Below, piece by piece: positions 1-51,750 of a stretch of 51,750 nt of DNA (position 1 is its first letter; each line of letters begins with the position of its first letter). The DNA is taken from positions 1-51,750 of the forward strand of contig JAJTCJ010000033.1 of assembly GCA_021323165.1 (NCBI GenBank). The letters run 5' to 3'. This DNA comes from Bacteroidota bacterium. GTDB lineage: Bacteria; Bacteroidota; Bacteroidia; 2-12-FULL-35-15. Position numbers and translations under genes: made by a program. The notes under the pieces are model-generated. The model did not search any database and was not told where the DNA came from. It worked only from the letters and a program-made list of their open reading frames with translations.

Positions 1-1
1 C

Positions 2-241
2 AACAAGTTAAAGGGTGAGATCATTGAACAATTAAACCTTGAAGATGTAAAAAAAGAAGATATTGATAATGATGCTCCTTTGTTTGGTGAAGGCTTAGGT
101 CTTGATTCTATTGATGCTCTTGAACTTATCGTTCTTCTTGAGAAGAATTACGGAATTAAAGTAGCGAACCCTGCTGACGGAAAAAAGATCTTCCAGTCGA
201 TACGCACAATGGCTCAATACATCCAGGACAATAAAAAATAA
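2..241 (+). CDS. Acyl carrier protein, 3' part (runs off the left edge)
   Basis: An open frame from the window edge gives 79 residues and a stop, enough for nearly a whole acyl carrier protein. The phosphopantetheine attachment motif GLDSIDALEL is clear, with the serine at visible residue 36, followed by the usual helix II/III pattern (LIVLLEKNYGIKV) and a final helix ending in AQYIQDNKK. The protein would carry growing acyl or polyene chains as thioesters in the cytoplasm. The DSI version of the motif, rather than the DSL of primary fatty-acid ACP, is common among ACPs of aryl-polyene and flexirubin clusters, and the next two genes are ketosynthase homologues, which fits that role. The start codon lies outside the window, so the N-terminus cannot be judged. 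Confidence 0.9.
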   Translation, partial: NKLKGEIIEQLNLEDVKKEDIDNDAPLFGEGLGLDSIDALELIVLLEKNYGIKVANPADGKKIFQSIRTMAQYIQDNKK

Positions 242-287
242 ATATCAATTTGACGCAATACACTGCGGATAATTGAAAACAAATTCA

Positions 288-1502
288 ATGGATAAAAAAG
301 TTTACGTTACCGGGATCGGACTGATCTCTGCTATAGGTAATAATGTGGCTGAAACGCTCGCTTCATTCAATGACCTTAAGCCGGGAGTCGGATCTCTTGA
401 ACATATAAAATCACGCCATCAGGGCGAAACTCCTGTTGCTGAAGTTAAAGCAAGCAATGAAGAGTTAGCTGCAATGGCTGGTTTTACAAAAGAATACAAG
501 AATACCCGTACCGCATTGTTAGGCGTTATTGCAGCTAAAGAAGCTGTAAAAAGTGCCGGCATTACTGACATTAAAGAGTTTCGTACCGGAATCATTTCTG
601 CCACGAGCGTTGGCGGAATGGGTACTACAGAAAACCTCTGGATGGATTATCTCAATACAGAGAAAAGTGGTGAATGGCTGAAATACATTGAAAGCCATGA
701 ATGCGGTGACAGTACCGAAGCGATCGCTGATTCGATAGGTGTGAAAGATTTTCTTTCAACAATCAGTACAGCATGCTCCTCCTCTGCTAATTCTATTATG
801 CTGGGTGCAAGAATGATCAAACAGGGATTGCTCGACAGGGTAATTGTTGGAGGAACTGACTGTTTATCAAAGTTCACCATCAATGGTTTTAGCACACTAA
901 TGATACTTGATAAAGAGCACTGCAAACCTTTTGATGCACAGCGACAAGGTTTAAATCTGGGCGAAGGTGCAGGTTTCATCGTTATTGAATCGGAAAGAGC
1001 TGCAAAAGGAAAAGAGATTTTATGTGAACTGAGCGGTTACGGAAATGCGAATGACGCCTATCATCAAACCGCATCATCTCCTGAAGGTGCAGGTGCTTAT
1101 CTTGCAATGGAAAAAGCATTTAAAGTTAGCGGTTTGAAGCCTTCAGATATCAGTTACATTAATGCTCACGGAACAGGTACTCAGATCAATGATCTTTCCG
1201 AAGGAACAGCCCTTGATAAAATGTTTGATAAAAAGGTGCCTATGATCAGTTCTACTAAAGCATTTACCGGACACACGCTCGGTGCATGCGGAGGAATTGA
1301 AGCTGTATTTTCAGTTCTTGCTATAAAACACAACATGGTGTATCCTAATCTCAATCATGTAAATCAAATGCCTGAGATTAGCTTTACTCCGGTAAAAGAA
1401 TTAAAGAAGAATCAGAAGATCGATCATGTTCTTTCCAACTCATTCGGGTTTGGAGGAAATACATCAGCGTTGATCTTTTCAAGATCCCAATTAGTGAAAT
1501 AG
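288..1502 (+). CDS. Beta-ketoacyl-ACP synthase (KAS II/FabF-like) of the polyene cluster
   Basis: A 404-residue condensing enzyme of the thiolase fold. The full catalytic triad is visible: Cys163 in TACSSSANS, His294 in NAHGTGTQIND and His329 in FTGHTLGACGG. C-terminal NSFGFGGNTSAL is also typical of FabF. It should condense malonyl-ACP with an ACP-bound acyl chain and so extend the polyene. I place the start at ATG 288 (MDKKVYVTGIGLIS), because FabF proteins begin right at this strand; a TTG five codons earlier (273) is possible but unneeded. The gene lies 46 bases after the ACP gene and 64 before a degenerate ketosynthase, so the pair may act as ketosynthase plus chain-length factor. Its stop codon lies within a 16-bp tandem repeat. 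Confidence 0.93.
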   Translation: MDKKVYVTGIGLISAIGNNVAETLASFNDLKPGVGSLEHIKSRHQGETPVAEVKASNEELAAMAGFTKEYKNTRTALLGVIAAKEAVKSAGITDIKEFRTGIISATSVGGMGTTENLWMDYLNTEKSGEWLKYIESHECGDSTEAIADSIGVKDFLSTISTACSSSANSIMLGARMIKQGLLDRVIVGGTDCLSKFTINGFSTLMILDKEHCKPFDAQRQGLNLGEGAGFIVIESERAAKGKEILCELSGYGNANDAYHQTASSPEGAGAYLAMEKAFKVSGLKPSDISYINAHGTGTQINDLSEGTALDKMFDKKVPMISSTKAFTGHTLGACGGIEAVFSVLAIKHNMVYPNLNHVNQMPEISFTPVKELKKNQKIDHVLSNSFGFGGNTSALIFSRSQLVK

Positions 1503-1521
1503 AGAATTAGTGAAATGGAGA
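1490..1521 (+). repeat. 16-bp tandem duplication across a stop codon
   Basis: Two adjacent copies of a 16-mer (ATTAGTGAAATAGAGA, then ATTAGTGAAATGGAGA, one mismatch). The first copy contains the last codons and the TAG stop of the ketosynthase gene. The second copy lies in the spacer, where its in-frame counterpart of the stop reads TGG. It looks like a slippage duplication that left the protein unchanged. Confidence 0.75.
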
Positions 1522-1566
1522 AGTTAATTCTCAGACTCTCCAATTCAACAAATCGTAATTAGAAAA

Positions 1567-2631
1567 ATGGAAGCATATATCACAGGAACCGGAATTATTT
1601 CACCGCAAAAAACATTCGATACAGATGATTTCCTGTCGGATGTTGTGAAGTATGATACCAATTCCCTTCGCTGTATTGAGCCTTCATATAAGGATTATCT
1701 GAATCCCACTCTGGCCAGAAGAATGGGTCGCGTGATTAAAATGGGAATCGCAGCTTCCAGCATTTGTTTTAAAGATTCGAATGTTGCAATTCCTGACGCG
1801 ATTATGACAGGCACAGCACTTGGATGCCTGGAGGATACTGAAAAATTCCTGCTTGCCATCATCGATAATGATGAGCAGTTCCTCACTCCTACTTCATTTG
1901 TTCAATCCACTCACAATACCGTAAGTGCACAGATCGCTTTACAGCTGAAATGCATGAACTATAACTTTACCTATGTTCATAAAGGCTATTCTTTCGAAAG
2001 CTCAGTCCTGGATGGATTAATGACCATAGCAGAAGGAAATGGAAAGGATATACTTGTTGGCGGACACGATGAAATGACGGATAAATATTATCGCGTTTGT
2101 GACCGTGTTGGCTATTGGAAAAAAGAAGTTGTTCCTACAATGGAACTAATCGACAGCAAATCCGATGGAAGCATTGCCGGAGAAGGCGCTGCATTTTTCA
2201 TGTTAAGTAAAGAACAAAAAGAAAAGTGCTATGCTAAACTTCGTTCCATCAAATTCATTTATAAACCTGAAAGTCAGCAGGAAATTGAAAAGCGCATCAG
2301 CGAAATGCTTGCGGAAAAGAATCTTACAGCTGATGATATCGATGTTGTGGTTTATGGAATAAATGGGGATGCGAGATATGATGGCATCTACGACCAGTTG
2401 AAAGATTCATATTTCAAAAATTCAACATCAACATACTTTAAACACCTTTGCGGTGAATACCAGACAGCGGGAAGTTTTGCAATGTGGATAGCATCTATGA
2501 TCGTTAAAACTCAAAGCATTCCTGATGCAATTATGATTGGTGAAAAGAAACACAAGCAGATTAAAAATGTGCTGATCTATAACTCTTTCATGGGCACTGA
2601 TCATGCAGCCTTTCTCCTTTCTCAGTGCTAA
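1567..2631 (+). CDS. Ketosynthase-like protein without the active-site cysteine (chain-length-factor-like)
   Basis: A 354-residue thiolase-fold protein that begins MEAYITGTGIISPQ, like a beta-ketoacyl synthase N-terminal domain. Where the nucleophile should lie, residues 131-146 read NYNFTYVHKGYSFESS, with no cysteine. The sequence SIAGEGAAFFMLS (about 197-209) corresponds to the GEGA region of the family, and the C-terminal half has GEYQTAGSFAMW. Similar proteins sit beside the active ketosynthase in flexirubin and aryl-polyene clusters of Bacteroidota. By analogy with KS-alpha/KS-beta pairs, it probably forms a heterodimer with the preceding enzyme and helps to set chain length; this is inference. 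ATG 1567 gives a natural start. The following deacetylase gene begins 27 bases downstream. Confidence 0.82.
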   Translation: MEAYITGTGIISPQKTFDTDDFLSDVVKYDTNSLRCIEPSYKDYLNPTLARRMGRVIKMGIAASSICFKDSNVAIPDAIMTGTALGCLEDTEKFLLAIIDNDEQFLTPTSFVQSTHNTVSAQIALQLKCMNYNFTYVHKGYSFESSVLDGLMTIAEGNGKDILVGGHDEMTDKYYRVCDRVGYWKKEVVPTMELIDSKSDGSIAGEGAAFFMLSKEQKEKCYAKLRSIKFIYKPESQQEIEKRISEMLAEKNLTADDIDVVVYGINGDARYDGIYDQLKDSYFKNSTSTYFKHLCGEYQTAGSFAMWIASMIVKTQSIPDAIMIGEKKHKQIKNVLIYNSFMGTDHAAFLLSQC

Positions 2632-2658
2632 AAGCGTTTCCAAAAGATAGTTTTCATC

Positions 2659-3438
2659 ATGACCTTTAAAGCCAGCATCTATCTTTTTTTAATTTCCACA
2701 ACTTTTGTTGCCCTGCTTTATTATTTTTTTGGAATAACTATCTGGTGGTTTGCAGTTCCTATTCTCTTAGTCAAAGCTTCCATTGTTTATGGATCAGCCT
2801 ATATTTCTTCAGATTTTTACATGAAAGCTTTCTGTAATGCAGAAACGACTGAAAAAATAATAGCTCTGACTTTTGATGACGGACCTAACCGGGAATTTAC
2901 ACCGAAAGTTATCAAAGTATTAAAAGAACATTCTGCACCAGCTACTTTCTTTGTTATTGGAAAGAACATTGCAGGAAATGAAGATATTATTGAGCAGATC
3001 AATTCTGACAAGCATATCCTGGGAAATCACACCTTTACCCACTCCTTTTTTATTGATTTTAAGAATTCAAGAGGTTTTAAGAAAGAGATAGAACAAACAG
3101 AAAGAGCGGTAAAGAACATTACGGGCAAAAAGATGAATTTCTTCCGACCTCCCTACGGTGTTACCACTCCGCATCTTGCAAAAGCTGTAAAAGAGCTCAA
3201 TTACTATACAATTGGCTGGGATGTACGTTCATTGGATACAACCAACGACTCTCCTGAAAAGATCATGAAACGAATCCGAAAACAGATCAAACCGGGCTCC
3301 ATTATCCTCTTTCATGATACGTCTGACAAGACCGTGGAAATCTTAAAACAAACACTTAATTTTGCCAAAGAAAATGGCTTCAAAATTGTAAGTACCGAGC
3401 GGCTTTTGAATTTAAGGACATATGAATTTCAAATTTAA
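2659..3438 (+). CDS. Membrane-anchored polysaccharide deacetylase family protein (NodB fold)
   Basis: A 259-residue protein with two hydrophobic segments in residues 5-50, then a NodB domain. The metal and catalytic motifs are intact: TFDDGP at 71-76 (Asp73, Asp74), LGNHTFTH at 121-128 (His124, His128), RPPYG at 163-167, and LFHD at 217-220. Enzymes of this carbohydrate esterase 4 family remove acetyl groups from N-acetylglucosamine polymers; the anchor suggests that the domain faces the periplasm. The real substrate here is unknown. A deacetylase of this type is a regular member of flexirubin/aryl-polyene clusters, which argues for an accessory role in pigment assembly or attachment rather than in cell-wall turnover. 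It is closely spaced with the upstream ketosynthase homologue and probably cotranscribed. Confidence 0.85.
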   Translation: MTFKASIYLFLISTTFVALLYYFFGITIWWFAVPILLVKASIVYGSAYISSDFYMKAFCNAETTEKIIALTFDDGPNREFTPKVIKVLKEHSAPATFFVIGKNIAGNEDIIEQINSDKHILGNHTFTHSFFIDFKNSRGFKKEIEQTERAVKNITGKKMNFFRPPYGVTTPHLAKAVKELNYYTIGWDVRSLDTTNDSPEKIMKRIRKQIKPGSIILFHDTSDKTVEILKQTLNFAKENGFKIVSTERLLNLRTYEFQI

Positions 3439-3460
3439 TTGCTGAATTTCTTTTAGAACC

Positions 3461-3487
3461 GTCATCTCTTGCTTGACACGGGATCTT
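3461..3487 (+). repeat. Degenerate GTCAT...GGGATCTT intergenic element
   Basis: The 27 bases start with GTCATCTC and end with GACACGGGATCTT. They align base for base, apart from a few C-to-T/G-to-T changes and one gap, with the intact palindrome at 43933-43960. Here the left arm has decayed, so no good hairpin remains. The element lies in the 97-base gap before the LolA-like gene. Confidence 0.6.
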
Positions 3488-3535
3488 GTCTATTAGAACC
3501 AGATAGCCTGCTGAAAAACTTAATATATAACTTTA

Positions 3536-4171
3536 ATGAAAAATATAATTCTCTTTTTACTATTTAGTTTTACTAGTGCTGTTTTCGCGCAAACCCCGAA
3601 AGGGTTTAATCCGATGAAAGACACCACCGGATTCAAACAAAAAATGGAATCTCAGTCGAAGCTTACTAACACAATTGAAAGCGATTTTACTCAGGAGAAG
3701 TATCTGAGTGTCATGTCTGAAAACATTGTTAGCAAAGGCCATTTTTATTTTAAAAAAACCAATATGCTTCGATGGGAATATACGAGTCCATATTCTTATC
3801 TTATTGTCATTAACAAAGACAAAATGTTCATTAAGGATAATGGCAAAGTGAATAAATACGATATCAACTCAAATAAAATGTTTAAAAGCATTAATGAGAT
3901 GATGGTGGCTACAGTTCAGGGAAACCTTTTAAATACTAAGGATTACCGGCCCAAATACTTTGAAAACGATAAGTTTTATCTGATCGAACTTACACCTGTT
4001 CAAAAAGCAACCAAAGATTTCCTGAAGAACATACTGCTTTATATCAATAAAACAGATTATTCTGTAGAGAAAGTAAAAATGACTGAACCAAGCGATGATT
4101 ATACCAGCATCGATTTTACCAATAGAAAAACTAACCATGCAATAGCTGATGAGAAATTTACTGTTAAGTAG
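3536..4171 (+). CDS. LolA-like outer-membrane lipoprotein carrier protein
   Basis: A 211-residue exported protein. Residues 1-18 form a signal peptide (MKNIILFLLFSFTSAVFA, then QTPKG). The body matches the LolA fold: a VSKGHFYFKKTNMLRWEY stretch followed by a YLIVINKDKMFI strand, as in carriers whose open beta-barrel holds acyl chains. A periplasmic carrier of this kind is standard in aryl-polyene and flexirubin clusters, where it is thought to carry the lipophilic pigment or a lipoprotein to the outer membrane; the cargo here is inferred. The last 23 bases overlap the start of the next gene in another frame, which implies translational coupling with that small lipoprotein. Confidence 0.82.
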   Translation: MKNIILFLLFSFTSAVFAQTPKGFNPMKDTTGFKQKMESQSKLTNTIESDFTQEKYLSVMSENIVSKGHFYFKKTNMLRWEYTSPYSYLIVINKDKMFIKDNGKVNKYDINSNKMFKSINEMMVATVQGNLLNTKDYRPKYFENDKFYLIELTPVQKATKDFLKNILLYINKTDYSVEKVKMTEPSDDYTSIDFTNRKTNHAIADEKFTVK

Positions 4172-4679
4172 TATTCTTTTTATAAGCTCTGCCTGCCATT
4201 TAGGACACTATAACAGGTTAAAGAAAATTGAGGCTAATTCTACAACCAGCCCTGCGCCTATTTTTGGCGATAATTTCAACTCTTTTCTATTTAAAACCAA
4301 TATTACAGTTTACGGTAAAGATTTCAGCGGATTGCTGGTCACCAAACAAATGTCACCGAAGAATTATCGAGTAATCTTCACCACTGAACTCGGTATGAAG
4401 ATCTTCGACTTTGAATTTAAGGATACCTCTTTCACTCTTCATTATTGCGTTCCACAATTTAACAGGCCTAAATTAATAAGCACCATTCAGGAAGATATTA
4501 AGATCCTGCTGATGAACGACTTGAAAAATAAAACATTCGAAAAACTGGCGGATAACAAAGGAATTTACCGGATCTACCGCAGCAAAACAGATAAAATGTA
4601 TGATTATTATTTTATAGAAGAAAGCACAAATCATTTAACGAAGATCGAACATTCTAAAAAACGTGTAAAAAAGATTTGA
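4149..4679 (+). CDS. Small predicted lipoprotein of the pigment cluster (LolB-like role possible)
   Basis: A 176-residue protein with a short lipoprotein signal (MRNLLLSSILFISSAC; lipobox cysteine at residue 16). I do not recognise a named domain. The rest is rich in short beta-strands (FGDNFNSFLFKTNITVYG, SGLLVTKQMSP, YRVIFTTELGMKIFDFEF), which would suit a LolB-like or DUF4292/3261-like half barrel. The gene starts at ATG 4149 inside the end of the LolA-like gene, and a LolA-LolB style pair is a plausible reading: the carrier hands its cargo to an outer-membrane acceptor. That is inference from position and from the lipobox. The protein ends in a very basic tail (HSKKRVKKI). Confidence 0.7.
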   Translation: MRNLLLSSILFISSACHLGHYNRLKKIEANSTTSPAPIFGDNFNSFLFKTNITVYGKDFSGLLVTKQMSPKNYRVIFTTELGMKIFDFEFKDTSFTLHYCVPQFNRPKLISTIQEDIKILLMNDLKNKTFEKLADNKGIYRIYRSKTDKMYDYYFIEESTNHLTKIEHSKKRVKKI

Positions 4680-4712
4680 AGATAGAACTGAATTTATTAA
4701 AAAAATAAAATC

Positions 4713-4734
4713 GTTAAAAGTTAAAGGTTAAAAG
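4713..4734 (+). repeat. Short AT-rich tandem repeat
   Basis: Three near-identical 7-8-base units (GTTAAAA, GTTAAAG, GTTAAAAG) lie in the 123-base spacer between the lipoprotein and dehydratase genes. I see no promoter or terminator in the rest of this AT-rich spacer. Confidence 0.55.
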
Positions 4735-4802
4735 TACCAATCTGGTTATTTATAAACCTAATTACAATTAACTATTAACCAATAAACATTAACTTAATTC
4801 CA

Positions 4803-5168
4803 ATGCTACTTAACTCCTTTTTCAAGATCACCGACATCCAAGAGGGTGAGAAATACATAATAAGCATTGAATTAAATCCTAAACACGAGGTTTATAAAGG
4901 CCATTTTCCCGGTAATCCGATAGCTCCGGGAGTTTGTCTCACACAAATGGTAAAGGAAACAGTGGAACACATCACCAAAAAAAATTTAAGGATGGTTACC
5001 GGTGATAATTTAAAATTTATGGCTATCCTTAATCCTGAAGTAAATCCGAATGTAACCATGACACTTTCAATAAAAACGAAGGAGGATGGAAATTTACAGG
5101 CAGACAGTAATGTTATGGCAGGCACAACAAGCTTCTTTTCTATCAAGGCAAGCTATAAGGAAATTTAA
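4803..5168 (+). CDS. 3-hydroxyacyl-ACP dehydratase, FabZ-type hot-dog fold
   Basis: A 121-residue single hot-dog domain. The diagnostic motif GHFPGNPIAPGV spans residues 33-44, with the catalytic histidine at 34; the following central helix (CLTQMVKETVEHI) carries the FabZ-like pattern, although the usual acidic partner is not obvious. The enzyme would remove water from 3-hydroxyacyl-ACP to give the trans-2-enoyl intermediate. Without a later enoyl reduction, that step creates the conjugated double bonds of an aryl polyene. Its position between transport genes and the glycosyltransferase is usual for these clusters. It ends 127 bases before the next gene, and that gap contains a promoter-like box and a hairpin, so it may close one transcription unit. 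Confidence 0.85.
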   Translation: MLLNSFFKITDIQEGEKYIISIELNPKHEVYKGHFPGNPIAPGVCLTQMVKETVEHITKKNLRMVTGDNLKFMAILNPEVNPNVTMTLSIKTKEDGNLQADSNVMAGTTSFFSIKASYKEI

Positions 5169-5234
5169 TTACCTTACTGTTATCCAATTGCCATAAAAAC
5201 CCTGATTTTATTAATAAAAATTCAAAATTCTTGC

Positions 5235-5242
5235 TATTTTTG
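5235..5242 (+). promoter_or_regulatory. Bacteroidota -7 promoter element before the glycosyltransferase
   Basis: TATTTTTG matches TAnnTTTG exactly, 54 bases upstream of ATG 5296. No clear TTTG lies at the right distance upstream, so the -33 half is weak. Transcription would start near 5249, at the edge of a hairpin. Confidence 0.5.
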
Positions 5243-5251
5243 CATACCGAA

Positions 5252-5280
5252 AAAGTTGCCCATTCCGGCAACCTTTTTTA
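5252..5280 (+). terminator. Hairpin with T-run between dehydratase and glycosyltransferase genes
   Basis: GTTGCC (5255-5260) pairs with GGCAAC (5267-5272) around a 6-base loop CATTCC. The stem is preceded by five A and followed by a run of T, as in an intrinsic terminator that could work in both directions. It lies directly after the promoter-like box at 5235, so it could end the upstream transcript, act as an attenuator in a short leader, or both. Confidence 0.6.
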
Positions 5281-5295
5281 TTTGGTAAAAGTAAG

Positions 5296-6474
5296 ATGGA
5301 CGCGCTTAATTGCTGCGTAATAATTCCTACCTATAATAATGAGCTCACAATAGAACAGGTCATCAATGATGTTCTCCAATATTCATCACATGTTATTGTT
5401 GTAAATGACGGAGCCACTGATTCCACTTCTTCCATTTTAAAAAATTATTCTGATAAAATTGATGTAGTATCATATTCTCCCAACAGAGGAAAAGGAATTG
5501 CATTACAAACCGGAATCAGGCGTGCCCAGGAAAAAGGATTCCGCTATGCTATCACTATTGATAGTGACGGGCAGCATTTTGCGGATGATATTCCGGTGTT
5601 TGTTGATAAGGTTGATGAGTTTCCTGATTCTTTGATAGTAGGAGCCAGAAACCTTAATCAGGAAAACATGCCGAAAAAAAACACCTTCGGTAATAAGTTC
5701 TCAAATTTCTGGTTTCGTTTTCAAACAGGAATTGATCTCCCCGATACTCAATCAGGTTTCCGTTTATACCCGGTTGAAAAAATAAAGAATACCCGTTATT
5801 TCACTTCCAAGTATGAATTTGAAATTGAAGTAATGGTTAAAGCTGCCTGGCGCAGAATAAATGTAATCTCTGTTCCTATAAAAGTTTTTTACGCTGAAGG
5901 AAATAAGCGGATCACACATTTTCGTCCCGCTAAGGATTTTACAAGGATCAGTATCCTGAATGTTTATCTGACTATCCTTGCTATTCTCTGGCATAAACCG
6001 GTTCGTCTGGTAAGACATATGAACTGGAAAAACATCAAAGCGCTTTTGAACAAACATTTTATGGATCCTAAGGAATCCATCATGCGAAAATCAACAGGTG
6101 TAGCTTTTGGCGTTTTTATGGGCATAATTCCGATATGGGGATATCAGTTTTTAAGTGCTCTTGTACTCGCACATTTTTTAAAGCTTAATAAAGTTATAGT
6201 TGGGTTTGCAGCTCAGATCAGCTTTCCGCCATTTATACCCTTTATTATTTTTGGCAGTCTTAAAACCGGACAGTTTGTTATGGGCAATGATGTAAGCCAG
6301 AGTATTTTTAATTCAGAGGTAAGTACAATTGAGGAGATCTGGGAATCCATGAAGCTTCACCTTGTTGAATACCTGATTGGAAGTGTTGTGTTTGCTGTTG
6401 TTATGGCATTAATTTTAGGTTTAGTTACCTATATCGTACTTAAATCGACAGGAAAAAAATACGATTTAAAATAA
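5296..6474 (+). CDS. Family 2 glycosyltransferase fused to a DUF2062 membrane domain
   Basis: A 392-residue protein. Residues 1 to about 225 form a GT-A domain of the dolichyl-phosphate-mannose-synthase type: VIIPTYNN at 8-15, VNDGATDST at 36-44, and the metal-binding DSDGQH at 89-94. Residues about 255-385 match DUF2062, with FGVFMGIIPIWGYQF and three or so transmembrane helices. The transferase half would move a sugar from a nucleotide donor to a lipid or pigment acceptor; the membrane half would hold it at the inner membrane. Glycosyltransferases with this tail recur in flexirubin/aryl-polyene loci. The next gene follows after 17 bases. Confidence 0.88.
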   Translation: MDALNCCVIIPTYNNELTIEQVINDVLQYSSHVIVVNDGATDSTSSILKNYSDKIDVVSYSPNRGKGIALQTGIRRAQEKGFRYAITIDSDGQHFADDIPVFVDKVDEFPDSLIVGARNLNQENMPKKNTFGNKFSNFWFRFQTGIDLPDTQSGFRLYPVEKIKNTRYFTSKYEFEIEVMVKAAWRRINVISVPIKVFYAEGNKRITHFRPAKDFTRISILNVYLTILAILWHKPVRLVRHMNWKNIKALLNKHFMDPKESIMRKSTGVAFGVFMGIIPIWGYQFLSALVLAHFLKLNKVIVGFAAQISFPPFIPFIIFGSLKTGQFVMGNDVSQSIFNSEVSTIEEIWESMKLHLVEYLIGSVVFAVVMALILGLVTYIVLKSTGKKYDLK

Positions 6475-6491
6475 ACACTCTTACTATTTTT

Positions 6492-9400
6492 ATGGGAACC
6501 ATTTTCGTAAATATTTATCGAATGCTGCAAAAGAGAAGAATTATTTTCTTCGTTCTCTTTTTAGGATCGCTATTATTTGCTGGTTTCTTCGCATCTAAGA
6601 TCAGTCTTGAAGATGACATCACCAAGATAATGCCCAGTGATGAAAAGATCGAAAAGCTGAATACTGTTTTCAAAAATTCCAAATTCCTTGACAAAATAGT
6701 CGTTACTGTTTCCATGAAGGACAAGGCTGCAGAAGCTCAGCCTCAGCTTTTAATGGAATATACCGACAGCCTGGTTTCTAATTTAGGAGCAATTGATTCT
6801 TCCCTGATAAAAGAGATTACTTATAAAGTGAATGATGATGTTATGTATGATGTGTACAATACATATCTGGATAACTTACCGGTGTTTCTTGAAGAGAATG
6901 ATTATACGACTCTTGATAAGCTTATTGAACCTGCCAAGATAGATTCAACACTTGACCGCAATTATAAAACACTGCTATCTCCGGCCAGTGTAATATTAAA
7001 AAAGAATATTCTGCGTGATCCCATCGGCATTGCCCCTTATGCATTAAAGCGTCTTCAGAACTTACAGTTCGATGATAATTTCGAGCTTGAGAACGGTTAT
7101 ATTTTTACAAAGGATAAAAAGCACTTATTGTTCTTTATTGTTCCTAAAGTTAAGCCTTCTGAAACAGATAAGAATACTGATTTGTTGGCAGGAATTAATT
7201 CTGCTTTAATTAAAACGTCTGCATCAGGCATTAAGGAAATACAGGCCGAGTATTTCGGGAGTGCTGCGGTAGCTGTTGGAAATGCTGTTCAGATTAAAAA
7301 GGATGTTACCCTTACATTAACTATAACTGTAATTGGATTATTCCTTTTTATCACCTTCTTCTTTCGCAGGATCCAGGTATTCTTTATCATCTTCATTCCT
7401 GTGCTTTTCGGAGCAGCATTTTCCCTTGCGCTTCTTTACTTATACAAAGGTTCCATTTCCGGTATCGCGATTGGTGCAGGTTCTATTGTTCTTGGCATCG
7501 CCATGGATTACACTATCCATTTTTACACTCACTTCAAACATCTTAATTCGGCCGAAGCAACTGTAAAAGATCTTGCTTTTCCTTTGACCCTGGGAAGTAC
7601 AACAACTATCGGTGCCCTGTTAAGTTTGATGTTCGTAAAATCTGAAGCTCTTCAGGACTTTGGAATGTTCGCTGCATTCAGTTTATTGGGAGCCGCTTTA
7701 TTTACATTGATCCTCTTCCCTCACCTGATGAAAAAGAAAAAGACAGGTGAAATTGAAAAAGAGCATAAACCAAATATTATTGATAAAATAGCGGGCTATA
7801 AGTTCGAACAAAATAAATACCTCCTCGCTTTTATTCTGATCATTTGTTTCATATCCATATTCACTTCAAGAAAAGTTCAATTCGAAACGGATATGATGAA
7901 AATGAATTATGTAAGCAGTGATCTTTCAAAGGCGGAGCAGAATTTAAATAATATCAGCAACGTTTCGTTGCGCAGCGTTTACCTTGTTTCGAGCGGAAGG
8001 GATCTTAATGAAGCCCTTGCAAATAATGAAAAGAATCTGCCTCTTCTTCAGAAGCTCGAAAAAGAAGGATCATTAAAGAAATATTCAACTGTAAGCATTT
8101 TCCTCCTTTCAAAAGAAGAACAGGAAAGAAGAATTAACCGATGGAATAACTACTGGACACCGGAAAAGAAATCTAAACTCAAAAATGAACTTATCCTTAA
8201 AAGCGAAAAATATAAATTTAAAGAGAATGCTTTTGACCAATTCTATGCCTCACTTGAAAAAAAATACACTCCGGTTGGTATTGAAGCATTCGAGGGTTTA
8301 AAAGCTACCTTGCTTGATAACTATGTAACTGAGAACCAAAACGAAACTACAGTTGTCACTGTCATAAAAACGACTGCAGAAAATGAAGATAAAATTTATA
8401 ATGCTTTCACAGAAAATGATCATCTTATAGTTTTTGATAAAAAATTTCTTACCAACCGTTTTATTGAGATCATAAGAAACAATTTCAATCTTATCCTCGC
8501 CATCTCATCTCTGTTGGTTTTGATCATGCTCATCATTTCATACGGTAGATTCGAACTTGCATTGATCACTTATCTTCCAATGGTTTTAAGCTGGCTGTGC
8601 ATTCTTGGGATAATGGGTGCTTTTGGTATAAAGTTCAATATTATTAATATCATAGTTTCTACATTCATTTTCGGTCTGGGTGATGATTACGCCATTTTTA
8701 TCACCGATGCTTTAATGACCGAATACAAAACCGGGCAAAAAAATCTGTCTTCTTACAAGACCGGTATTTTTATTTCTGCCACCACTACAATGATCGGCAT
8801 TGGTGTACTGGTCTTTGCTTCTCATCCGGCCTTAAAATCCATCGGCCTCATCACTATCATCGGTTTGTTCTCAGTACTTATCATCTCTAATACAATCCAG
8901 CCGGCCCTGTTTAAATTCCTTATAACAAATCGTGTTGAGAAAAAACGTGTTCCTTATACTTTGTTAAGCCTGGTGCAATCAGCTTTTGCGTATACATGGT
9001 TTACTCTTGGCTGCATAACATTGATCCCGATTGGTTTTATTGTAGTTAAGCTCTTACCTATCCCTAAAAAATCAAGATTGCTTATTTTCCATCAGTTAAG
9101 ACATTATTACACCAAATCAATGATCTATGTTCATCCTCATGTAAGCAATGTGAGGATCAATGAAGCGAATGAACAATTTAACAAACCCGCGGTTGTAGTT
9201 TCAAACCATCATTCCGTGATAGATTCACTTTTAATGCAATCACTGAATCCAAAAATTATTCTTATGGTGAAAGATTGGGTTTGGGATTCTCCGATAATGG
9301 GGCCTATTGTTCGTTTAGGCGGTTTTATCCCTAAATCAGCAGGATACGAAGATAACCTTGAAAAGATAAAGCAACTATTTGAAGAAGGTTATTCACTTGG

Positions 9401-10340
9401 AATTTTTCCGGAAGGTTCCCGTTCAGAAACAGAAAAGATCGGACGTTTTCACAAAGGTGCATTTTACATCGCTGACAAATTGAATATCGATATTGTTCCT
9501 ATTATTATTCACGGAACAGCTTTCGTTCAGGGTAAAGATGACAGTTTTATGCTCAAGCCCGGAAAGATCACCGTTAAGTATCTTCCGAGGATTTCGGCAT
9601 CAGATAAATCGTTTGGTGAAACATATACAGAGAAGACAAAGAACATCAGCAGATATTTCAAGGCTGAATATTCATTGATGCGTAAAGAAATTGAAACCGT
9701 GGATTACTTTTTCAACCGACTTAGTAAAAATTATATTTACAAAGGTCCTATCGTTGAATGGTACATGAGAGTGAAAGTAAAACTGGAAGACAATTATCGT
9801 CTGTTCGAATCACTTCTTCCTAAAAAAGGCACTATCACGGATATTGGCTGTGGCTATGGTTTTTTACCTTACATGCTTAGTTTCATGAGCGAAGATAGAA
9901 TTGTTATAGGGACCGATTATGATGAAGAAAAAATCGCTGTAGCTGCAAATTGTTTTTCAAGAACTGAAAACGTTTCTTTTTTTGCAGCTGATGCAACCGA
10001 ATGCGAATTACCGAAAAGTGATGCATTTATAATGAGTGACATTCTTCATTACCTTCCGGCTGCTGAACAGGAAAAGCTGATCGCAAAGTGTATCCGGAAT
10101 TTGAATCCTGATGGAATGATCCTTATCCGGGATGCGGATAGCAGCATGAGTAAGCGCCACTGGGGCACAAGGTATACTGAGTTTATTTCAACAAATGTTG
10201 GTTTCAACAAAACGAAAAATAAATTAGAATTTGTACCTTCAACTTTTATTACTGATGTTGTTAAGAAACACAATCTCAGCATTGAAAAAATAGACAATAC
10301 AAAACTAACTTCGAACGTAATATACGTGATCAAGAATTGA
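6492..10340 (+). CDS. MMPL/RND-type exporter fused to an acyltransferase and a methyltransferase
   Basis: A 1282-residue, three-part protein. Residues 1 to about 860 are an MMPL/RND exporter: a first helix at about 17-37, two extracytoplasmic loops, and two bundles of helices carrying charged residues typical of proton relays (Asp339 in AMDYTIHF; Asp731-Asp732 in GDDYAIF). Residues about 885-1060 form a PlsC-like acyltransferase with HX4D (His906-Asp911) and FPEGSRS from 972. Residues about 1095-1282 form a class I methyltransferase with DIGCGYG at 1117-1123 and a later DILHYLP. The likely job is to flip or export the pigment precursor, esterify it to a lipid or second chain, and methylate it. 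In related clusters some of these activities are encoded separately. The FAD oxidoreductase gene starts 6 bases later. Confidence 0.88.
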   Translation: MGTIFVNIYRMLQKRRIIFFVLFLGSLLFAGFFASKISLEDDITKIMPSDEKIEKLNTVFKNSKFLDKIVVTVSMKDKAAEAQPQLLMEYTDSLVSNLGAIDSSLIKEITYKVNDDVMYDVYNTYLDNLPVFLEENDYTTLDKLIEPAKIDSTLDRNYKTLLSPASVILKKNILRDPIGIAPYALKRLQNLQFDDNFELENGYIFTKDKKHLLFFIVPKVKPSETDKNTDLLAGINSALIKTSASGIKEIQAEYFGSAAVAVGNAVQIKKDVTLTLTITVIGLFLFITFFFRRIQVFFIIFIPVLFGAAFSLALLYLYKGSISGIAIGAGSIVLGIAMDYTIHFYTHFKHLNSAEATVKDLAFPLTLGSTTTIGALLSLMFVKSEALQDFGMFAAFSLLGAALFTLILFPHLMKKKKTGEIEKEHKPNIIDKIAGYKFEQNKYLLAFILIICFISIFTSRKVQFETDMMKMNYVSSDLSKAEQNLNNISNVSLRSVYLVSSGRDLNEALANNEKNLPLLQKLEKEGSLKKYSTVSIFLLSKEEQERRINRWNNYWTPEKKSKLKNELILKSEKYKFKENAFDQFYASLEKKYTPVGIEAFEGLKATLLDNYVTENQNETTVVTVIKTTAENEDKIYNAFTENDHLIVFDKKFLTNRFIEIIRNNFNLILAISSLLVLIMLIISYGRFELALITYLPMVLSWLCILGIMGAFGIKFNIINIIVSTFIFGLGDDYAIFITDALMTEYKTGQKNLSSYKTGIFISATTTMIGIGVLVFASHPALKSIGLITIIGLFSVLIISNTIQPALFKFLITNRVEKKRVPYTLLSLVQSAFAYTWFTLGCITLIPIGFIVVKLLPIPKKSRLLIFHQLRHYYTKSMIYVHPHVSNVRINEANEQFNKPAVVVSNHHSVIDSLLMQSLNPKIILMVKDWVWDSPIMGPIVRLGGFIPKSAGYEDNLEKIKQLFEEGYSLGIFPEGSRSETEKIGRFHKGAFYIADKLNIDIVPIIIHGTAFVQGKDDSFMLKPGKITVKYLPRISASDKSFGETYTEKTKNISRYFKAEYSLMRKEIETVDYFFNRLSKNYIYKGPIVEWYMRVKVKLEDNYRLFESLLPKKGTITDIGCGYGFLPYMLSFMSEDRIVIGTDYDEEKIAVAANCFSRTENVSFFAADATECELPKSDAFIMSDILHYLPAAEQEKLIAKCIRNLNPDGMILIRDADSSMSKRHWGTRYTEFISTNVGFNKTKNKLEFVPSTFITDVVKKHNLSIEKIDNTKLTSNVIYVIKN

Positions 10341-10346
10341 CGGAAA

Positions 10347-11861
10347 ATGGCACAGTATGATGTAGTTATTATTGGGAGCGGACTTGGTGGCTTGGAGAGT
10401 GCATATATTTTAAGCAAAGAAGGCTATAAAGTTTGTGTACTTGAAAAGAATCGGCAGCTTGGTGGCAGTCTGCAGATCTTTGTAAGAGATAAAGCGATAT
10501 TCGATACCGGCATTCATTATATCGGTGGGTTGGATGAAGGACAAAACCTGAATCAGTGCTTCAAATATTTCAAGATAATGGACAAGCTTAATCTTCACCG
10601 GATGGATAATGATGGCTTCGACCGTATTACTTTCGATGATGATGAAACAGAATACAAACATGCTCAGGGATACGATAATTTTGTTGATCAGCTTTCCATT
10701 CAATTTCCAGGAGAACGTGAAAACCTGATCAATTACGCTAAACAGATCCAGGAGATCTGCGATTATTTTCCCCTCTACAAACTACGCGGAGATGAAGCGC
10801 CAATTATCGGTACAAAATACCTTGATATCAATGCGAAAGATTTTATTGCAACCATCACCCCCAACAAACGTTTACAAAGTGTACTTGCAGGATCAAATCC
10901 ATTGTATGCAGGTGATGGAAGCAAAACACCATTATATGTTCATGCTCTTGTGATCAACACCTATATTGAAAGCTCATATAAATGCGTAAACGGTGGTGCC
11001 CAGATTGAAAAACACCTTACAAAAAACATAAAGGAACTGGGTGGAGAGATCCGGAATTATGCAGAAGTGACACGAATAGTGGAAAAAGATGGCCTTATAA
11101 CTCATGTTGAATTGAAAAATGGTGAGCATGTTGAAGGCAAACATTTCATTTCAAACATTCATCCGTCCACAACAATGACTTTGCTTGAGTCTGATAAAAT
11201 TAAAAAAGCATACAGGAATAGATTGCAGGGACTGGAAAATTCAGTGTCTGCGTTTATAGTAGATATAGTACTGAAGCCAAATACTTTTAAGTTCCTCAAT
11301 TACAATCTCTATCATTATAAATATAACAATGTATGGGACAGCATACATGTAGAAGGCGATGCATGGCCTGATGGTTATTGCGTTTTCGTTCCTAAATCAT
11401 CTCGCTCTGATATCTATGCTGATAGCATGACCATACTCAGTTACATGAAGTATGATGAAGTAAAAAAATGGGAAGATAGTTACGCAACCATCCCTCATTT
11501 CCGTGAGAGTCGTGGTGAAGATTATGAAGCTTTTAAAATAGAACGCGCAGAAAAATTAATTGCAAAAGTAATGGAAAGAGTACCGGAGCTTAGAGGCTGT
11601 ATACAATCTTACACTTCTTCCTCTCCTCTTTCTTATCGCGATTACATCGGTGCAAAAGATGGCGGGCTATATGGAATAGCTAAAAATTATCAGGATCCGC
11701 TAAGGACATTTATTTCACCAAAAACAAAGATCCCTAATCTTTTATTTACGGGTCAAAACCTAAACATGCATGGAGTTCTTGGTGTTACCGTTGGAGCAAT
11801 AAGAACTTGCGGAGAATTTATTGGTCAGAATTATCTCCTGCATCAAATTAATAACTCTTAA
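10347..11861 (+). CDS. FAD-dependent oxidoreductase of the CrtI/phytoene-desaturase superfamily
   Basis: A 504-residue flavoprotein. The dinucleotide-binding motif is GSGLGG at 10-15, with the adenosine-binding Glu33 (VLEKN) and the LGG element at 38-40. The C-terminal signature LLFTGQNLNMHGVLG (from about 464) is that of CrtI, CrtISO and related FAD amine-oxidase-like enzymes. Members act on long conjugated chains, either desaturating or isomerising them, and homologues lie in flexirubin clusters. Here it probably alters the polyene; the exact reaction cannot be read from sequence. It is the last gene on this strand of the cluster, and its stop is only 21 bases from the convergent stop of the PorP/SprF gene, with no terminator visible between them. 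Confidence 0.82.
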   Translation: MAQYDVVIIGSGLGGLESAYILSKEGYKVCVLEKNRQLGGSLQIFVRDKAIFDTGIHYIGGLDEGQNLNQCFKYFKIMDKLNLHRMDNDGFDRITFDDDETEYKHAQGYDNFVDQLSIQFPGERENLINYAKQIQEICDYFPLYKLRGDEAPIIGTKYLDINAKDFIATITPNKRLQSVLAGSNPLYAGDGSKTPLYVHALVINTYIESSYKCVNGGAQIEKHLTKNIKELGGEIRNYAEVTRIVEKDGLITHVELKNGEHVEGKHFISNIHPSTTMTLLESDKIKKAYRNRLQGLENSVSAFIVDIVLKPNTFKFLNYNLYHYKYNNVWDSIHVEGDAWPDGYCVFVPKSSRSDIYADSMTILSYMKYDEVKKWEDSYATIPHFRESRGEDYEAFKIERAEKLIAKVMERVPELRGCIQSYTSSSPLSYRDYIGAKDGGLYGIAKNYQDPLRTFISPKTKIPNLLFTGQNLNMHGVLGVTVGAIRTCGEFIGQNYLLHQINNS

Positions 11862-11882
11862 TGCTTTTAGTATTCTAAGAAA

Positions 11883-12878
11883 TTAAAACTTCTTGTAGAA
11901 TAAGGGCTTATCTTTTTTTCCACAAAGCACAAGAGAGAACTCAATTGCTCCTCTGCTGCCAGTATAATTATTCAGATATGAAGTATTGATATCGTAGCTT
12001 ATTCTAAAAGTATGCTGTTCGTTCTGCTTGAAACCAACCTGAATCATTACAGCATCTTTATTACGATAATTAAGTCCGAACAAAACATCTGACTTCGAAT
12101 CCTTTATTCTGTAATAACCTATCACACCGATATTAAGATCACTTGCTTTCGCCTGATTCATATAAAGAACTGTGGGTGTAAGTTTTAGTTTATCATTTAC
12201 CTTGAAATCGCAGCCTGCATGTACCACAAAACGCATTGGAACTTTATTTTTATCAGCAGTAAAAGATTCTGAAGGCCTCGAAAGATGGAATACAGAAAAT
12301 CCTAAGAAAGGAGCATATTTCTTACTGTCTTCCTTGTATTTATAAAACACTCCAATATTTGCATCGAACTTCACAATACTTGTCCGGTCGAAATTTTCGC
12401 CACTGGAGATATCCTGATTCAGGGAACCGCTTGAATAATCATACTGACTTTCAAACAATAGATTATTTGGGTTAAATGTTTTATAAAATAATCCCATCTG
12501 CAATCCTACATTCATTAAATGCGGAGATCTTTTTGGATCAGTAATAAAATAAGAACCGGATAACTGAAAGTTCAAAGTATTAAATTTAGCAGCTCCTGAA
12601 CGATTATTTAAAATGTAAGCTCCAAGCCCGAAGCGCTTGTATGGCTGATCATAAGAAATCCCGTAAGTTGTGAACGGAGTTTTCACAAGTGATCTCCATT
12701 GCGACCTGTATACAGCACTAATCTTATAATCGGCATCCTCGTCAGGGAAGCTACCTGTTAATGCAGGATTAAGATATAAATGGAATGCATCGTACTGAGT
12801 AAGATGAAAATCCTGTGCTTTCAGCTGAAGTGATAACACTCCGCTGAAAATAATAGGTATGATAAATTTTATCTTCAT
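11883..12878 (-). CDS. PorP/SprF family T9SS membrane protein
   Basis: A 331-residue outer-membrane protein with a signal peptide (MKIKFIIPIIFSGVLSLQLKA, then QDFHL). The mature start, HLTQYDAFHLYLNPALTGSF, is the hallmark of PorP/SprF proteins, and the remainder is a string of amphipathic strands ending in phenylalanine, as in a beta-barrel. SprF is needed for secretion and surface anchoring of the giant adhesin SprB in Flavobacterium, and genes of this family usually follow the gene for the large type B cargo they serve. Here it starts 4 bases after the stop of the 4584-residue protein on the same strand, so the two should form one operon and a dedicated cargo-partner pair. Confidence 0.92.
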   Translation of the reverse strand: MKIKFIIPIIFSGVLSLQLKAQDFHLTQYDAFHLYLNPALTGSFPDEDADYKISAVYRSQWRSLVKTPFTTYGISYDQPYKRFGLGAYILNNRSGAAKFNTLNFQLSGSYFITDPKRSPHLMNVGLQMGLFYKTFNPNNLLFESQYDYSSGSLNQDISSGENFDRTSIVKFDANIGVFYKYKEDSKKYAPFLGFSVFHLSRPSESFTADKNKVPMRFVVHAGCDFKVNDKLKLTPTVLYMNQAKASDLNIGVIGYYRIKDSKSDVLFGLNYRNKDAVMIQVGFKQNEQHTFRISYDINTSYLNNYTGSRGAIEFSLVLCGKKDKPLFYKKF

Positions 12879-12882
12879 AATC

Positions 12883-13140
12883 TTATCTTATTAAATTGAC
12901 TTCACCGTTCATTTTCATTTCCGATCCGTCCATTACTTTTCCGTTAAAAATATAAATGTAAGTTCCTGCAGGCTGCTCTTTTCCTTTGTATGTACCATCC
13001 CACTTTATCGACTGATCTGCCGACATAAAGATCTGATTGCCCCATTCATTGAATACACGCAGCTCGTAAGAAGTGAAATTGCCGATCACATAGAAATAAT
13101 CATTCAGACCGTCATTGTTGGGAGTAAAACCTGTCGGAAC
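12883..13140 (-). other. CHU_C type B T9SS sorting domain (part of the giant protein)
   Basis: Residues 4500-4584 begin VPTGFTPNNDGLNDYF and contain ELRVFNEWGNQIF, WDGTYKGKEQPAGTYIYIF and a final GEVNLIR. This is the gliding-motility-associated C-terminal domain (TIGR04131 type) that directs proteins to the T9SS and to SprF-dependent surface display. Confidence 0.95.
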
Positions 13141-16100
13141 CGCAGTTCCGGCAGATGTAATCACAAAATCATAATTGATTGTGTCGCTGCATCCTGCAAC
13201 ATTCGTAGCTGTTAATTCAACTGCATACGTTCCCGGAGTACTGAAGCTATGTGAAGGATCTTCATCCGTTGAAGTTGAACCATCCTGGAAGTTCCAGATG
13301 TATGAAATTCCTCCCGTTGAAAGATTATCAAAGCTCACAGATTGGTTTACATTATAACTTCCACCTTCAGGAGAGTATTCGGCAACAACCGGTGCTCCAG
13401 GCGTTACTGCTGCAGATACAGTATCCGTACAACCGTTATCAGACTGAACTATCAACGTTACGGTAAATGTTATTGAAGTTAAGTAAGTATATGTTGGATT
13501 TTGCACAGATGATACTGCACCATCACCAAAGTTCCAGCTGTAGGAAGAAATTGTCCCGGAATTTATTAATGTTGAATCATTGAAAACAACTGACAATGAT
13601 TTACAATCAACGACTGAACTAAACCCTGCATTCGGTAAAGGATTCACAGTCACCGGCTGAGTCGATTGCGATGTACAACCTGAATCTGAAGTTACAGTTA
13701 AGATCACATTATAAACTCCGGCACTGTCAAAAATGTTTGTTGGATTTTGTAATACAGATATATTGCCGTCAGCGAAATTCCAGTTCCATGAGACGATACT
13801 GCCTGAAGAAATTGTGGATGCATCTGTAAATGTGACTACACTATTCTGACAATTCGCAGGTGCAGAATATGATGCAACAGGAGTCGGATTTATCGTTATG
13901 GTTTGTGAGATTGAATCTGCACAACCGCTTCCTGAAGATACAACTAAACTAACAGTATAAGTTCCTGCGGCAGGATAAGCAAATGTGGGGTTCTGAACAT
14001 TTGATGTATTTCCTCCGGAACCGAAATTCCATATCCAGCTTGTAATAGTTCCTCCGTTTGGATTTGAAATATCTGTAAACGTTACTGACTCTCCCATACA
14101 CCTGTCTGCAGTCGTAAATGCCGGGGTAGGCTGAACAGTTCTGAAAATGAACATAGTATCAGCAACCCCATTACATAAACCATTTCCATAACTTGTCAAT
14201 ACAAACTGTACTGTATCATTATCTGTTACACCAGGAATATATGTTGCGTTCAATACAGAATCATTCGGACTGAACGTTCCGGTTCCATTAGTGCTCCAGA
14301 ATGCACCATCAGCAACTGTATCTATTGTTCCTGAAAGAGGAATTCCCGAAACACCGCAAACAGTGATGTCTGCTCCGGCACTTATAACCGGTGCTGGTGT
14401 AATAGTTAATATAAGTGAATCAGCGGTCGGACTGCATGAGTTCAGAGGAGTAAGAATCAATAGAACTGTTCCTGCCGTTACATCTGCAGTAGAAGGTTGA
14501 TAAACTGCATTCAATACTGAATCAGAAGGTATAAATGTTCCTGAACCTGTGGATGTCCATACAGCTGAAGTTCCACCTGTCAATGATCCGTTGAGGGAAG
14601 CAGATGAATTATTTGCACATACTTCTATATCGCTTCCTGCAAATGCTGTTGTTGTATTTGTGATCGTGATCATCATCGTATCACTTATAGCACTGCATAT
14701 TCCATTATTGATCGAAGTCAGGATCAACATCACACTTCCTGCTGTAGTATCAGCTGTTCCAAAAGTGTATGTTGACGTTAACGAATCCGCAGACGGACTA
14801 AAAACTCCATCACCGGAAGTGGTCCACGTGCCTGTTGTGGAGGTTCCAGTTACAGTTCCATTAAGACTAACGTTTGTAACTGAAGAGCAAACTATCATGT
14901 CATTACCCGCAGAAACGATAGTTGGTGGAGTGATAGTAACAATCAGCGAATCTCCAATCGGCAGGCAGGTATTATACGGTGTTAATGTTAACAGAATTGT
15001 GCCTAATGTAATATCTGATGCACTTGGTGTGTACACTGCATTCAATACCGAATCAGACGGAGCAAAAGTTCCGCTTCCACTTGAGGTCCAGATTCCAACA
15101 CCTGAACCTCCTGTTACATTTCCATTTAGCTGAACTATTGGATTGTTACCGCAAACAGTTGTATCGTTACCTGCAGCGGTTGTCGGTATTGTTGTTATAC
15201 TTATCTGCATTGTATCAGTGACCTGTATACAATTTCCGTTGTTTGTAGAAGTTAGTACTAAAGTAACACCACCTGCAATTGTATCCGCAGTGCTCAGTGT
15301 GTAAACAGCATTCAGAATTGTATCATAAGTAGAAAAAGTTCCGCTTCCTAAAGTTGTCCACTGGCCTGTTGAAGCTCCGCCAGAAACAGTTCCGTTCAGA
15401 TTGACAGTATTTGTTCCTGTGCAAATAAACCGATCGGCACCCGCATTTACATTTGGCGAAGGGGAGAATGTTACAAGCATCGAATCTGTCACAGGTGTAC
15501 ATATTCCATTGGAAGTAAGAATTAGCATAACACTACCTGATGATATTTCAGAAGCGGAAGGAGTATATGTTGCGTTTAAAGTTGTATCGTTCGGACTGAA
15601 TGTTCCCGAGCCCGTTGTTGACCAGGTTGCACTTGCAGCATTACTAAACGAACCGGATAATGTCACTATCGGATTGTTGCTGCAGACTGTTTGATCTGTT
15701 CCCGCCATTACAACCGGAGCCGAATTAACATCTACCGTAACGATAGTTTGTGGACCGGTACAACCTCCGATTGTTGTTTGTACATAGAAATTAGTTGCTG
15801 TAAATAAAGCAGAACTTGTATAAACTGAACCTGTTGCTAACAATGTTCCACCGCTTGCTGCATCATACCATTGGTAAGTACCACCTGGTGCAGTTGCAGT
15901 TAATATTGCTGATTCGCCTGAACAAATTGTTGTATCATTTACAGTTGGCGCTGCAGGAATCGGATTGATAGTGATCATCATTGTATCTAATGCACTTCCG
16001 CAAGGCCCAGCCGGATCATTACTTGTAAGAATTAACATTGCAGATGTTTCACCAGCGCCTGGTGTATAAACAGCATTCATCAATGATGCATCAGAGAAAG

Positions 16101-19100
16101 ATCCTGCCCCACCTGTCCACATTGCACTTGTTGCTGCTCCTCCAATACTTCCGGCAAGCGTCACTGTTGATCCGTCACAAATTGTGCGGTCGATTCCTGC
16201 ATTCACGGTCGCAGCAGAATCTATGGTAACAGATGCATTTGCTGAAACAGCAGCACAACCGCCCGCAGCTGCAATAAAATTAGTTATTGTGTAAGTTCCC
16301 GGAATTGTATTCGTAAGATCGATCTCACCTGTTGAAGTGTTAATGAAATTCAATCCTGAAGGAGATGCACTGAACACTCCTGCATTTGCACCTGCACCCA
16401 GAACTGCAATTGGATTAGTTCCTGATTGACAATATGGGCCGCTGTAAGCGAATGAAGCATCTAAGCCATTCGTCAATGAGATGCTAGCTGTTGTTGTATT
16501 TGGACAAGTACCATTTGACGTAAAGCTGATCGTGTAATTATTAATAGCACTTGCACTCAGATCTATCTCACCAGTGCTTGCGCTGACAAATACAAGTCCG
16601 GCCGGTGTGGCACTAAAAGTTCCTGTATAACCGCCTGTAATAGTAGGAACGGGATTTATTCCGCTTAAGCAATATGTACTTGATGAATATGCAAAGCCCG
16701 AAGTATCTGATTGGAAAGTGATCACAACATTATCTGAAACCGCATTACATGAACCTGCAGGATCATTCGTAGTTAAAGTAATTGTAGCGGATGTTTCACC
16801 TGTTGAAGGTGTATAAACTGCATTCAGATCTGTATTGTCAGAGTATGATCCTGTTCCACCTGACCATGTAACACTTGTTGCGGAACCTCCGATAACTCCC
16901 GATAAAGTAACCGTTGTGCCAGAACAAACTATCTGATCTGTTCCGGCATTTACTGTCGGAGCAGGATCAATTGTTACAGTTGATGATGCAGTTGCAGATG
17001 CGCATCCGCCCGCTGCTGCAATATCATTAGTGATAGTATATGTTCCGGGTGTACTTGTAACCAAATTTATCTCACCTGTTGAAGCATTCACGAAATTCAA
17101 TCCTGCCGGACTTACACTGAATACACCGGCACTTGAACCTGACGGGAATGTTGGTAAAGGATTTATTCCTGAAGGACAATAAGGACCGCTATAAGAGAAT
17201 GTAGCATCAGGTGCAGTGGTAATTGTAACGTTAACATTACTGCTGCTTGGACAAACACCATCAGACGTAAATGTGATAACGTACGTATTCAAAGCGCTTG
17301 CAGCAAGATTAATTTCTCCTGTTGCAGCATTAATAAATACTAAACCGGCAGGACTCGAACTGAATGTTCCTGAAACCCCTACCGCAGTTGTTGGAGAAGG
17401 ATTCGTTCCTGTTACACAGAACGTGCCTGAAGAATAAGAGAAAGATGAATTATCTGTCGGTGTAACTGTAACCATTACTGCTGTTCTCGGACTCAGACAT
17501 CCTCCCACATTAGTTTGCACATAATAAGTTGTTGATGCATTTAACACCGGAGTATTAAAATTCGCACCTGTTCCAAGTAAAATTCCACCTGCAGGAATAG
17601 CATACCACTGGTATATTCCTCCCGGTGCTGTTGCAGTTAAAGTTGCTGAAGTTCCCTGGCAAATTGTTACGTCAGATGCCGTTGGAGAAGCAGGAATAGG
17701 ATTAATGGTCACTATCAATGTATCACTTACTGCCGAGCAAGGGCCAGCCGGATCATTTGTTGTAAGAATCAACATTGCAGAAGTTTCACCCGCACCTGGA
17801 GTATAGATTGTAGATAAGTTAGAGCTGTTAGAAAAAGTTCCAGTCCCACCTGACCATACGGCTGAAGTAGCTGTTCCTCCTACCGAACCATTCAGTGTTG
17901 CTGTTCCGCTTCCGCAAACCAGTATATCAGATCCTGCATTAGCTGTAGCTGAAGGATCAATAGTAATTGTAGATGATGCAGTAGCCGCAGCACAGCCCCC
18001 TGCCGCAGCGATATCATTAGTGATAGTATAAGTTCCGGGTGTTGTATTGGCAAGATCAACCTCGCCTGTTGATGGATCAACAAAAACTAATCCTGAAGGA
18101 GTAGCACTAAACACTCCTGCACTTGCACCTGCAGTGAATGCCGGAGTTGGATTAGAACCAACCTGACAATACGGAGTATTATAAGTAAATACAGCACTTG
18201 GTGCATTCGTCACAGTAACATTAACAGTACTGCTGCTTGAACAAACACCATTTGTAGTATATGTAACAGAATATGTGTTTAATGCGCTTGCAGCTAAATT
18301 AATCTCACCTGTACTTGAACTAACAAACACAAGACCTGCAGGAGAAGCACTAAATGTTCCTGTAGTTCCTGTAATTACAGGTGTTGGATTAGCAGCTGTA
18401 AAACAATAAGTTCCGGATGAATAACTGAAAGACGGGTCGTCTATCGGAGTAACTGTAACTGTGACAATAGTTCTCGTACTTGCGCAACCGTTAATTGTTG
18501 TCTGAACATAATAGCTTGTTGTACTGGTTAAAACCGGAGTTGTAAATGCTGCACCTGAAGTAAGCAGTGTTCCTCCCGTATTCGCAGAGTACCATTCATA
18601 ATTACCTCCCGGAGCAGTTGCATTTAAAGTAGTTGTATTACCACTGCAGATCGTTGTATTAGCAACTGTTGGAGATGAAGGTGTTGGTGTAACGGTAACC
18701 ATCACAGCTGTTCTCGGACTTGTACAACCACCAACAGTAGTTTGTACATAATAAGTTGTAGTCGCGTTTAATACCGGAGTTGTATAATTTGCACCGGTAA
18801 ATAAGACTGAACCTCCGGTAGAAACAGGATACCATCGATATGTTCCGCCTGGTGCTGTTGCAGATAAAATGGTATTTGTCCCCTGGCAAATTGTGGTTCC
18901 AGATGCAGTTGGTGCAGAAGGAATCGGATTAACATTTACCGTAACTGCTTTTCTAGGGCCTGTACAACCAGCAATTGTAGTCTGAACATAGTAAGTTGTC
19001 GCTGATGTTAAGGCCGGGGTTGTATAACTTGCTGTTGTTCCCAGAAGCGTTCCTCCTATTGCTGCATCATACCATTCATAGTTTCCTCCCGGAGCAGTAG

Positions 19101-22100
19101 CAGTAACAGTTCCTGTACCTCCATCACATATTGTGATATTCGAAGCTGTTGGTGCAGGAGGTATTGGATTTACTGTAACTGTTACAGTTGTTCTCGGGCC
19201 TGTACATCCTGAAATGATTGATTGTACATAATAAGATGTTGTTAAAGTTAATGCAGGCGTGGTAAAACTAACGTTTGAAGCTAATAATGTTCCACCTGTT
19301 GCTGCATCGTACCATTCATAAGTTCCTCCTGGCGCTGTTGCTGTTAGAACTGCCGTGCTACCTGTACAAATTGAAGTTTCGGATGCAGTTGGTGCTGCCG
19401 GTATCGGTGTAACGGTAACAGTTACAGGAGTTCTTGGACCGGGACAACCTGAAACTGTAGTTTGAACATAATAAGTCGTGGTAGTTGTTAAAACCGGAGT
19501 TGTATAAAGAGAACCTGTGGTTAACAAAGTTCCTCCGGTTGCCGCATCAAACCATTCATATGTTCCACCCGGAGTTGTAGCCGACAGTGTTGCAGATGTA
19601 CCTTCGCAGATTGTTGTTCCCGCTGCTGTAGGTGCTGCAGGACTTGGTGTAATTGTAATTATTACAGTATCAGCAACAGCAGTACACGGTCCTGCCGGAT
19701 CATTTGTTGTTAATATTAGTATCGCAGTTGTTTCACCGGTACCTGGGGTATAAACTGTTGACGCAGTTGTAGTACTGGAGAATGAACCGCTTCCACCCGA
19801 CCAGTTGTATGTTGTTGCAGAACCACCAATCGATCCAGTAATTGCTGCAGTTGTATTTTCGCAGATAGTTTGATCTGCTCCAGCGTTTACTTGCGGAGAT
19901 AAATTAATAGTTATTGATGAAGATGCAGTCGCTGAAGCACATCCCCCTGCTGCTGCTATATTATTTGTTATCGTATATGTTCCTGGAGTACTGGCTGAAA
20001 GATCAATTTCTCCGGTGCTTGTACTTACAAAAACAAGTCCGGCAGGTGTTGCACTAAAGATCCCTGCACTCGCACCTGATGCAAATGTTGGCAACTGATT
20101 GGCATCGTTCTGACAGTTAGGCGAATTAAAACTGAATACTGCACTTGGGGCATTGGTAACAGTTATGTTTGCTGAAGTGCTTGAAGGACATGAACCGTTT
20201 GTTGTGTATGTAATTACATAAGTATTTAATGCGCTTGCACTTAAATTAATAGTTCCGGTTGTGGTATTGGTAAAGACTAATCCTGCAGGAGTTGCACTGA
20301 ATGTACCTGCTGCACTTCCGGTTGTTGAAGGTGTTGGATTTGTTCCGGTAATACAATATGTACCTGAAGAATAATTGAATGCGGAGATCTCTGTTGGAGT
20401 TACAGAAACGGTTACTGCTGTTCTCGGCCCGGTACATCCTGAAATGCTAGTCTGAACATAATATGTTGTTGTTGTGCTTAATGAAGAAGTCGAATACGAA
20501 GCACCTGAATTTAAAAGTGTTCCGCCTGTTGCTGCATCATACCATTCATAGCTTCCACCAGGCGCTGTAGCTGTAAGAGTGGCTGATGTACCTTCACATA
20601 TAGTTGTACCGCTTGCTGTTGGTGCTGCAGGAGTCGGTGTTACAGTCACTGTCACCGCGGTTCTGGGGCTGATACATCCGCCAACAGTTGTTTGTATATA
20701 ATATGTTGTTGTTACATTTAATACAGGTGTTGTATAATTTGCACCTGTAAACAAAACAGATCCACCAGTAGGTACCGGGAACCAGCGGTAAATTCCGCCT
20801 GGTGCTGTTGCGGATAAAACAGTGTTTGTACCCTGACAAATAGTTGTACCGTTTGCTGTCGGAGCAGATGGAATTGGATTAACTGCTACAGTTACCGCAG
20901 TTCTTGGTCCGGTACAGCCTCCTATTGTAGTTTGAACATAATATACCGTTGTTGTATTTAATGTTGGTGTTGTATAACTCGCTGTTGATGCTAATAAAGA
21001 GCCGCCTGATGCAGCATCGTACCATTGATAAGACCCTCCGGGTGCTGTTGCAGTAATTGTTCCTGTACTTCCATCGCAAATTGTAATATTTGCGGCTGTT
21101 GGGGCACCAGGTATTGGATTAACAGTTACAGTTACAGCTGTTCTCGGACCTGTACAACCGCTGATAGTTGTTTGTACGAAATAAGTAGTTGTTGCAGTTA
21201 ATGTTGGTGTTGTAAAACTTGCTCCGGTTGATAATAATGTACCACCTGTTGCTGTTGAATACCAGTCGTACGTTCCACCAGGTGCTGTTGCCGTTACGGT
21301 AGCCGTGCTTCCGCTGCAGATCGTTGTTCCTGTTGCTGTGGGTGCTGCAGGTGTAGGCGTTACGGTAACTAGAACTGCAGTTCTCGGACCGGCACAACTA
21401 CTAATGGTAGTTTGTACATAATAGGTAGTTGTTGCATTCAGAACAGGCGTTGTATAAATGCTGCCTGTTGTTAATAATGTTCCTCCTGTTGCTGCACTGT
21501 ACCATTCATAAGTTCCTCCAGGTGCTGTTGCTGTTAAAGTTGTGCTTGTATTTTGACAGATAGTTACATCCGCAGCTGTTGGTGCTGCAGGCGTTGGGGT
21601 AACAGTAACTGTAACTGTTGTTCTTGGTCCGGTACAACCGCTAACTGTTGTCTGAACATAAAAAGATGTTGTAGACGACAAAGTTGAAGTCGTATAACTA
21701 GTGGATGAAGCAAGTAATGTTCCTCCGCTTGCGGCATCATACCATTGATAGGATCCGCCAGGTGCAGTTGCAGTTAAAGTTGTACTTGCTCCTTCACAAA
21801 TAGTTGCACCTGCTGCGGTTGGAGCTGCTGGTATAGGATTAACCGTAACTGTTACCGCAGATCTTGGTCCTGTACATCCTGAAATTGTTGAAGAAACATA
21901 AAATGTTGTTGTACTTGTCAGTGATGGTGTTATATAGCTTGCTGAAGTAGCAAGTAATGTTCCGCCTGTTGCAGCATCATACCAGTCGTAGGTTCCACCA
22001 GGAGCTGTAGCTGTTAATGTTGTGGTACTTCCACTGCAGATTGTTGCACCTGCTGTTGTCGGAGCTGCTGGAATCGGACTTACCGTAACTGTAACTGCAG

Positions 22101-25100
22101 TTCGTGGACCTGCACATCCTGCTATAGTTGTTTGGAGATAATAAGTTGTAGTTGCTGATAAAACAGGCGTAGTATAACTTGCTGCAGTTGCAAGCAAAGT
22201 TCCTCCTGTTGCTGCGCTATACCATTGATATGTTCCTCCAGGAGCCGTTGCAGTTAAAGTTGCTGTTGATCCTGTACATATCCCTGCTCCTGAAGCTGTA
22301 GGCGCTGCAGGAACCGGACTTGTGGTAACCGTCACTGCTGTTCTAGGACCAGTACATCCTCCTACTGTAGTTTGAACATAAAAAGTTGTTGTTGAATTTA
22401 AAATAGGAGTTGTATAACTTGCTGTTGAAGCTAATAAAGTTCCTCCCGTTGCCGCATCATACCATTGATATGCACCACCCGGAGCTGTTGCTGTTAATGT
22501 AGTAGAAGTTCCAATACAAATTGTTCTGTTTGCAGCAGTAGGTGCAACAGGAATAGGATTAACAGTTACTGTAACAGCTGTTCTTGGACCCGCGCAGCCT
22601 GATACTGTTGCCTGAACAAAGTAAGTTGTTGTCGCTATTAAAGCAGGTGTTGTAAAGCTTGCACCTGTTGATAATAAGGTTCCACCTGTTGAAGCTGAAT
22701 ACCAATCGTATGTTCCACCCGGAGCTGTTGCATTTAATGTTGCTGTACTTCCGCTACATATAGTTGCACCAGTTGCTGTTGGCGCCACAGGTATTGGTGT
22801 CACAGTCACTGTTACTGCTGTTCTCGGACCTGTACAACCGCTGATAGTAGTTTGAACATAATAAGTTGTAGTTGCACTCAGCACAGGTGTTGTATAACTT
22901 GCTGCTGTTGCAAGCAATGTTCCACCTGTTGCCGCACTGTACCATTCATAAGTTCCACCAGGTGCAGTTGCTGTTAATGTTGTGCTGGTATTCTGACAAA
23001 TAGTTACGCCCGCTGCTGTAGGAGCTGCAGGTGTTGGTGTAACTGTAACAGTAACTGTAGTTCTCGGACCTGCACATCCGCTTACGGTAGTTTGTACATA
23101 ATAAGAAGTTGTTGATGCTAAAGCCGGTGTTGTATAACTTGCTGCTGAAGCAAGTAATGTTCCTCCGCTTGCAGCATCATACCATTGATAAGATCCTCCC
23201 GGTGCTGTGGCCGTTAATGTGGTGCTTGTACCCTGACAAATAGTTGCACCGGCAGCTGTTGGTGCGGCAGGTGTTGGAGTTACGTTTACTGTTACTGTAG
23301 TTCGCGCACCGGTACATCCGCCTACTGTTGTTTGCACATAATAAGATGTTGTTGCAGAGAGAACAGGTGTGGTATAACTAGTCGCTGTTGCGAGAAGAGT
23401 TCCTCCGGTTGAAGCATCATACCATGAATAAGTTCCGCCAGGTGCAGTTGCAGTTAGCGTGGTGCTTGTTCCCTGGCAAATTGTAGTTCCCGCAGCTGTC
23501 GGAGCCACAGGGATTGGATTAACAGTTACTGTAACAGCAGTTCTTGGACCGGCACATCCTGCAACAGTAGTTTGTACATAATATGTTGTAGTGGTTGTAA
23601 GAACAGGTGTAGTATAACTTGCAGCTGTTACTAAAAGAGTTCCACCTGTAGATGCTGTGAACCAGGCATAAGTTCCTCCGGGAGCTGTAGCGGTTAATGT
23701 TGCTGTACCTCCGCTGCAAATGGTTGCCCCCGAAGCTGTAGGAGCAGCTGGAACAGGACTTACCGTAACAGTCACAGCTGTACGCGGACCGGCACAACCC
23801 GAAACAGTTGTCTGAACATAATATGTTGTTGTTGAAGTTAAAACCGGAGTTGTATAACTTGCTGTTGACGAAAGTAAAGTTCCTCCTGAAGCTGCATCAT
23901 ACCATCCATAAGTTCCTCCCGGAGCTGTTGCTGTTAACGTTGCAGTTGTTCCGGTACAAATTGTTGTACCCGCTGCTGTAGGAGCTACAGGAGTTGGAGT
24001 TACTGTCACCGTAACTGCTGTTCGTGGACCTGCGCAACCTGAAACAGTTGATTGTACATAATATGTAGTTGTTGCAGAAAGAGCCGGAGATGTAAAACTT
24101 GAGCCTGTAAATAATGATGAACCTCCTGTTGAAACAGAGTACCAATCATATGTTCCACCCGGAGCAGTTGCATTTAAAGTTGCAGTTGAACCTTGGCAAA
24201 CCGTGGTTCCGGCAGCTGTTGGTGCAACCGGAATGGGTGTTACGGTTACAGTCACTGTTGTTCGTGGACCCGGACAACCACCAACGGTTGTCTCTACATA
24301 ATATGACGTAGTGGTTGTTAAAACCGGAGTCGTGTAACTAGCTCCGGTAGATAATAAAGTTCCACCACTTGCCGCATTATACCATGAATATGTTCCTCCA
24401 GGAGCCGTTGCCGTTAATGTTGCGGTTTGGCCTTCACAAATAGTTGTTCCGGCAGCTGTCGGAGCAACAGGTGTAGGAGTAACAGATACCGTTACTGCGG
24501 TTCTTGGGCCCGCACATCCGTTAATGGTTGACTGAACATAATAAGTTGTATTAGTTAAAAGAGCTGGTGTGGTATAAGAAGCACCAGTAAATAGTAAAGT
24601 TCCACCGGTAGAAGCATCATACCAATCATATGTTCCACCTGGTGCTGTAGCTGTTAAAGTTGCTGTAGTTCCCTGACAAATGGTTGTTCCCGGGGCTGTT
24701 GGCGCTGCTGGTATAGAGCTGACAGTAACTGTTACAGCTGTTCTAGGGCCGGTACAACCGCCAATGGTGGTTTGCACATAATATGTAGTTGTTGCTGTAA
24801 GAACAGGAGTAGTATAATTGGCTCCAGTTGCAAGTAATATACCACCTGAAGCAGCGCTATACCACTCATATGTTCCACCTGGGGCAGAGGCAGTTAATGC
24901 GGCTGAAGTACCTGTACAGATAGAAGTAGAAGCAGCTGTTGGAGCTGAGGGTGTAGGATTAGCAATTACAGTGACCGATGCCATAATGGGAGGACAACTG
25001 ATTGTTGCATCGGATACATTTACGGAATAGGTTCCAATAGAATTTACGATAATGGATTGCGTGGTTTGTCCTGAACTCCATGAATAAGTATAAGGCGGAG

Positions 25101-26637
25101 CTCCACCCGTAGGCGTAGCAGTTAATGTGACGGTACCAGGTCCGCCTGAACATAATACAGGATTTGTTGGAGTAATTGCTACAGTCATTCCGGGTACGGT
25201 ATTTACCCGAATTGTGTCACGACTTGTACCGGTACAGGAAGTATTAGGTGTACCCGAAACCATATAATCAATAAATGATGGTGCACCCACTCCCGGAGTA
25301 ACCGTTGTGGTCAAACATCCTGTTGTACAGCTTAAATAAGAGTTATATAAACCTGCTGCGCCAGGACTTATTGACGTCCATGTCACAGAGGCTGGTTGTA
25401 ATCCAGTTACACTAAGTGTTCCAGGACATCCTTGCCGGACAGTTATATCAGATGATGCAGCAATGGTTCGGGTAGCAACGATTGTGTAAGTTGGTGAATC
25501 ACCTCCTGCTTTACAGAATACAATACAGTGTGCCCCCCCGGAAATACATGCTGGCGTTCCCAAAGAAGTAGGTGCACCACAATCGATCTGGTAAAATGCA
25601 CCACCAGGAGGTGCAGGATTAGCTACCTGAAAATTTATCAGATCGGATAAAGGATTTACAATAATATTGAAACGAATACATTTAGTACTTGACTGCAAAC
25701 AGCAAAGACCATTTCGTGTCTGACCATTAAGTACATATGTAGTATCAGACGTACTGGAAAGATCCACATTAATTGTTATGGCAGAACAGCCTCCTGTAGA
25801 ACAATCGCAAACCTGGCTGGTGACCATAACTGATGTACTGTTTGCAGTTGTCCCGCAAATAACTACGCGCCTGAAATAAACACTTCCCGTTGAAGTTGGT
25901 GTATAGGAGTATGTGGCTGAAGTTGCTCCTGCAATATTTGAAAAAGACACGTTGTCAGTAGATGATTGCCATTGGAAAGTGGAAGCATCTGTACCTCCGT
26001 TAACCGATAAAATAGTTGCAACGTTATTACAAATTGGATTTGCTGAAGAAGAAACCGCGGTTCCTCCTGTTGCCGTTGCTACATTAGCGGATGTTAGTGT
26101 TGCCAATACAGCTCCGTTAACTAATCCGGCAATCGTACCGCTTCCTCCTGTCCGCGTCACCATTTGAGAAACAGGTCCTGTAACTGCCCTTGCCATGATA
26201 CCGCTGATGGTCATAACATCAGATCGGTTAGTTCCGCTGCTTGTATAAGTAATAGTTATAGTAGTAGCGGTGACTACAATAGATTCATTAGACAAATTAG
26301 TGGTGGCAGCAGGAATAGTAACAGTACCTGTACCAGCAAGAAACTGATAATTTGCCGGAGCACTTAATATTAATGTAACGTTTGTACCAACAGCAAAATC
26401 TGCATTATTTCCTTCGCTGATAACAATGTTCCCTAAGGTGTAATAATTTGTTGGGTAAAAAGAACAGGTGTTTATTGTTAATGTTGGAGCAGTAATTGTT
26501 ACTGCAGCATTTGCTTTCGTCAATGCGAAAAAAAACAAACTACCAAAAATGGCTAGTTTGCTATTTGTAGTAATGAATCTGAAAAGATTCATTGAACGAG
26601 AAGAAGAGAAAATTTCGCGCAAGTAATTTAGTCCCAT
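12883..26637 (-). CDS. Giant 4584-residue T9SS type B surface protein with Ig-like and PKD repeats
   Basis: One unbroken frame of 13.8 kb. In order: signal peptide (hydrophobic LAIFGSLFFFAL, cut after TKANA near residue 44), a cysteine-rich N-terminal region to 563, 19 Ig-like units of exactly 80 residues (564-2083), a 250-residue module (2084-2333), five more units (2334-2733), a second module (2734-2982), one unit (2983-3062), two modules (3063-3561), one unit (3562-3641), six ~88-residue units (3642-4170), four PKD domains with W-NF-DG cores (4171-4499), and a CHU_C type B sorting domain (4500-4584, FTPNNDGLNDYF). It is likely a SprB-like adhesin exported by T9SS with the downstream SprF-like protein. 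ATG 26637 is used; ATG 26592 would give a standard 30-residue signal peptide and is equally credible. No catalytic domain is visible. Confidence 0.93.
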   Translation of the reverse strand: MGLNYLREIFSSSRSMNLFRFITTNSKLAIFGSLFFFALTKANAAVTITAPTLTINTCSFYPTNYYTLGNIVISEGNNADFAVGTNVTLILSAPANYQFLAGTGTVTIPAATTNLSNESIVVTATTITITYTSSGTNRSDVMTISGIMARAVTGPVSQMVTRTGGSGTIAGLVNGAVLATLTSANVATATGGTAVSSSANPICNNVATILSVNGGTDASTFQWQSSTDNVSFSNIAGATSATYSYTPTSTGSVYFRRVVICGTTANSTSVMVTSQVCDCSTGGCSAITINVDLSSTSDTTYVLNGQTRNGLCCLQSSTKCIRFNIIVNPLSDLINFQVANPAPPGGAFYQIDCGAPTSLGTPACISGGAHCIVFCKAGGDSPTYTIVATRTIAASSDITVRQGCPGTLSVTGLQPASVTWTSISPGAAGLYNSYLSCTTGCLTTTVTPGVGAPSFIDYMVSGTPNTSCTGTSRDTIRVNTVPGMTVAITPTNPVLCSGGPGTVTLTATPTGGAPPYTYSWSSGQTTQSIIVNSIGTYSVNVSDATISCPPIMASVTVIANPTPSAPTAASTSICTGTSAALTASAPGGTYEWYSAASGGILLATGANYTTPVLTATTTYYVQTTIGGCTGPRTAVTVTVSSIPAAPTAPGTTICQGTTATLTATAPGGTYDWYDASTGGTLLFTGASYTTPALLTNTTYYVQSTINGCAGPRTAVTVSVTPTPVAPTAAGTTICEGQTATLTATAPGGTYSWYNAASGGTLLSTGASYTTPVLTTTTSYYVETTVGGCPGPRTTVTVTVTPIPVAPTAAGTTVCQGSTATLNATAPGGTYDWYSVSTGGSSLFTGSSFTSPALSATTTYYVQSTVSGCAGPRTAVTVTVTPTPVAPTAAGTTICTGTTATLTATAPGGTYGWYDAASGGTLLSSTASYTTPVLTSTTTYYVQTTVSGCAGPRTAVTVTVSPVPAAPTASGATICSGGTATLTATAPGGTYAWFTASTGGTLLVTAASYTTPVLTTTTTYYVQTTVAGCAGPRTAVTVTVNPIPVAPTAAGTTICQGTSTTLTATAPGGTYSWYDASTGGTLLATATSYTTPVLSATTSYYVQTTVGGCTGARTTVTVNVTPTPAAPTAAGATICQGTSTTLTATAPGGSYQWYDAASGGTLLASAASYTTPALASTTSYYVQTTVSGCAGPRTTVTVTVTPTPAAPTAAGVTICQNTSTTLTATAPGGTYEWYSAATGGTLLATAASYTTPVLSATTTYYVQTTISGCTGPRTAVTVTVTPIPVAPTATGATICSGSTATLNATAPGGTYDWYSASTGGTLLSTGASFTTPALIATTTYFVQATVSGCAGPRTAVTVTVNPIPVAPTAANRTICIGTSTTLTATAPGGAYQWYDAATGGTLLASTASYTTPILNSTTTFYVQTTVGGCTGPRTAVTVTTSPVPAAPTASGAGICTGSTATLTATAPGGTYQWYSAATGGTLLATAASYTTPVLSATTTYYLQTTIAGCAGPRTAVTVTVSPIPAAPTTAGATICSGSTTTLTATAPGGTYDWYDAATGGTLLATSASYITPSLTSTTTFYVSSTISGCTGPRSAVTVTVNPIPAAPTAAGATICEGASTTLTATAPGGSYQWYDAASGGTLLASSTSYTTSTLSSTTSFYVQTTVSGCTGPRTTVTVTVTPTPAAPTAADVTICQNTSTTLTATAPGGTYEWYSAATGGTLLTTGSIYTTPVLNATTTYYVQTTISSCAGPRTAVLVTVTPTPAAPTATGTTICSGSTATVTATAPGGTYDWYSTATGGTLLSTGASFTTPTLTATTTYFVQTTISGCTGPRTAVTVTVNPIPGAPTAANITICDGSTGTITATAPGGSYQWYDAASGGSLLASTASYTTPTLNTTTVYYVQTTIGGCTGPRTAVTVAVNPIPSAPTANGTTICQGTNTVLSATAPGGIYRWFPVPTGGSVLFTGANYTTPVLNVTTTYYIQTTVGGCISPRTAVTVTVTPTPAAPTASGTTICEGTSATLTATAPGGSYEWYDAATGGTLLNSGASYSTSSLSTTTTYYVQTSISGCTGPRTAVTVSVTPTEISAFNYSSGTYCITGTNPTPSTTGSAAGTFSATPAGLVFTNTTTGTINLSASALNTYVITYTTNGSCPSSTSANITVTNAPSAVFSFNSPNCQNDANQLPTFASGASAGIFSATPAGLVFVSTSTGEIDLSASTPGTYTITNNIAAAGGCASATASSSITINLSPQVNAGADQTICENTTAAITGSIGGSATTYNWSGGSGSFSSTTTASTVYTPGTGETTAILILTTNDPAGPCTAVADTVIITITPSPAAPTAAGTTICEGTSATLSATTPGGTYEWFDAATGGTLLTTGSLYTTPVLTTTTTYYVQTTVSGCPGPRTPVTVTVTPIPAAPTASETSICTGSTAVLTATAPGGTYEWYDAATGGTLLASNVSFTTPALTLTTSYYVQSIISGCTGPRTTVTVTVNPIPPAPTASNITICDGGTGTVTATAPGGNYEWYDAAIGGTLLGTTASYTTPALTSATTYYVQTTIAGCTGPRKAVTVNVNPIPSAPTASGTTICQGTNTILSATAPGGTYRWYPVSTGGSVLFTGANYTTPVLNATTTYYVQTTVGGCTSPRTAVMVTVTPTPSSPTVANTTICSGNTTTLNATAPGGNYEWYSANTGGTLLTSGAAFTTPVLTSTTSYYVQTTINGCASTRTIVTVTVTPIDDPSFSYSSGTYCFTAANPTPVITGTTGTFSASPAGLVFVSSSTGEINLAASALNTYSVTYTTNGVCSSSSTVNVTVTNAPSAVFTYNTPYCQVGSNPTPAFTAGASAGVFSATPSGLVFVDPSTGEVDLANTTPGTYTITNDIAAAGGCAAATASSTITIDPSATANAGSDILVCGSGTATLNGSVGGTATSAVWSGGTGTFSNSSNLSTIYTPGAGETSAMLILTTNDPAGPCSAVSDTLIVTINPIPASPTASDVTICQGTSATLTATAPGGIYQWYAIPAGGILLGTGANFNTPVLNASTTYYVQTNVGGCLSPRTAVMVTVTPTDNSSFSYSSGTFCVTGTNPSPTTAVGVSGTFSSSPAGLVFINAATGEINLAASALNTYVITFTSDGVCPSSSNVNVTITTAPDATFSYSGPYCPSGINPLPTFPSGSSAGVFSVSPAGLNFVNASTGEINLVTSTPGTYTITNDIAAAGGCASATASSTVTIDPAPTVNAGTDQIVCSGTTVTLSGVIGGSATSVTWSGGTGSYSDNTDLNAVYTPSTGETSATITLTTNDPAGSCNAVSDNVVITFQSDTSGFAYSSSTYCLSGINPVPTITGGYTGTFSATPAGLVFVSASTGEIDLSASAINNYTISFTSNGTCPNTTTASISLTNGLDASFAYSGPYCQSGTNPIAVLGAGANAGVFSASPSGLNFINTSTGEIDLTNTIPGTYTITNFIAAAGGCAAVSANASVTIDSAATVNAGIDRTICDGSTVTLAGSIGGAATSAMWTGGAGSFSDASLMNAVYTPGAGETSAMLILTSNDPAGPCGSALDTMMITINPIPAAPTVNDTTICSGESAILTATAPGGTYQWYDAASGGTLLATGSVYTSSALFTATNFYVQTTIGGCTGPQTIVTVDVNSAPVVMAGTDQTVCSNNPIVTLSGSFSNAASATWSTTGSGTFSPNDTTLNATYTPSASEISSGSVMLILTSNGICTPVTDSMLVTFSPSPNVNAGADRFICTGTNTVNLNGTVSGGASTGQWTTLGSGTFSTYDTILNAVYTLSTADTIAGGVTLVLTSTNNGNCIQVTDTMQISITTIPTTAAGNDTTVCGNNPIVQLNGNVTGGSGVGIWTSSGSGTFAPSDSVLNAVYTPSASDITLGTILLTLTPYNTCLPIGDSLIVTITPPTIVSAGNDMIVCSSVTNVSLNGTVTGTSTTGTWTTSGDGVFSPSADSLTSTYTFGTADTTAGSVMLILTSINNGICSAISDTMMITITNTTTAFAGSDIEVCANNSSASLNGSLTGGTSAVWTSTGSGTFIPSDSVLNAVYQPSTADVTAGTVLLILTPLNSCSPTADSLILTITPAPVISAGADITVCGVSGIPLSGTIDTVADGAFWSTNGTGTFSPNDSVLNATYIPGVTDNDTVQFVLTSYGNGLCNGVADTMFIFRTVQPTPAFTTADRCMGESVTFTDISNPNGGTITSWIWNFGSGGNTSNVQNPTFAYPAAGTYTVSLVVSSGSGCADSISQTITINPTPVASYSAPANCQNSVVTFTDASTISSGSIVSWNWNFADGNISVLQNPTNIFDSAGVYNVILTVTSDSGCTSQSTQPVTVNPLPNAGFSSVVDCKSLSVVFNDSTLINSGTISSYSWNFGDGAVSSVQNPTYTYLTSITFTVTLIVQSDNGCTDTVSAAVTPGAPVVAEYSPEGGSYNVNQSVSFDNLSTGGISYIWNFQDGSTSTDEDPSHSFSTPGTYAVELTATNVAGCSDTINYDFVITSAGTAVPTGFTPNNDGLNDYFYVIGNFTSYELRVFNEWGNQIFMSADQSIKWDGTYKGKEQPAGTYIYIFNGKVMDGSEMKMNGEVNLIR
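13141..14127 (-). repeat. Four PKD domains (coding)
   Basis: Residues 4171-4499 contain four units of about 82 residues. Each has a conserved core: WIWNFGSGG, WNWNFADGN, YSWNFGDGA and YIWNFQDGS, followed by a GTY-like strand and a cysteine. PKD folds are common stalk modules in surface proteins of this phylum. Confidence 0.9.
14128..15714 (-). repeat. Six ~88-residue beta-rich repeats (coding)
   Basis: Residues 3642-4170 hold six units with the pattern AG-D--VC, L-G, W-T-GSGTF-P-D--LNA-Y-PS, then a strand with a second cysteine. They are related in sequence to the third part (NAGADQTIC type) of the 250-residue modules, so one domain type occurs both alone and inside compound modules. Confidence 0.85.
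15715..15954 (-). repeat. Isolated 80-residue Ig-like unit (26th copy, coding)
   Basis: Residues 3562-3641 form one full unit (AAPTVNDTTICSG to GGCTGPQ). It lies between the fourth 250-residue module and the 88-residue units. Confidence 0.88.
15955..17451 (-). repeat. Third and fourth 250-residue compound modules, back to back (coding)
   Basis: Residues 3063-3561 (499 residues) hold two modules. Each has three parts, starting respectively with F-YSS-TYC or TFC, FSYSGPYC or FAYSGPYC, and NAGTDQIVC or NAGIDRTIC. No 80-residue unit separates them. Confidence 0.85.
17452..17691 (-). repeat. Isolated 80-residue Ig-like unit (25th copy, coding)
   Basis: Residues 2983-3062 form a single unit (ASPTASDVTICQG to GGCLSPR) between the second and third compound modules. 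Confidence 0.88.
17692..18438 (-). repeat. Second 250-residue compound module (coding)
   Basis: Residues 2734-2982 (249 residues) contain the three-part set FSYSSGTYC, FTYNTPYC and NAGSDILVC. Each part has its own GTFSASPAGLVF-like or WSGGTGTFS-like core. Confidence 0.85.
18439..19638 (-). repeat. Second block of five 80-residue Ig-like units (coding)
   Basis: Residues 2334-2733, exactly 5 x 240 bp. Units 3 and 4 of this block closely match units 17 and 18 of the 19-unit block; for example both fourth-type units share GGSVLFTGANYTTPVLN. That suggests a run of several units was copied together. Confidence 0.9.
19639..20388 (-). repeat. First 250-residue compound module (coding)
   Basis: Residues 2084-2333 contain FNYSSGTYC, FSFNSPNC and NAGADQTIC parts. 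This module interrupts the 80-residue array after the 19th unit. Confidence 0.85.
20389..24948 (-). repeat. Array of 19 Ig-like units, exactly 240 bp each (coding)
   Basis: Residues 564-2083 consist of 19 consecutive units with no length variation. The consensus runs APTA--TIC-GT, TLTATAPGGTY-WYDAA, GGTLL-T-ASYTTPVL, TTYYVQTT--GC-GPRTAV, TVTVTPIP. Each unit has two cysteines (TIC and GGC/SGC) placed for an internal disulfide, and a Pro-rich linker. Units 8-11 resemble units 14-17 pairwise, a six-unit (1440-bp) higher-order period. Confidence 0.95.
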
Positions 26638-26818
26638 ATAAATGGTTTTTAAGTAAAGTGGTTCGCATTTGTACGTATAAAGCAGGAAGGAGTTACTTAA
26701 AAAGAATATTTAACTGTCTTTTCTTCTAACTTGCATTGGTTCTGACCTTTAAATATTAAAGGAAAGAATTAAATCACTTCACAAACAATTAATTAATAAA
26801 TCAAATTATCTTAGAACA
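26638..26818. other. Divergent intergenic region between the giant gene and the YceI gene
   Basis: These 181 bases must hold the promoters for the giant-protein operon (-) and the YceI gene (+). On the plus strand TATCTTAG (26807-26814) is one base from TAnnTTTG but lies too near the ATG to be convincing. I found no exact TAnnTTTG on either strand, and no hairpin. Confidence 0.5.
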
Positions 26819-27343
26819 ATGAAAACAAAACTTCTTCTGGCTATATTTCCTTATTTGATACTTACAGGAAATCCATGGAAAATAAATTCTTCATCAATCG
26901 TCTTTAATATCAAGAACGCGGGTCTGAATGTAGGTGGGTCATTCACAGGCTTTGAATCAGAAATTAAGTTCGACCCCTTAAAGCCTGAGAACGCTCACAT
27001 TTTCGCATCAGTAAATTCAAAAACCATTAATACCGGTAATGATATGCGGGATGACCACTTAATAAAAGCAGAATATTTTGATGTAGAGAAATTTCCAAAA
27101 ATTCAGCTTCAATCCTCTATAATTGAAAAAACAGGACCAATTTCATATAAAGGTCTATTTAAACTCACCATGAAAGGTATCACCCGGGATGTAATTATAC
27201 CTTTCATTTTTTTACGATTACCTGATAAACAAGAAATTAAAGGTAGTTTTCAATTGGACCGAAGAGATTATCATGTTGGAGGAAACAGCATTAGTTTATC
27301 TGATAAAGTTACCGTCACAATTATTTTAAATGTGGTAGAATAA
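26819..27343 (+). CDS. YceI-like family protein
   Basis: A 174-residue exported protein: a hydrophobic start (MKTKLLLAIFPYLILTG), then a YceI lipocalin-like barrel. The family landmarks are present: SIVFNIKNAGLNVGGSFTGF near the start, FDPLKPENAHIFASVNSKTI, the NMRDDHL-like helix (here DMRDDHLIKAEYFDVEKFP) and FQLDRRDYHVGG near the end. YceI proteins bind polyisoprenoids or similar amphipathic molecules in the periplasm; their cellular role is poorly defined. The gene stands alone, facing away from the giant surface-protein gene and followed 41 bases later by a tRNA gene with its own promoter. Confidence 0.88.
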   Translation: MKTKLLLAIFPYLILTGNPWKINSSSIVFNIKNAGLNVGGSFTGFESEIKFDPLKPENAHIFASVNSKTINTGNDMRDDHLIKAEYFDVEKFPKIQLQSSIIEKTGPISYKGLFKLTMKGITRDVIIPFIFLRLPDKQEIKGSFQLDRRDYHVGGNSISLSDKVTVTIILNVVE

Positions 27344-27367
27344 CATTTTCTCATTCGATAAATCTTT

Positions 27368-27375
27368 TAACTTTG
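27368..27375 (+). promoter_or_regulatory. -7 promoter element of the tRNA-Leu gene
   Basis: TAACTTTG matches TAnnTTTG and ends 9 bases before the first tRNA base, so transcription would begin at or just before the mature 5' end. A weak -33 sequence (TTTTC) lies 17 bases upstream. Confidence 0.65.
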
Positions 27376-27384
27376 CAAAAGATT

Positions 27385-27466
27385 GTCCGGGTGGCGAAAT
27401 TGGTAGACGTGTACGCTTGAGGGGCGTATGTTGCAAGACGTGAGAGTTCGAGTCTCTTTCCGGACA
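27385..27466 (+). tRNA. tRNA-Leu (anticodon GAG)
   Basis: A complete type II cloverleaf of 82 bases. The acceptor arms are GTCCGGG (27385-27391) and TCCGGAC (27459-27465), with discriminator A27466. The D-arm contains AAATTGGTAGA, the anticodon stem is TACGC/GCGTA around loop TTGAGGG, giving anticodon GAG (codons CUC/CUU), and the T-loop is TTCGAGT on a five-base stem. A long variable arm is present, as required for leucine. CCA is not encoded; the sequence continues CATAAA. Confidence 0.95.
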
Positions 27467-27480
27467 CATAAAAAAGCAGT

Positions 27481-27507
27481 CTGTGCTGAGATTGTCGAAG
27501 TGACTCT
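27481..27507 (+). repeat. Degenerate GCTGAG...CGAAG intergenic element after the tRNA
   Basis: TGTGCTGAG, five bases, then CGAAGTGACTCTC. This aligns with the better-preserved element at 40754-40781 (CATGCTGAGC...CGAAGCATCTT). It lies in the convergent gap between the tRNA and the reductase gene. Confidence 0.45.
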
Positions 27508-27551
27508 CTTTCGAAATAGCTAAATGCTATAATAAACCGGTGAGTTATTGA

Positions 27552-28280
27552 TCAATCATATAACTCATATTTTACATCAGCTTTTTTAAAACCCATTTGC
27601 TTCAGGTTTTCCACGGCTTCCAATATCATCACTTTCCATCCACAAATATAAAATTGAATATCAATTTTATCCTTGTATAAACTTTTGTATATCTCATGAA
27701 CATATCCCTTTTCTCCTTTCCAATCAACAGAGTTTTCCCTGGAAAGAACCGGAATGTATTTAAATCCGGGTAATTTCTCCTGGAGTTCTTCCATTTCTTT
27801 TCTGTACAAAAGATCCTTTTCATAGCGGCTTCCTGAAATCAACGTTATTCCTTTGTGTGGAATTTTATAATTTAATATATCTAAAAGCATTGAACGAAAA
27901 GGAGCTATTCCTGTACCTGTGCAGACAAAACATAATTCCTTTTCAAATAGATCAGGCCTGGGTTTTCCGAATTTCCCTATTGGAACAGAAACTTTTAATT
28001 TATCACCTTTCTTTGCCTTATTAAACAAATATGTTGTACCTAAACCTCCATCTTTTAGTACTATAACAAGTTCAAATGTATTCTCTGAAGTACTTGGAGC
28101 TGAAGCAATGGAATAAGCTCTGGTTGTTTGCTTACAATCGATTGGAAGGTCGAGCATTGTGAATTGCCCCGGGATAAAATCGCACTTATTTAATTCCTCA
28201 ATTCGAAAAAAAAATCGCTTAACATTTGGAACTTCATCAACTATGTCGATGATTTCCGCAGTGTAAAATGTTAATGGCAT
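27552..28280 (-). CDS. FAD/NAD(P)-binding ferredoxin-NADP+ reductase family protein
   Basis: A 242-residue enzyme of the ferredoxin-NADP+ reductase fold. The flavin-binding RAYS motif is at 54-57 (RAYSIAS), the pyridine-nucleotide phosphate loop GTGIAPFRS at 122-130, and the CGW element for NADP at about 214-216. The protein ends in -LYD, so an aromatic residue could stack on the flavin as in bacterial FNR. No iron-sulfur domain is attached, so it should exchange electrons with a separate ferredoxin or flavodoxin. The gene is monocistronic, convergent with the tRNA gene and divergent from the CoA-transferase gene. Confidence 0.88.
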   Translation of the reverse strand: MPLTFYTAEIIDIVDEVPNVKRFFFRIEELNKCDFIPGQFTMLDLPIDCKQTTRAYSIASAPSTSENTFELVIVLKDGGLGTTYLFNKAKKGDKLKVSVPIGKFGKPRPDLFEKELCFVCTGTGIAPFRSMLLDILNYKIPHKGITLISGSRYEKDLLYRKEMEELQEKLPGFKYIPVLSRENSVDWKGEKGYVHEIYKSLYKDKIDIQFYICGWKVMILEAVENLKQMGFKKADVKYELYD

Positions 28281-28408
28281 AGTCGTCAGATTTTCCTATT
28301 AAAATTAAACTAAAAATTATTAGAATGCAATGGAAAAATATCAAACAGGAGTGGATTTAAGCTTATAAAATTTATTAGGTACTTTTACATGAGTTAAATT
28401 TATTTGGA

Positions 28409-29479
28409 ATGAATACTTTTTTTAAAGACCTTAAAATTATTGAGCTCGCTAATGTGCTTGCCGGACCTGCCGTTGGAATGTTCTTTTCGGAACTGGGTGC
28501 TGAAGTGATCAAAGTGGAAAATAAACTTACCAGCGGAGATGTTACCAGAAGCTGGAAACTTGCCGATGAAGACCCTGCAAGCTCTTCCTCTGCATATTAT
28601 GCTTCGGTTAACTACAACAAAAAAAGCATAATACTTGATCTCACTTTAGAAAGTGAAAAGAAAAAAATTTATGAACTTGTAAAAACGGCTGATATTGTAA
28701 TAACCAATTATAAACCCGGTGATGATATTAAACTGGGGATGGATTACGATACATTAAAAAAAATTAAAACAGATATCATTTATGCAAGTATTACCGGCTT
28801 TGGAGATCAGATGAAACGAACCGCATATGATCTGATCTTACAGGCTGAAACAGGATTTATGTTTATGAATGGGACCAAAGAAAGTGGTCCAGTTAAAATG
28901 CCGGTCGCACTCATCGATATTCTGGCAGCCCATCAGTTAAAAGAAGGTATTCTTGTTGCCTTCATAAAAAGACTGAAAACCGGAAACGGCTCAAAGGTGA
29001 GTGTTTCTTTATATGATTCTGCAATTGCGTCTCTGGCTAATCAGGCCAGCAACTGGTTAATGACCGGGCATGATCCCCAGAGGAATGGTTCTCTTCATCC
29101 TAATATTGCACCATACGGTGAGATTTTTATAACAGCTGACCATAAGCAAATTGTTTTAGCAATAGGAAACAATAAGCAATTCAAGCTTCTTTGTGAGATT
29201 ATTGGAGGCTGCGAGATTGCAAGTGATCCGAAATTTACAACAAACACTGAGCGGGTCAAACACAGGGAAGAATTATACAACCATATTCAACCTTTCTTTA
29301 GTAAATTAAATTCGCACAAGATCATAAATGAGTTGATTGCATCTGATATACCTGCAGGTATTATTAGATCTGTTAAAGAAGTTTTTAATGATGAACAGGC
29401 AAAATCTCTGATTAATTCTGAAAATCCTGATGGCATAAAAACTCATGTTGTTAAAACCGCTGTTTTTAAAATAAGATAA
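28409..29479 (+). CDS. Class III CoA-transferase (CaiB/BaiF family)
   Basis: A 356-residue protein. The N-terminus LKIIELANVLAGPAVGMFF and AEVIKVENK is the usual start of CaiB/BaiF enzymes, and VALIDILAAHQLKEGIL carries the aspartate (in the LID segment, near residue 171) expected to form the acyl-CoA anhydride. It also has the conserved NIAPYGEIF and a C-terminal VKTAVFKI. These enzymes move CoA between carboxylic acids in the cytoplasm; the substrate cannot be deduced here. Members from Bacteroidota are often this short, so I see no truncation. No partner gene lies beside it. Confidence 0.87.
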   Translation: MNTFFKDLKIIELANVLAGPAVGMFFSELGAEVIKVENKLTSGDVTRSWKLADEDPASSSSAYYASVNYNKKSIILDLTLESEKKKIYELVKTADIVITNYKPGDDIKLGMDYDTLKKIKTDIIYASITGFGDQMKRTAYDLILQAETGFMFMNGTKESGPVKMPVALIDILAAHQLKEGILVAFIKRLKTGNGSKVSVSLYDSAIASLANQASNWLMTGHDPQRNGSLHPNIAPYGEIFITADHKQIVLAIGNNKQFKLLCEIIGGCEIASDPKFTTNTERVKHREELYNHIQPFFSKLNSHKIINELIASDIPAGIIRSVKEVFNDEQAKSLINSENPDGIKTHVVKTAVFKIR

Positions 29480-29511
29480 GTAATCCTCTGATAATAAATT
29501 ATTTAGGCCAA

Positions 29512-29544
29512 TTTGGTTGATTTAGATTTTTTTTTATATTTTTG
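29512..29544 (+). promoter_or_regulatory. Promoter of the DUF6089 barrel gene
   Basis: TTTG at 29512-29515 and TATTTTTG at 29537-29544 are separated by 21 bases. Both match the Bacteroidota -33/-7 pattern (TTTG, about 19-21 bases, TAnnTTTG). Predicted transcription start is about 29551, giving a leader of about 23 bases. Confidence 0.72.
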
Positions 29545-29573
29545 TACATCTTCCAAGCACAACGACAGAACAA

Positions 29574-30536
29574 ATGCGTAAAAAAATATTACTCTCATTA
29601 TTATTGATAATTCCATTATTGGCTACTGCTCAATATAAAAAATCGAGATATAAGCGTGCTAATAATTTCTCAAACAGTAAAAGCAAAGCGCGCAAGGAAT
29701 ATGTGATTGGAATAGGAGCCGCAAATTTTCTTGGAGAATTGGGCGGTGCGAATCAGATCGGAACCAACTTCGTTAAAGATCTTGAATTTTCAATGACCCG
29801 TCCTTCAGCAGCACTTGGGATGAGGTATAAGTTTGCTAAAAGATTTGCTGTAAAAGGTGGATTATACTACCAGCTTGTGAGTGGAGCAGACAGATTAACC
29901 AAAGAACCATATCGTAATAACCGTAACTTAAGTTTCAGATCTCATATTTTTGAGCTTTCTGCACAACTGGAACTATTTATCACCAAAGAACAGCAAGGCC
30001 ATCGCTATAAGATCAAGAATGCGAAAGGAATGAAAAATTATGATTACCAGGCATATCTTTTTGCTGGTATCGGAGCTTTCTATTTTAATCCTCAGGCACT
30101 TTACAATGGCGCATGGGTAAATCTTCAGCCTTTAGGTACCGAAGGACAAGGATTACCGGGCGGACCAAAAAAATACTCAAGAATTACAGTTTGTATTCCT
30201 TATGGGGTAGGTGCTAAATATAATTTAAATAAAGACTATTCTGTTGGATTGGAGATCGGTATAAGGAAAACATTTACCGATTATATTGATGATGTTAGTA
30301 CTGTTTATTACGACAATAATGTAATACGTGATGAAAGAGGCGATATGGCAGGTGATCTTGCCGATCCTTCACTATTGAATTATCCTGCAGAACTTGGTGG
30401 AGCATCTTCCGGTGCAAATCAAACTGCAACCGGTGAGCAGCGCGGAGACCCTAAAGATAAAGATGCATTTATGTTTGTAAACATTACGGTTTCTTATAAG
30501 GTTCCATACAAACGTAGAACAAGATCTAAATTCTAA
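29574..30536 (+). CDS. Outer-membrane beta-barrel protein, DUF6089-like
   Basis: A 320-residue protein with a signal peptide (MRKKILLSLLLIIPLLATA, then QYKKSRYKR). The mature region begins with a basic, asparagine-rich stretch and then a barrel that starts YVIGIGAANFLGELGG, with strand pairs such as AALGMRYKFAKRFAVKGGLYY and AYLFAGIGAFYFNPQALY. The PLGTEGQGLPG segment is the feature I associate with the DUF6089 family of Bacteroidota outer-membrane proteins. Function is unknown. It ends one base before the TTG start of the GNAT gene, so the two genes are probably cotranscribed from the promoter at 29512-29544. Confidence 0.78.
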   Translation: MRKKILLSLLLIIPLLATAQYKKSRYKRANNFSNSKSKARKEYVIGIGAANFLGELGGANQIGTNFVKDLEFSMTRPSAALGMRYKFAKRFAVKGGLYYQLVSGADRLTKEPYRNNRNLSFRSHIFELSAQLELFITKEQQGHRYKIKNAKGMKNYDYQAYLFAGIGAFYFNPQALYNGAWVNLQPLGTEGQGLPGGPKKYSRITVCIPYGVGAKYNLNKDYSVGLEIGIRKTFTDYIDDVSTVYYDNNVIRDERGDMAGDLADPSLLNYPAELGGASSGANQTATGEQRGDPKDKDAFMFVNITVSYKVPYKRRTRSKF

Positions 30537-30537
30537 A

Positions 30538-30990
30538 TTGAACACAAATCATATTATTATAACAGAGCCTCAAACTAAAGAACAGTTTGAGGCTTATTAT
30601 TTAACCCGTTACGAAACTCTGCGTAAGCCATGGAATCAACCTTTAGGTTCTGAGAAAGACGACCAGGAGAATGATTGTATTCACATAATGGCAATAAAGG
30701 AAAATTTAGATGTAGCCGGTGTTTGCCGTCTGCAGTTTAATTCTTCTTCGGAAGCCCAGCTTCGTTACATGGGTGTTAAAGAAAACACACAAGGATCAGG
30801 TATAGGCAGAAAACTTATTGAATATGCAGAATCAAGAGCGAAAGAAAAAGGCGCAGGAATTATTATACTTCAAGCGAGAGAAACTGCTGTAGATTTCTAT
30901 AAAAAATGCGGTTATTCAATTGTTGAAAAGAGCTATTTGATGTGGAATGAAATCCAACACTACCTTATGAAGAAAATATTGAACAACTAG
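30538..30990 (+). CDS. GNAT family N-acetyltransferase
   Basis: A 150-residue GNAT domain. The acetyl-CoA-binding motif A is LRYMGVKENTQGSGIGRKLI, with the pyrophosphate loop Q85-GSGIG-90, and the terminal FYKKCGYSIVEKSYL is the usual motif B region. The acceptor substrate is unknown. The start is a TTG one base after the preceding stop; no ATG is available before residue 51, which lies within the fold, so TTG must be used. The gene ends one base away from the convergent stop of the next gene. Confidence 0.86.
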   Translation: MNTNHIIITEPQTKEQFEAYYLTRYETLRKPWNQPLGSEKDDQENDCIHIMAIKENLDVAGVCRLQFNSSSEAQLRYMGVKENTQGSGIGRKLIEYAESRAKEKGAGIIILQARETAVDFYKKCGYSIVEKSYLMWNEIQHYLMKKILNN

Positions 30991-30991
30991 A

Positions 30992-31570
30992 TTATTTTAT
31001 TTCAGATCTGATTACTTTTAACAAAGCCTTGGCCTCACTTTCCTCTATCTGCATTGCAAATTTTATTTCTTTTCCATAATAGTCAAAAGCAAGCTTCTCC
31101 CCTCCCACCATCCAGTATGATTTATTCATATTATCTGCAAATGAGTTTTCTTTCAGATCAACAATTCTAATGTCTTTGATAAAATCACACTCGTACACTT
31201 TTATTTTTCCTTTTCCGGCAACATCTCTTTTGTAAAAAAATTTATTCTCTTTCAATTTAATTTTTTCTACCCCGAACTTTCTCCACATAAATGCTTTAAA
31301 TATCCTGAATTCAAAATAAGCCCAAAAGCCAAGCCATACAATCAGCATAACTTTGGTATTCGGATCAGGAATAAGAAAATACTGAGTTAATACAACAATT
31401 CCACTAACTGTCCAGATAAAGAACCATGCAAATAAAAGTATATTTTTCGTTTTTTCAGACTGAGAAACGATTACAATACTTGTTTCTTTATCTGATCGCT
31501 TAATACTTATACGCTTTCCTATGTACTCCATGCTTTTGAATTTCTGTGCAAAAATATCAATAAATTCCAT
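30992..31570 (-). CDS. Uncharacterised membrane protein with two transmembrane helices
   Basis: A 192-residue protein that I do not recognise. It has a charged N-terminus (KRISIKRSDKETSIVIV), two hydrophobic helices at about residues 44-66 (ILLFAWFFIWTVSGIVVL) and 73-90 (VMLIVWLGFWAYFEFRIF), and a C-terminal soluble domain of short strands. That layout (strand, hairpin of two helices, beta-rich domain) resembles PH-like membrane proteins, but I would not assign it. Met14 (MEYIGKRIS) is an alternative start. The gene is 50 bases downstream of the L,D-transpeptidase gene on the same strand and may be cotranscribed with it. Confidence 0.65.
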   Translation of the reverse strand: MEFIDIFAQKFKSMEYIGKRISIKRSDKETSIVIVSQSEKTKNILLFAWFFIWTVSGIVVLTQYFLIPDPNTKVMLIVWLGFWAYFEFRIFKAFMWRKFGVEKIKLKENKFFYKRDVAGKGKIKVYECDFIKDIRIVDLKENSFADNMNKSYWMVGGEKLAFDYYGKEIKFAMQIEESEAKALLKVIRSEIK

Positions 31571-31620
31571 ATCTGAAGGACTTCAATATCCCGCAACATG
31601 CTGAATGTTTATAATGTGAA

Positions 31621-32364
31621 TTACAAGAAAATATATTTACCTGATTTGTCTACTTCTATTTTCGGAAGTTTTTTATTCTTTTCGAAATAATCATAACCGG
31701 TCTTTAAATTATTCCAGAAAATCTTTACTGAACCATCTCCATATTTTTCATTAAGCAATGCCATTCCTTTTGTATCCAGCTTATTTGGAAAAATATGTAT
31801 AGGAATGCTCTCCTGACCTCCATTTTTTGCTTCTACTGCGAGTATATATAATTCCTTGATATATGTATCAGTTATTGGTACACAGCCGATACTCAAGCAG
31901 TTACCATGAATCATAATATCACCACCAAGGTTGGCTTTTCCAATTATTTTATCACTTGCATTAGGATAACTTACACGCAACGATAAATGATAATTGCTGT
32001 AAGGGTTAAAAGCTTCAATTTTATAGAATCCTTCCGGAACCTGACCGTCACCTTGCTTGCGCTTTGGGCCTAATTCTCCCGAGTAATAACATATATCGTA
32101 GGTTTTGAACAACCTGAACTCTTTTTCATTTTTATTTCTGAGCCATGTCTCAACAATTTTTTCATTTTTAAAGATTCTTACAAATAATTCAAAGTCTGCT
32201 GAAGCAAAACCTTTTTTCTGCAATTCATTTTTTAAGTGGTCCCATTTTTCGGAATAAGCACTTTTAACCCGTGGTGCTTTTTGCTGAACAGATCTAAATG
32301 TTTGGGCGATAGAGAAATTAAAGAAGAGTAATAAGATCGGAGTAAATAATATTCGCCTCTGCAT
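31621..32364 (-). CDS. L,D-transpeptidase family protein (YkuD, YafK-like)
   Basis: A 247-residue exported enzyme: signal peptide MQRRILFTPILLLFFNFSIA, then a YkuD catalytic domain. The active-site motif reads IHGNCLSIGCVPITD, with His153, Ser158, Gly160 and nucleophile Cys161. Such periplasmic enzymes act on the peptide side chains of peptidoglycan, by forming 3-3 crosslinks, attaching proteins or trimming; the YafK/COG3034 branch, which this protein resembles by its long KxGxGxxPEGFY region (here KQGDGQVPEGFYKI), includes hydrolases that release bound lipoprotein. The exact activity is uncertain. It is divergent from the ftsB-like gene. Confidence 0.87.
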   Translation of the reverse strand: MQRRILFTPILLLFFNFSIAQTFRSVQQKAPRVKSAYSEKWDHLKNELQKKGFASADFELFVRIFKNEKIVETWLRNKNEKEFRLFKTYDICYYSGELGPKRKQGDGQVPEGFYKIEAFNPYSNYHLSLRVSYPNASDKIIGKANLGGDIMIHGNCLSIGCVPITDTYIKELYILAVEAKNGGQESIPIHIFPNKLDTKGMALLNEKYGDGSVKIFWNNLKTGYDYFEKNKKLPKIEVDKSGKYIFL

Positions 32365-32426
32365 GAATGTTAATTATTAAGTTGATAAAATAGATTATAA
32401 ACTGATTTAACGCAGCTTTCTGATGT

Positions 32427-32434
32427 TAATTTTG
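32427..32434 (+). promoter_or_regulatory. -7 promoter element of the ftsB-like gene
   Basis: TAATTTTG matches TAnnTTTG, 20 bases upstream of ATG 32455. Predicted transcription start is near 32441, so the leader is very short (about 14 bases). The -33 region has only ATTTAA. Confidence 0.55.
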
Positions 32435-32454
32435 TTATAACTTATTTCATTGAA

Positions 32455-32745
32455 ATGAAAAACATACTTTTTGTATTTAAAAATAAATATTTTTTAACGA
32501 TAATCACTTTGTCGGTGTGGGTGATCTTTTTTGATAAAAACGATATGGCTACTCAGATTGAACTAAGAAAGGAAGTTAAGCAACTTGAAGAAGAACGAAA
32601 TTATTATGCACATGAAATTGCCGAAATAACATCTGATCTTCGTGAACTTACAAGCAATCCAAAAACTCTTGAAAAATTTGCCCGTGAAAAGTATCTGATG
32701 AAACGGGATAATGAAGAGATCTTTAAAATAGTAGAGGAAAAATAA
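32455..32745 (+). CDS. Septum formation initiator family protein (FtsB/DivIC-like)
   Basis: A 96-residue single-pass protein: a short basic start, one transmembrane helix (YFLTIITLSVWVIFF, residues 12-26), then a coiled coil (about 34-66) and a C-terminal segment with PKTLEKFAREKYLMKRDNEEIF. This layout and the EKYLMKRDNEEIF ending are those of FtsB/DivIC, the divisome protein that pairs with FtsL and FtsQ/DivIB. The coil would lie in the periplasm. Its stop is 3 bases from the convergent stop of a T9SS cargo gene. Confidence 0.87.
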   Translation: MKNILFVFKNKYFLTIITLSVWVIFFDKNDMATQIELRKEVKQLEEERNYYAHEIAEITSDLRELTSNPKTLEKFAREKYLMKRDNEEIFKIVEEK

Positions 32746-32748
32746 TCT

Positions 32749-33747
32749 CTAGTTTACGATCATTTTTTTGTTATAAATACTTTGCTGAGAAGTAGCTGTA
32801 ATGAAATAAATTCCTGCACTCAATTTTTTTGATGGATCAATAACGATTACATTGTCGTTCTCATTTTTCAGAATAACTACTTTCGAATAATTTTCTTTTC
32901 CTGAAATATCCTTCACAACTACAAGGATCTCCTGATCTAAAGGTGCATTCACTTCCAGAGAAATATCACTTCCTGTATTTGGATTAGGATACACGACAAA
33001 AGAAAATTCCTGATCTGCAGCAAAATCCACAGGCTTTATAGATGAATAGGTTGATCTGCCGTCAAAGTCGGTTTGCTTTAAACGGTAATATCCTGTGCCG
33101 CTTAACGGAGAATGATCAATAAAAGAATAAGTTAAAGTTGCCGTGCTATTACCTGCTCCATCTAACTGACTGAGACTTTCAAAATTCATTCCGTCAGAAG
33201 ACCTTTCAACAGTAAAATAATCATTATTAGTTTCTGAAGCTGTTATCCAATCAAGGCAAATATCTCTGTCACAAACAACAGCAGCAAATGAGATAAGTTC
33301 AATAGGTAAAGGTGCACCGTAAGTAAGAGGTCCGCTTACATTTCCATCTCCGGCTGTCCATACATTAGAACCTCCGATTGATATAAGGGTTGAACTTCCT
33401 CCACCTGGAAAAGTTTTTATTATGGTTCCGCCAGTATTAATTTCTACGGTTGATCCGGTAGGAAGCTTAAACTGTACACCATTTGTAGTAAAATTTAATG
33501 TTCCATTAATAGTAAGAATCATCGGAGAAGGGCATCCGGAATAATCTACATCATTTGACATATTAATAGTACCATTCACGACAATAGTTGTATTGCAGCC
33601 GGGAGGGCCGCCAAAAGGAGCTGTGGTACATGTCCAGCCGGCAGAAGCCCAATTCGGATATGTTCCATTCCCTGAAGTGCAGGTCCCTGAAAAAATGTGG
33701 AACGTCAGAAAAAGAAAAGATGCTAGGAGTAGTAGCTTTTTTCTCAT
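32749..33747 (-). CDS. Secreted protein with T9SS type A C-terminal sorting domain
   Basis: A 332-residue protein with signal peptide MRKKLLLLASFLFLTFHIFSG. The N-terminal half (to about 150) is rich in Gly/Thr/Ser and short strands (TIVVNGTINMSNDVDY, TLNFTTNG), like a small right-handed beta-helix. A middle segment (ELISFAAVVCDRDICLDW, NDYFTVERSSDGMNF, YYRLKQTDFDGRSTYS) is a fibronectin-like module often found just before sorting domains. The last ~80 residues (FVVYPNPNTGSDISL to LSAGIYFITATS and KKMIVN) are a type A sorting domain. It should be secreted and attached to the cell surface. No enzyme motif is visible. Confidence 0.88.
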   Translation of the reverse strand: MRKKLLLLASFLFLTFHIFSGTCTSGNGTYPNWASAGWTCTTAPFGGPPGCNTTIVVNGTINMSNDVDYSGCPSPMILTINGTLNFTTNGVQFKLPTGSTVEINTGGTIIKTFPGGGSSTLISIGGSNVWTAGDGNVSGPLTYGAPLPIELISFAAVVCDRDICLDWITASETNNDYFTVERSSDGMNFESLSQLDGAGNSTATLTYSFIDHSPLSGTGYYRLKQTDFDGRSTYSSIKPVDFAADQEFSFVVYPNPNTGSDISLEVNAPLDQEILVVVKDISGKENYSKVVILKNENDNVIVIDPSKKLSAGIYFITATSQQSIYNKKMIVN

Positions 33748-33773
33748 ACTTGAGTATTTGTACTGATTTTATA

Positions 33774-33804
33774 CGAATTTATAAAAAAAATACAAACAAC
33801 CAAA
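33774..33804 (-). promoter_or_regulatory. Promoter of the T9SS type A cargo gene
   Basis: On the minus strand TTTG (33801-33804), a 19-base spacer and TAAATTCG (33774-33781) follow the Bacteroidota pattern, with one mismatch in the -7 box. The start codon is 27 bases downstream of the box. Confidence 0.55.
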
Positions 33805-33844
33805 TAAAAAATGTGAAAATTCTTACCAAACTGTTGTTGACAAT

Positions 33845-34255
33845 CTATTTTTGGGTTATCAGCTCGTTGATCAGATTATTAAAGATCTTCGGATATTCCA
33901 TCATGCTGGCTGGTTTACAGATATACTTCTTCGCCCCTGCAGCCATGCATTTTGCAACATCCAGTTCATAATTACTTGTACTGAAAATCACTACAGGAAT
34001 ATCTTTCCAGACAGGATTCTTTTTAATAATTTCAAGAGCCTCTCTTCCATTCATCAAAGGCATGTTTAGATCCATCATGATAACATCAGGCATTACTTTT
34101 CCTTCCGCCAGGGCATCAATAACTTCTAAACCATTTGTAAAAAACCGCAGCTGCTCTTCATCAACAAAATCCATGAATGCTTCTTTGATAAAGAAACGTT
34201 CGTCTTTGTCATCATCTACGCTAAAAATTAACAGATCTTCTTTCTTGCTTTTCAT
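33845..34255 (-). CDS. Single-domain response regulator
   Basis: A 136-residue CheY-like receiver domain without an output domain. The acidic cluster is Asp14-Asp16, the phospho-acceptor Asp62 (in IMMDLNMP), the switch residue Thr93 (FSTSN) and the conserved Lys114 (CKPAS). It would be phosphorylated by a histidine kinase and act by protein-protein contact. No kinase gene lies in the window. The gene starts 3 bases after the stop of the methylmalonyl-CoA mutase gene on the same strand, so the two are probably cotranscribed; I know of no functional link. Confidence 0.9.
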   Translation of the reverse strand: MKSKKEDLLIFSVDDDKDERFFIKEAFMDFVDEEQLRFFTNGLEVIDALAEGKVMPDVIMMDLNMPLMNGREALEIIKKNPVWKDIPVVIFSTSNYELDVAKCMAAGAKKYICKPASMMEYPKIFNNLINELITQK

Positions 34256-34258
34256 TAT

Positions 34259-35788
34259 CTATCCTGTATATTCTCCAAAAACATTTCTCATTGTATCTGC
34301 TATTTCTCCTAATGTTGCATAGCTTTCAGCCGCTTCTAATATTGTCGGCATCAGATTTACATCAGCTCTTGCATTTGAATCTAATTTAGAAAGGATCGAT
34401 CTTACTTTTTCGTTATCTCTTTCTGATTTTATTTTATTGATCTTATCGATCTGTAATTGCCTGATTGAATCATCAACCGTAAAAATATCTTTTAATGGTG
34501 ATTCTTCCGAAGTAAATTTATTTACTCCTACAATTATTTTCTCTCCGGTCTGAATATCCTTCTGATACTTATAAGAGGATGCGGCAATCTCATTCTGCAG
34601 ATACCCCTGCTCTATTGCAGAAACTGAACCACCCATTGCATCTATCTTGCGGATATAATCCCATGCTGCAGCTTCAACTTCGTTAGTAAGTGATTCCACA
34701 AAATAAGAACCTGCCAGCGGATCAACAGTGTCTGCCGCACCGCTTTCATATGCAATGATCTGCTGTGTTCTTAAAGCAATGCGTGCAGCTTCTTCAGTTG
34801 GTAATGCAATAGCTTCATCAAAGCCATTGGTATGCAAGCTTTGAGTGCCGCCCAATACTGCCGATAATGCCTGAGTTGTTACCCGAATAATATTATTATG
34901 AGGCTGCTGGGCCGTTAGTGTAGAACCTCCTGTTTGCGTATGAAAATCTTTTGTAATCTTAGCCCACATTCTTCTTGCAGCGCGGAACTTTGCAACTTCT
35001 TCAAACAGATTATTATGAGCGTTAAAAAAGAATGAAAGTCTTTTAGCAAAAACATTTATATCCAGGCCCTTATCAATTGCCGCTTTTAAATACGCTTTTC
35101 CGTTTGCGAGAGTAAAAGCCAGTTCCTGAACAGCAGTTGAGCCTGCTTCACGGATATGATATCCTGAAATTGAAATAGTATTCCACTTAGGAACCTCCTT
35201 ACTGCAATATTCAAAAATATCTGTAATGATACGCATGCTTGGCTTGGGAGGATAAATATATGTTCCTCTTGCAGCGTATTCTTTTAAAATGTCATTTTGT
35301 ATGGTACCTGAGATCTTCTTCAGATCCGCTCCCTGCTTTTTTGCCAATGCAATGTACATCGATAAAAGAATCGAAGCAGTTGAATTGATCGTCATGGAGG
35401 TTGTGATATTCTCAAGCTTTATTCCATCAAATAATATTTCAATATCTCTCAGTGAATCTATTGCAACTCCTGCTTTCCCAACTTCTCCGTCCGCAAATTC
35501 ATGAGAACTGTCATAACCGATCTGTGTTGGTAGATCGAAGGCCACTGAAAGACCTGTAGTTCCGTTATTCAGAAGATAATGATATCTTTTATTTGATTCC
35601 TCAGCAGTTGAAAAACCAGCATACTGGCGCATTGTCCAGAACTTACTTCTGTACATTGTCGACTGAACACCCCGTGTAAAAGGAAATTCACCCGGCTGCT
35701 CCAAAGCAACCTCTGGTCGCGGATAAACACGCCTGATCTCAATATCCGAATCAGTTAAAAATTTTTCTTTGCGTTCTTTTTCTTCCAT
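34259..35788 (-). CDS. Methylmalonyl-CoA mutase catalytic (large) subunit, without B12 domain
   Basis: A 509-residue TIM-barrel mutase subunit. Conserved sequence includes [11 protein letters not shown] (Tyr56), the PSMRI segment with Arg186, and SGYHIREAG with His211. The tyrosine and arginine correspond to residues that set methylmalonyl-CoA specificity in the Propionibacterium enzyme, where isobutyryl-CoA mutases differ, so methylmalonyl-CoA is the likeliest substrate. The protein stops at the end of the barrel, so the adenosylcobalamin-binding domain must be a separate protein encoded elsewhere, as in two-part mutases. The reaction interconverts (R)-methylmalonyl-CoA and succinyl-CoA. It lies between the disrupted DUF7935-like gene and a response-regulator gene. 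Confidence 0.88.
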
Positions 35789-35882
35789 ATATTTAGTTAA
35801 TTGGAAATTAGTTATTGGTTAATTAAGGCAGCTTCGACATCAAGCCTGAATTAACCAAAACCATTCACTTATTTAACCATTC

Positions 35883-36315
35883 TTAAAATTCTTTACCTAT
35901 TTCTTTTTTAATTGTATCGATTGCAGCATGTGTAGGCAATACCGTAAGCTGAGCAGAAACAGCAAGTATGGTTTGTGCAAGCTCCATTCCTGTAGATTCT
36001 GCTGTTACTTTTGATGCCGAAACATTAATGATCTTGATTGTTTCTTCTTTTGCTTTTACAACAGCCTCCCAGGATTTAGTGCTCATATAGATCTGCTGTG
36101 ATAAATTGTGCTCAAATTCACTTCTGATCGTTTTAAGCAGCTCTGCCTGAAATATAGATGCACTTGTATTCTTATTAACACGCATAACCATATTTGAGAT
36201 CTACAGTCTTTTTTCTATTCTCATGATCCAAAAAGTTCTTCACCAAATAGTAAGTTGTAAGAAATACTATTCCTGCCGGTAAAATAATTTTCATTATTTC
36301 TAATGCCTCATCCAT
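35883..36315 (-). pseudogene. DUF7935-like protein gene, broken by an internal deletion and frameshift
   Basis: Two reading frames together look like one gene. The first runs from ATG 36315 to TAA 36175-36177 and encodes 46 residues: a membrane helix (IMKIILPAGIVFLTTYYLV), then KNFLDHENRKKTVDLK. The second, 36191 to 35883, encodes MVMRVNKNTSAS and continues with LLKTIRSEFEHNLSQQIYMS to the end. In the Bacteroidota family I recall, the membrane helix and basic segment are joined to the second part through a block of about 28 residues containing LQAYER and FLERI-P. That block is absent and the frame changes at the junction (about 36188-36202). I infer a deletion of roughly 80-90 bases. The family name is from memory; its function is unknown. 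The C-terminal frame could still be translated from ATG 36191 or 36185. Confidence 0.65.
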
Positions 36316-36441
36316 TTTTGATAGTTTTTCAGCCTGCTAATAGCCTGATTAGAGTTTTTGTTTCTGCGGGTTAAATATCGCAATATTTATTGACTTTTTA
36401 TACCAATATTTATTAAACTTGTGGGATCAAATATCAAAAAA

Positions 36442-36942
36442 ATGTATAGGACTATTAGTGATTTTATAACGGATTGGAAATACGAAGAAGAATCGACACT
36501 TAAAGTGTTTAGAAATATCAATAATGATTCTTTAAATAAAAAAGATAACGAAAATGTAAGAAGTATTGCAGTGCTTGCCTGGCATATTACTATAACCCTC
36601 AGTGAAATGCTTAACAAAGCGGGCCTTAAGGTTAGCGGACCTGATGAAAACAGCAAACCGCCTGCTGATATTTCTAAAATTATTTCTGCGTATGAAAGTT
36701 CATCTGCATCGGTTCTTCAACAGGTTCAGAAAAACTGGAATGATTCTGATTTGCTTGAAGAGATTCCAATGTATGGTGAAACCTGGAAAAAAGGAGTTGT
36801 ATTAAGCGTATTAATAAAACATCAGGCACATCACCGTGGACAATTAACTGTATTAATGCGTCATGCAGGACTGATTGTTCCCGGTGTATATGGTCCTTCA
36901 AAAGAAGAATGGGCCCAGTTCAATATGCCTGCAATGGATTAA
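36442..36942 (+). CDS. DinB-like putative metalloprotein
   Basis: A 166-residue four-helix protein of the DinB/YfiT type. The three metal-binding histidines are placed as usual: His48 (LAWHIT) and His127/His131 (KHQAHHRGQL), followed by LMRHAGLIVPGVYGP. Members are thought to be metal-dependent thiol transferases or related enzymes, and most have no known function. I use ATG 36442. A GTG at 36421 would add seven residues but overlaps TAAACTTG (36414-36421), one base from the TAnnTTTG promoter box, which argues for the later start. The gene is monocistronic and divergent from the broken gene at 36315. Confidence 0.83.
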   Translation: MYRTISDFITDWKYEEESTLKVFRNINNDSLNKKDNENVRSIAVLAWHITITLSEMLNKAGLKVSGPDENSKPPADISKIISAYESSSASVLQQVQKNWNDSDLLEEIPMYGETWKKGVVLSVLIKHQAHHRGQLTVLMRHAGLIVPGVYGPSKEEWAQFNMPAMD

Positions 36943-37008
36943 TAAAAAGTACTGAAATCCATTAATATATACTATTCTCATTTAGCGCCCGTTCAAATAA
37001 GATTTTAT

Positions 37009-37016
37009 TAGCTTTG
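37009..37016 (+). promoter_or_regulatory. -7 promoter element of the aminotransferase operon
   Basis: TAGCTTTG matches TAnnTTTG. Transcription would start near 37023. The in-frame GTG at 37016 is part of the box and so cannot be translated from this promoter; this fixes the start at ATG 37037. Confidence 0.65.
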
Positions 37017-37036
37017 TGGCGCTTAAAAAAATTCTT

Positions 37037-38230
37037 ATGAGTAAATTATCTGATCGAATTAATAATCTTGCTGAATCCCAAACTCTTGCAATGGCTAAAA
37101 AAAGCCGTGAATTACAGGCTGAAGGAAAGGACATTATAAATCTTAGTATCGGTGAGCCCGACTTTGATACCCCACAATTCATTAAAGATGCAGGAAAAAA
37201 GGCTATAGATGAAAATGTTACACGTTATACTCCTGTTGCAGGAATATTAGAATTAAGAAAAACGATTGCAGCTAAATTCAAACGTGATAATAATCTGAAT
37301 TACAATTTCGATCAGATCATAGTTTCTACCGGTGCAAAACAATCCATCGCCAATGTAATTCTCAGCATGATCAATCCTGGCGAAGAAGTGATCGTACCGA
37401 TACCTTATTGGGTAAGTTATATTGAAACTATAAAACTTGCTGAAGGAATTCCGGTAACCATACCAACAAGCATAGAATCTAATTTTAAGATCACTCCTGA
37501 ACAGTTAAGAAAAGCCATTACTCCTAAAACGAAAATGATGGTTTTCAGTACGCCTTGCAATCCAAGCGGTTCTGTTTATAATAAGGAAGAGTTAAAAGCT
37601 TTGGCAGCTGTGATCATTGAATACCCTGATCTATATGTAATTTCTGACGAGATTTATGAGTACATAAATTTTGGTGAAAAGCATGAAAGTCTGGCGCAGT
37701 TTGATTTTATTTATGAGCGCGTTATCACTGTTAATGGTGTGTCCAAAGGATATGCAATGACAGGCTGGAGGATTGGATATATCGGTGCGCCAAAATGGAT
37801 CGCTGATGCATGTGACAAAATGCAGGGACAATTTACTTCCGGAACTTCTTCTGTTTCGCAGATGGCAGCAATGGAAGGAATTAAATCAGAACCTTCTATC
37901 ACCTATAAAATGCGTGATGCTTTCAAGAAAAGACGTGATCTCGTTCTTGAGCTTATGAAAGAAATACCCGGAATGAAAACAAATATTCCTGACGGAGCAT
38001 TTTATATATTTCCAGACATCTCTTATTATTTTGGAAAAGCTTATGATGGTTATAAGATCAAAAACTCTAACGATCTGAGCATGTTCCTTCTTGAAATGGG
38101 AAATGTAGCCCTTGTTTCTGGTGATGCATTCGGAGATGATAACTGTATTCGTTTTTCTTATGCAACATCAGAAGACAAACTTATAGAAGCTGTTAAGCGA
38201 ATCAAGAACGCACTGGAATTGCTCAAATAA
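37037..38230 (+). CDS. Class I pyridoxal-phosphate aminotransferase (aspartate aminotransferase-like)
   Basis: A 397-residue fold-type I aminotransferase. The Schiff-base lysine is Lys237 in NGVSKGYAMTGWRIGY. Asn175 (PCNPSG), Asp204 and Tyr207 (SDEIYEYI) should contact the cofactor, and the second substrate arginine is in the NCIRFSYA segment near the C-terminus. The N-terminal SDRINNLAESQTLAMAKKSREL is typical of the thermophile-type (subgroup Ib) aspartate aminotransferases, which also use related amino donors. It would exchange amino groups between aspartate (or similar) and 2-oxoglutarate. Its stop codon overlaps the next start (TAATG), so translation of the heptose kinase gene is probably coupled to it. 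Confidence 0.9.
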   Translation: MSKLSDRINNLAESQTLAMAKKSRELQAEGKDIINLSIGEPDFDTPQFIKDAGKKAIDENVTRYTPVAGILELRKTIAAKFKRDNNLNYNFDQIIVSTGAKQSIANVILSMINPGEEVIVPIPYWVSYIETIKLAEGIPVTIPTSIESNFKITPEQLRKAITPKTKMMVFSTPCNPSGSVYNKEELKALAAVIIEYPDLYVISDEIYEYINFGEKHESLAQFDFIYERVITVNGVSKGYAMTGWRIGYIGAPKWIADACDKMQGQFTSGTSSVSQMAAMEGIKSEPSITYKMRDAFKKRRDLVLELMKEIPGMKTNIPDGAFYIFPDISYYFGKAYDGYKIKNSNDLSMFLLEMGNVALVSGDAFGDDNCIRFSYATSEDKLIEAVKRIKNALELLK

Positions 38231-39108
38231 TGAACATAAAGGAAATTTTCAATTCATTTAGTAAATTGAATGTTCTCATTATCGGTGACGTAATGATAGA
38301 TTCTTACATGTGGGGAAATGTAAACCGCATTTCACCTGAAGCACCGGTTCCTGTTGTTGCTGTCAGTAAAAAAGAAAATCGCCTTGGAGGAGCAGCTAAC
38401 GTTGCTCTTAATATTCAGGCAATGGGTGCAAATCCCTTATTATGCTGCGTGATTGGTGATGACGATAATGGAAAACTTTTTTCTGTTCTTCTAAAAAAAC
38501 AAAAATTATCTTCCGAAGGTATCCTTAAAAGTAAAAAACGTATAACCACCACTAAAACCCGTATTCTTGGGGGAAATCACCAAATGATCCGTGTGGATGA
38601 AGAAGACGACTCTTTAATAAATGACAGTGATACCAAACATCTTATTTCATCAGTAAAAAAAATGATCTCTTCAAAAAAAATTGATGTGATCATATTTGAG
38701 GATTATGATGCAACGCTTTTTAAACCGAATTTAAAGGAATTGAAAGAAGGCTTAAAAGTAGACTTCGATCACATGGATGTTAAAACACTTTCACAGGTCG
38801 TAGATAAATTCCTGAAAAAACAAAATATAGATTCGGCTCTTATCACTCTCTCCGAAAGAGGAGTTTATATAAACGATAAAAAAAACAAGGTGCTTATTCC
38901 TGCACATGTACGTGACATTACTGATGTATCAGGTGCAGGCGATACCGTTGTCAGCATTGCTGCATTATGCCTGGCAAGCGGATTATCATCCACAGCAACC
39001 GCTACATTAGCCAATCTGGCCGGTGGACTTGTTTGTGAAAAAGTGGGTGTAGTTCCCGTTAACAAAAAGGAATTACTTGAAGAAGCCCTTAAACTAAAAT
39101 TAAGTTAG
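38230..39108 (+). CDS. hldA: D-glycero-beta-D-manno-heptose-7-phosphate kinase, with an apparent 35-residue internal deletion
   Basis: A 292-residue PfkB-family kinase. The start (VLIIGDVMIDSYMWGNVNRISPEAPVPVV) is diagnostic for the RfaE/HldE kinase domain, and the catalytic aspartate is Asp238 in DVSGAGDTV. The product would make heptose 1,7-bisphosphate for lipopolysaccharide core; no cytidylyltransferase domain is attached. The odd point is at residues 157-163: EDYD is joined directly to ATLFKPNL. In E. coli HldE, SDYAKG and ATLLTPNL are separated by about 35 residues that form a strand-helix-strand with the conserved DPK motif. Here that segment is missing, in frame, so this copy is shorter than the usual ~325-330 residues and may be inactive, unless the sequence is misassembled. 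Confidence 0.88.
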   Translation: MNIKEIFNSFSKLNVLIIGDVMIDSYMWGNVNRISPEAPVPVVAVSKKENRLGGAANVALNIQAMGANPLLCCVIGDDDNGKLFSVLLKKQKLSSEGILKSKKRITTTKTRILGGNHQMIRVDEEDDSLINDSDTKHLISSVKKMISSKKIDVIIFEDYDATLFKPNLKELKEGLKVDFDHMDVKTLSQVVDKFLKKQNIDSALITLSERGVYINDKKNKVLIPAHVRDITDVSGAGDTVVSIAALCLASGLSSTATATLANLAGGLVCEKVGVVPVNKKELLEEALKLKLS

Positions 39109-39138
39109 ACATACCGGATCATCTCATTTAGAATTACA

Positions 39139-39867
39139 ATGACCAAACCCGTAACTCCATATAAAGATTCTAATTCCGGTAAAAAAGAACAGGTTGCTAC
39201 CATGTTCAATAATATTGCGCCTAAATATGATTTTTTAAATCAGCTTCTTTCTTTAGGGATTCACAAAGGATGGAGAAAAAAGGCAATACGGATGCTTAAA
39301 TCCGAAAAACCGGAAACCATCCTGGATATTGCTACAGGAACAGGTGATTTTGCTATTGAAGCTGTTAAGTTGAATCCTAAAAAAATTGTTGGAGTAGATA
39401 TTTCAGAAGGTATGCTTAAGATTGGTGTTGAGAAAATCAAAAAGCTGGATCTCGACAACCTTATAACTTTACAGGAAGGTGACTCTGAAAATTTAAAGTT
39501 TCCAGATAACAGCTTTGATGCGGTTACAGTTGGTTTCGGAGTCCGTAATTTTGAGAATCTCGATAAAGGAATTGCTGATATTTATCGTGTATTAAACAAA
39601 AATGGAACACTTATCGTTCTTGAATTTTCCAAGCCAAGAGCATTCCCGATAAAACAATTATATAACTTCTATTCACGCTTTGTTACCCCAACAATCGGCA
39701 CATTATTTTCTAAAGACAAATCTGCCTATAGTTATCTGCCTGAATCAGTGAATGCATTTCCTGACGGGGAAGATTTTTTAAATGTTCTTAGAAAAGCGGG
39801 GTTTAAAGGAGTGAGAGATACAAAAGTCGCATTTGGCATTGCATCCATCTATTTTGCGAAAAAATAA
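39139..39867 (+). CDS. ubiE: Demethylmenaquinone methyltransferase (UbiE/MenG)
   Basis: A 242-residue class I methyltransferase. SAM-binding motif I is DIATGTGDFAIEA at 63-75, followed by VGVDISEGML, and the family signatures are present: an early KKEQVATMFNNIAPKYDFLN and a later TVGFGVRNFENL with SYLPESVNAFPDGEDF. It should carry out the last step of menaquinone synthesis, methylating demethylmenaquinone; with menaquinone as the usual quinone of the phylum, menG is an equally fitting name. The gene lies 30 bases after hldA and 45 before porT, an order (ubiE then porT) that I know from other Bacteroidota. Confidence 0.93.
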   Translation: MTKPVTPYKDSNSGKKEQVATMFNNIAPKYDFLNQLLSLGIHKGWRKKAIRMLKSEKPETILDIATGTGDFAIEAVKLNPKKIVGVDISEGMLKIGVEKIKKLDLDNLITLQEGDSENLKFPDNSFDAVTVGFGVRNFENLDKGIADIYRVLNKNGTLIVLEFSKPRAFPIKQLYNFYSRFVTPTIGTLFSKDKSAYSYLPESVNAFPDGEDFLNVLRKAGFKGVRDTKVAFGIASIYFAKK

Positions 39868-39912
39868 AATAACTTTACAAACTTTGCGTTAGAAAGCGCT
39901 GATATATATATT

Positions 39913-40623
39913 TTGAAAAAAACTATAAAATACAGTCTACTTCTTTTAACTCTTTTATCACCCTTGTTCTCTGATGCCCAGGAACAGAGAGGGAATCTGA
40001 GCAACTATTATCAGGAACGTCTGCATTTTGGTTTCACATTGGGCGTGAACAGAAGTAATTTTATTATTCACACGACTGAGCATTTTGAACGTTTCGATAG
40101 TTTAAAATGGGTAAGATCTTCTCCAAAAACAGGATTTAACCTTGGAATAGTTTCCGAATTAAAACTTCATACTTACATTACACTTCGTTTTGTTCCAAAT
40201 CTTTCATTTGCGGAAAGGAATCTTCAGTATTATTTTGAAGGCCAGGATACGATCGTACGCACTAAATCAATCGAATCAACCTTTCTTAATTTCCCGCTTG
40301 ATCTGAAAATCCGTTCAAAACGCGTTGGTAATTTTGGTGCTTATATTCTTGCAGGCGGAGGTTACAGCCTTGATCTCGCTTCGAAACGTAAGGTGCAGAA
40401 CAGTACGGGCACGGATGCGATCGTGAAATTAAAGCGCGATGATTTTTCTTATGAAGTTGGTGCAGGTGCTGAATTTTATCTTGAATATTTCAAGTTTGCA
40501 ATTGAAGGTAAATTAAGTATTGGAACCACCAATCTATTAATAAAAGACAACACAGTTTTCTCGGACTCCATTGATAAACTCAATTCTAAGATCTTTTTGA
40601 TCTCTATCACTTTCGAAGGATAA
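39913..40623 (+). CDS. porT: PorT-like T9SS/outer-membrane beta-barrel protein
   Basis: A 236-residue barrel protein with a signal peptide (MKKTIKYSLLLLTLLSPLFSDA, then QEQRG). The mature part begins LHFGFTLGVNRSNFIIH and contains ITLRFVPNLSFAERNLQYYF, matching PorT/SprT, a protein required for type IX secretion in Porphyromonas and Flavobacterium. The barrel ends in a terminal ISITFEG. Its position directly after ubiE is the usual one. The start is TTG 39913; no ATG precedes the signal peptide, so TTG is needed. The gene is followed by 362 non-coding bases. Confidence 0.85.
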   Translation: MKKTIKYSLLLLTLLSPLFSDAQEQRGNLSNYYQERLHFGFTLGVNRSNFIIHTTEHFERFDSLKWVRSSPKTGFNLGIVSELKLHTYITLRFVPNLSFAERNLQYYFEGQDTIVRTKSIESTFLNFPLDLKIRSKRVGNFGAYILAGGGYSLDLASKRKVQNSTGTDAIVKLKRDDFSYEVGAGAEFYLEYFKFAIEGKLSIGTTNLLIKDNTVFSDSIDKLNSKIFLISITFEG

Positions 40624-40667
40624 GTTATGGATAGCGAATTCCCGCATTTACGAGTTGTGTTGTATAC

Positions 40668-40701
40668 GTCATTGCGAAGGCTTTTCGCCTGAAGCAATTT
40701 C
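40668..40701 (+). repeat. GTCATTGCGA palindromic intergenic element
   Basis: GTCATTGCGAAGGC, a short TTTTC loop, then GCCTGAAGCAATTTC. ATTGC pairs with GCAAT and AGGC with GCCT, giving an imperfect hairpin. It has the same layout as the elements at 40754 and 43933: GTCAT, palindrome, then an AT-rich end. Confidence 0.65.
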
Positions 40702-40753
40702 AACGTTAGAAAAAGAATCTTTAAACTTTATAATATTTATCACAATGTACTTT

Positions 40754-40781
40754 GTCATGCTGAGCGCAGCCGAAGCATCTT
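40754..40781 (+). repeat. GTCATGCTGAGC palindromic intergenic element
   Basis: GTCATGCTGAGCGCAG followed by CCGAAGCATCTT. ATGCT pairs with AGCAT around the interior. I recognise this sequence type as a dispersed intergenic repeat seen in many bacterial genomes; a weaker copy lies at 27481-27507. Confidence 0.65.
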
Positions 40782-40942
40782 CTTAAAAACGGAGATGAAT
40801 TTAATGTGAGATTTATTCATAAATGAATTGATAATACAGGCTCTGTCCTTGATAGGTCAAAAAGAAGCCGCAGATTCGCAGATTTTTAATCGGGCAGATT
40901 TTATCGCTTCGCGATAGATTCAGAGATGTCCGCTTTTTTCCT

Positions 40943-40950
40943 TAATTTTG
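40943..40950 (+). promoter_or_regulatory. -7 promoter element of the FAD-dependent protein gene
   Basis: TAATTTTG matches TAnnTTTG, 35 bases before ATG 40986. Predicted transcription start is near 40957. No TTTG at the proper -33 distance. Confidence 0.55.
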
Positions 40951-40985
40951 CAACACTGCACGATAAACACGTGCCTGAATAAAAA

Positions 40986-42569
40986 ATGAAGAACGAACTC
41001 TCTCTCGTTGTTTCTCCCGAAGAAGCAGTAAACGAAATCCTCCTGAAGGAAATAATAGCCCATCAGCTTTTCTGCAAATCTTCTGCAATTACTTTTTTCA
41101 AGATCCTAAAACGATCAGTTGATGCACGTTCCAGGAATATTAAGATCAATCTTAAAGTGGAAGTATACATCAACGAAAATCCTCCCGCTCCTGTAAATTA
41201 TAAAATCAATTATCCTGATGTAAGCACTAAGACACCTGTGCTTGTTATCGGTGCCGGTCCGGCCGGATTATTTGCCGCTCTGCAGCTTATCGAGAACGGA
41301 TTGAAGCCTGTCATCATTGAGAGAGGAAAAGACGTTAAAAGCCGCAGAAGAGATCTTGCAGCAATTAACAAAGAACACATCGTTAATCCTGATTCTAATT
41401 ATTGCTTTGGTGAAGGTGGTGCCGGGACATACAGTGATGGTAAGCTATACACTCGTTCCACCAAAAGAGGTGATATAAATAAAGTACTTGAAACTTTTGT
41501 GGCTCATGGTGCTGATGAAAACATACTGGTTGAAGCACATCCTCATATTGGAACTAATAAATTGCCGAAGATAATTCAGGCCATGCGCCAAAGCATTGTG
41601 GACTCAGGCGGAGAAGTTCATTTTAATACCAAAGTTGTAGATCTGATCATAAAAAACAATTCGGTCAAAAGTGTTGTATGCGATGATCTTATTGAAAATA
41701 CGTCAAGAGAATTTAATGCGGATCATTTGATACTTGCAACAGGACACAGCGCCAGAGATATTTTTGAATTGCTGCATAAAAAGAATATCCTCATTGAGGC
41801 AAAAACATTCGCGATGGGTGTTCGTGTTGAGCATCCTCAATCATTGATCGACAGTCTTCAATACCATTGCAGCATCAGTGAAGTACAAAAAAAGCGGGAT
41901 CTTCTTCCTGCTGCTTCTTACAGCATGGTTCACCAGGCACTGGGAAGAGGCGTTTATTCTTTCTGCATGTGCCCGGGCGGTATTATTGCTCCATGCGCAA
42001 CATCTCCCGGAGAAGTTGTTACAAACGGCTGGTCTCCTTCAAAGCGAAATAATCCTTTTGCAAATTCCGGTATAGTTGTTACAATCGAACCGGAAGATTA
42101 TTTAAAATATAAAAGCGATGGACCTCTTGCAGGACTCCGTTATCAGCAGGCTTTAGAACGAATGGCCTGGAAAGCAGGCGGAGAAACACAAACTGCTCCG
42201 GCACAACGTCTCGCAGATTTTGTAAATAACAGCCTCTCCTCTACTCTGCCTGATGTGTCTTATCAGCCTGGAATTAAGTCGGCACCCCTTCATACTTTAT
42301 TACCTCCTGAGATCGGGAAACGTTTACAATTAGGATTTAAGGAATTCGGAAATAAGATGCGCGGGTATCTTACAAATGAAGCGGTAATTGTTGGTGTAGA
42401 ATCCCGAACTTCTTCTCCGGTAAGGATTCCAAGAAACAATGAAACGCTGCAGCATCCTCAGATCAAAGGTCTCTATCCATGTGCTGAAGGGGCCGGTTAT
42501 GCAGGAGGAATAGTTTCTGCGGCTATTGACGGACAAAAATGTGCGAAGGCAATAGCATCAGTTATTTAA
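40986..42569 (+). CDS. Uncharacterised FAD-dependent dehydrogenase (COG2509-like)
   Basis: A 527-residue flavoprotein. About 75 N-terminal residues (with the FFKILKRSVDARS segment, as in the family's small leading domain) precede the FAD-binding motif VLVIGAGPAGLFAAL, followed by IIERGKDVKSR. Also typical are NYCFGEGGAGTYSDGKLYTR and the C-terminal GLYPCAEGAGYAGGIVSAA. Proteins of this group are widespread and have no settled reaction. The gene has its own promoter and is followed 3 bases later by another promoter box, so it is probably transcribed alone. Confidence 0.87.
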   Translation: MKNELSLVVSPEEAVNEILLKEIIAHQLFCKSSAITFFKILKRSVDARSRNIKINLKVEVYINENPPAPVNYKINYPDVSTKTPVLVIGAGPAGLFAALQLIENGLKPVIIERGKDVKSRRRDLAAINKEHIVNPDSNYCFGEGGAGTYSDGKLYTRSTKRGDINKVLETFVAHGADENILVEAHPHIGTNKLPKIIQAMRQSIVDSGGEVHFNTKVVDLIIKNNSVKSVVCDDLIENTSREFNADHLILATGHSARDIFELLHKKNILIEAKTFAMGVRVEHPQSLIDSLQYHCSISEVQKKRDLLPAASYSMVHQALGRGVYSFCMCPGGIIAPCATSPGEVVTNGWSPSKRNNPFANSGIVVTIEPEDYLKYKSDGPLAGLRYQQALERMAWKAGGETQTAPAQRLADFVNNSLSSTLPDVSYQPGIKSAPLHTLLPPEIGKRLQLGFKEFGNKMRGYLTNEAVIVGVESRTSSPVRIPRNNETLQHPQIKGLYPCAEGAGYAGGIVSAAIDGQKCAKAIASVI

Positions 42570-42572
42570 TAT

Positions 42573-42580
42573 TAACTTTG
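42573..42580 (+). promoter_or_regulatory. -7 promoter element of the YvlD-like gene
   Basis: TAACTTTG matches TAnnTTTG and lies 3 bases after the upstream stop codon and 18 before ATG 42599. Predicted transcription start near 42587 leaves a leader of about 12 bases. It rules out starts inside the upstream gene. Confidence 0.65.
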
Positions 42581-42598
42581 CAAAAAAATATTAATTAT

Positions 42599-42964
42599 AT
42601 GAAGTTTTTAATCCAACTTGTAATTTCTACACTCGCTGTTTTGATAGCCTCCTACATTTTACCCGGAGTAAATATAAAGGACAATAGTTTTCTGACAGCA
42701 TTGATTGTTGCCGCTGTCCTTGCTTTTTTGAATGCCGTTATAAAACCGATAATGATCATCCTTACTATTCCAATAACTGTAATAACTCTGGGGTTATTCC
42801 TGCTTGTGATCAATGCTTTGATGATACTCCTTGCTGCCAAGATCGTAGATGGATTTCATGTCGATGGTTTTTGGTGGGCACTTTTATTTAGTCTAATACT
42901 TTCACTGGTTACTTCTATACTTGAAGGAATTAAGAAGCGCGATGAGAACGAAGGTGGAATTTAA
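42599..42964 (+). CDS. Small four-helix membrane protein (phage-holin 4 superfamily, YvlD-like)
   Basis: A 121-residue integral membrane protein with four hydrophobic helices: residues 4-24 (LIQLVISTLAVLIASYIL), about 32-50, 56-84 (with the KPIMIILTIPITVITLG signature) and 94-112. The N-x-x-I/L-K-P-I motif between helices 2 and 3 (LNAVIKPIMIIL) is characteristic of the YvlD/Phage_holin_4_2 family (PF04020). Despite the family name there is no sign of a prophage here, and the role is unknown. ATG 42599 is preferred because it follows the promoter box at 42573. Confidence 0.87.
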   Translation: MKFLIQLVISTLAVLIASYILPGVNIKDNSFLTALIVAAVLAFLNAVIKPIMIILTIPITVITLGLFLLVINALMILLAAKIVDGFHVDGFWWALLFSLILSLVTSILEGIKKRDENEGGI

Positions 42965-43017
42965 ATTTCTGTTTTCAATTTATAACAAATAAACTAATAA
43001 CCTTTTACAATAAAAAC

Positions 43018-43851
43018 ATGATCCAGGTAGGCCGTTACAACGAATTGAAAGTGCTCAAAGAGATGGATTTCGGTATTTATCTTGGTGATGGTTCCTATGA
43101 GATCCTGATGCCTACAAAGTGGGTTCCTAAGGATACACAGATCGGTGATGTGATGGATGTTTTTGTTTTCAGAGATTCTGAAGGAAGATTAATTGCTACT
43201 ACAGTTAAACCGTATGCACTGGCAGGAGAATTTGCTTTTCTGGAAGTTCAGCAGGTAAATAATACCGGTGCTTTCCTTGATTGGGGAATGGAAAAAAACC
43301 TGATGGTTCCCTTCAGGGAACAACCTGTTCCAATGGAAGAAGGAAAAAGCTATGTTGTGTATGTGTATGTTGATGAAGAAACAGATCGTATCGTGGCAAG
43401 TGCTAAACTAAATAAGTTCATTGAGCGTGAGGATATAGATCTTATTGAAGGAGATATTGTGGATCTTCTGATCTATTCAGAAACTGATAAAGGTTTAAAT
43501 GCGATCATTAACAATACCTACCAGGGACTTATTTACAGAAACGAGATCTTCGATAATGTACGTATTGGCGACAGAGTAAAAGGATATGTTAAGGTCGTAC
43601 GCGAAGATAACAAGATCGATCTTTCTTTGCAGAAAAGCGGTTATGAGTTAGTGGATGATGTTAAATGGAAGATCCTGAACCTTCTTAAAGAAAAGAATGG
43701 CTTTCTCCCGCTTCATGACGGTAGCTCACCTGAGGAAATCAAAGCAGCTCTGCAGATCAGCAAAAAGGCATTCAAAAAAGCTGTTGGCGCACTTTACAAG
43801 GAACAGCTTGTTAAGCTTACTCCGAAGGGTGTCGAGTTGATCAGAAGATGA
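43018..43851 (+). CDS. cvfB: S1-like RNA-binding protein CvfB
   Basis: A 277-residue protein with three tandem S1-like OB folds and a C-terminal winged helix. The N-terminal VGRYNELKVLKEMDFGIYLGDG, the second-domain NTGAFLDWGMEKNLMVPFREQ and the third-domain VRIGDRVKGYVKVVREDNKIDLSL are all characteristic of CvfB/YitL, and the end (LQISKKAFKKAVGALYKEQLVKL) forms the winged helix. CvfB binds RNA and affects virulence-factor expression in Staphylococcus; its role in this phylum is not established. The gene stands alone between the YvlD-like gene and rlmH. Confidence 0.9.
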   Translation: MIQVGRYNELKVLKEMDFGIYLGDGSYEILMPTKWVPKDTQIGDVMDVFVFRDSEGRLIATTVKPYALAGEFAFLEVQQVNNTGAFLDWGMEKNLMVPFREQPVPMEEGKSYVVYVYVDEETDRIVASAKLNKFIEREDIDLIEGDIVDLLIYSETDKGLNAIINNTYQGLIYRNEIFDNVRIGDRVKGYVKVVREDNKIDLSLQKSGYELVDDVKWKILNLLKEKNGFLPLHDGSSPEEIKAALQISKKAFKKAVGALYKEQLVKLTPKGVELIRR

Positions 43852-43853
43852 TG

Positions 43854-43901
43854 TACCGATTTATTGATTTACCGATTTGTTGATGTACTGATTTGCCATT
43901 T
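43854..43901 (+). repeat. 16-bp tandem repeat, about 2.6 copies
   Basis: TACCGATTTATTGATT, TACCGATTTGTTGATG, then TACTGATTTG with a diverged end. The array starts 3 bases after the cvfB stop. Its unit length is the same as that of the duplication at 1490-1521, although the sequences differ. Confidence 0.7.
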
Positions 43902-43932
43902 AGCATCCTTTGAACCCAATTTTCTTAAGAAC

Positions 43933-43966
43933 GTCATCCCGTGCCCCGACACGGGATCTTCATGAC
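43933..43966 (+). repeat. Intact GTCATCCCGTG palindromic intergenic element
   Basis: GTCATCCCGTG (43933-43943), a six-base loop CCCCGA, then CACGGGATCTTCATGAC. TCCCGTG pairs with CACGGGA (7 bp), and the outer GTCAT pairs with ATGAC. No T-run follows, so it is not a standard terminator, but it lies between convergent cvfB and rlmH. A decayed copy lies at 3461-3487. Confidence 0.7.
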
Positions 43967-44005
43967 ACATTGCAGTATTAATCCGCATATCGGTAAATTT
44001 ACAAA

Positions 44006-44479
44006 TCAGATATGATGATAAGGTTCATTCTTCAATATCGTCATTGCCCTGTAAACTTGCTCAATAAAAAACAACCTTACCATCTGATGAGAGAATGTCA
44101 TTTTTGATAAAGACAATTTACCATTCGCTCTTTTGTAGATCTCCTCAGAAAATCCGTAAGGCCCCCCAACAACAAACACAAGATTCTTGATCCCTGAATT
44201 CATTTGCTGCTGGATAAAGCCGGAAAAACCAACAGAATCATATTCTTTTCCATTTTCATCAAGAAGGATCACTTTATCAGGATTCTGCAAATGCTTCAGG
44301 ATCAATTCTGCTTCCTTCTGCTTTTGCTGTTCAATACTTAAGGCCTTCGTGTTCTTTAATGCAGGAATCACTATTGTTTCAAAGGAGATATAATGTTTTA
44401 AACGCTGCTCATAAACTGCAAAACCTTTTATTATATGATCGTCTTCTGTTTTGCCGTTAAGAATAAGTGTGATTTTCAT
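44006..44479 (-). CDS. rlmH: 23S rRNA pseudouridine-1915 N3-methyltransferase RlmH
   Basis: A 157-residue SPOUT (knotted) methyltransferase, the normal length for RlmH. The SAM-binding knot is formed by NLVFVVGGPYGFSEEIY and LSLSKMTFSHQMVRLFFIEQVYRA, and the protein ends in the invariant NEPYHH-type tail (NEPYHHI). It methylates pseudouridine 1915 in helix 69 of 23S rRNA in assembled ribosomes. The gene has its own promoter box at 44527-44534 (minus strand), which overlaps the region of a plus-strand promoter for the divergent DUF4783-nadC genes. Confidence 0.95.
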   Translation of the reverse strand: MKITLILNGKTEDDHIIKGFAVYEQRLKHYISFETIVIPALKNTKALSIEQQKQKEAELILKHLQNPDKVILLDENGKEYDSVGFSGFIQQQMNSGIKNLVFVVGGPYGFSEEIYKRANGKLSLSKMTFSHQMVRLFFIEQVYRAMTILKNEPYHHI

Positions 44480-44510
44480 GGAATGATACTATTTACATGC
44501 AAAAAAACTA

Positions 44511-44518
44511 TATTTTTG
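44511..44518 (+). promoter_or_regulatory. -7 promoter element of the DUF4783-nadC-yihY operon
   Basis: TATTTTTG matches TAnnTTTG. Predicted start is near 44525, leaving about 87 bases of leader before ATG 44612. The leader contains a 19-codon open frame (44553-44612). Confidence 0.6.
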
Positions 44519-44526
44519 TGTGAAAG

Positions 44527-44534
44527 CAAAGATA
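44527..44534 (-). promoter_or_regulatory. -7 promoter element of rlmH
   Basis: On the minus strand TATCTTTG matches TAnnTTTG, 48 bases upstream of the rlmH ATG. Only 8 bases separate it from the plus-strand box at 44511-44518, and the two promoters point towards each other. Confidence 0.6.
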
Positions 44535-44552
44535 ACCATTAGAATTCATCAA

Positions 44553-44612
44553 ATGGCTAAAAGTGCAGACTGGCTTAATTATTGCAAACTATTCAGCAAA
44601 TTAAATTTCTAA
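44553..44612 (+). other. Possible 19-residue leader ORF
   Basis: MAKSADWLNYCKLFSKLNF, with stop TAA at 44610-44612 overlapping the ATG of the DUF4783 gene (TAATG). The same stop-start overlap joins other gene pairs in this window, so coupling is possible. An ORF this short can arise by chance. Confidence 0.3.
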
Positions 44613-44978
44613 TGAAAACCAAAGCAGTCATTGCATTATTTATCATCGCTGTTGATTGACGATATTGCTTCCGCGATCCGTTCCGGAAATCCTAAGAACA
44701 TTTCTAAATTTTTTATTGAAAATATAGATCTTAAAGTAATTCAGCAGGAGGACGTTTACAGCAAACAACAGGCTGAAATGATCCTGAAAGATTTCTTTAC
44801 AAAGCATGCAGTAAAAACTTTTACTGTTGCTCATAAAAGTGAGCCTAAGAACGGATCTCAATATGTGATCGGAACCCTTGAAACCAGTAATGGTAAATTC
44901 AGAACTTATTTTCTGATAAAACCATCCGGTTCTCAGACACTCATACAGCAATTTAGAATTGAAACTGAAAATGAGTAA
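44612..44978 (+). pseudogene. DUF4783 domain protein with a frameshift in the signal peptide
   Basis: From ATG 44612 the frame gives MKTKAVIALFIIAVD and then a TGA at 44657-44659. The DUF4783 domain itself is intact but in the +1 frame from about 44655: IDDIASAIRSGNPKNISKFF, then AEMILKDFFTKHAVKTF, GTLETSNGKFRTYFLI and LIQQFRIE up to the stop at 44978. The first frame looks like the start of a signal peptide, the second like the mature protein, and the end of the signal peptide (cleavage region) is missing. A loss of a few tens of bases, or a single-base error near 44650, would explain this. A TTG at 44631 is the only start in the second frame and would give no proper signal. DUF4783 has no known function. 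The 3' end overlaps nadC by 8 bases. Confidence 0.7.
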
Positions 44979-45843
44979 AACGATCAATCCTGAAAAACTT
45001 TATAATTTTAATATCAACGAATTTATCTCCCACGCTTTAGCTGAGGATATAGGAGATGGTGACCATACTTCTCTTTCATGCATCCCTTCTTCAGCAAAAG
45101 GAAAAGCTCAGCTTCTTGTTAAAGAAAACGGAATTTTGGCAGGTGTCGAGCTTGCGTTAAAGATCTTTAAAGCTGTTGACCCATCACTCAAAGTAAAAGT
45201 GCTGCTGAAGGATGGCAGCGAAATTAAAATTAGTGATATTGTTCTTACCGTTACTGGAAAATCACAATCTATTCTTATTGCAGAACGTCTGGTCCTTAAC
45301 TGCATGCAACGGATGAGCGGTATTGCTACTAAAACCAATATGCTCGTAAAGCTTTGTAAAGGGACTAAAACAAAGGTTATTGATACAAGAAAAACAACCC
45401 CAACAATACGCGGACTCGAAAAGTGGGCAGTAGTTATTGGTGGTGGCGCGAATCACAGGATTGGTTTATATGACATGATTCTTATCAAAGACAATCATAT
45501 TGATTATGCTGGCGGTATAAAACAATCCATTGAAGCAGCAAACATTTACCTCAAAGCCAAAAAGAAGAAACTCAGAATAGAAATTGAAGCCCGCAATATT
45601 GAAGAAGTAAAACAGATCCTTGAAGTTGGGAAAGTTCACCGAATCATGCTGGATAATTTTAATTATGCTGATATCCGCAAAGCAGTCAAAATGATCGGAG
45701 GCAAATATGAAACTGAAGCATCAGGCGGGATCAATGAAAAAACTATCGCGGAATATGCAAAATGCGGAGTAGATTTTATTTCAGTTGGCGCCCTTACACA
45801 CAATATTAAAAGTCTTGACCTAAGCTTAAAAGCTATCAAATAA
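44971..45843 (+). CDS. nadC: Nicotinate-nucleotide pyrophosphorylase (carboxylating)
   Basis: A 290-residue quinolinate phosphoribosyltransferase. Catalytic and phosphate-binding residues are evident: RMSGIAT at 114-120, DTRKTTPTIRGLEKWAV from 138 (Arg140, Lys141, Arg147), NHRIGLYDMILIKDNH from 161 (His162, Arg163, Lys173), then IEIEARN and MLDNF, and a phosphate-binding EASGGI. It converts quinolinate and PRPP to nicotinate mononucleotide in de novo NAD synthesis. ATG 44971 is used; it overlaps the DUF4783 stop by 8 bases. Its own stop overlaps ATG 45843 (TAATG), so the three genes appear translationally linked. Confidence 0.94.
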   Translation: MSKTINPEKLYNFNINEFISHALAEDIGDGDHTSLSCIPSSAKGKAQLLVKENGILAGVELALKIFKAVDPSLKVKVLLKDGSEIKISDIVLTVTGKSQSILIAERLVLNCMQRMSGIATKTNMLVKLCKGTKTKVIDTRKTTPTIRGLEKWAVVIGGGANHRIGLYDMILIKDNHIDYAGGIKQSIEAANIYLKAKKKKLRIEIEARNIEEVKQILEVGKVHRIMLDNFNYADIRKAVKMIGGKYETEASGGINEKTIAEYAKCGVDFISVGALTHNIKSLDLSLKAIK

Positions 45844-46752
45844 TGGAGTTAAAGCATACAAGGCGACTGATAAAACTTAAACCGGCTCACTCACTTGTTA
45901 AAGGCACTGTATGTAGTTTCCAAGTTTTTTTTTAAAGCCATGAAAAATGGTTCTTTAAACATGAGAGCTACATCCCTTGCATTCAGTTTTTTTTTAGCAA
46001 TCTTCCCTTCTATTATTTTTTTATTTACCCTCATTCCATACATTCCTATAGATAATTTCCAGGACCAGTTATTTAATATGCTTCAAAGCGTTATGCCTAA
46101 AAGTGCATTTGAAGCAACAGAAGACACTATTGCAGATATAATTAAAAAACCCAGAAGCGGCTTGCTTTCATTTGGATTTATAACTGCTTTGTATTTTTCC
46201 ACAAATGGATTCAATGCAATGATCAATGCTTTTAATGAGACATATCACACCATTGAAACACGTCACCCGATTATGCAGCGACTTGTATCTTTGATCATGG
46301 TTTTTGTGACTGTAATTATGCTTACCATTGCAATTCTGCTTATAATTTTCAGCGAAATCGGGTTCAATAAGCTGATACGCGGTGATGATGCGTTGTATTA
46401 TCTGTTATTGATCGGTAAATGGTCTATCCTATTTATTCTGTGTTTCTGTCTGATATCATTCAATTACTACATAGGACCGAAACGCAAGAGAGGGTGGAGA
46501 TTTTTTTCTGCAGGATCAATGTTCGCAACCCTACTCATAGGCGCGGCATCCTTTGCTTTTGCATATTATGTAAATAATTTCGGGGAGTACAATAAACTTT
46601 ACGGTTCTATCGGAACCCTTATTGTTATTATGATGTGGATCTATATTAATTCGCTGATATTACTTCTTGGTTTTGACCTGAATGCAAGTATTCATACCGC
46701 CAAGAACATCACAACTTATAATACGAGTATTTCTGATCTTAAACTTAAATAA
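45843..46752 (+). pseudogene. YihY/BrkB family membrane protein with a disrupted 5' end
   Basis: The family body is complete from about 45910: YVVSKFFFKAMKNGSLNMRA, FSFFLAIFPSIIFLFTLIPY and five further helices, ending in an ALIVIMMWIYIN-like segment (TLIVIMMWIYINSLILLLGF). Its frame has only a TTG (45895) as start. The natural start is ATG 45843, which overlaps the nadC stop; that frame reads MELKHTRRLIKLKPAHSLVK and stops at 45933-45935. Relatives begin with a similar basic segment, followed by an LPGF-type sequence that is missing here. A loss of about 30-50 bases near 45900 would explain the data; a one-base error in the run of nine T (45925-45933) is an alternative but would join less typical sequence. 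YihY proteins are inner-membrane proteins of uncertain function. The 3' end overlaps terC by 8 bases. Confidence 0.72.
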
Positions 46753-47512
46753 GATCCCGTGGATCATTATTCCTATCCTTGATCTTATTCTTTGTTTTCT
46801 TGTGCATTCGTATATTCATCATCTCTACAAACAATGAGAATGCAATACAGATATAGATAAACTTCTTATCCACATGCTGGTGGAATGATTCAAGAATTAA
46901 GACAAAGCCAATCATTAATAAAAAGGCCAATGCCAGAACCTTGATGGTAGGATTATTATTAATAAAGTTGCTCACTTTTCCCGAGAACATTATCATAATT
47001 ATCATTGCAATAATTACTGCCAATATCATAATGATCAGGTTGGTCACCAAACCGACTGCCGTTAAGATCGAATCGAAAGAGAACACAATATCAATTAAGA
47101 CTATCTGAAGTACGATAGCATTGAAACTTATCTTTTTGACACTCATTTCAGACTCATCATAACCTTGCACCTTGTTGTGAAGTTCAATCGTTGTTTTGTA
47201 TAAAAGGAAAACCCCACCTGCGAAAAGAATCAGATCACGCCCGGTTACACCAAAACCGGCAACTACAAACAAAGGTTCTTTTAAACCTACTATCCATGAA
47301 ATGCTGAAAAGTAAGGCCACACGCATGATCAATGCCAACATCAAACCAATAGCTCTGGCTCTGGGTTGCTTATTCTTAGGCAATTTACCGGCAATGATCG
47401 AAATGAATATAATATTATCAATACCAAGAACTATTTCAAGTACAGAAAGGGTAAGTAAACTTATAAGGGAAGCGACTGAAAATAAGTCGTGGAAATCCTG
47501 AGCTAAATGCAT
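46745..47512 (-). CDS. TerC family integral membrane protein
   Basis: A 255-residue protein with about seven transmembrane helices. The TerC signatures are present: LEIVLGIDNIIFISIIAGKLP near the N-terminus and IVLIDIVFSFDSILTAVGL in the second half, each with an acidic residue in the membrane. TerC proteins are linked to tellurite resistance and, in better studied cases, to export of manganese or metalation of exported proteins; the substrate is not known here. I use ATG 47512 (MHLAQDF). The TTG six codons earlier (47530) lies inside the promoter box and cannot be used from that promoter. Confidence 0.88.
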   Translation of the reverse strand: MHLAQDFHDLFSVASLISLLTLSVLEIVLGIDNIIFISIIAGKLPKNKQPRARAIGLMLALIMRVALLFSISWIVGLKEPLFVVAGFGVTGRDLILFAGGVFLLYKTTIELHNKVQGYDESEMSVKKISFNAIVLQIVLIDIVFSFDSILTAVGLVTNLIIMILAVIIAMIIMIMFSGKVSNFINNNPTIKVLALAFLLMIGFVLILESFHQHVDKKFIYICIAFSLFVEMMNIRMHKKTKNKIKDRNNDPRDLI

Positions 47513-47527
47513 AAAATATCTTTTCTG

Positions 47528-47535
47528 CAAAAATA
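47528..47535 (-). promoter_or_regulatory. -7 promoter element of terC
   Basis: On the minus strand TATTTTTG matches TAnnTTTG and ends 15 bases before ATG 47512. With the usual spacing the transcript would begin around 47521, leaving a leader of about 9 bases, so the mRNA may be nearly leaderless. Confidence 0.6.
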
Positions 47536-47611
47536 CGCAGATTTATTTTAATAATTCTTAAATTTTTTATAACTGAAAATCAATAAGTTAACTCTATTTC
47601 TAAAATTATTT

Positions 47612-47636
47612 TAGTACTATGTGATACAAGGTACTA
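47612..47636 (+). promoter_or_regulatory. Candidate operator: dyad upstream of padR
   Basis: TAGTAC (47612-47617) and GTACTA (47631-47636) form a 6-bp inverted repeat with a 13-base centre that includes ATGTGATACA. It lies where the -33 region of the padR promoter should be, a suitable place for autorepression by the PadR protein. Evidence is positional. Confidence 0.45.
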
Positions 47637-47647
47637 CTTTTTGTACA

Positions 47648-47655
47648 TATCTTTG
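47648..47655 (+). promoter_or_regulatory. -7 promoter element of the padR-pspC operon
   Basis: TATCTTTG matches TAnnTTTG exactly. Predicted transcription start is near 47662, giving a leader of about 87 AT-rich bases before ATG 47749. Confidence 0.62.
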
Positions 47656-47748
47656 CTATGTCAATTAGATGGTATAACACTATATTGATTCTAAAAAATT
47701 GTTCGAACCGATTTTTACGCCTAAAAAAACATTTTAATAAAAACAAAC

Positions 47749-48093
47749 ATGAATATAGAAAACACAAAAGCACAAATGAAGAAAGGGGTTCTTGAGTTTT
47801 GTATTCTGTCTATTCTCTCCAATGGTGAAAACTATCCATCAGAAATTATCGAGAAGATGAAAACAGCAAAACTAATCGTTGTGGAAGGAACACTTTACCC
47901 TTTGCTTATGAGATTAAAAAATGACGGACTTTTAAGTTATCGCTGGGAAGAATCCACATCAGGTCCACCCCGCAAATATTATAAACTAACTCCGGTAGGT
48001 GAGCAATTTCTAAAAGAACTTGATATTACATGGAAGGAACTAGTGGAAGCAGTAAATAAAACCACAAATCCATCAACACCAGCTAACCAGTAA
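47749..48093 (+). CDS. PadR family transcriptional regulator
   Basis: A 114-residue winged-helix protein. The PadR pattern is complete: QMKKGVLEFCILSIL, YPSEIIEKMK, the strand-turn EGTLYPLLMRLKNDGLL, SGPPRKYYKLTPVGEQFL, and a final dimerisation helix (ITWKELVEAVNK). It would bind inverted repeats near promoters as a dimer and respond to an unknown signal. The gene precedes the pspC-domain gene by 36 bases; padR-pspC pairs are common in Bacteroidota, so it probably controls this operon, perhaps through the dyad at 47612-47636. Confidence 0.92.
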   Translation: MNIENTKAQMKKGVLEFCILSILSNGENYPSEIIEKMKTAKLIVVEGTLYPLLMRLKNDGLLSYRWEESTSGPPRKYYKLTPVGEQFLKELDITWKELVEAVNKTTNPSTPANQ

Positions 48094-48129
48094 GTTAAAA
48101 AACAACAGACAACTTAAAACAGACACAAA

Positions 48130-49905
48130 ATGAATCGTACTATAACAATGAACCTAAGCGGCATCATCTTTCATATTGAAGAGAATGCATACGATAAGCT
48201 TAATAAATACCTTTCCACAATCAGAAGTTACTTTAATAACTCCGAAGGGAAAGATGAAATTATGAATGACATTGAATCCCGTATTGCAGAAATGCTCCAG
48301 GAAAAAGTAAGCAAAACCAAACAAGCTGTGCTTATGATGGATGTAGAGAGCGTTATTGCAGTAATGGGAAAGCCGGAAGATTTTGCCGGTGATGATCAGT
48401 CACAAAGTTCTGAAACAGCATACACTGCTGAAACCTCAAAGCAATATAACGGAAGAAGAAGACGTGTTTTCCGTGATCCGGATGAAAAACTTCTTGGTGG
48501 AGTTTGTTCCGGGATCGCAAATTATTTTGATTTTGATCCTTTGTGGCTACGCGCAGCCTTCGCAATAAGTTTCTTCATCTTTGGTTCCGGATTTTTACTT
48601 TATATTATCCTTTGGATAATTATTCCTCAGGCGAAAACAACTGCTGAAAAACTGGAAATGCGCGGGGAAAAGGTAGATGTGAATAACATCAGCAAGGCCG
48701 TGAACGATGAATTCGAAGACCTGAAAAAAAGAGTTAAGGACTTTGGTGATAACGTTTCTAATCCTCAAACAAAAGAAAGAGTAAGATCAGGCGCACAAAG
48801 AGCAACTGATTTTGTGGGAGATGTGTTTTCAAATATGATTAAAGTTATTGGAAAAATTGTTGCGGTATTCCTTGTTATCATAAGTGTTATAATGCTTGTT
48901 GGATTACTTGCCACTATTTTCGGTAAAGGCACCATTTCAGTTTTTAATAATCCTGGCGGCAACATTCACTTTTCATTATACGAATTCGCTTCTGCTGTTC
49001 TGCCAAATGATCTTTCAATAGAACTTGTTGTTATTGGAATTATATTATTCCTTGGAGTTCCCTTGTTATCTATCATTTACAGCGGCATCCGTCACCTTTT
49101 TGGAATAAAGCAAAAGAACAGAATTGTTAAATACACGGCAAATATCCTTTGGCTTTTCGGACTTGTCCTTACGGTTTATATAGCTACTGTTATCGGAAGC
49201 GACTTCTCGGAACAGGCTACCAATAAGCAGCGTATAGAGATCAGGCAACCGGTTAACGGACTATATCTTGATCTGGCTCCTACTTCTGATGAGGATATTG
49301 ATATCCTGAATAAACGTCACAGAAGAATTAATTTCGGGGATTGGATATTACTTTCAAAGGATGATAATAAATTTCGCATCGGTTATCCTGAGTTGAATAT
49401 TGTAGCAAGCGAAACAGATAGTTTTGAACTTGTAGCTATCAGAACTGCAAATGGGTTTGATAAGAAAGATGCGGTTAACAGAGCAAAAAATATTGATTTT
49501 TCAATAACACAAAATGACTCTACACTATTGTTTAACGGATATTTTGATATCAGGAATGAAGATAAACTTCGTGCACAGGATCTACAGCTTATCTTAAAAG
49601 TTCCGATGAATAAAACAATTTATCTAAGTCAGCGCATGGAGAGAATCATATTCGACATAGACAATGTTCAGGATGCTCTCGACAGTGATATGGTGAACAG
49701 AAGATGGATAATGACTAAAAGAGGATTGCAGTGCATTGACTGCGATGGACTGGAAGAATCATCATCTGCTTATGATAGCCTTGATCGTCACATTGAACGC
49801 TTACATCACATGAAGGATGATATGGTACCGCCTCCACCGGCACCACCGGTACCATCAGGTAAGAATAAAAAATATTTTTTTCCACTTGCTGTAACTTTAA
49901 ACTAG
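48130..49905 (+). CDS. PspC domain-containing membrane protein
   Basis: A 591-residue protein. Residues 1-90 form a soluble N-terminal domain (NLSGIIFHIEENAYDKLNKY, DIESRIAEMLQEKV). A PspC domain follows at about 110-172 (FRDPDEKLLGGVCSGIANYF, then two helices ending IIIPQAKT). After a charged linker come more membrane helices at about 237-262, 290-312 and 337-357, then a C-terminal beta-rich domain with ECIDC-like cysteines (GLQCIDCDGLE) and a Pro-rich PPPPAPPVP tail. PspC proteins take part in envelope-stress responses, where they hold or release PspA-type effectors; the bacteroidete version is not characterised. It is cotranscribed with padR and probably with the small exported protein after it. 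Confidence 0.88.
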   Translation: MNRTITMNLSGIIFHIEENAYDKLNKYLSTIRSYFNNSEGKDEIMNDIESRIAEMLQEKVSKTKQAVLMMDVESVIAVMGKPEDFAGDDQSQSSETAYTAETSKQYNGRRRRVFRDPDEKLLGGVCSGIANYFDFDPLWLRAAFAISFFIFGSGFLLYIILWIIIPQAKTTAEKLEMRGEKVDVNNISKAVNDEFEDLKKRVKDFGDNVSNPQTKERVRSGAQRATDFVGDVFSNMIKVIGKIVAVFLVIISVIMLVGLLATIFGKGTISVFNNPGGNIHFSLYEFASAVLPNDLSIELVVIGIILFLGVPLLSIIYSGIRHLFGIKQKNRIVKYTANILWLFGLVLTVYIATVIGSDFSEQATNKQRIEIRQPVNGLYLDLAPTSDEDIDILNKRHRRINFGDWILLSKDDNKFRIGYPELNIVASETDSFELVAIRTANGFDKKDAVNRAKNIDFSITQNDSTLLFNGYFDIRNEDKLRAQDLQLILKVPMNKTIYLSQRMERIIFDIDNVQDALDSDMVNRRWIMTKRGLQCIDCDGLEESSSAYDSLDRHIERLHHMKDDMVPPPPAPPVPSGKNKKYFFPLAVTLN

Positions 49906-49970
49906 TTCATTCGTCCTGAGGTTAAATAATTTAAAATACTAAAAACAACATCCCCCAAAAATTATAATAT

Positions 49971-50285
49971 ATGAAAAAAATAGTATTACTGATCGTAGCA
50001 ATATTAGTAAGTTATATTGCCTGCGAAGCGACCGAAAATCCGGTTCATTCAATGATCACAAAGCAAATCAGGATCCCTGAAAACTTAAAGAATCAAAAGC
50101 TGAATGAAAACGTTAACGTGCATTTTAAATTAGAAAATGGCAAAGCCTATGTTCTTGATATCACATCAAACAATGCTGAGCTAAAAAATTATATAGTTGA
50201 ACAATTTCAAATAATGGACTTCAGCAAAATCCATGAAAAACAAGGAAATATTTACTTTATAGATATAAATTTTAAAGTGCTGTAA
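49971..50285 (+). CDS. Small exported protein of unknown function
   Basis: A 104-residue protein with a signal peptide (MKKIVLLIVAILVSYIACEA). The mature part, ITKQIRIPENLKNQKLNENV, VHFKLENGKAYVLDITSNN and a final IDINFKVL, looks like a compact strand-helix-strand domain resembling a TonB C-terminal fold, without any TonB box or proline stretch. Cys18 is near the cleavage site, but SYIAC is a poor lipobox. It follows the pspC gene by 65 bases and precedes a palindrome and a terminator, so it is likely the last gene of the padR-pspC operon. Small proteins of this kind accompany pspC in relatives as I recall; function unknown. Confidence 0.75.
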   Translation: MKKIVLLIVAILVSYIACEATENPVHSMITKQIRIPENLKNQKLNENVNVHFKLENGKAYVLDITSNNAELKNYIVEQFQIMDFSKIHEKQGNIYFIDINFKVL

Positions 50286-50361
50286 CTTTTACCCGGTGTA
50301 AATCGTCACATCAAAAACAAGATCCTACCGAAGGAGGGCTGTCAAAAAGTTCGTGCAAAAA

Positions 50362-50397
50362 CTGAGGAGTGAGTTCGTAGCATTTCTTACTCCTCAG
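50362..50397 (+). repeat. 12-bp inverted repeat downstream of the padR-pspC operon
   Basis: CTGAGGAGTGAG (50362-50373) pairs with CTTACTCCTCAG (50386-50397), with one G-T pair and a 12-base loop. It has no T-run. It may be a processing or stabilising hairpin, or a dispersed palindrome. Confidence 0.6.
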
Positions 50398-50415
50398 CCC
50401 TTCTCACATTAAAAA

Positions 50416-50448
50416 TCGTTTCCATTCACAGGAAACGAATTTTTTTTT
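50416..50448 (+). terminator. Intrinsic terminator after the padR-pspC operon
   Basis: CGTTTCC (50417-50423) pairs with GGAAACG (50431-50437) around ATTCACA, extended by one T-A pair, and is followed by a run of nine T (50440-50448). It ends the upstream operon about 30 bases before the next gene. Confidence 0.75.
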
Positions 50449-50476
50449 GCGTATATTCGTAGAAATGAACGCGGCT

Positions 50477-51196
50477 ATGAAAAAGCACTTTTTATTATTT
50501 ATCTTATTTATAACGATCTTCTCAGGTTTTGCCCAGGATTCAATTTATAAAACTAACGGAGAAATTATTGCAGCTAAAATCACAGAGATCACTCCAACTG
50601 AAGTAAAGTATAAAAAATTTACTTTTTTAGATGGTCCTACTTATGTTGAAAACAAAACCGGTATAAAGATCATTCGTTTTGCTAATGGTCTGAAAGAAGA
50701 ATTTGCTCCCGCTCCGGCATCACCTCCTGCTCCCGTTGCTGAAAAAAACAAACCCGCTGAACCACCTGTATCAGGCGGGGATTATTACGATCCTAATTCA
50801 GGCAGACAGCCAGCGGTAACCTATAAACATAGTTCTAAAATCACATCTTATGGCTCTGCAAAATATATTTATCAGGATAGAAGGATCGGAGAACGGGAAA
50901 TGCAGGGAATTCTTATGAGAACACAAGATACCGAAATAATGCAGCATGTAAGAGCGTCCAAAAAAGCACATGCTTTACAATTTGTTGGATTTGCAGCTAT
51001 TCCTTTAGGTATTGCTGCTTTAGGTTTTTTAGGCTCATCAGTAGATATGTATGGCCAAGTCAACCAGGGAAAGCTTGTTACAAGCGGGGTGCTTCTTATC
51101 GGAGCCATCGCATGTCCGATCTTTTCCGGGATCAACAAACACAAACGGACCTCGAGTAACAGAAAAGCTGTTGAATTGTACAATCAAAAATATTAA
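50477..51196 (+). CDS. Exported protein with an NGE-type N-terminal domain and a membrane-pair C-terminus
   Basis: A 239-residue protein; ATG 50477 gives the signal peptide MKKHFLLFILFITIFSGFA followed by QDSIY. ATG 50465 and TTG 50447 are possible but worse, and the TTG lies in the terminator T-run. Residues 20-75 (IYKTNGEIIAAKITEITPTE, YKKF, GPTYVE, IIRFANGLKEEF) form a small domain that is common in exported Bacteroidota proteins. A Pro-rich linker (about 76-105) follows, then a domain with two hydrophobic segments (FVGFAAIPLGIAALGFLG and VTSGVLLIGAIACPIFSGI) and a basic tail ending in AVELYNQKY. The last domain is shared with the next gene. Function unknown; the stop overlaps the next ATG (TAATG). 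Confidence 0.75.
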   Translation: MKKHFLLFILFITIFSGFAQDSIYKTNGEIIAAKITEITPTEVKYKKFTFLDGPTYVENKTGIKIIRFANGLKEEFAPAPASPPAPVAEKNKPAEPPVSGGDYYDPNSGRQPAVTYKHSSKITSYGSAKYIYQDRRIGEREMQGILMRTQDTEIMQHVRASKKAHALQFVGFAAIPLGIAALGFLGSSVDMYGQVNQGKLVTSGVLLIGAIACPIFSGINKHKRTSSNRKAVELYNQKY

Positions 51197-51675
51197 TGAG
51201 AATCAGTTTTTGTTTTTTCCTTTTCTTTTTTGTGAACCTTTTTTGCAAGGGACAGGATCCTATTGAAATGAATGACAGAGCCTCTCTGATCACGACCTAC
51301 ACCTCCAACAATAACAATTCTTTTGATTATTATCAACGGTCGCAAATAGTTTATTATAAGGAACAATCGATCTATCGGGGTTCAACTGATCTACGAACCC
51401 GAAACATCTTAATGAACACAGGAAATCCTGAGATCATACATTTTGTTAAAAAAGCCTCAAAAAACCGAAGAAGAGAATTTATTGCTTTTGCTTCAATACC
51501 TCTTGGAATTGCAGCAGCAGCATGTATCCGAACCAATCAGACAGGTTTGATCAAACCTGTGGGAATCACTCTAATCGCTGCATCACTATCCTGTATCATT
51601 ATTTCACCTATTGCCAATCATAGGAAATCAGCAAACTACAGGGAAGCGATCAAGGTTTACAATACACATTTCTAA
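51196..51675 (+). CDS. Paralogue of the preceding exported protein, lacking its N-terminal domain
   Basis: A 159-residue protein with signal peptide MRISFCFFLFFFVNLFCKG. Residues from about 50 onwards align with the C-terminal domain of the upstream gene: a QIVYYKEQSIYRG segment matches KYIYQDRRIGERE, TGNPEIIHFVKKASKNR matches TQDTEIMQHVRASKKA, and FIAFASIPLGIAAAACI matches FVGFAAIPLGIAALGFL; both end with a basic stretch and A(I/V)-(K/E)-(V/L)-YN. It has no NGE-type domain and no Pro-rich linker. The one-base overlap of stop and start implies coupled, roughly equal expression, so the two proteins may work together in the envelope. Function unknown. Confidence 0.72.
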   Translation: MRISFCFFLFFFVNLFCKGQDPIEMNDRASLITTYTSNNNNSFDYYQRSQIVYYKEQSIYRGSTDLRTRNILMNTGNPEIIHFVKKASKNRRREFIAFASIPLGIAAAACIRTNQTGLIKPVGITLIAASLSCIIISPIANHRKSANYREAIKVYNTHF

Positions 51676-51728
51676 TAAACATTTTTCCACAAATAATAAA
51701 AAGCATTCTTTAAAACCCCGCAAATACT

Positions 51729-51736
51729 TATATTTG
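51729..51736 (+). promoter_or_regulatory. -7 promoter element at the right edge
   Basis: TATATTTG matches TAnnTTTG exactly. The gene it would serve lies beyond the window. Confidence 0.5.
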
Positions 51737-51750
51737 TGAAAACAGTTATT

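Follow-up and report, generated by a model that had tools for sequence, protein, structure and literature searches.

Deletion-biased genome decay in host-bound bacteria leaves essential genes intact while introducing nonsense changes and small indels, and long-read assembly errors of the type addressed by Kastor are reportedly mostly indels of 1–2 nt. Kastor itself is concerned with long-read assembly errors that fragment genes, false frameshifts being found by comparison with related proteins (PMC12007338). Scaffolds of MAGs are described as carrying local sequence that lacks support, with IDBA-UD assemblies suspected of being especially prone to such errors, and without curation incomplete or incorrect protein-coding sequences spread into databases (Chen et al. 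2020, Genome Res., PMC7111523). Draft genome G000, to which the DNA considered here belongs, shares with MAG local errors the presence of conserved genes broken relative to close relatives; as in the Kastor case its frameshifts were exposed by comparison with relatives (PMC12007338), and as in genome decay many genes are broken. It differs from Kastor-type errors in that each loss covers tens of bases and few small indels that change frame are private to it, and from genome decay in that essential genes are hit and frameshift lesions of 1–2 nt are nearly absent. Whereas MAG local errors are recognized by absent read support, the losses in G000 are known from sequence comparison alone, and the passages of that work on local errors describe no multitude of blunt, N-free losses of 25–183 nt in one genome (PMC7111523). 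No paper on exactly such a loss pattern was found in the literature searched, which constitutes weak evidence.

The window, meaning the whole stretch of DNA analyzed (51,750 bp), is contig C29 of G000, a 4,017,970-bp draft assembly comprising 171 contigs, with a completeness of 89.6% and a contamination of 0.48%. The initial annotation had listed internal losses of roughly 20–105 bases in four genes lying within 10 kb (those for DUF7935, HldA, DUF4783 and YihY), three of them changing frame, and had taken the reading frames elsewhere to be sound. Window proteins were compared with those of six same-genus genomes, and orthologous genes were aligned at the DNA level with two references, the same-genus genomes G009 and G010. 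The protein comparison recovered the four losses and revealed two further shortened window genes, and in nucleotide alignments all six losses were of equal size against G009 and against G010 (Table 1). The four listed losses lay where they had been placed, and their effects on frame were as described, although their sizes extended over 26–111 nt. The belief that frames elsewhere were sound did not survive, given that the window itself has losses at 4677 (70 nt) and 34946 (36 nt) and that others occur on seven of the 18 further contigs aligned.

Table 1. Losses in genes of the window and of other contigs of draft G000 relative to same-genus references
Contig	Gene	Positions	Strand	Junction	Loss (nt)	Effect on frame
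Window	Gene without Pfam family	4149..4679	+	~4676/4677	70	Frame-changing
Window	Methylmalonyl-CoA mutase large subunit, PF01642	34259..35788	-	~34945/34946	36	In frame
Window	DUF7935, PF25589	35883..36315	-	~36193	86	Frame-changing
Window	hldA/rfaE domain I kinase, PfkB	38230..39108	+	38709/38710	111 (37 aa)	In frame
Window	DUF4783, PF16022	44612..44978	+	~44652/44653	26	Frame-changing
Window	YihY/BrkB family membrane protein, PF03631	45843..46752	+	~45904-45907 (near 5' end)	38	Frame-changing
C8					128	
C11					49, 112	
C25					98	
C27					25	
C28					99	
C33					94, 93, 126	
C106					32, 183, 60	

Pfam confirmed the DUF7935, PfkB (hldA), DUF4783, BrkB/YihY and methylmalonyl-CoA mutase assignments. 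The two genes absent from the initial list were the mutase gene and the first gene in Table 1, the latter an ORF of 176 aa with orthologues of 210 aa in G009 and G010. The DUF7935 gene occupies two frames, with the 5' part at 36315–36193 and the 3' part running from approximately 36212 downward. In the DUF4783 gene the ATG at 44612 is the start used by relatives but is in a different frame from the body of the gene, and the loss appears to fall inside what looks like a signal peptide. The best relatives of YihY are 308–310 aa in length and 86–88% identical; the 270-aa product of the window represents four member sequences, the other three of which may be independent short copies or else fragments, a point that speaks against assembly error.

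HldA of the window has 292 aa compared with 329–334 aa in the six same-genus relatives, and the missing hldA piece was searched for elsewhere in the G000 assembly and not found. When a collection of 5.8 billion proteins was searched, the window's own product was the only HldA of 292 aa among the best 120 of 8000 matches. The nearest relative among these listed matches was P0002 from an 11-kb contig of a JGI metagenome, a full-length protein of 329 aa identical at 286 of 292 residues (98%) outside a single clean gap of 37 aa. The top NCBIfam match of P0002 was D-glycero-beta-D-manno-heptose-7-phosphate kinase (336.2 bits, slightly below the curated cut-off of 345), and a kinase of solved structure (4e84) can be aligned over the segment absent from HldA of the window. 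The mutase product has 509 aa compared with 520–541 aa in the 120 relatives listed, among which the window's own product was absent; identity reached at most 93% with the gap counted, and none of the 120 was as close as P0002 is to HldA. The mutase gap lies directly upstream of an FHTQTGG segment, and the 12 absent residues align with a solved mutase ahead of its FHCQT/FHTQT segment. From these alignments the shortened HldA and mutase would be predicted to have lost function.

To establish how far such losses extend, 956 kb of G000 was sampled from 46 contigs, for many of which just the first 20 kb was taken. Sampling was non-random, consisting of the initial 20 kb of each contig from C1 to C44, the long contigs C33, C34 and C11 in their entirety, and C2, C26, C37, C61 and C106, added for their matches to tRNA synthetases or secA; C106 was brought in following a hint of a split gene there. 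The G009 and G010 stretches were also sampled, and in part picked for synteny. An initial scan against a single reference yielded only 85 orthologues. In all, 390.7 kb of genes on 19 contigs of G000 was aligned to one or both references and, after hand filtering, contained 18 losses of 25–183 nt, 11 of which changed frame and seven of which did not (six expected by chance). Eight of the 19 contigs carried losses, the window included, whilst none was kept on C34 in 57.5 kb aligned, and the spread is hence uneven. The losses are therefore not confined to the 10 kb singled out initially, although the window is denser: it has six in 31.8 kb, and the remaining aligned genes have 12 in 359 kb (binomial P 0.002). 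Five pairs lay less than 1.5 kb apart compared with 0.97 expected (P 0.004); these densities and both P values are biased upward or optimistic because losses were the reason for picking the window, and a hint of a loss the reason for picking C106.

Of the deletions of at least 20 nt, the hand filter retained 14 of the 19 that G009 revealed and 13 of the 16 that G010 revealed. Those dropped were a 27-nt in-frame deletion on C12, entered twice, in an acidic low-complexity stretch; deletions of 807 nt on C33 and 279 nt on C26, in large proteins judged repetitive; one of 21 nt on C26 and one of 20 nt at a gene start on C33; one of 26 nt on C34 with flanks hardly above threshold; and one of 21 nt at 42188 in the window, seen against G009 only and shared by G010. 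Candidate lesions at 65.2–66.9 kb of C11, 88.3 kb of C33 and 17.5 kb of C36 were judged on inspection to be natural variation or start-site differences. Ten of the 18 losses passed the filter against both references, another (183 nt, in leuS) was recognized by visual inspection against both and entered on that basis because the alignment splits it, and seven rest on one reference, including the 93-nt loss on C33, which is based on a 59%-identical gene of 90 aa.

Essential genes were among those affected. Across the whole draft a single leucyl-tRNA synthetase gene was found, on C106, where the junctions of the three losses lie at 19660, 20005 and 21152. This gene carries two losses: one of 32 nt that changes frame and leaves separate frames of 140 and 825 aa, and the loss of 183 nt, corresponding to 61 residues that are mostly identical between G009 and G010. 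Its homologues in the six same-genus genomes are open frames of 904–1204 aa. The loss on C8 changes frame in a tryptophanyl-tRNA synthetase gene, a second trpS being possible in the draft. Both leuS and trpS are essential. The 60-nt loss on C106 removes most of the N-terminal hydrophobic segment encoded by an FtsX gene. For ileS and secA long single-frame matches were obtained in G000, and rpoB and rpsC gave no match there.

Private indels, defined as those of at least 20 nt seen in one genome against both others, were all deletions in G000 (eight, with no insertion), whilst neither G009 nor G010 had a private deletion of this size and private insertions amounted to one of 21 nt in G009 and none in G010. 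No private indel of at least 20 nt was present in the control contigs of other genomes (294 genes, 264 kb; the 32 of 48 contigs with at least 3 kb aligned), where approximately 12 would be expected at the G000 rate, or approximately four with the window excluded from that rate. Recall of simulated deletions with both references was 73/113 in G000 and 133/289 in the controls. Some observations run counter to this picture: G009 has frame-changing deletions of 35 nt against G000 and of 23 nt against G010, neither against both, and G000 has three frame-changing insertions of 20–26 nt against G009 (on C26, C33 and C34), none of them listed against G010, with no G010 stretch at the C26 site.

Cruder measures gave no excess. 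A coding-frame HMM run over 643 kb detected 19.7 frame changes per 100 kb in G000 compared with 3.3–26.7 in six controls, and 2.3 events without a nearby stop per 100 kb compared with 0–5.0. It called the C25 loss and is counted as insensitive because it missed all four frame-changing losses of the window, which lie near gene ends. Similarly, G000 showed no excess when genes without an alignment over their full span were counted, with 18/169 and 15/185 set against 18/149 and 12/145 (G009 and G010 mutually), 16/186 and 11/168 in four control comparisons.

With respect to the junctions themselves, no N character occurred within 862 kb of sequence checked. Hairpins were not in excess at the missing stretches (mean z -0.08 over 21 alignments), and at 13 junctions direct repeats did not exceed the null (microhomology 5.81 against 5.82 of 12, P 0.50) in a test in which DNA of relatives replaced the missing bases, so that short repeats were blurred. 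Of the gaps shorter than 20 nt that are private to G000, the sole frame-changer was one 2-nt insertion; a longer single-reference gap list, its entries taken as listed, contains many compensating pairs.

The losses are very probably errors of the draft assembly, namely blunt joins over short unassembled gaps, and not features of the organism. This interpretation is favored because losses occur in many genes, including ones that cells cannot do without, and because they are blunt and limited in size, disregard both frame and essentiality, occur in clusters within this one draft only, and are accompanied by hardly any small indels. Sequence would have been interrupted for tens of bases at many points, probably at coverage drops or strain differences, and the two edges of each gap would then have been joined end to end, omitting the intervening bases and leaving no N. 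Such a blunt gap join may have been made by a scaffold join, by gap closing or by removal of N characters. Of the two causes proposed in the initial annotation, local assembly collapse thus stands insofar as assembly error is strongly favored, whilst a collapse that merged repeat copies is unsupported because the missing stretches tested have no flanking repeats.

An artefact could have arisen by a different route, if the assembler had merged the two copies of a short direct repeat or wrongly joined contig tips overlapping by at least 10 bases. Assemblers commonly join contig tips through overlaps, and the two sides of the FtsX junction, which lies outside the 13 tested, are slightly alike by eye. 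However, flank and missing segment at the 13 junctions were no more alike than in random deletions and the missing HldA segment does not resemble a repeat, making this route improbable. Repeat-mediated or slippage deletion was rejected on the same lack of direct repeats above the null.

The second proposal of the initial annotation, a real deletion process, for example error-prone end joining or a mutator, producing blunt losses of 25–183 bp genome-wide in the lineage, is very improbable. Junctions without homology are as expected of end joining, a Ku homologue is encoded on contig C16 of G000, and the eight private losses set G000 apart from both references; but G009 and G010 also encode Ku and have no private deletion of at least 20 nt, which likewise argues against non-homologous end joining. 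Small indels dominate bacterial mutation spectra, yet just one frame-changing small indel is private to G000. Moreover, the losses are widespread and frame-blind, the near-identical HldA P0002 is intact, and there are two breaks in the single leuS and one in a trpS gene; at leuS, deletions from a real burst would kill the cell. Pseudogenization or decay was also rejected, as 1–2 nt frameshifts would be expected beside the larger deletions and one private 2-nt insertion was found.

Coexisting strains might alternatively carry the deletions, the assembler having followed the deleted path. The draft is in 171 contigs and the losses are local and clustered, albeit in a biased sample; however, many independent frame-blind strain deletions would be required, also in essential genes, and the deleted allele would have to win every time, so that a strain mixture is a highly unlikely source. 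Least probable of all is a recent natural burst of blunt, homology-free, clustered deletions of 25–183 bp, with the DNA coming largely from non-viable or complementing polyploid cells.

On the favored interpretation of assembly error, the shortened HldA, YihY, DUF4783, DUF7935, mutase and 4149–4679 products are probable assembly artefacts and need to be marked accordingly. The initial warning that annotation would otherwise accept a truncated heptose kinase and membrane proteins of reduced length as real was well founded. The risk of misreading is greater because seven losses keep the frame. Extrapolation of 18 losses in 390.7 kb gives approximately 185 over 4.02 Mb, or approximately 105 without the window and C106 (nine losses in approximately 343 kb). 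The draft is fair by its own quality figures and completeness scores are blind to such errors. The whole G000 draft should hence be handled with care, and gene loss, truncated enzymes or pseudogenes inferred from it would be misleading as to the biology of the organism.

Besides the four losses reported in the initial annotation, i.e. short stretches absent from genes of this draft genome relative to its relatives and read as probable assembly artefacts, the window contains two more such losses; neither had been listed there. The window also carries an intact ORF of 4584 aa, and protein comparison with large proteins of another genome (G002) gave 26–47% identity to parts of its product, in repeated stretches.

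Coordinates of features in the draft genome
Feature	Location	Strand	Size or orthologue
Further loss	window, 34259-35788		36 nt
Further loss	window, 4149-4679		70 nt
Intact ORF	window, 12883-26637	-	4584 aa
Presumed adenylate kinase with tail	contig C11, about 65150-66263	-	G009 orthologue, 410 aa
Ku homologue	contig C16, 20856-21386	-	

No match to rpoB or rpsC was observed in the whole draft, for which the stated completeness is 89.6%, and because these genes were unmatched the bin may lack some ribosomal and polymerase operons. In the same-genus reference genome G009 the rpoB match, on contig C2 (80199-83534), runs to the contig end (83534), with the stretch corresponding to profile positions 807-1154 lying in a different frame and containing 2 stops.

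The C11 gene, which we take from its sequence to be a presumed adenylate kinase, has a long, histone-H1-like tail rich in lysine and alanine, the length of which differs between the draft and G009. The distribution of Ku among the relatives is patchy, with homologues present in 7 of the 21 genomes searched.
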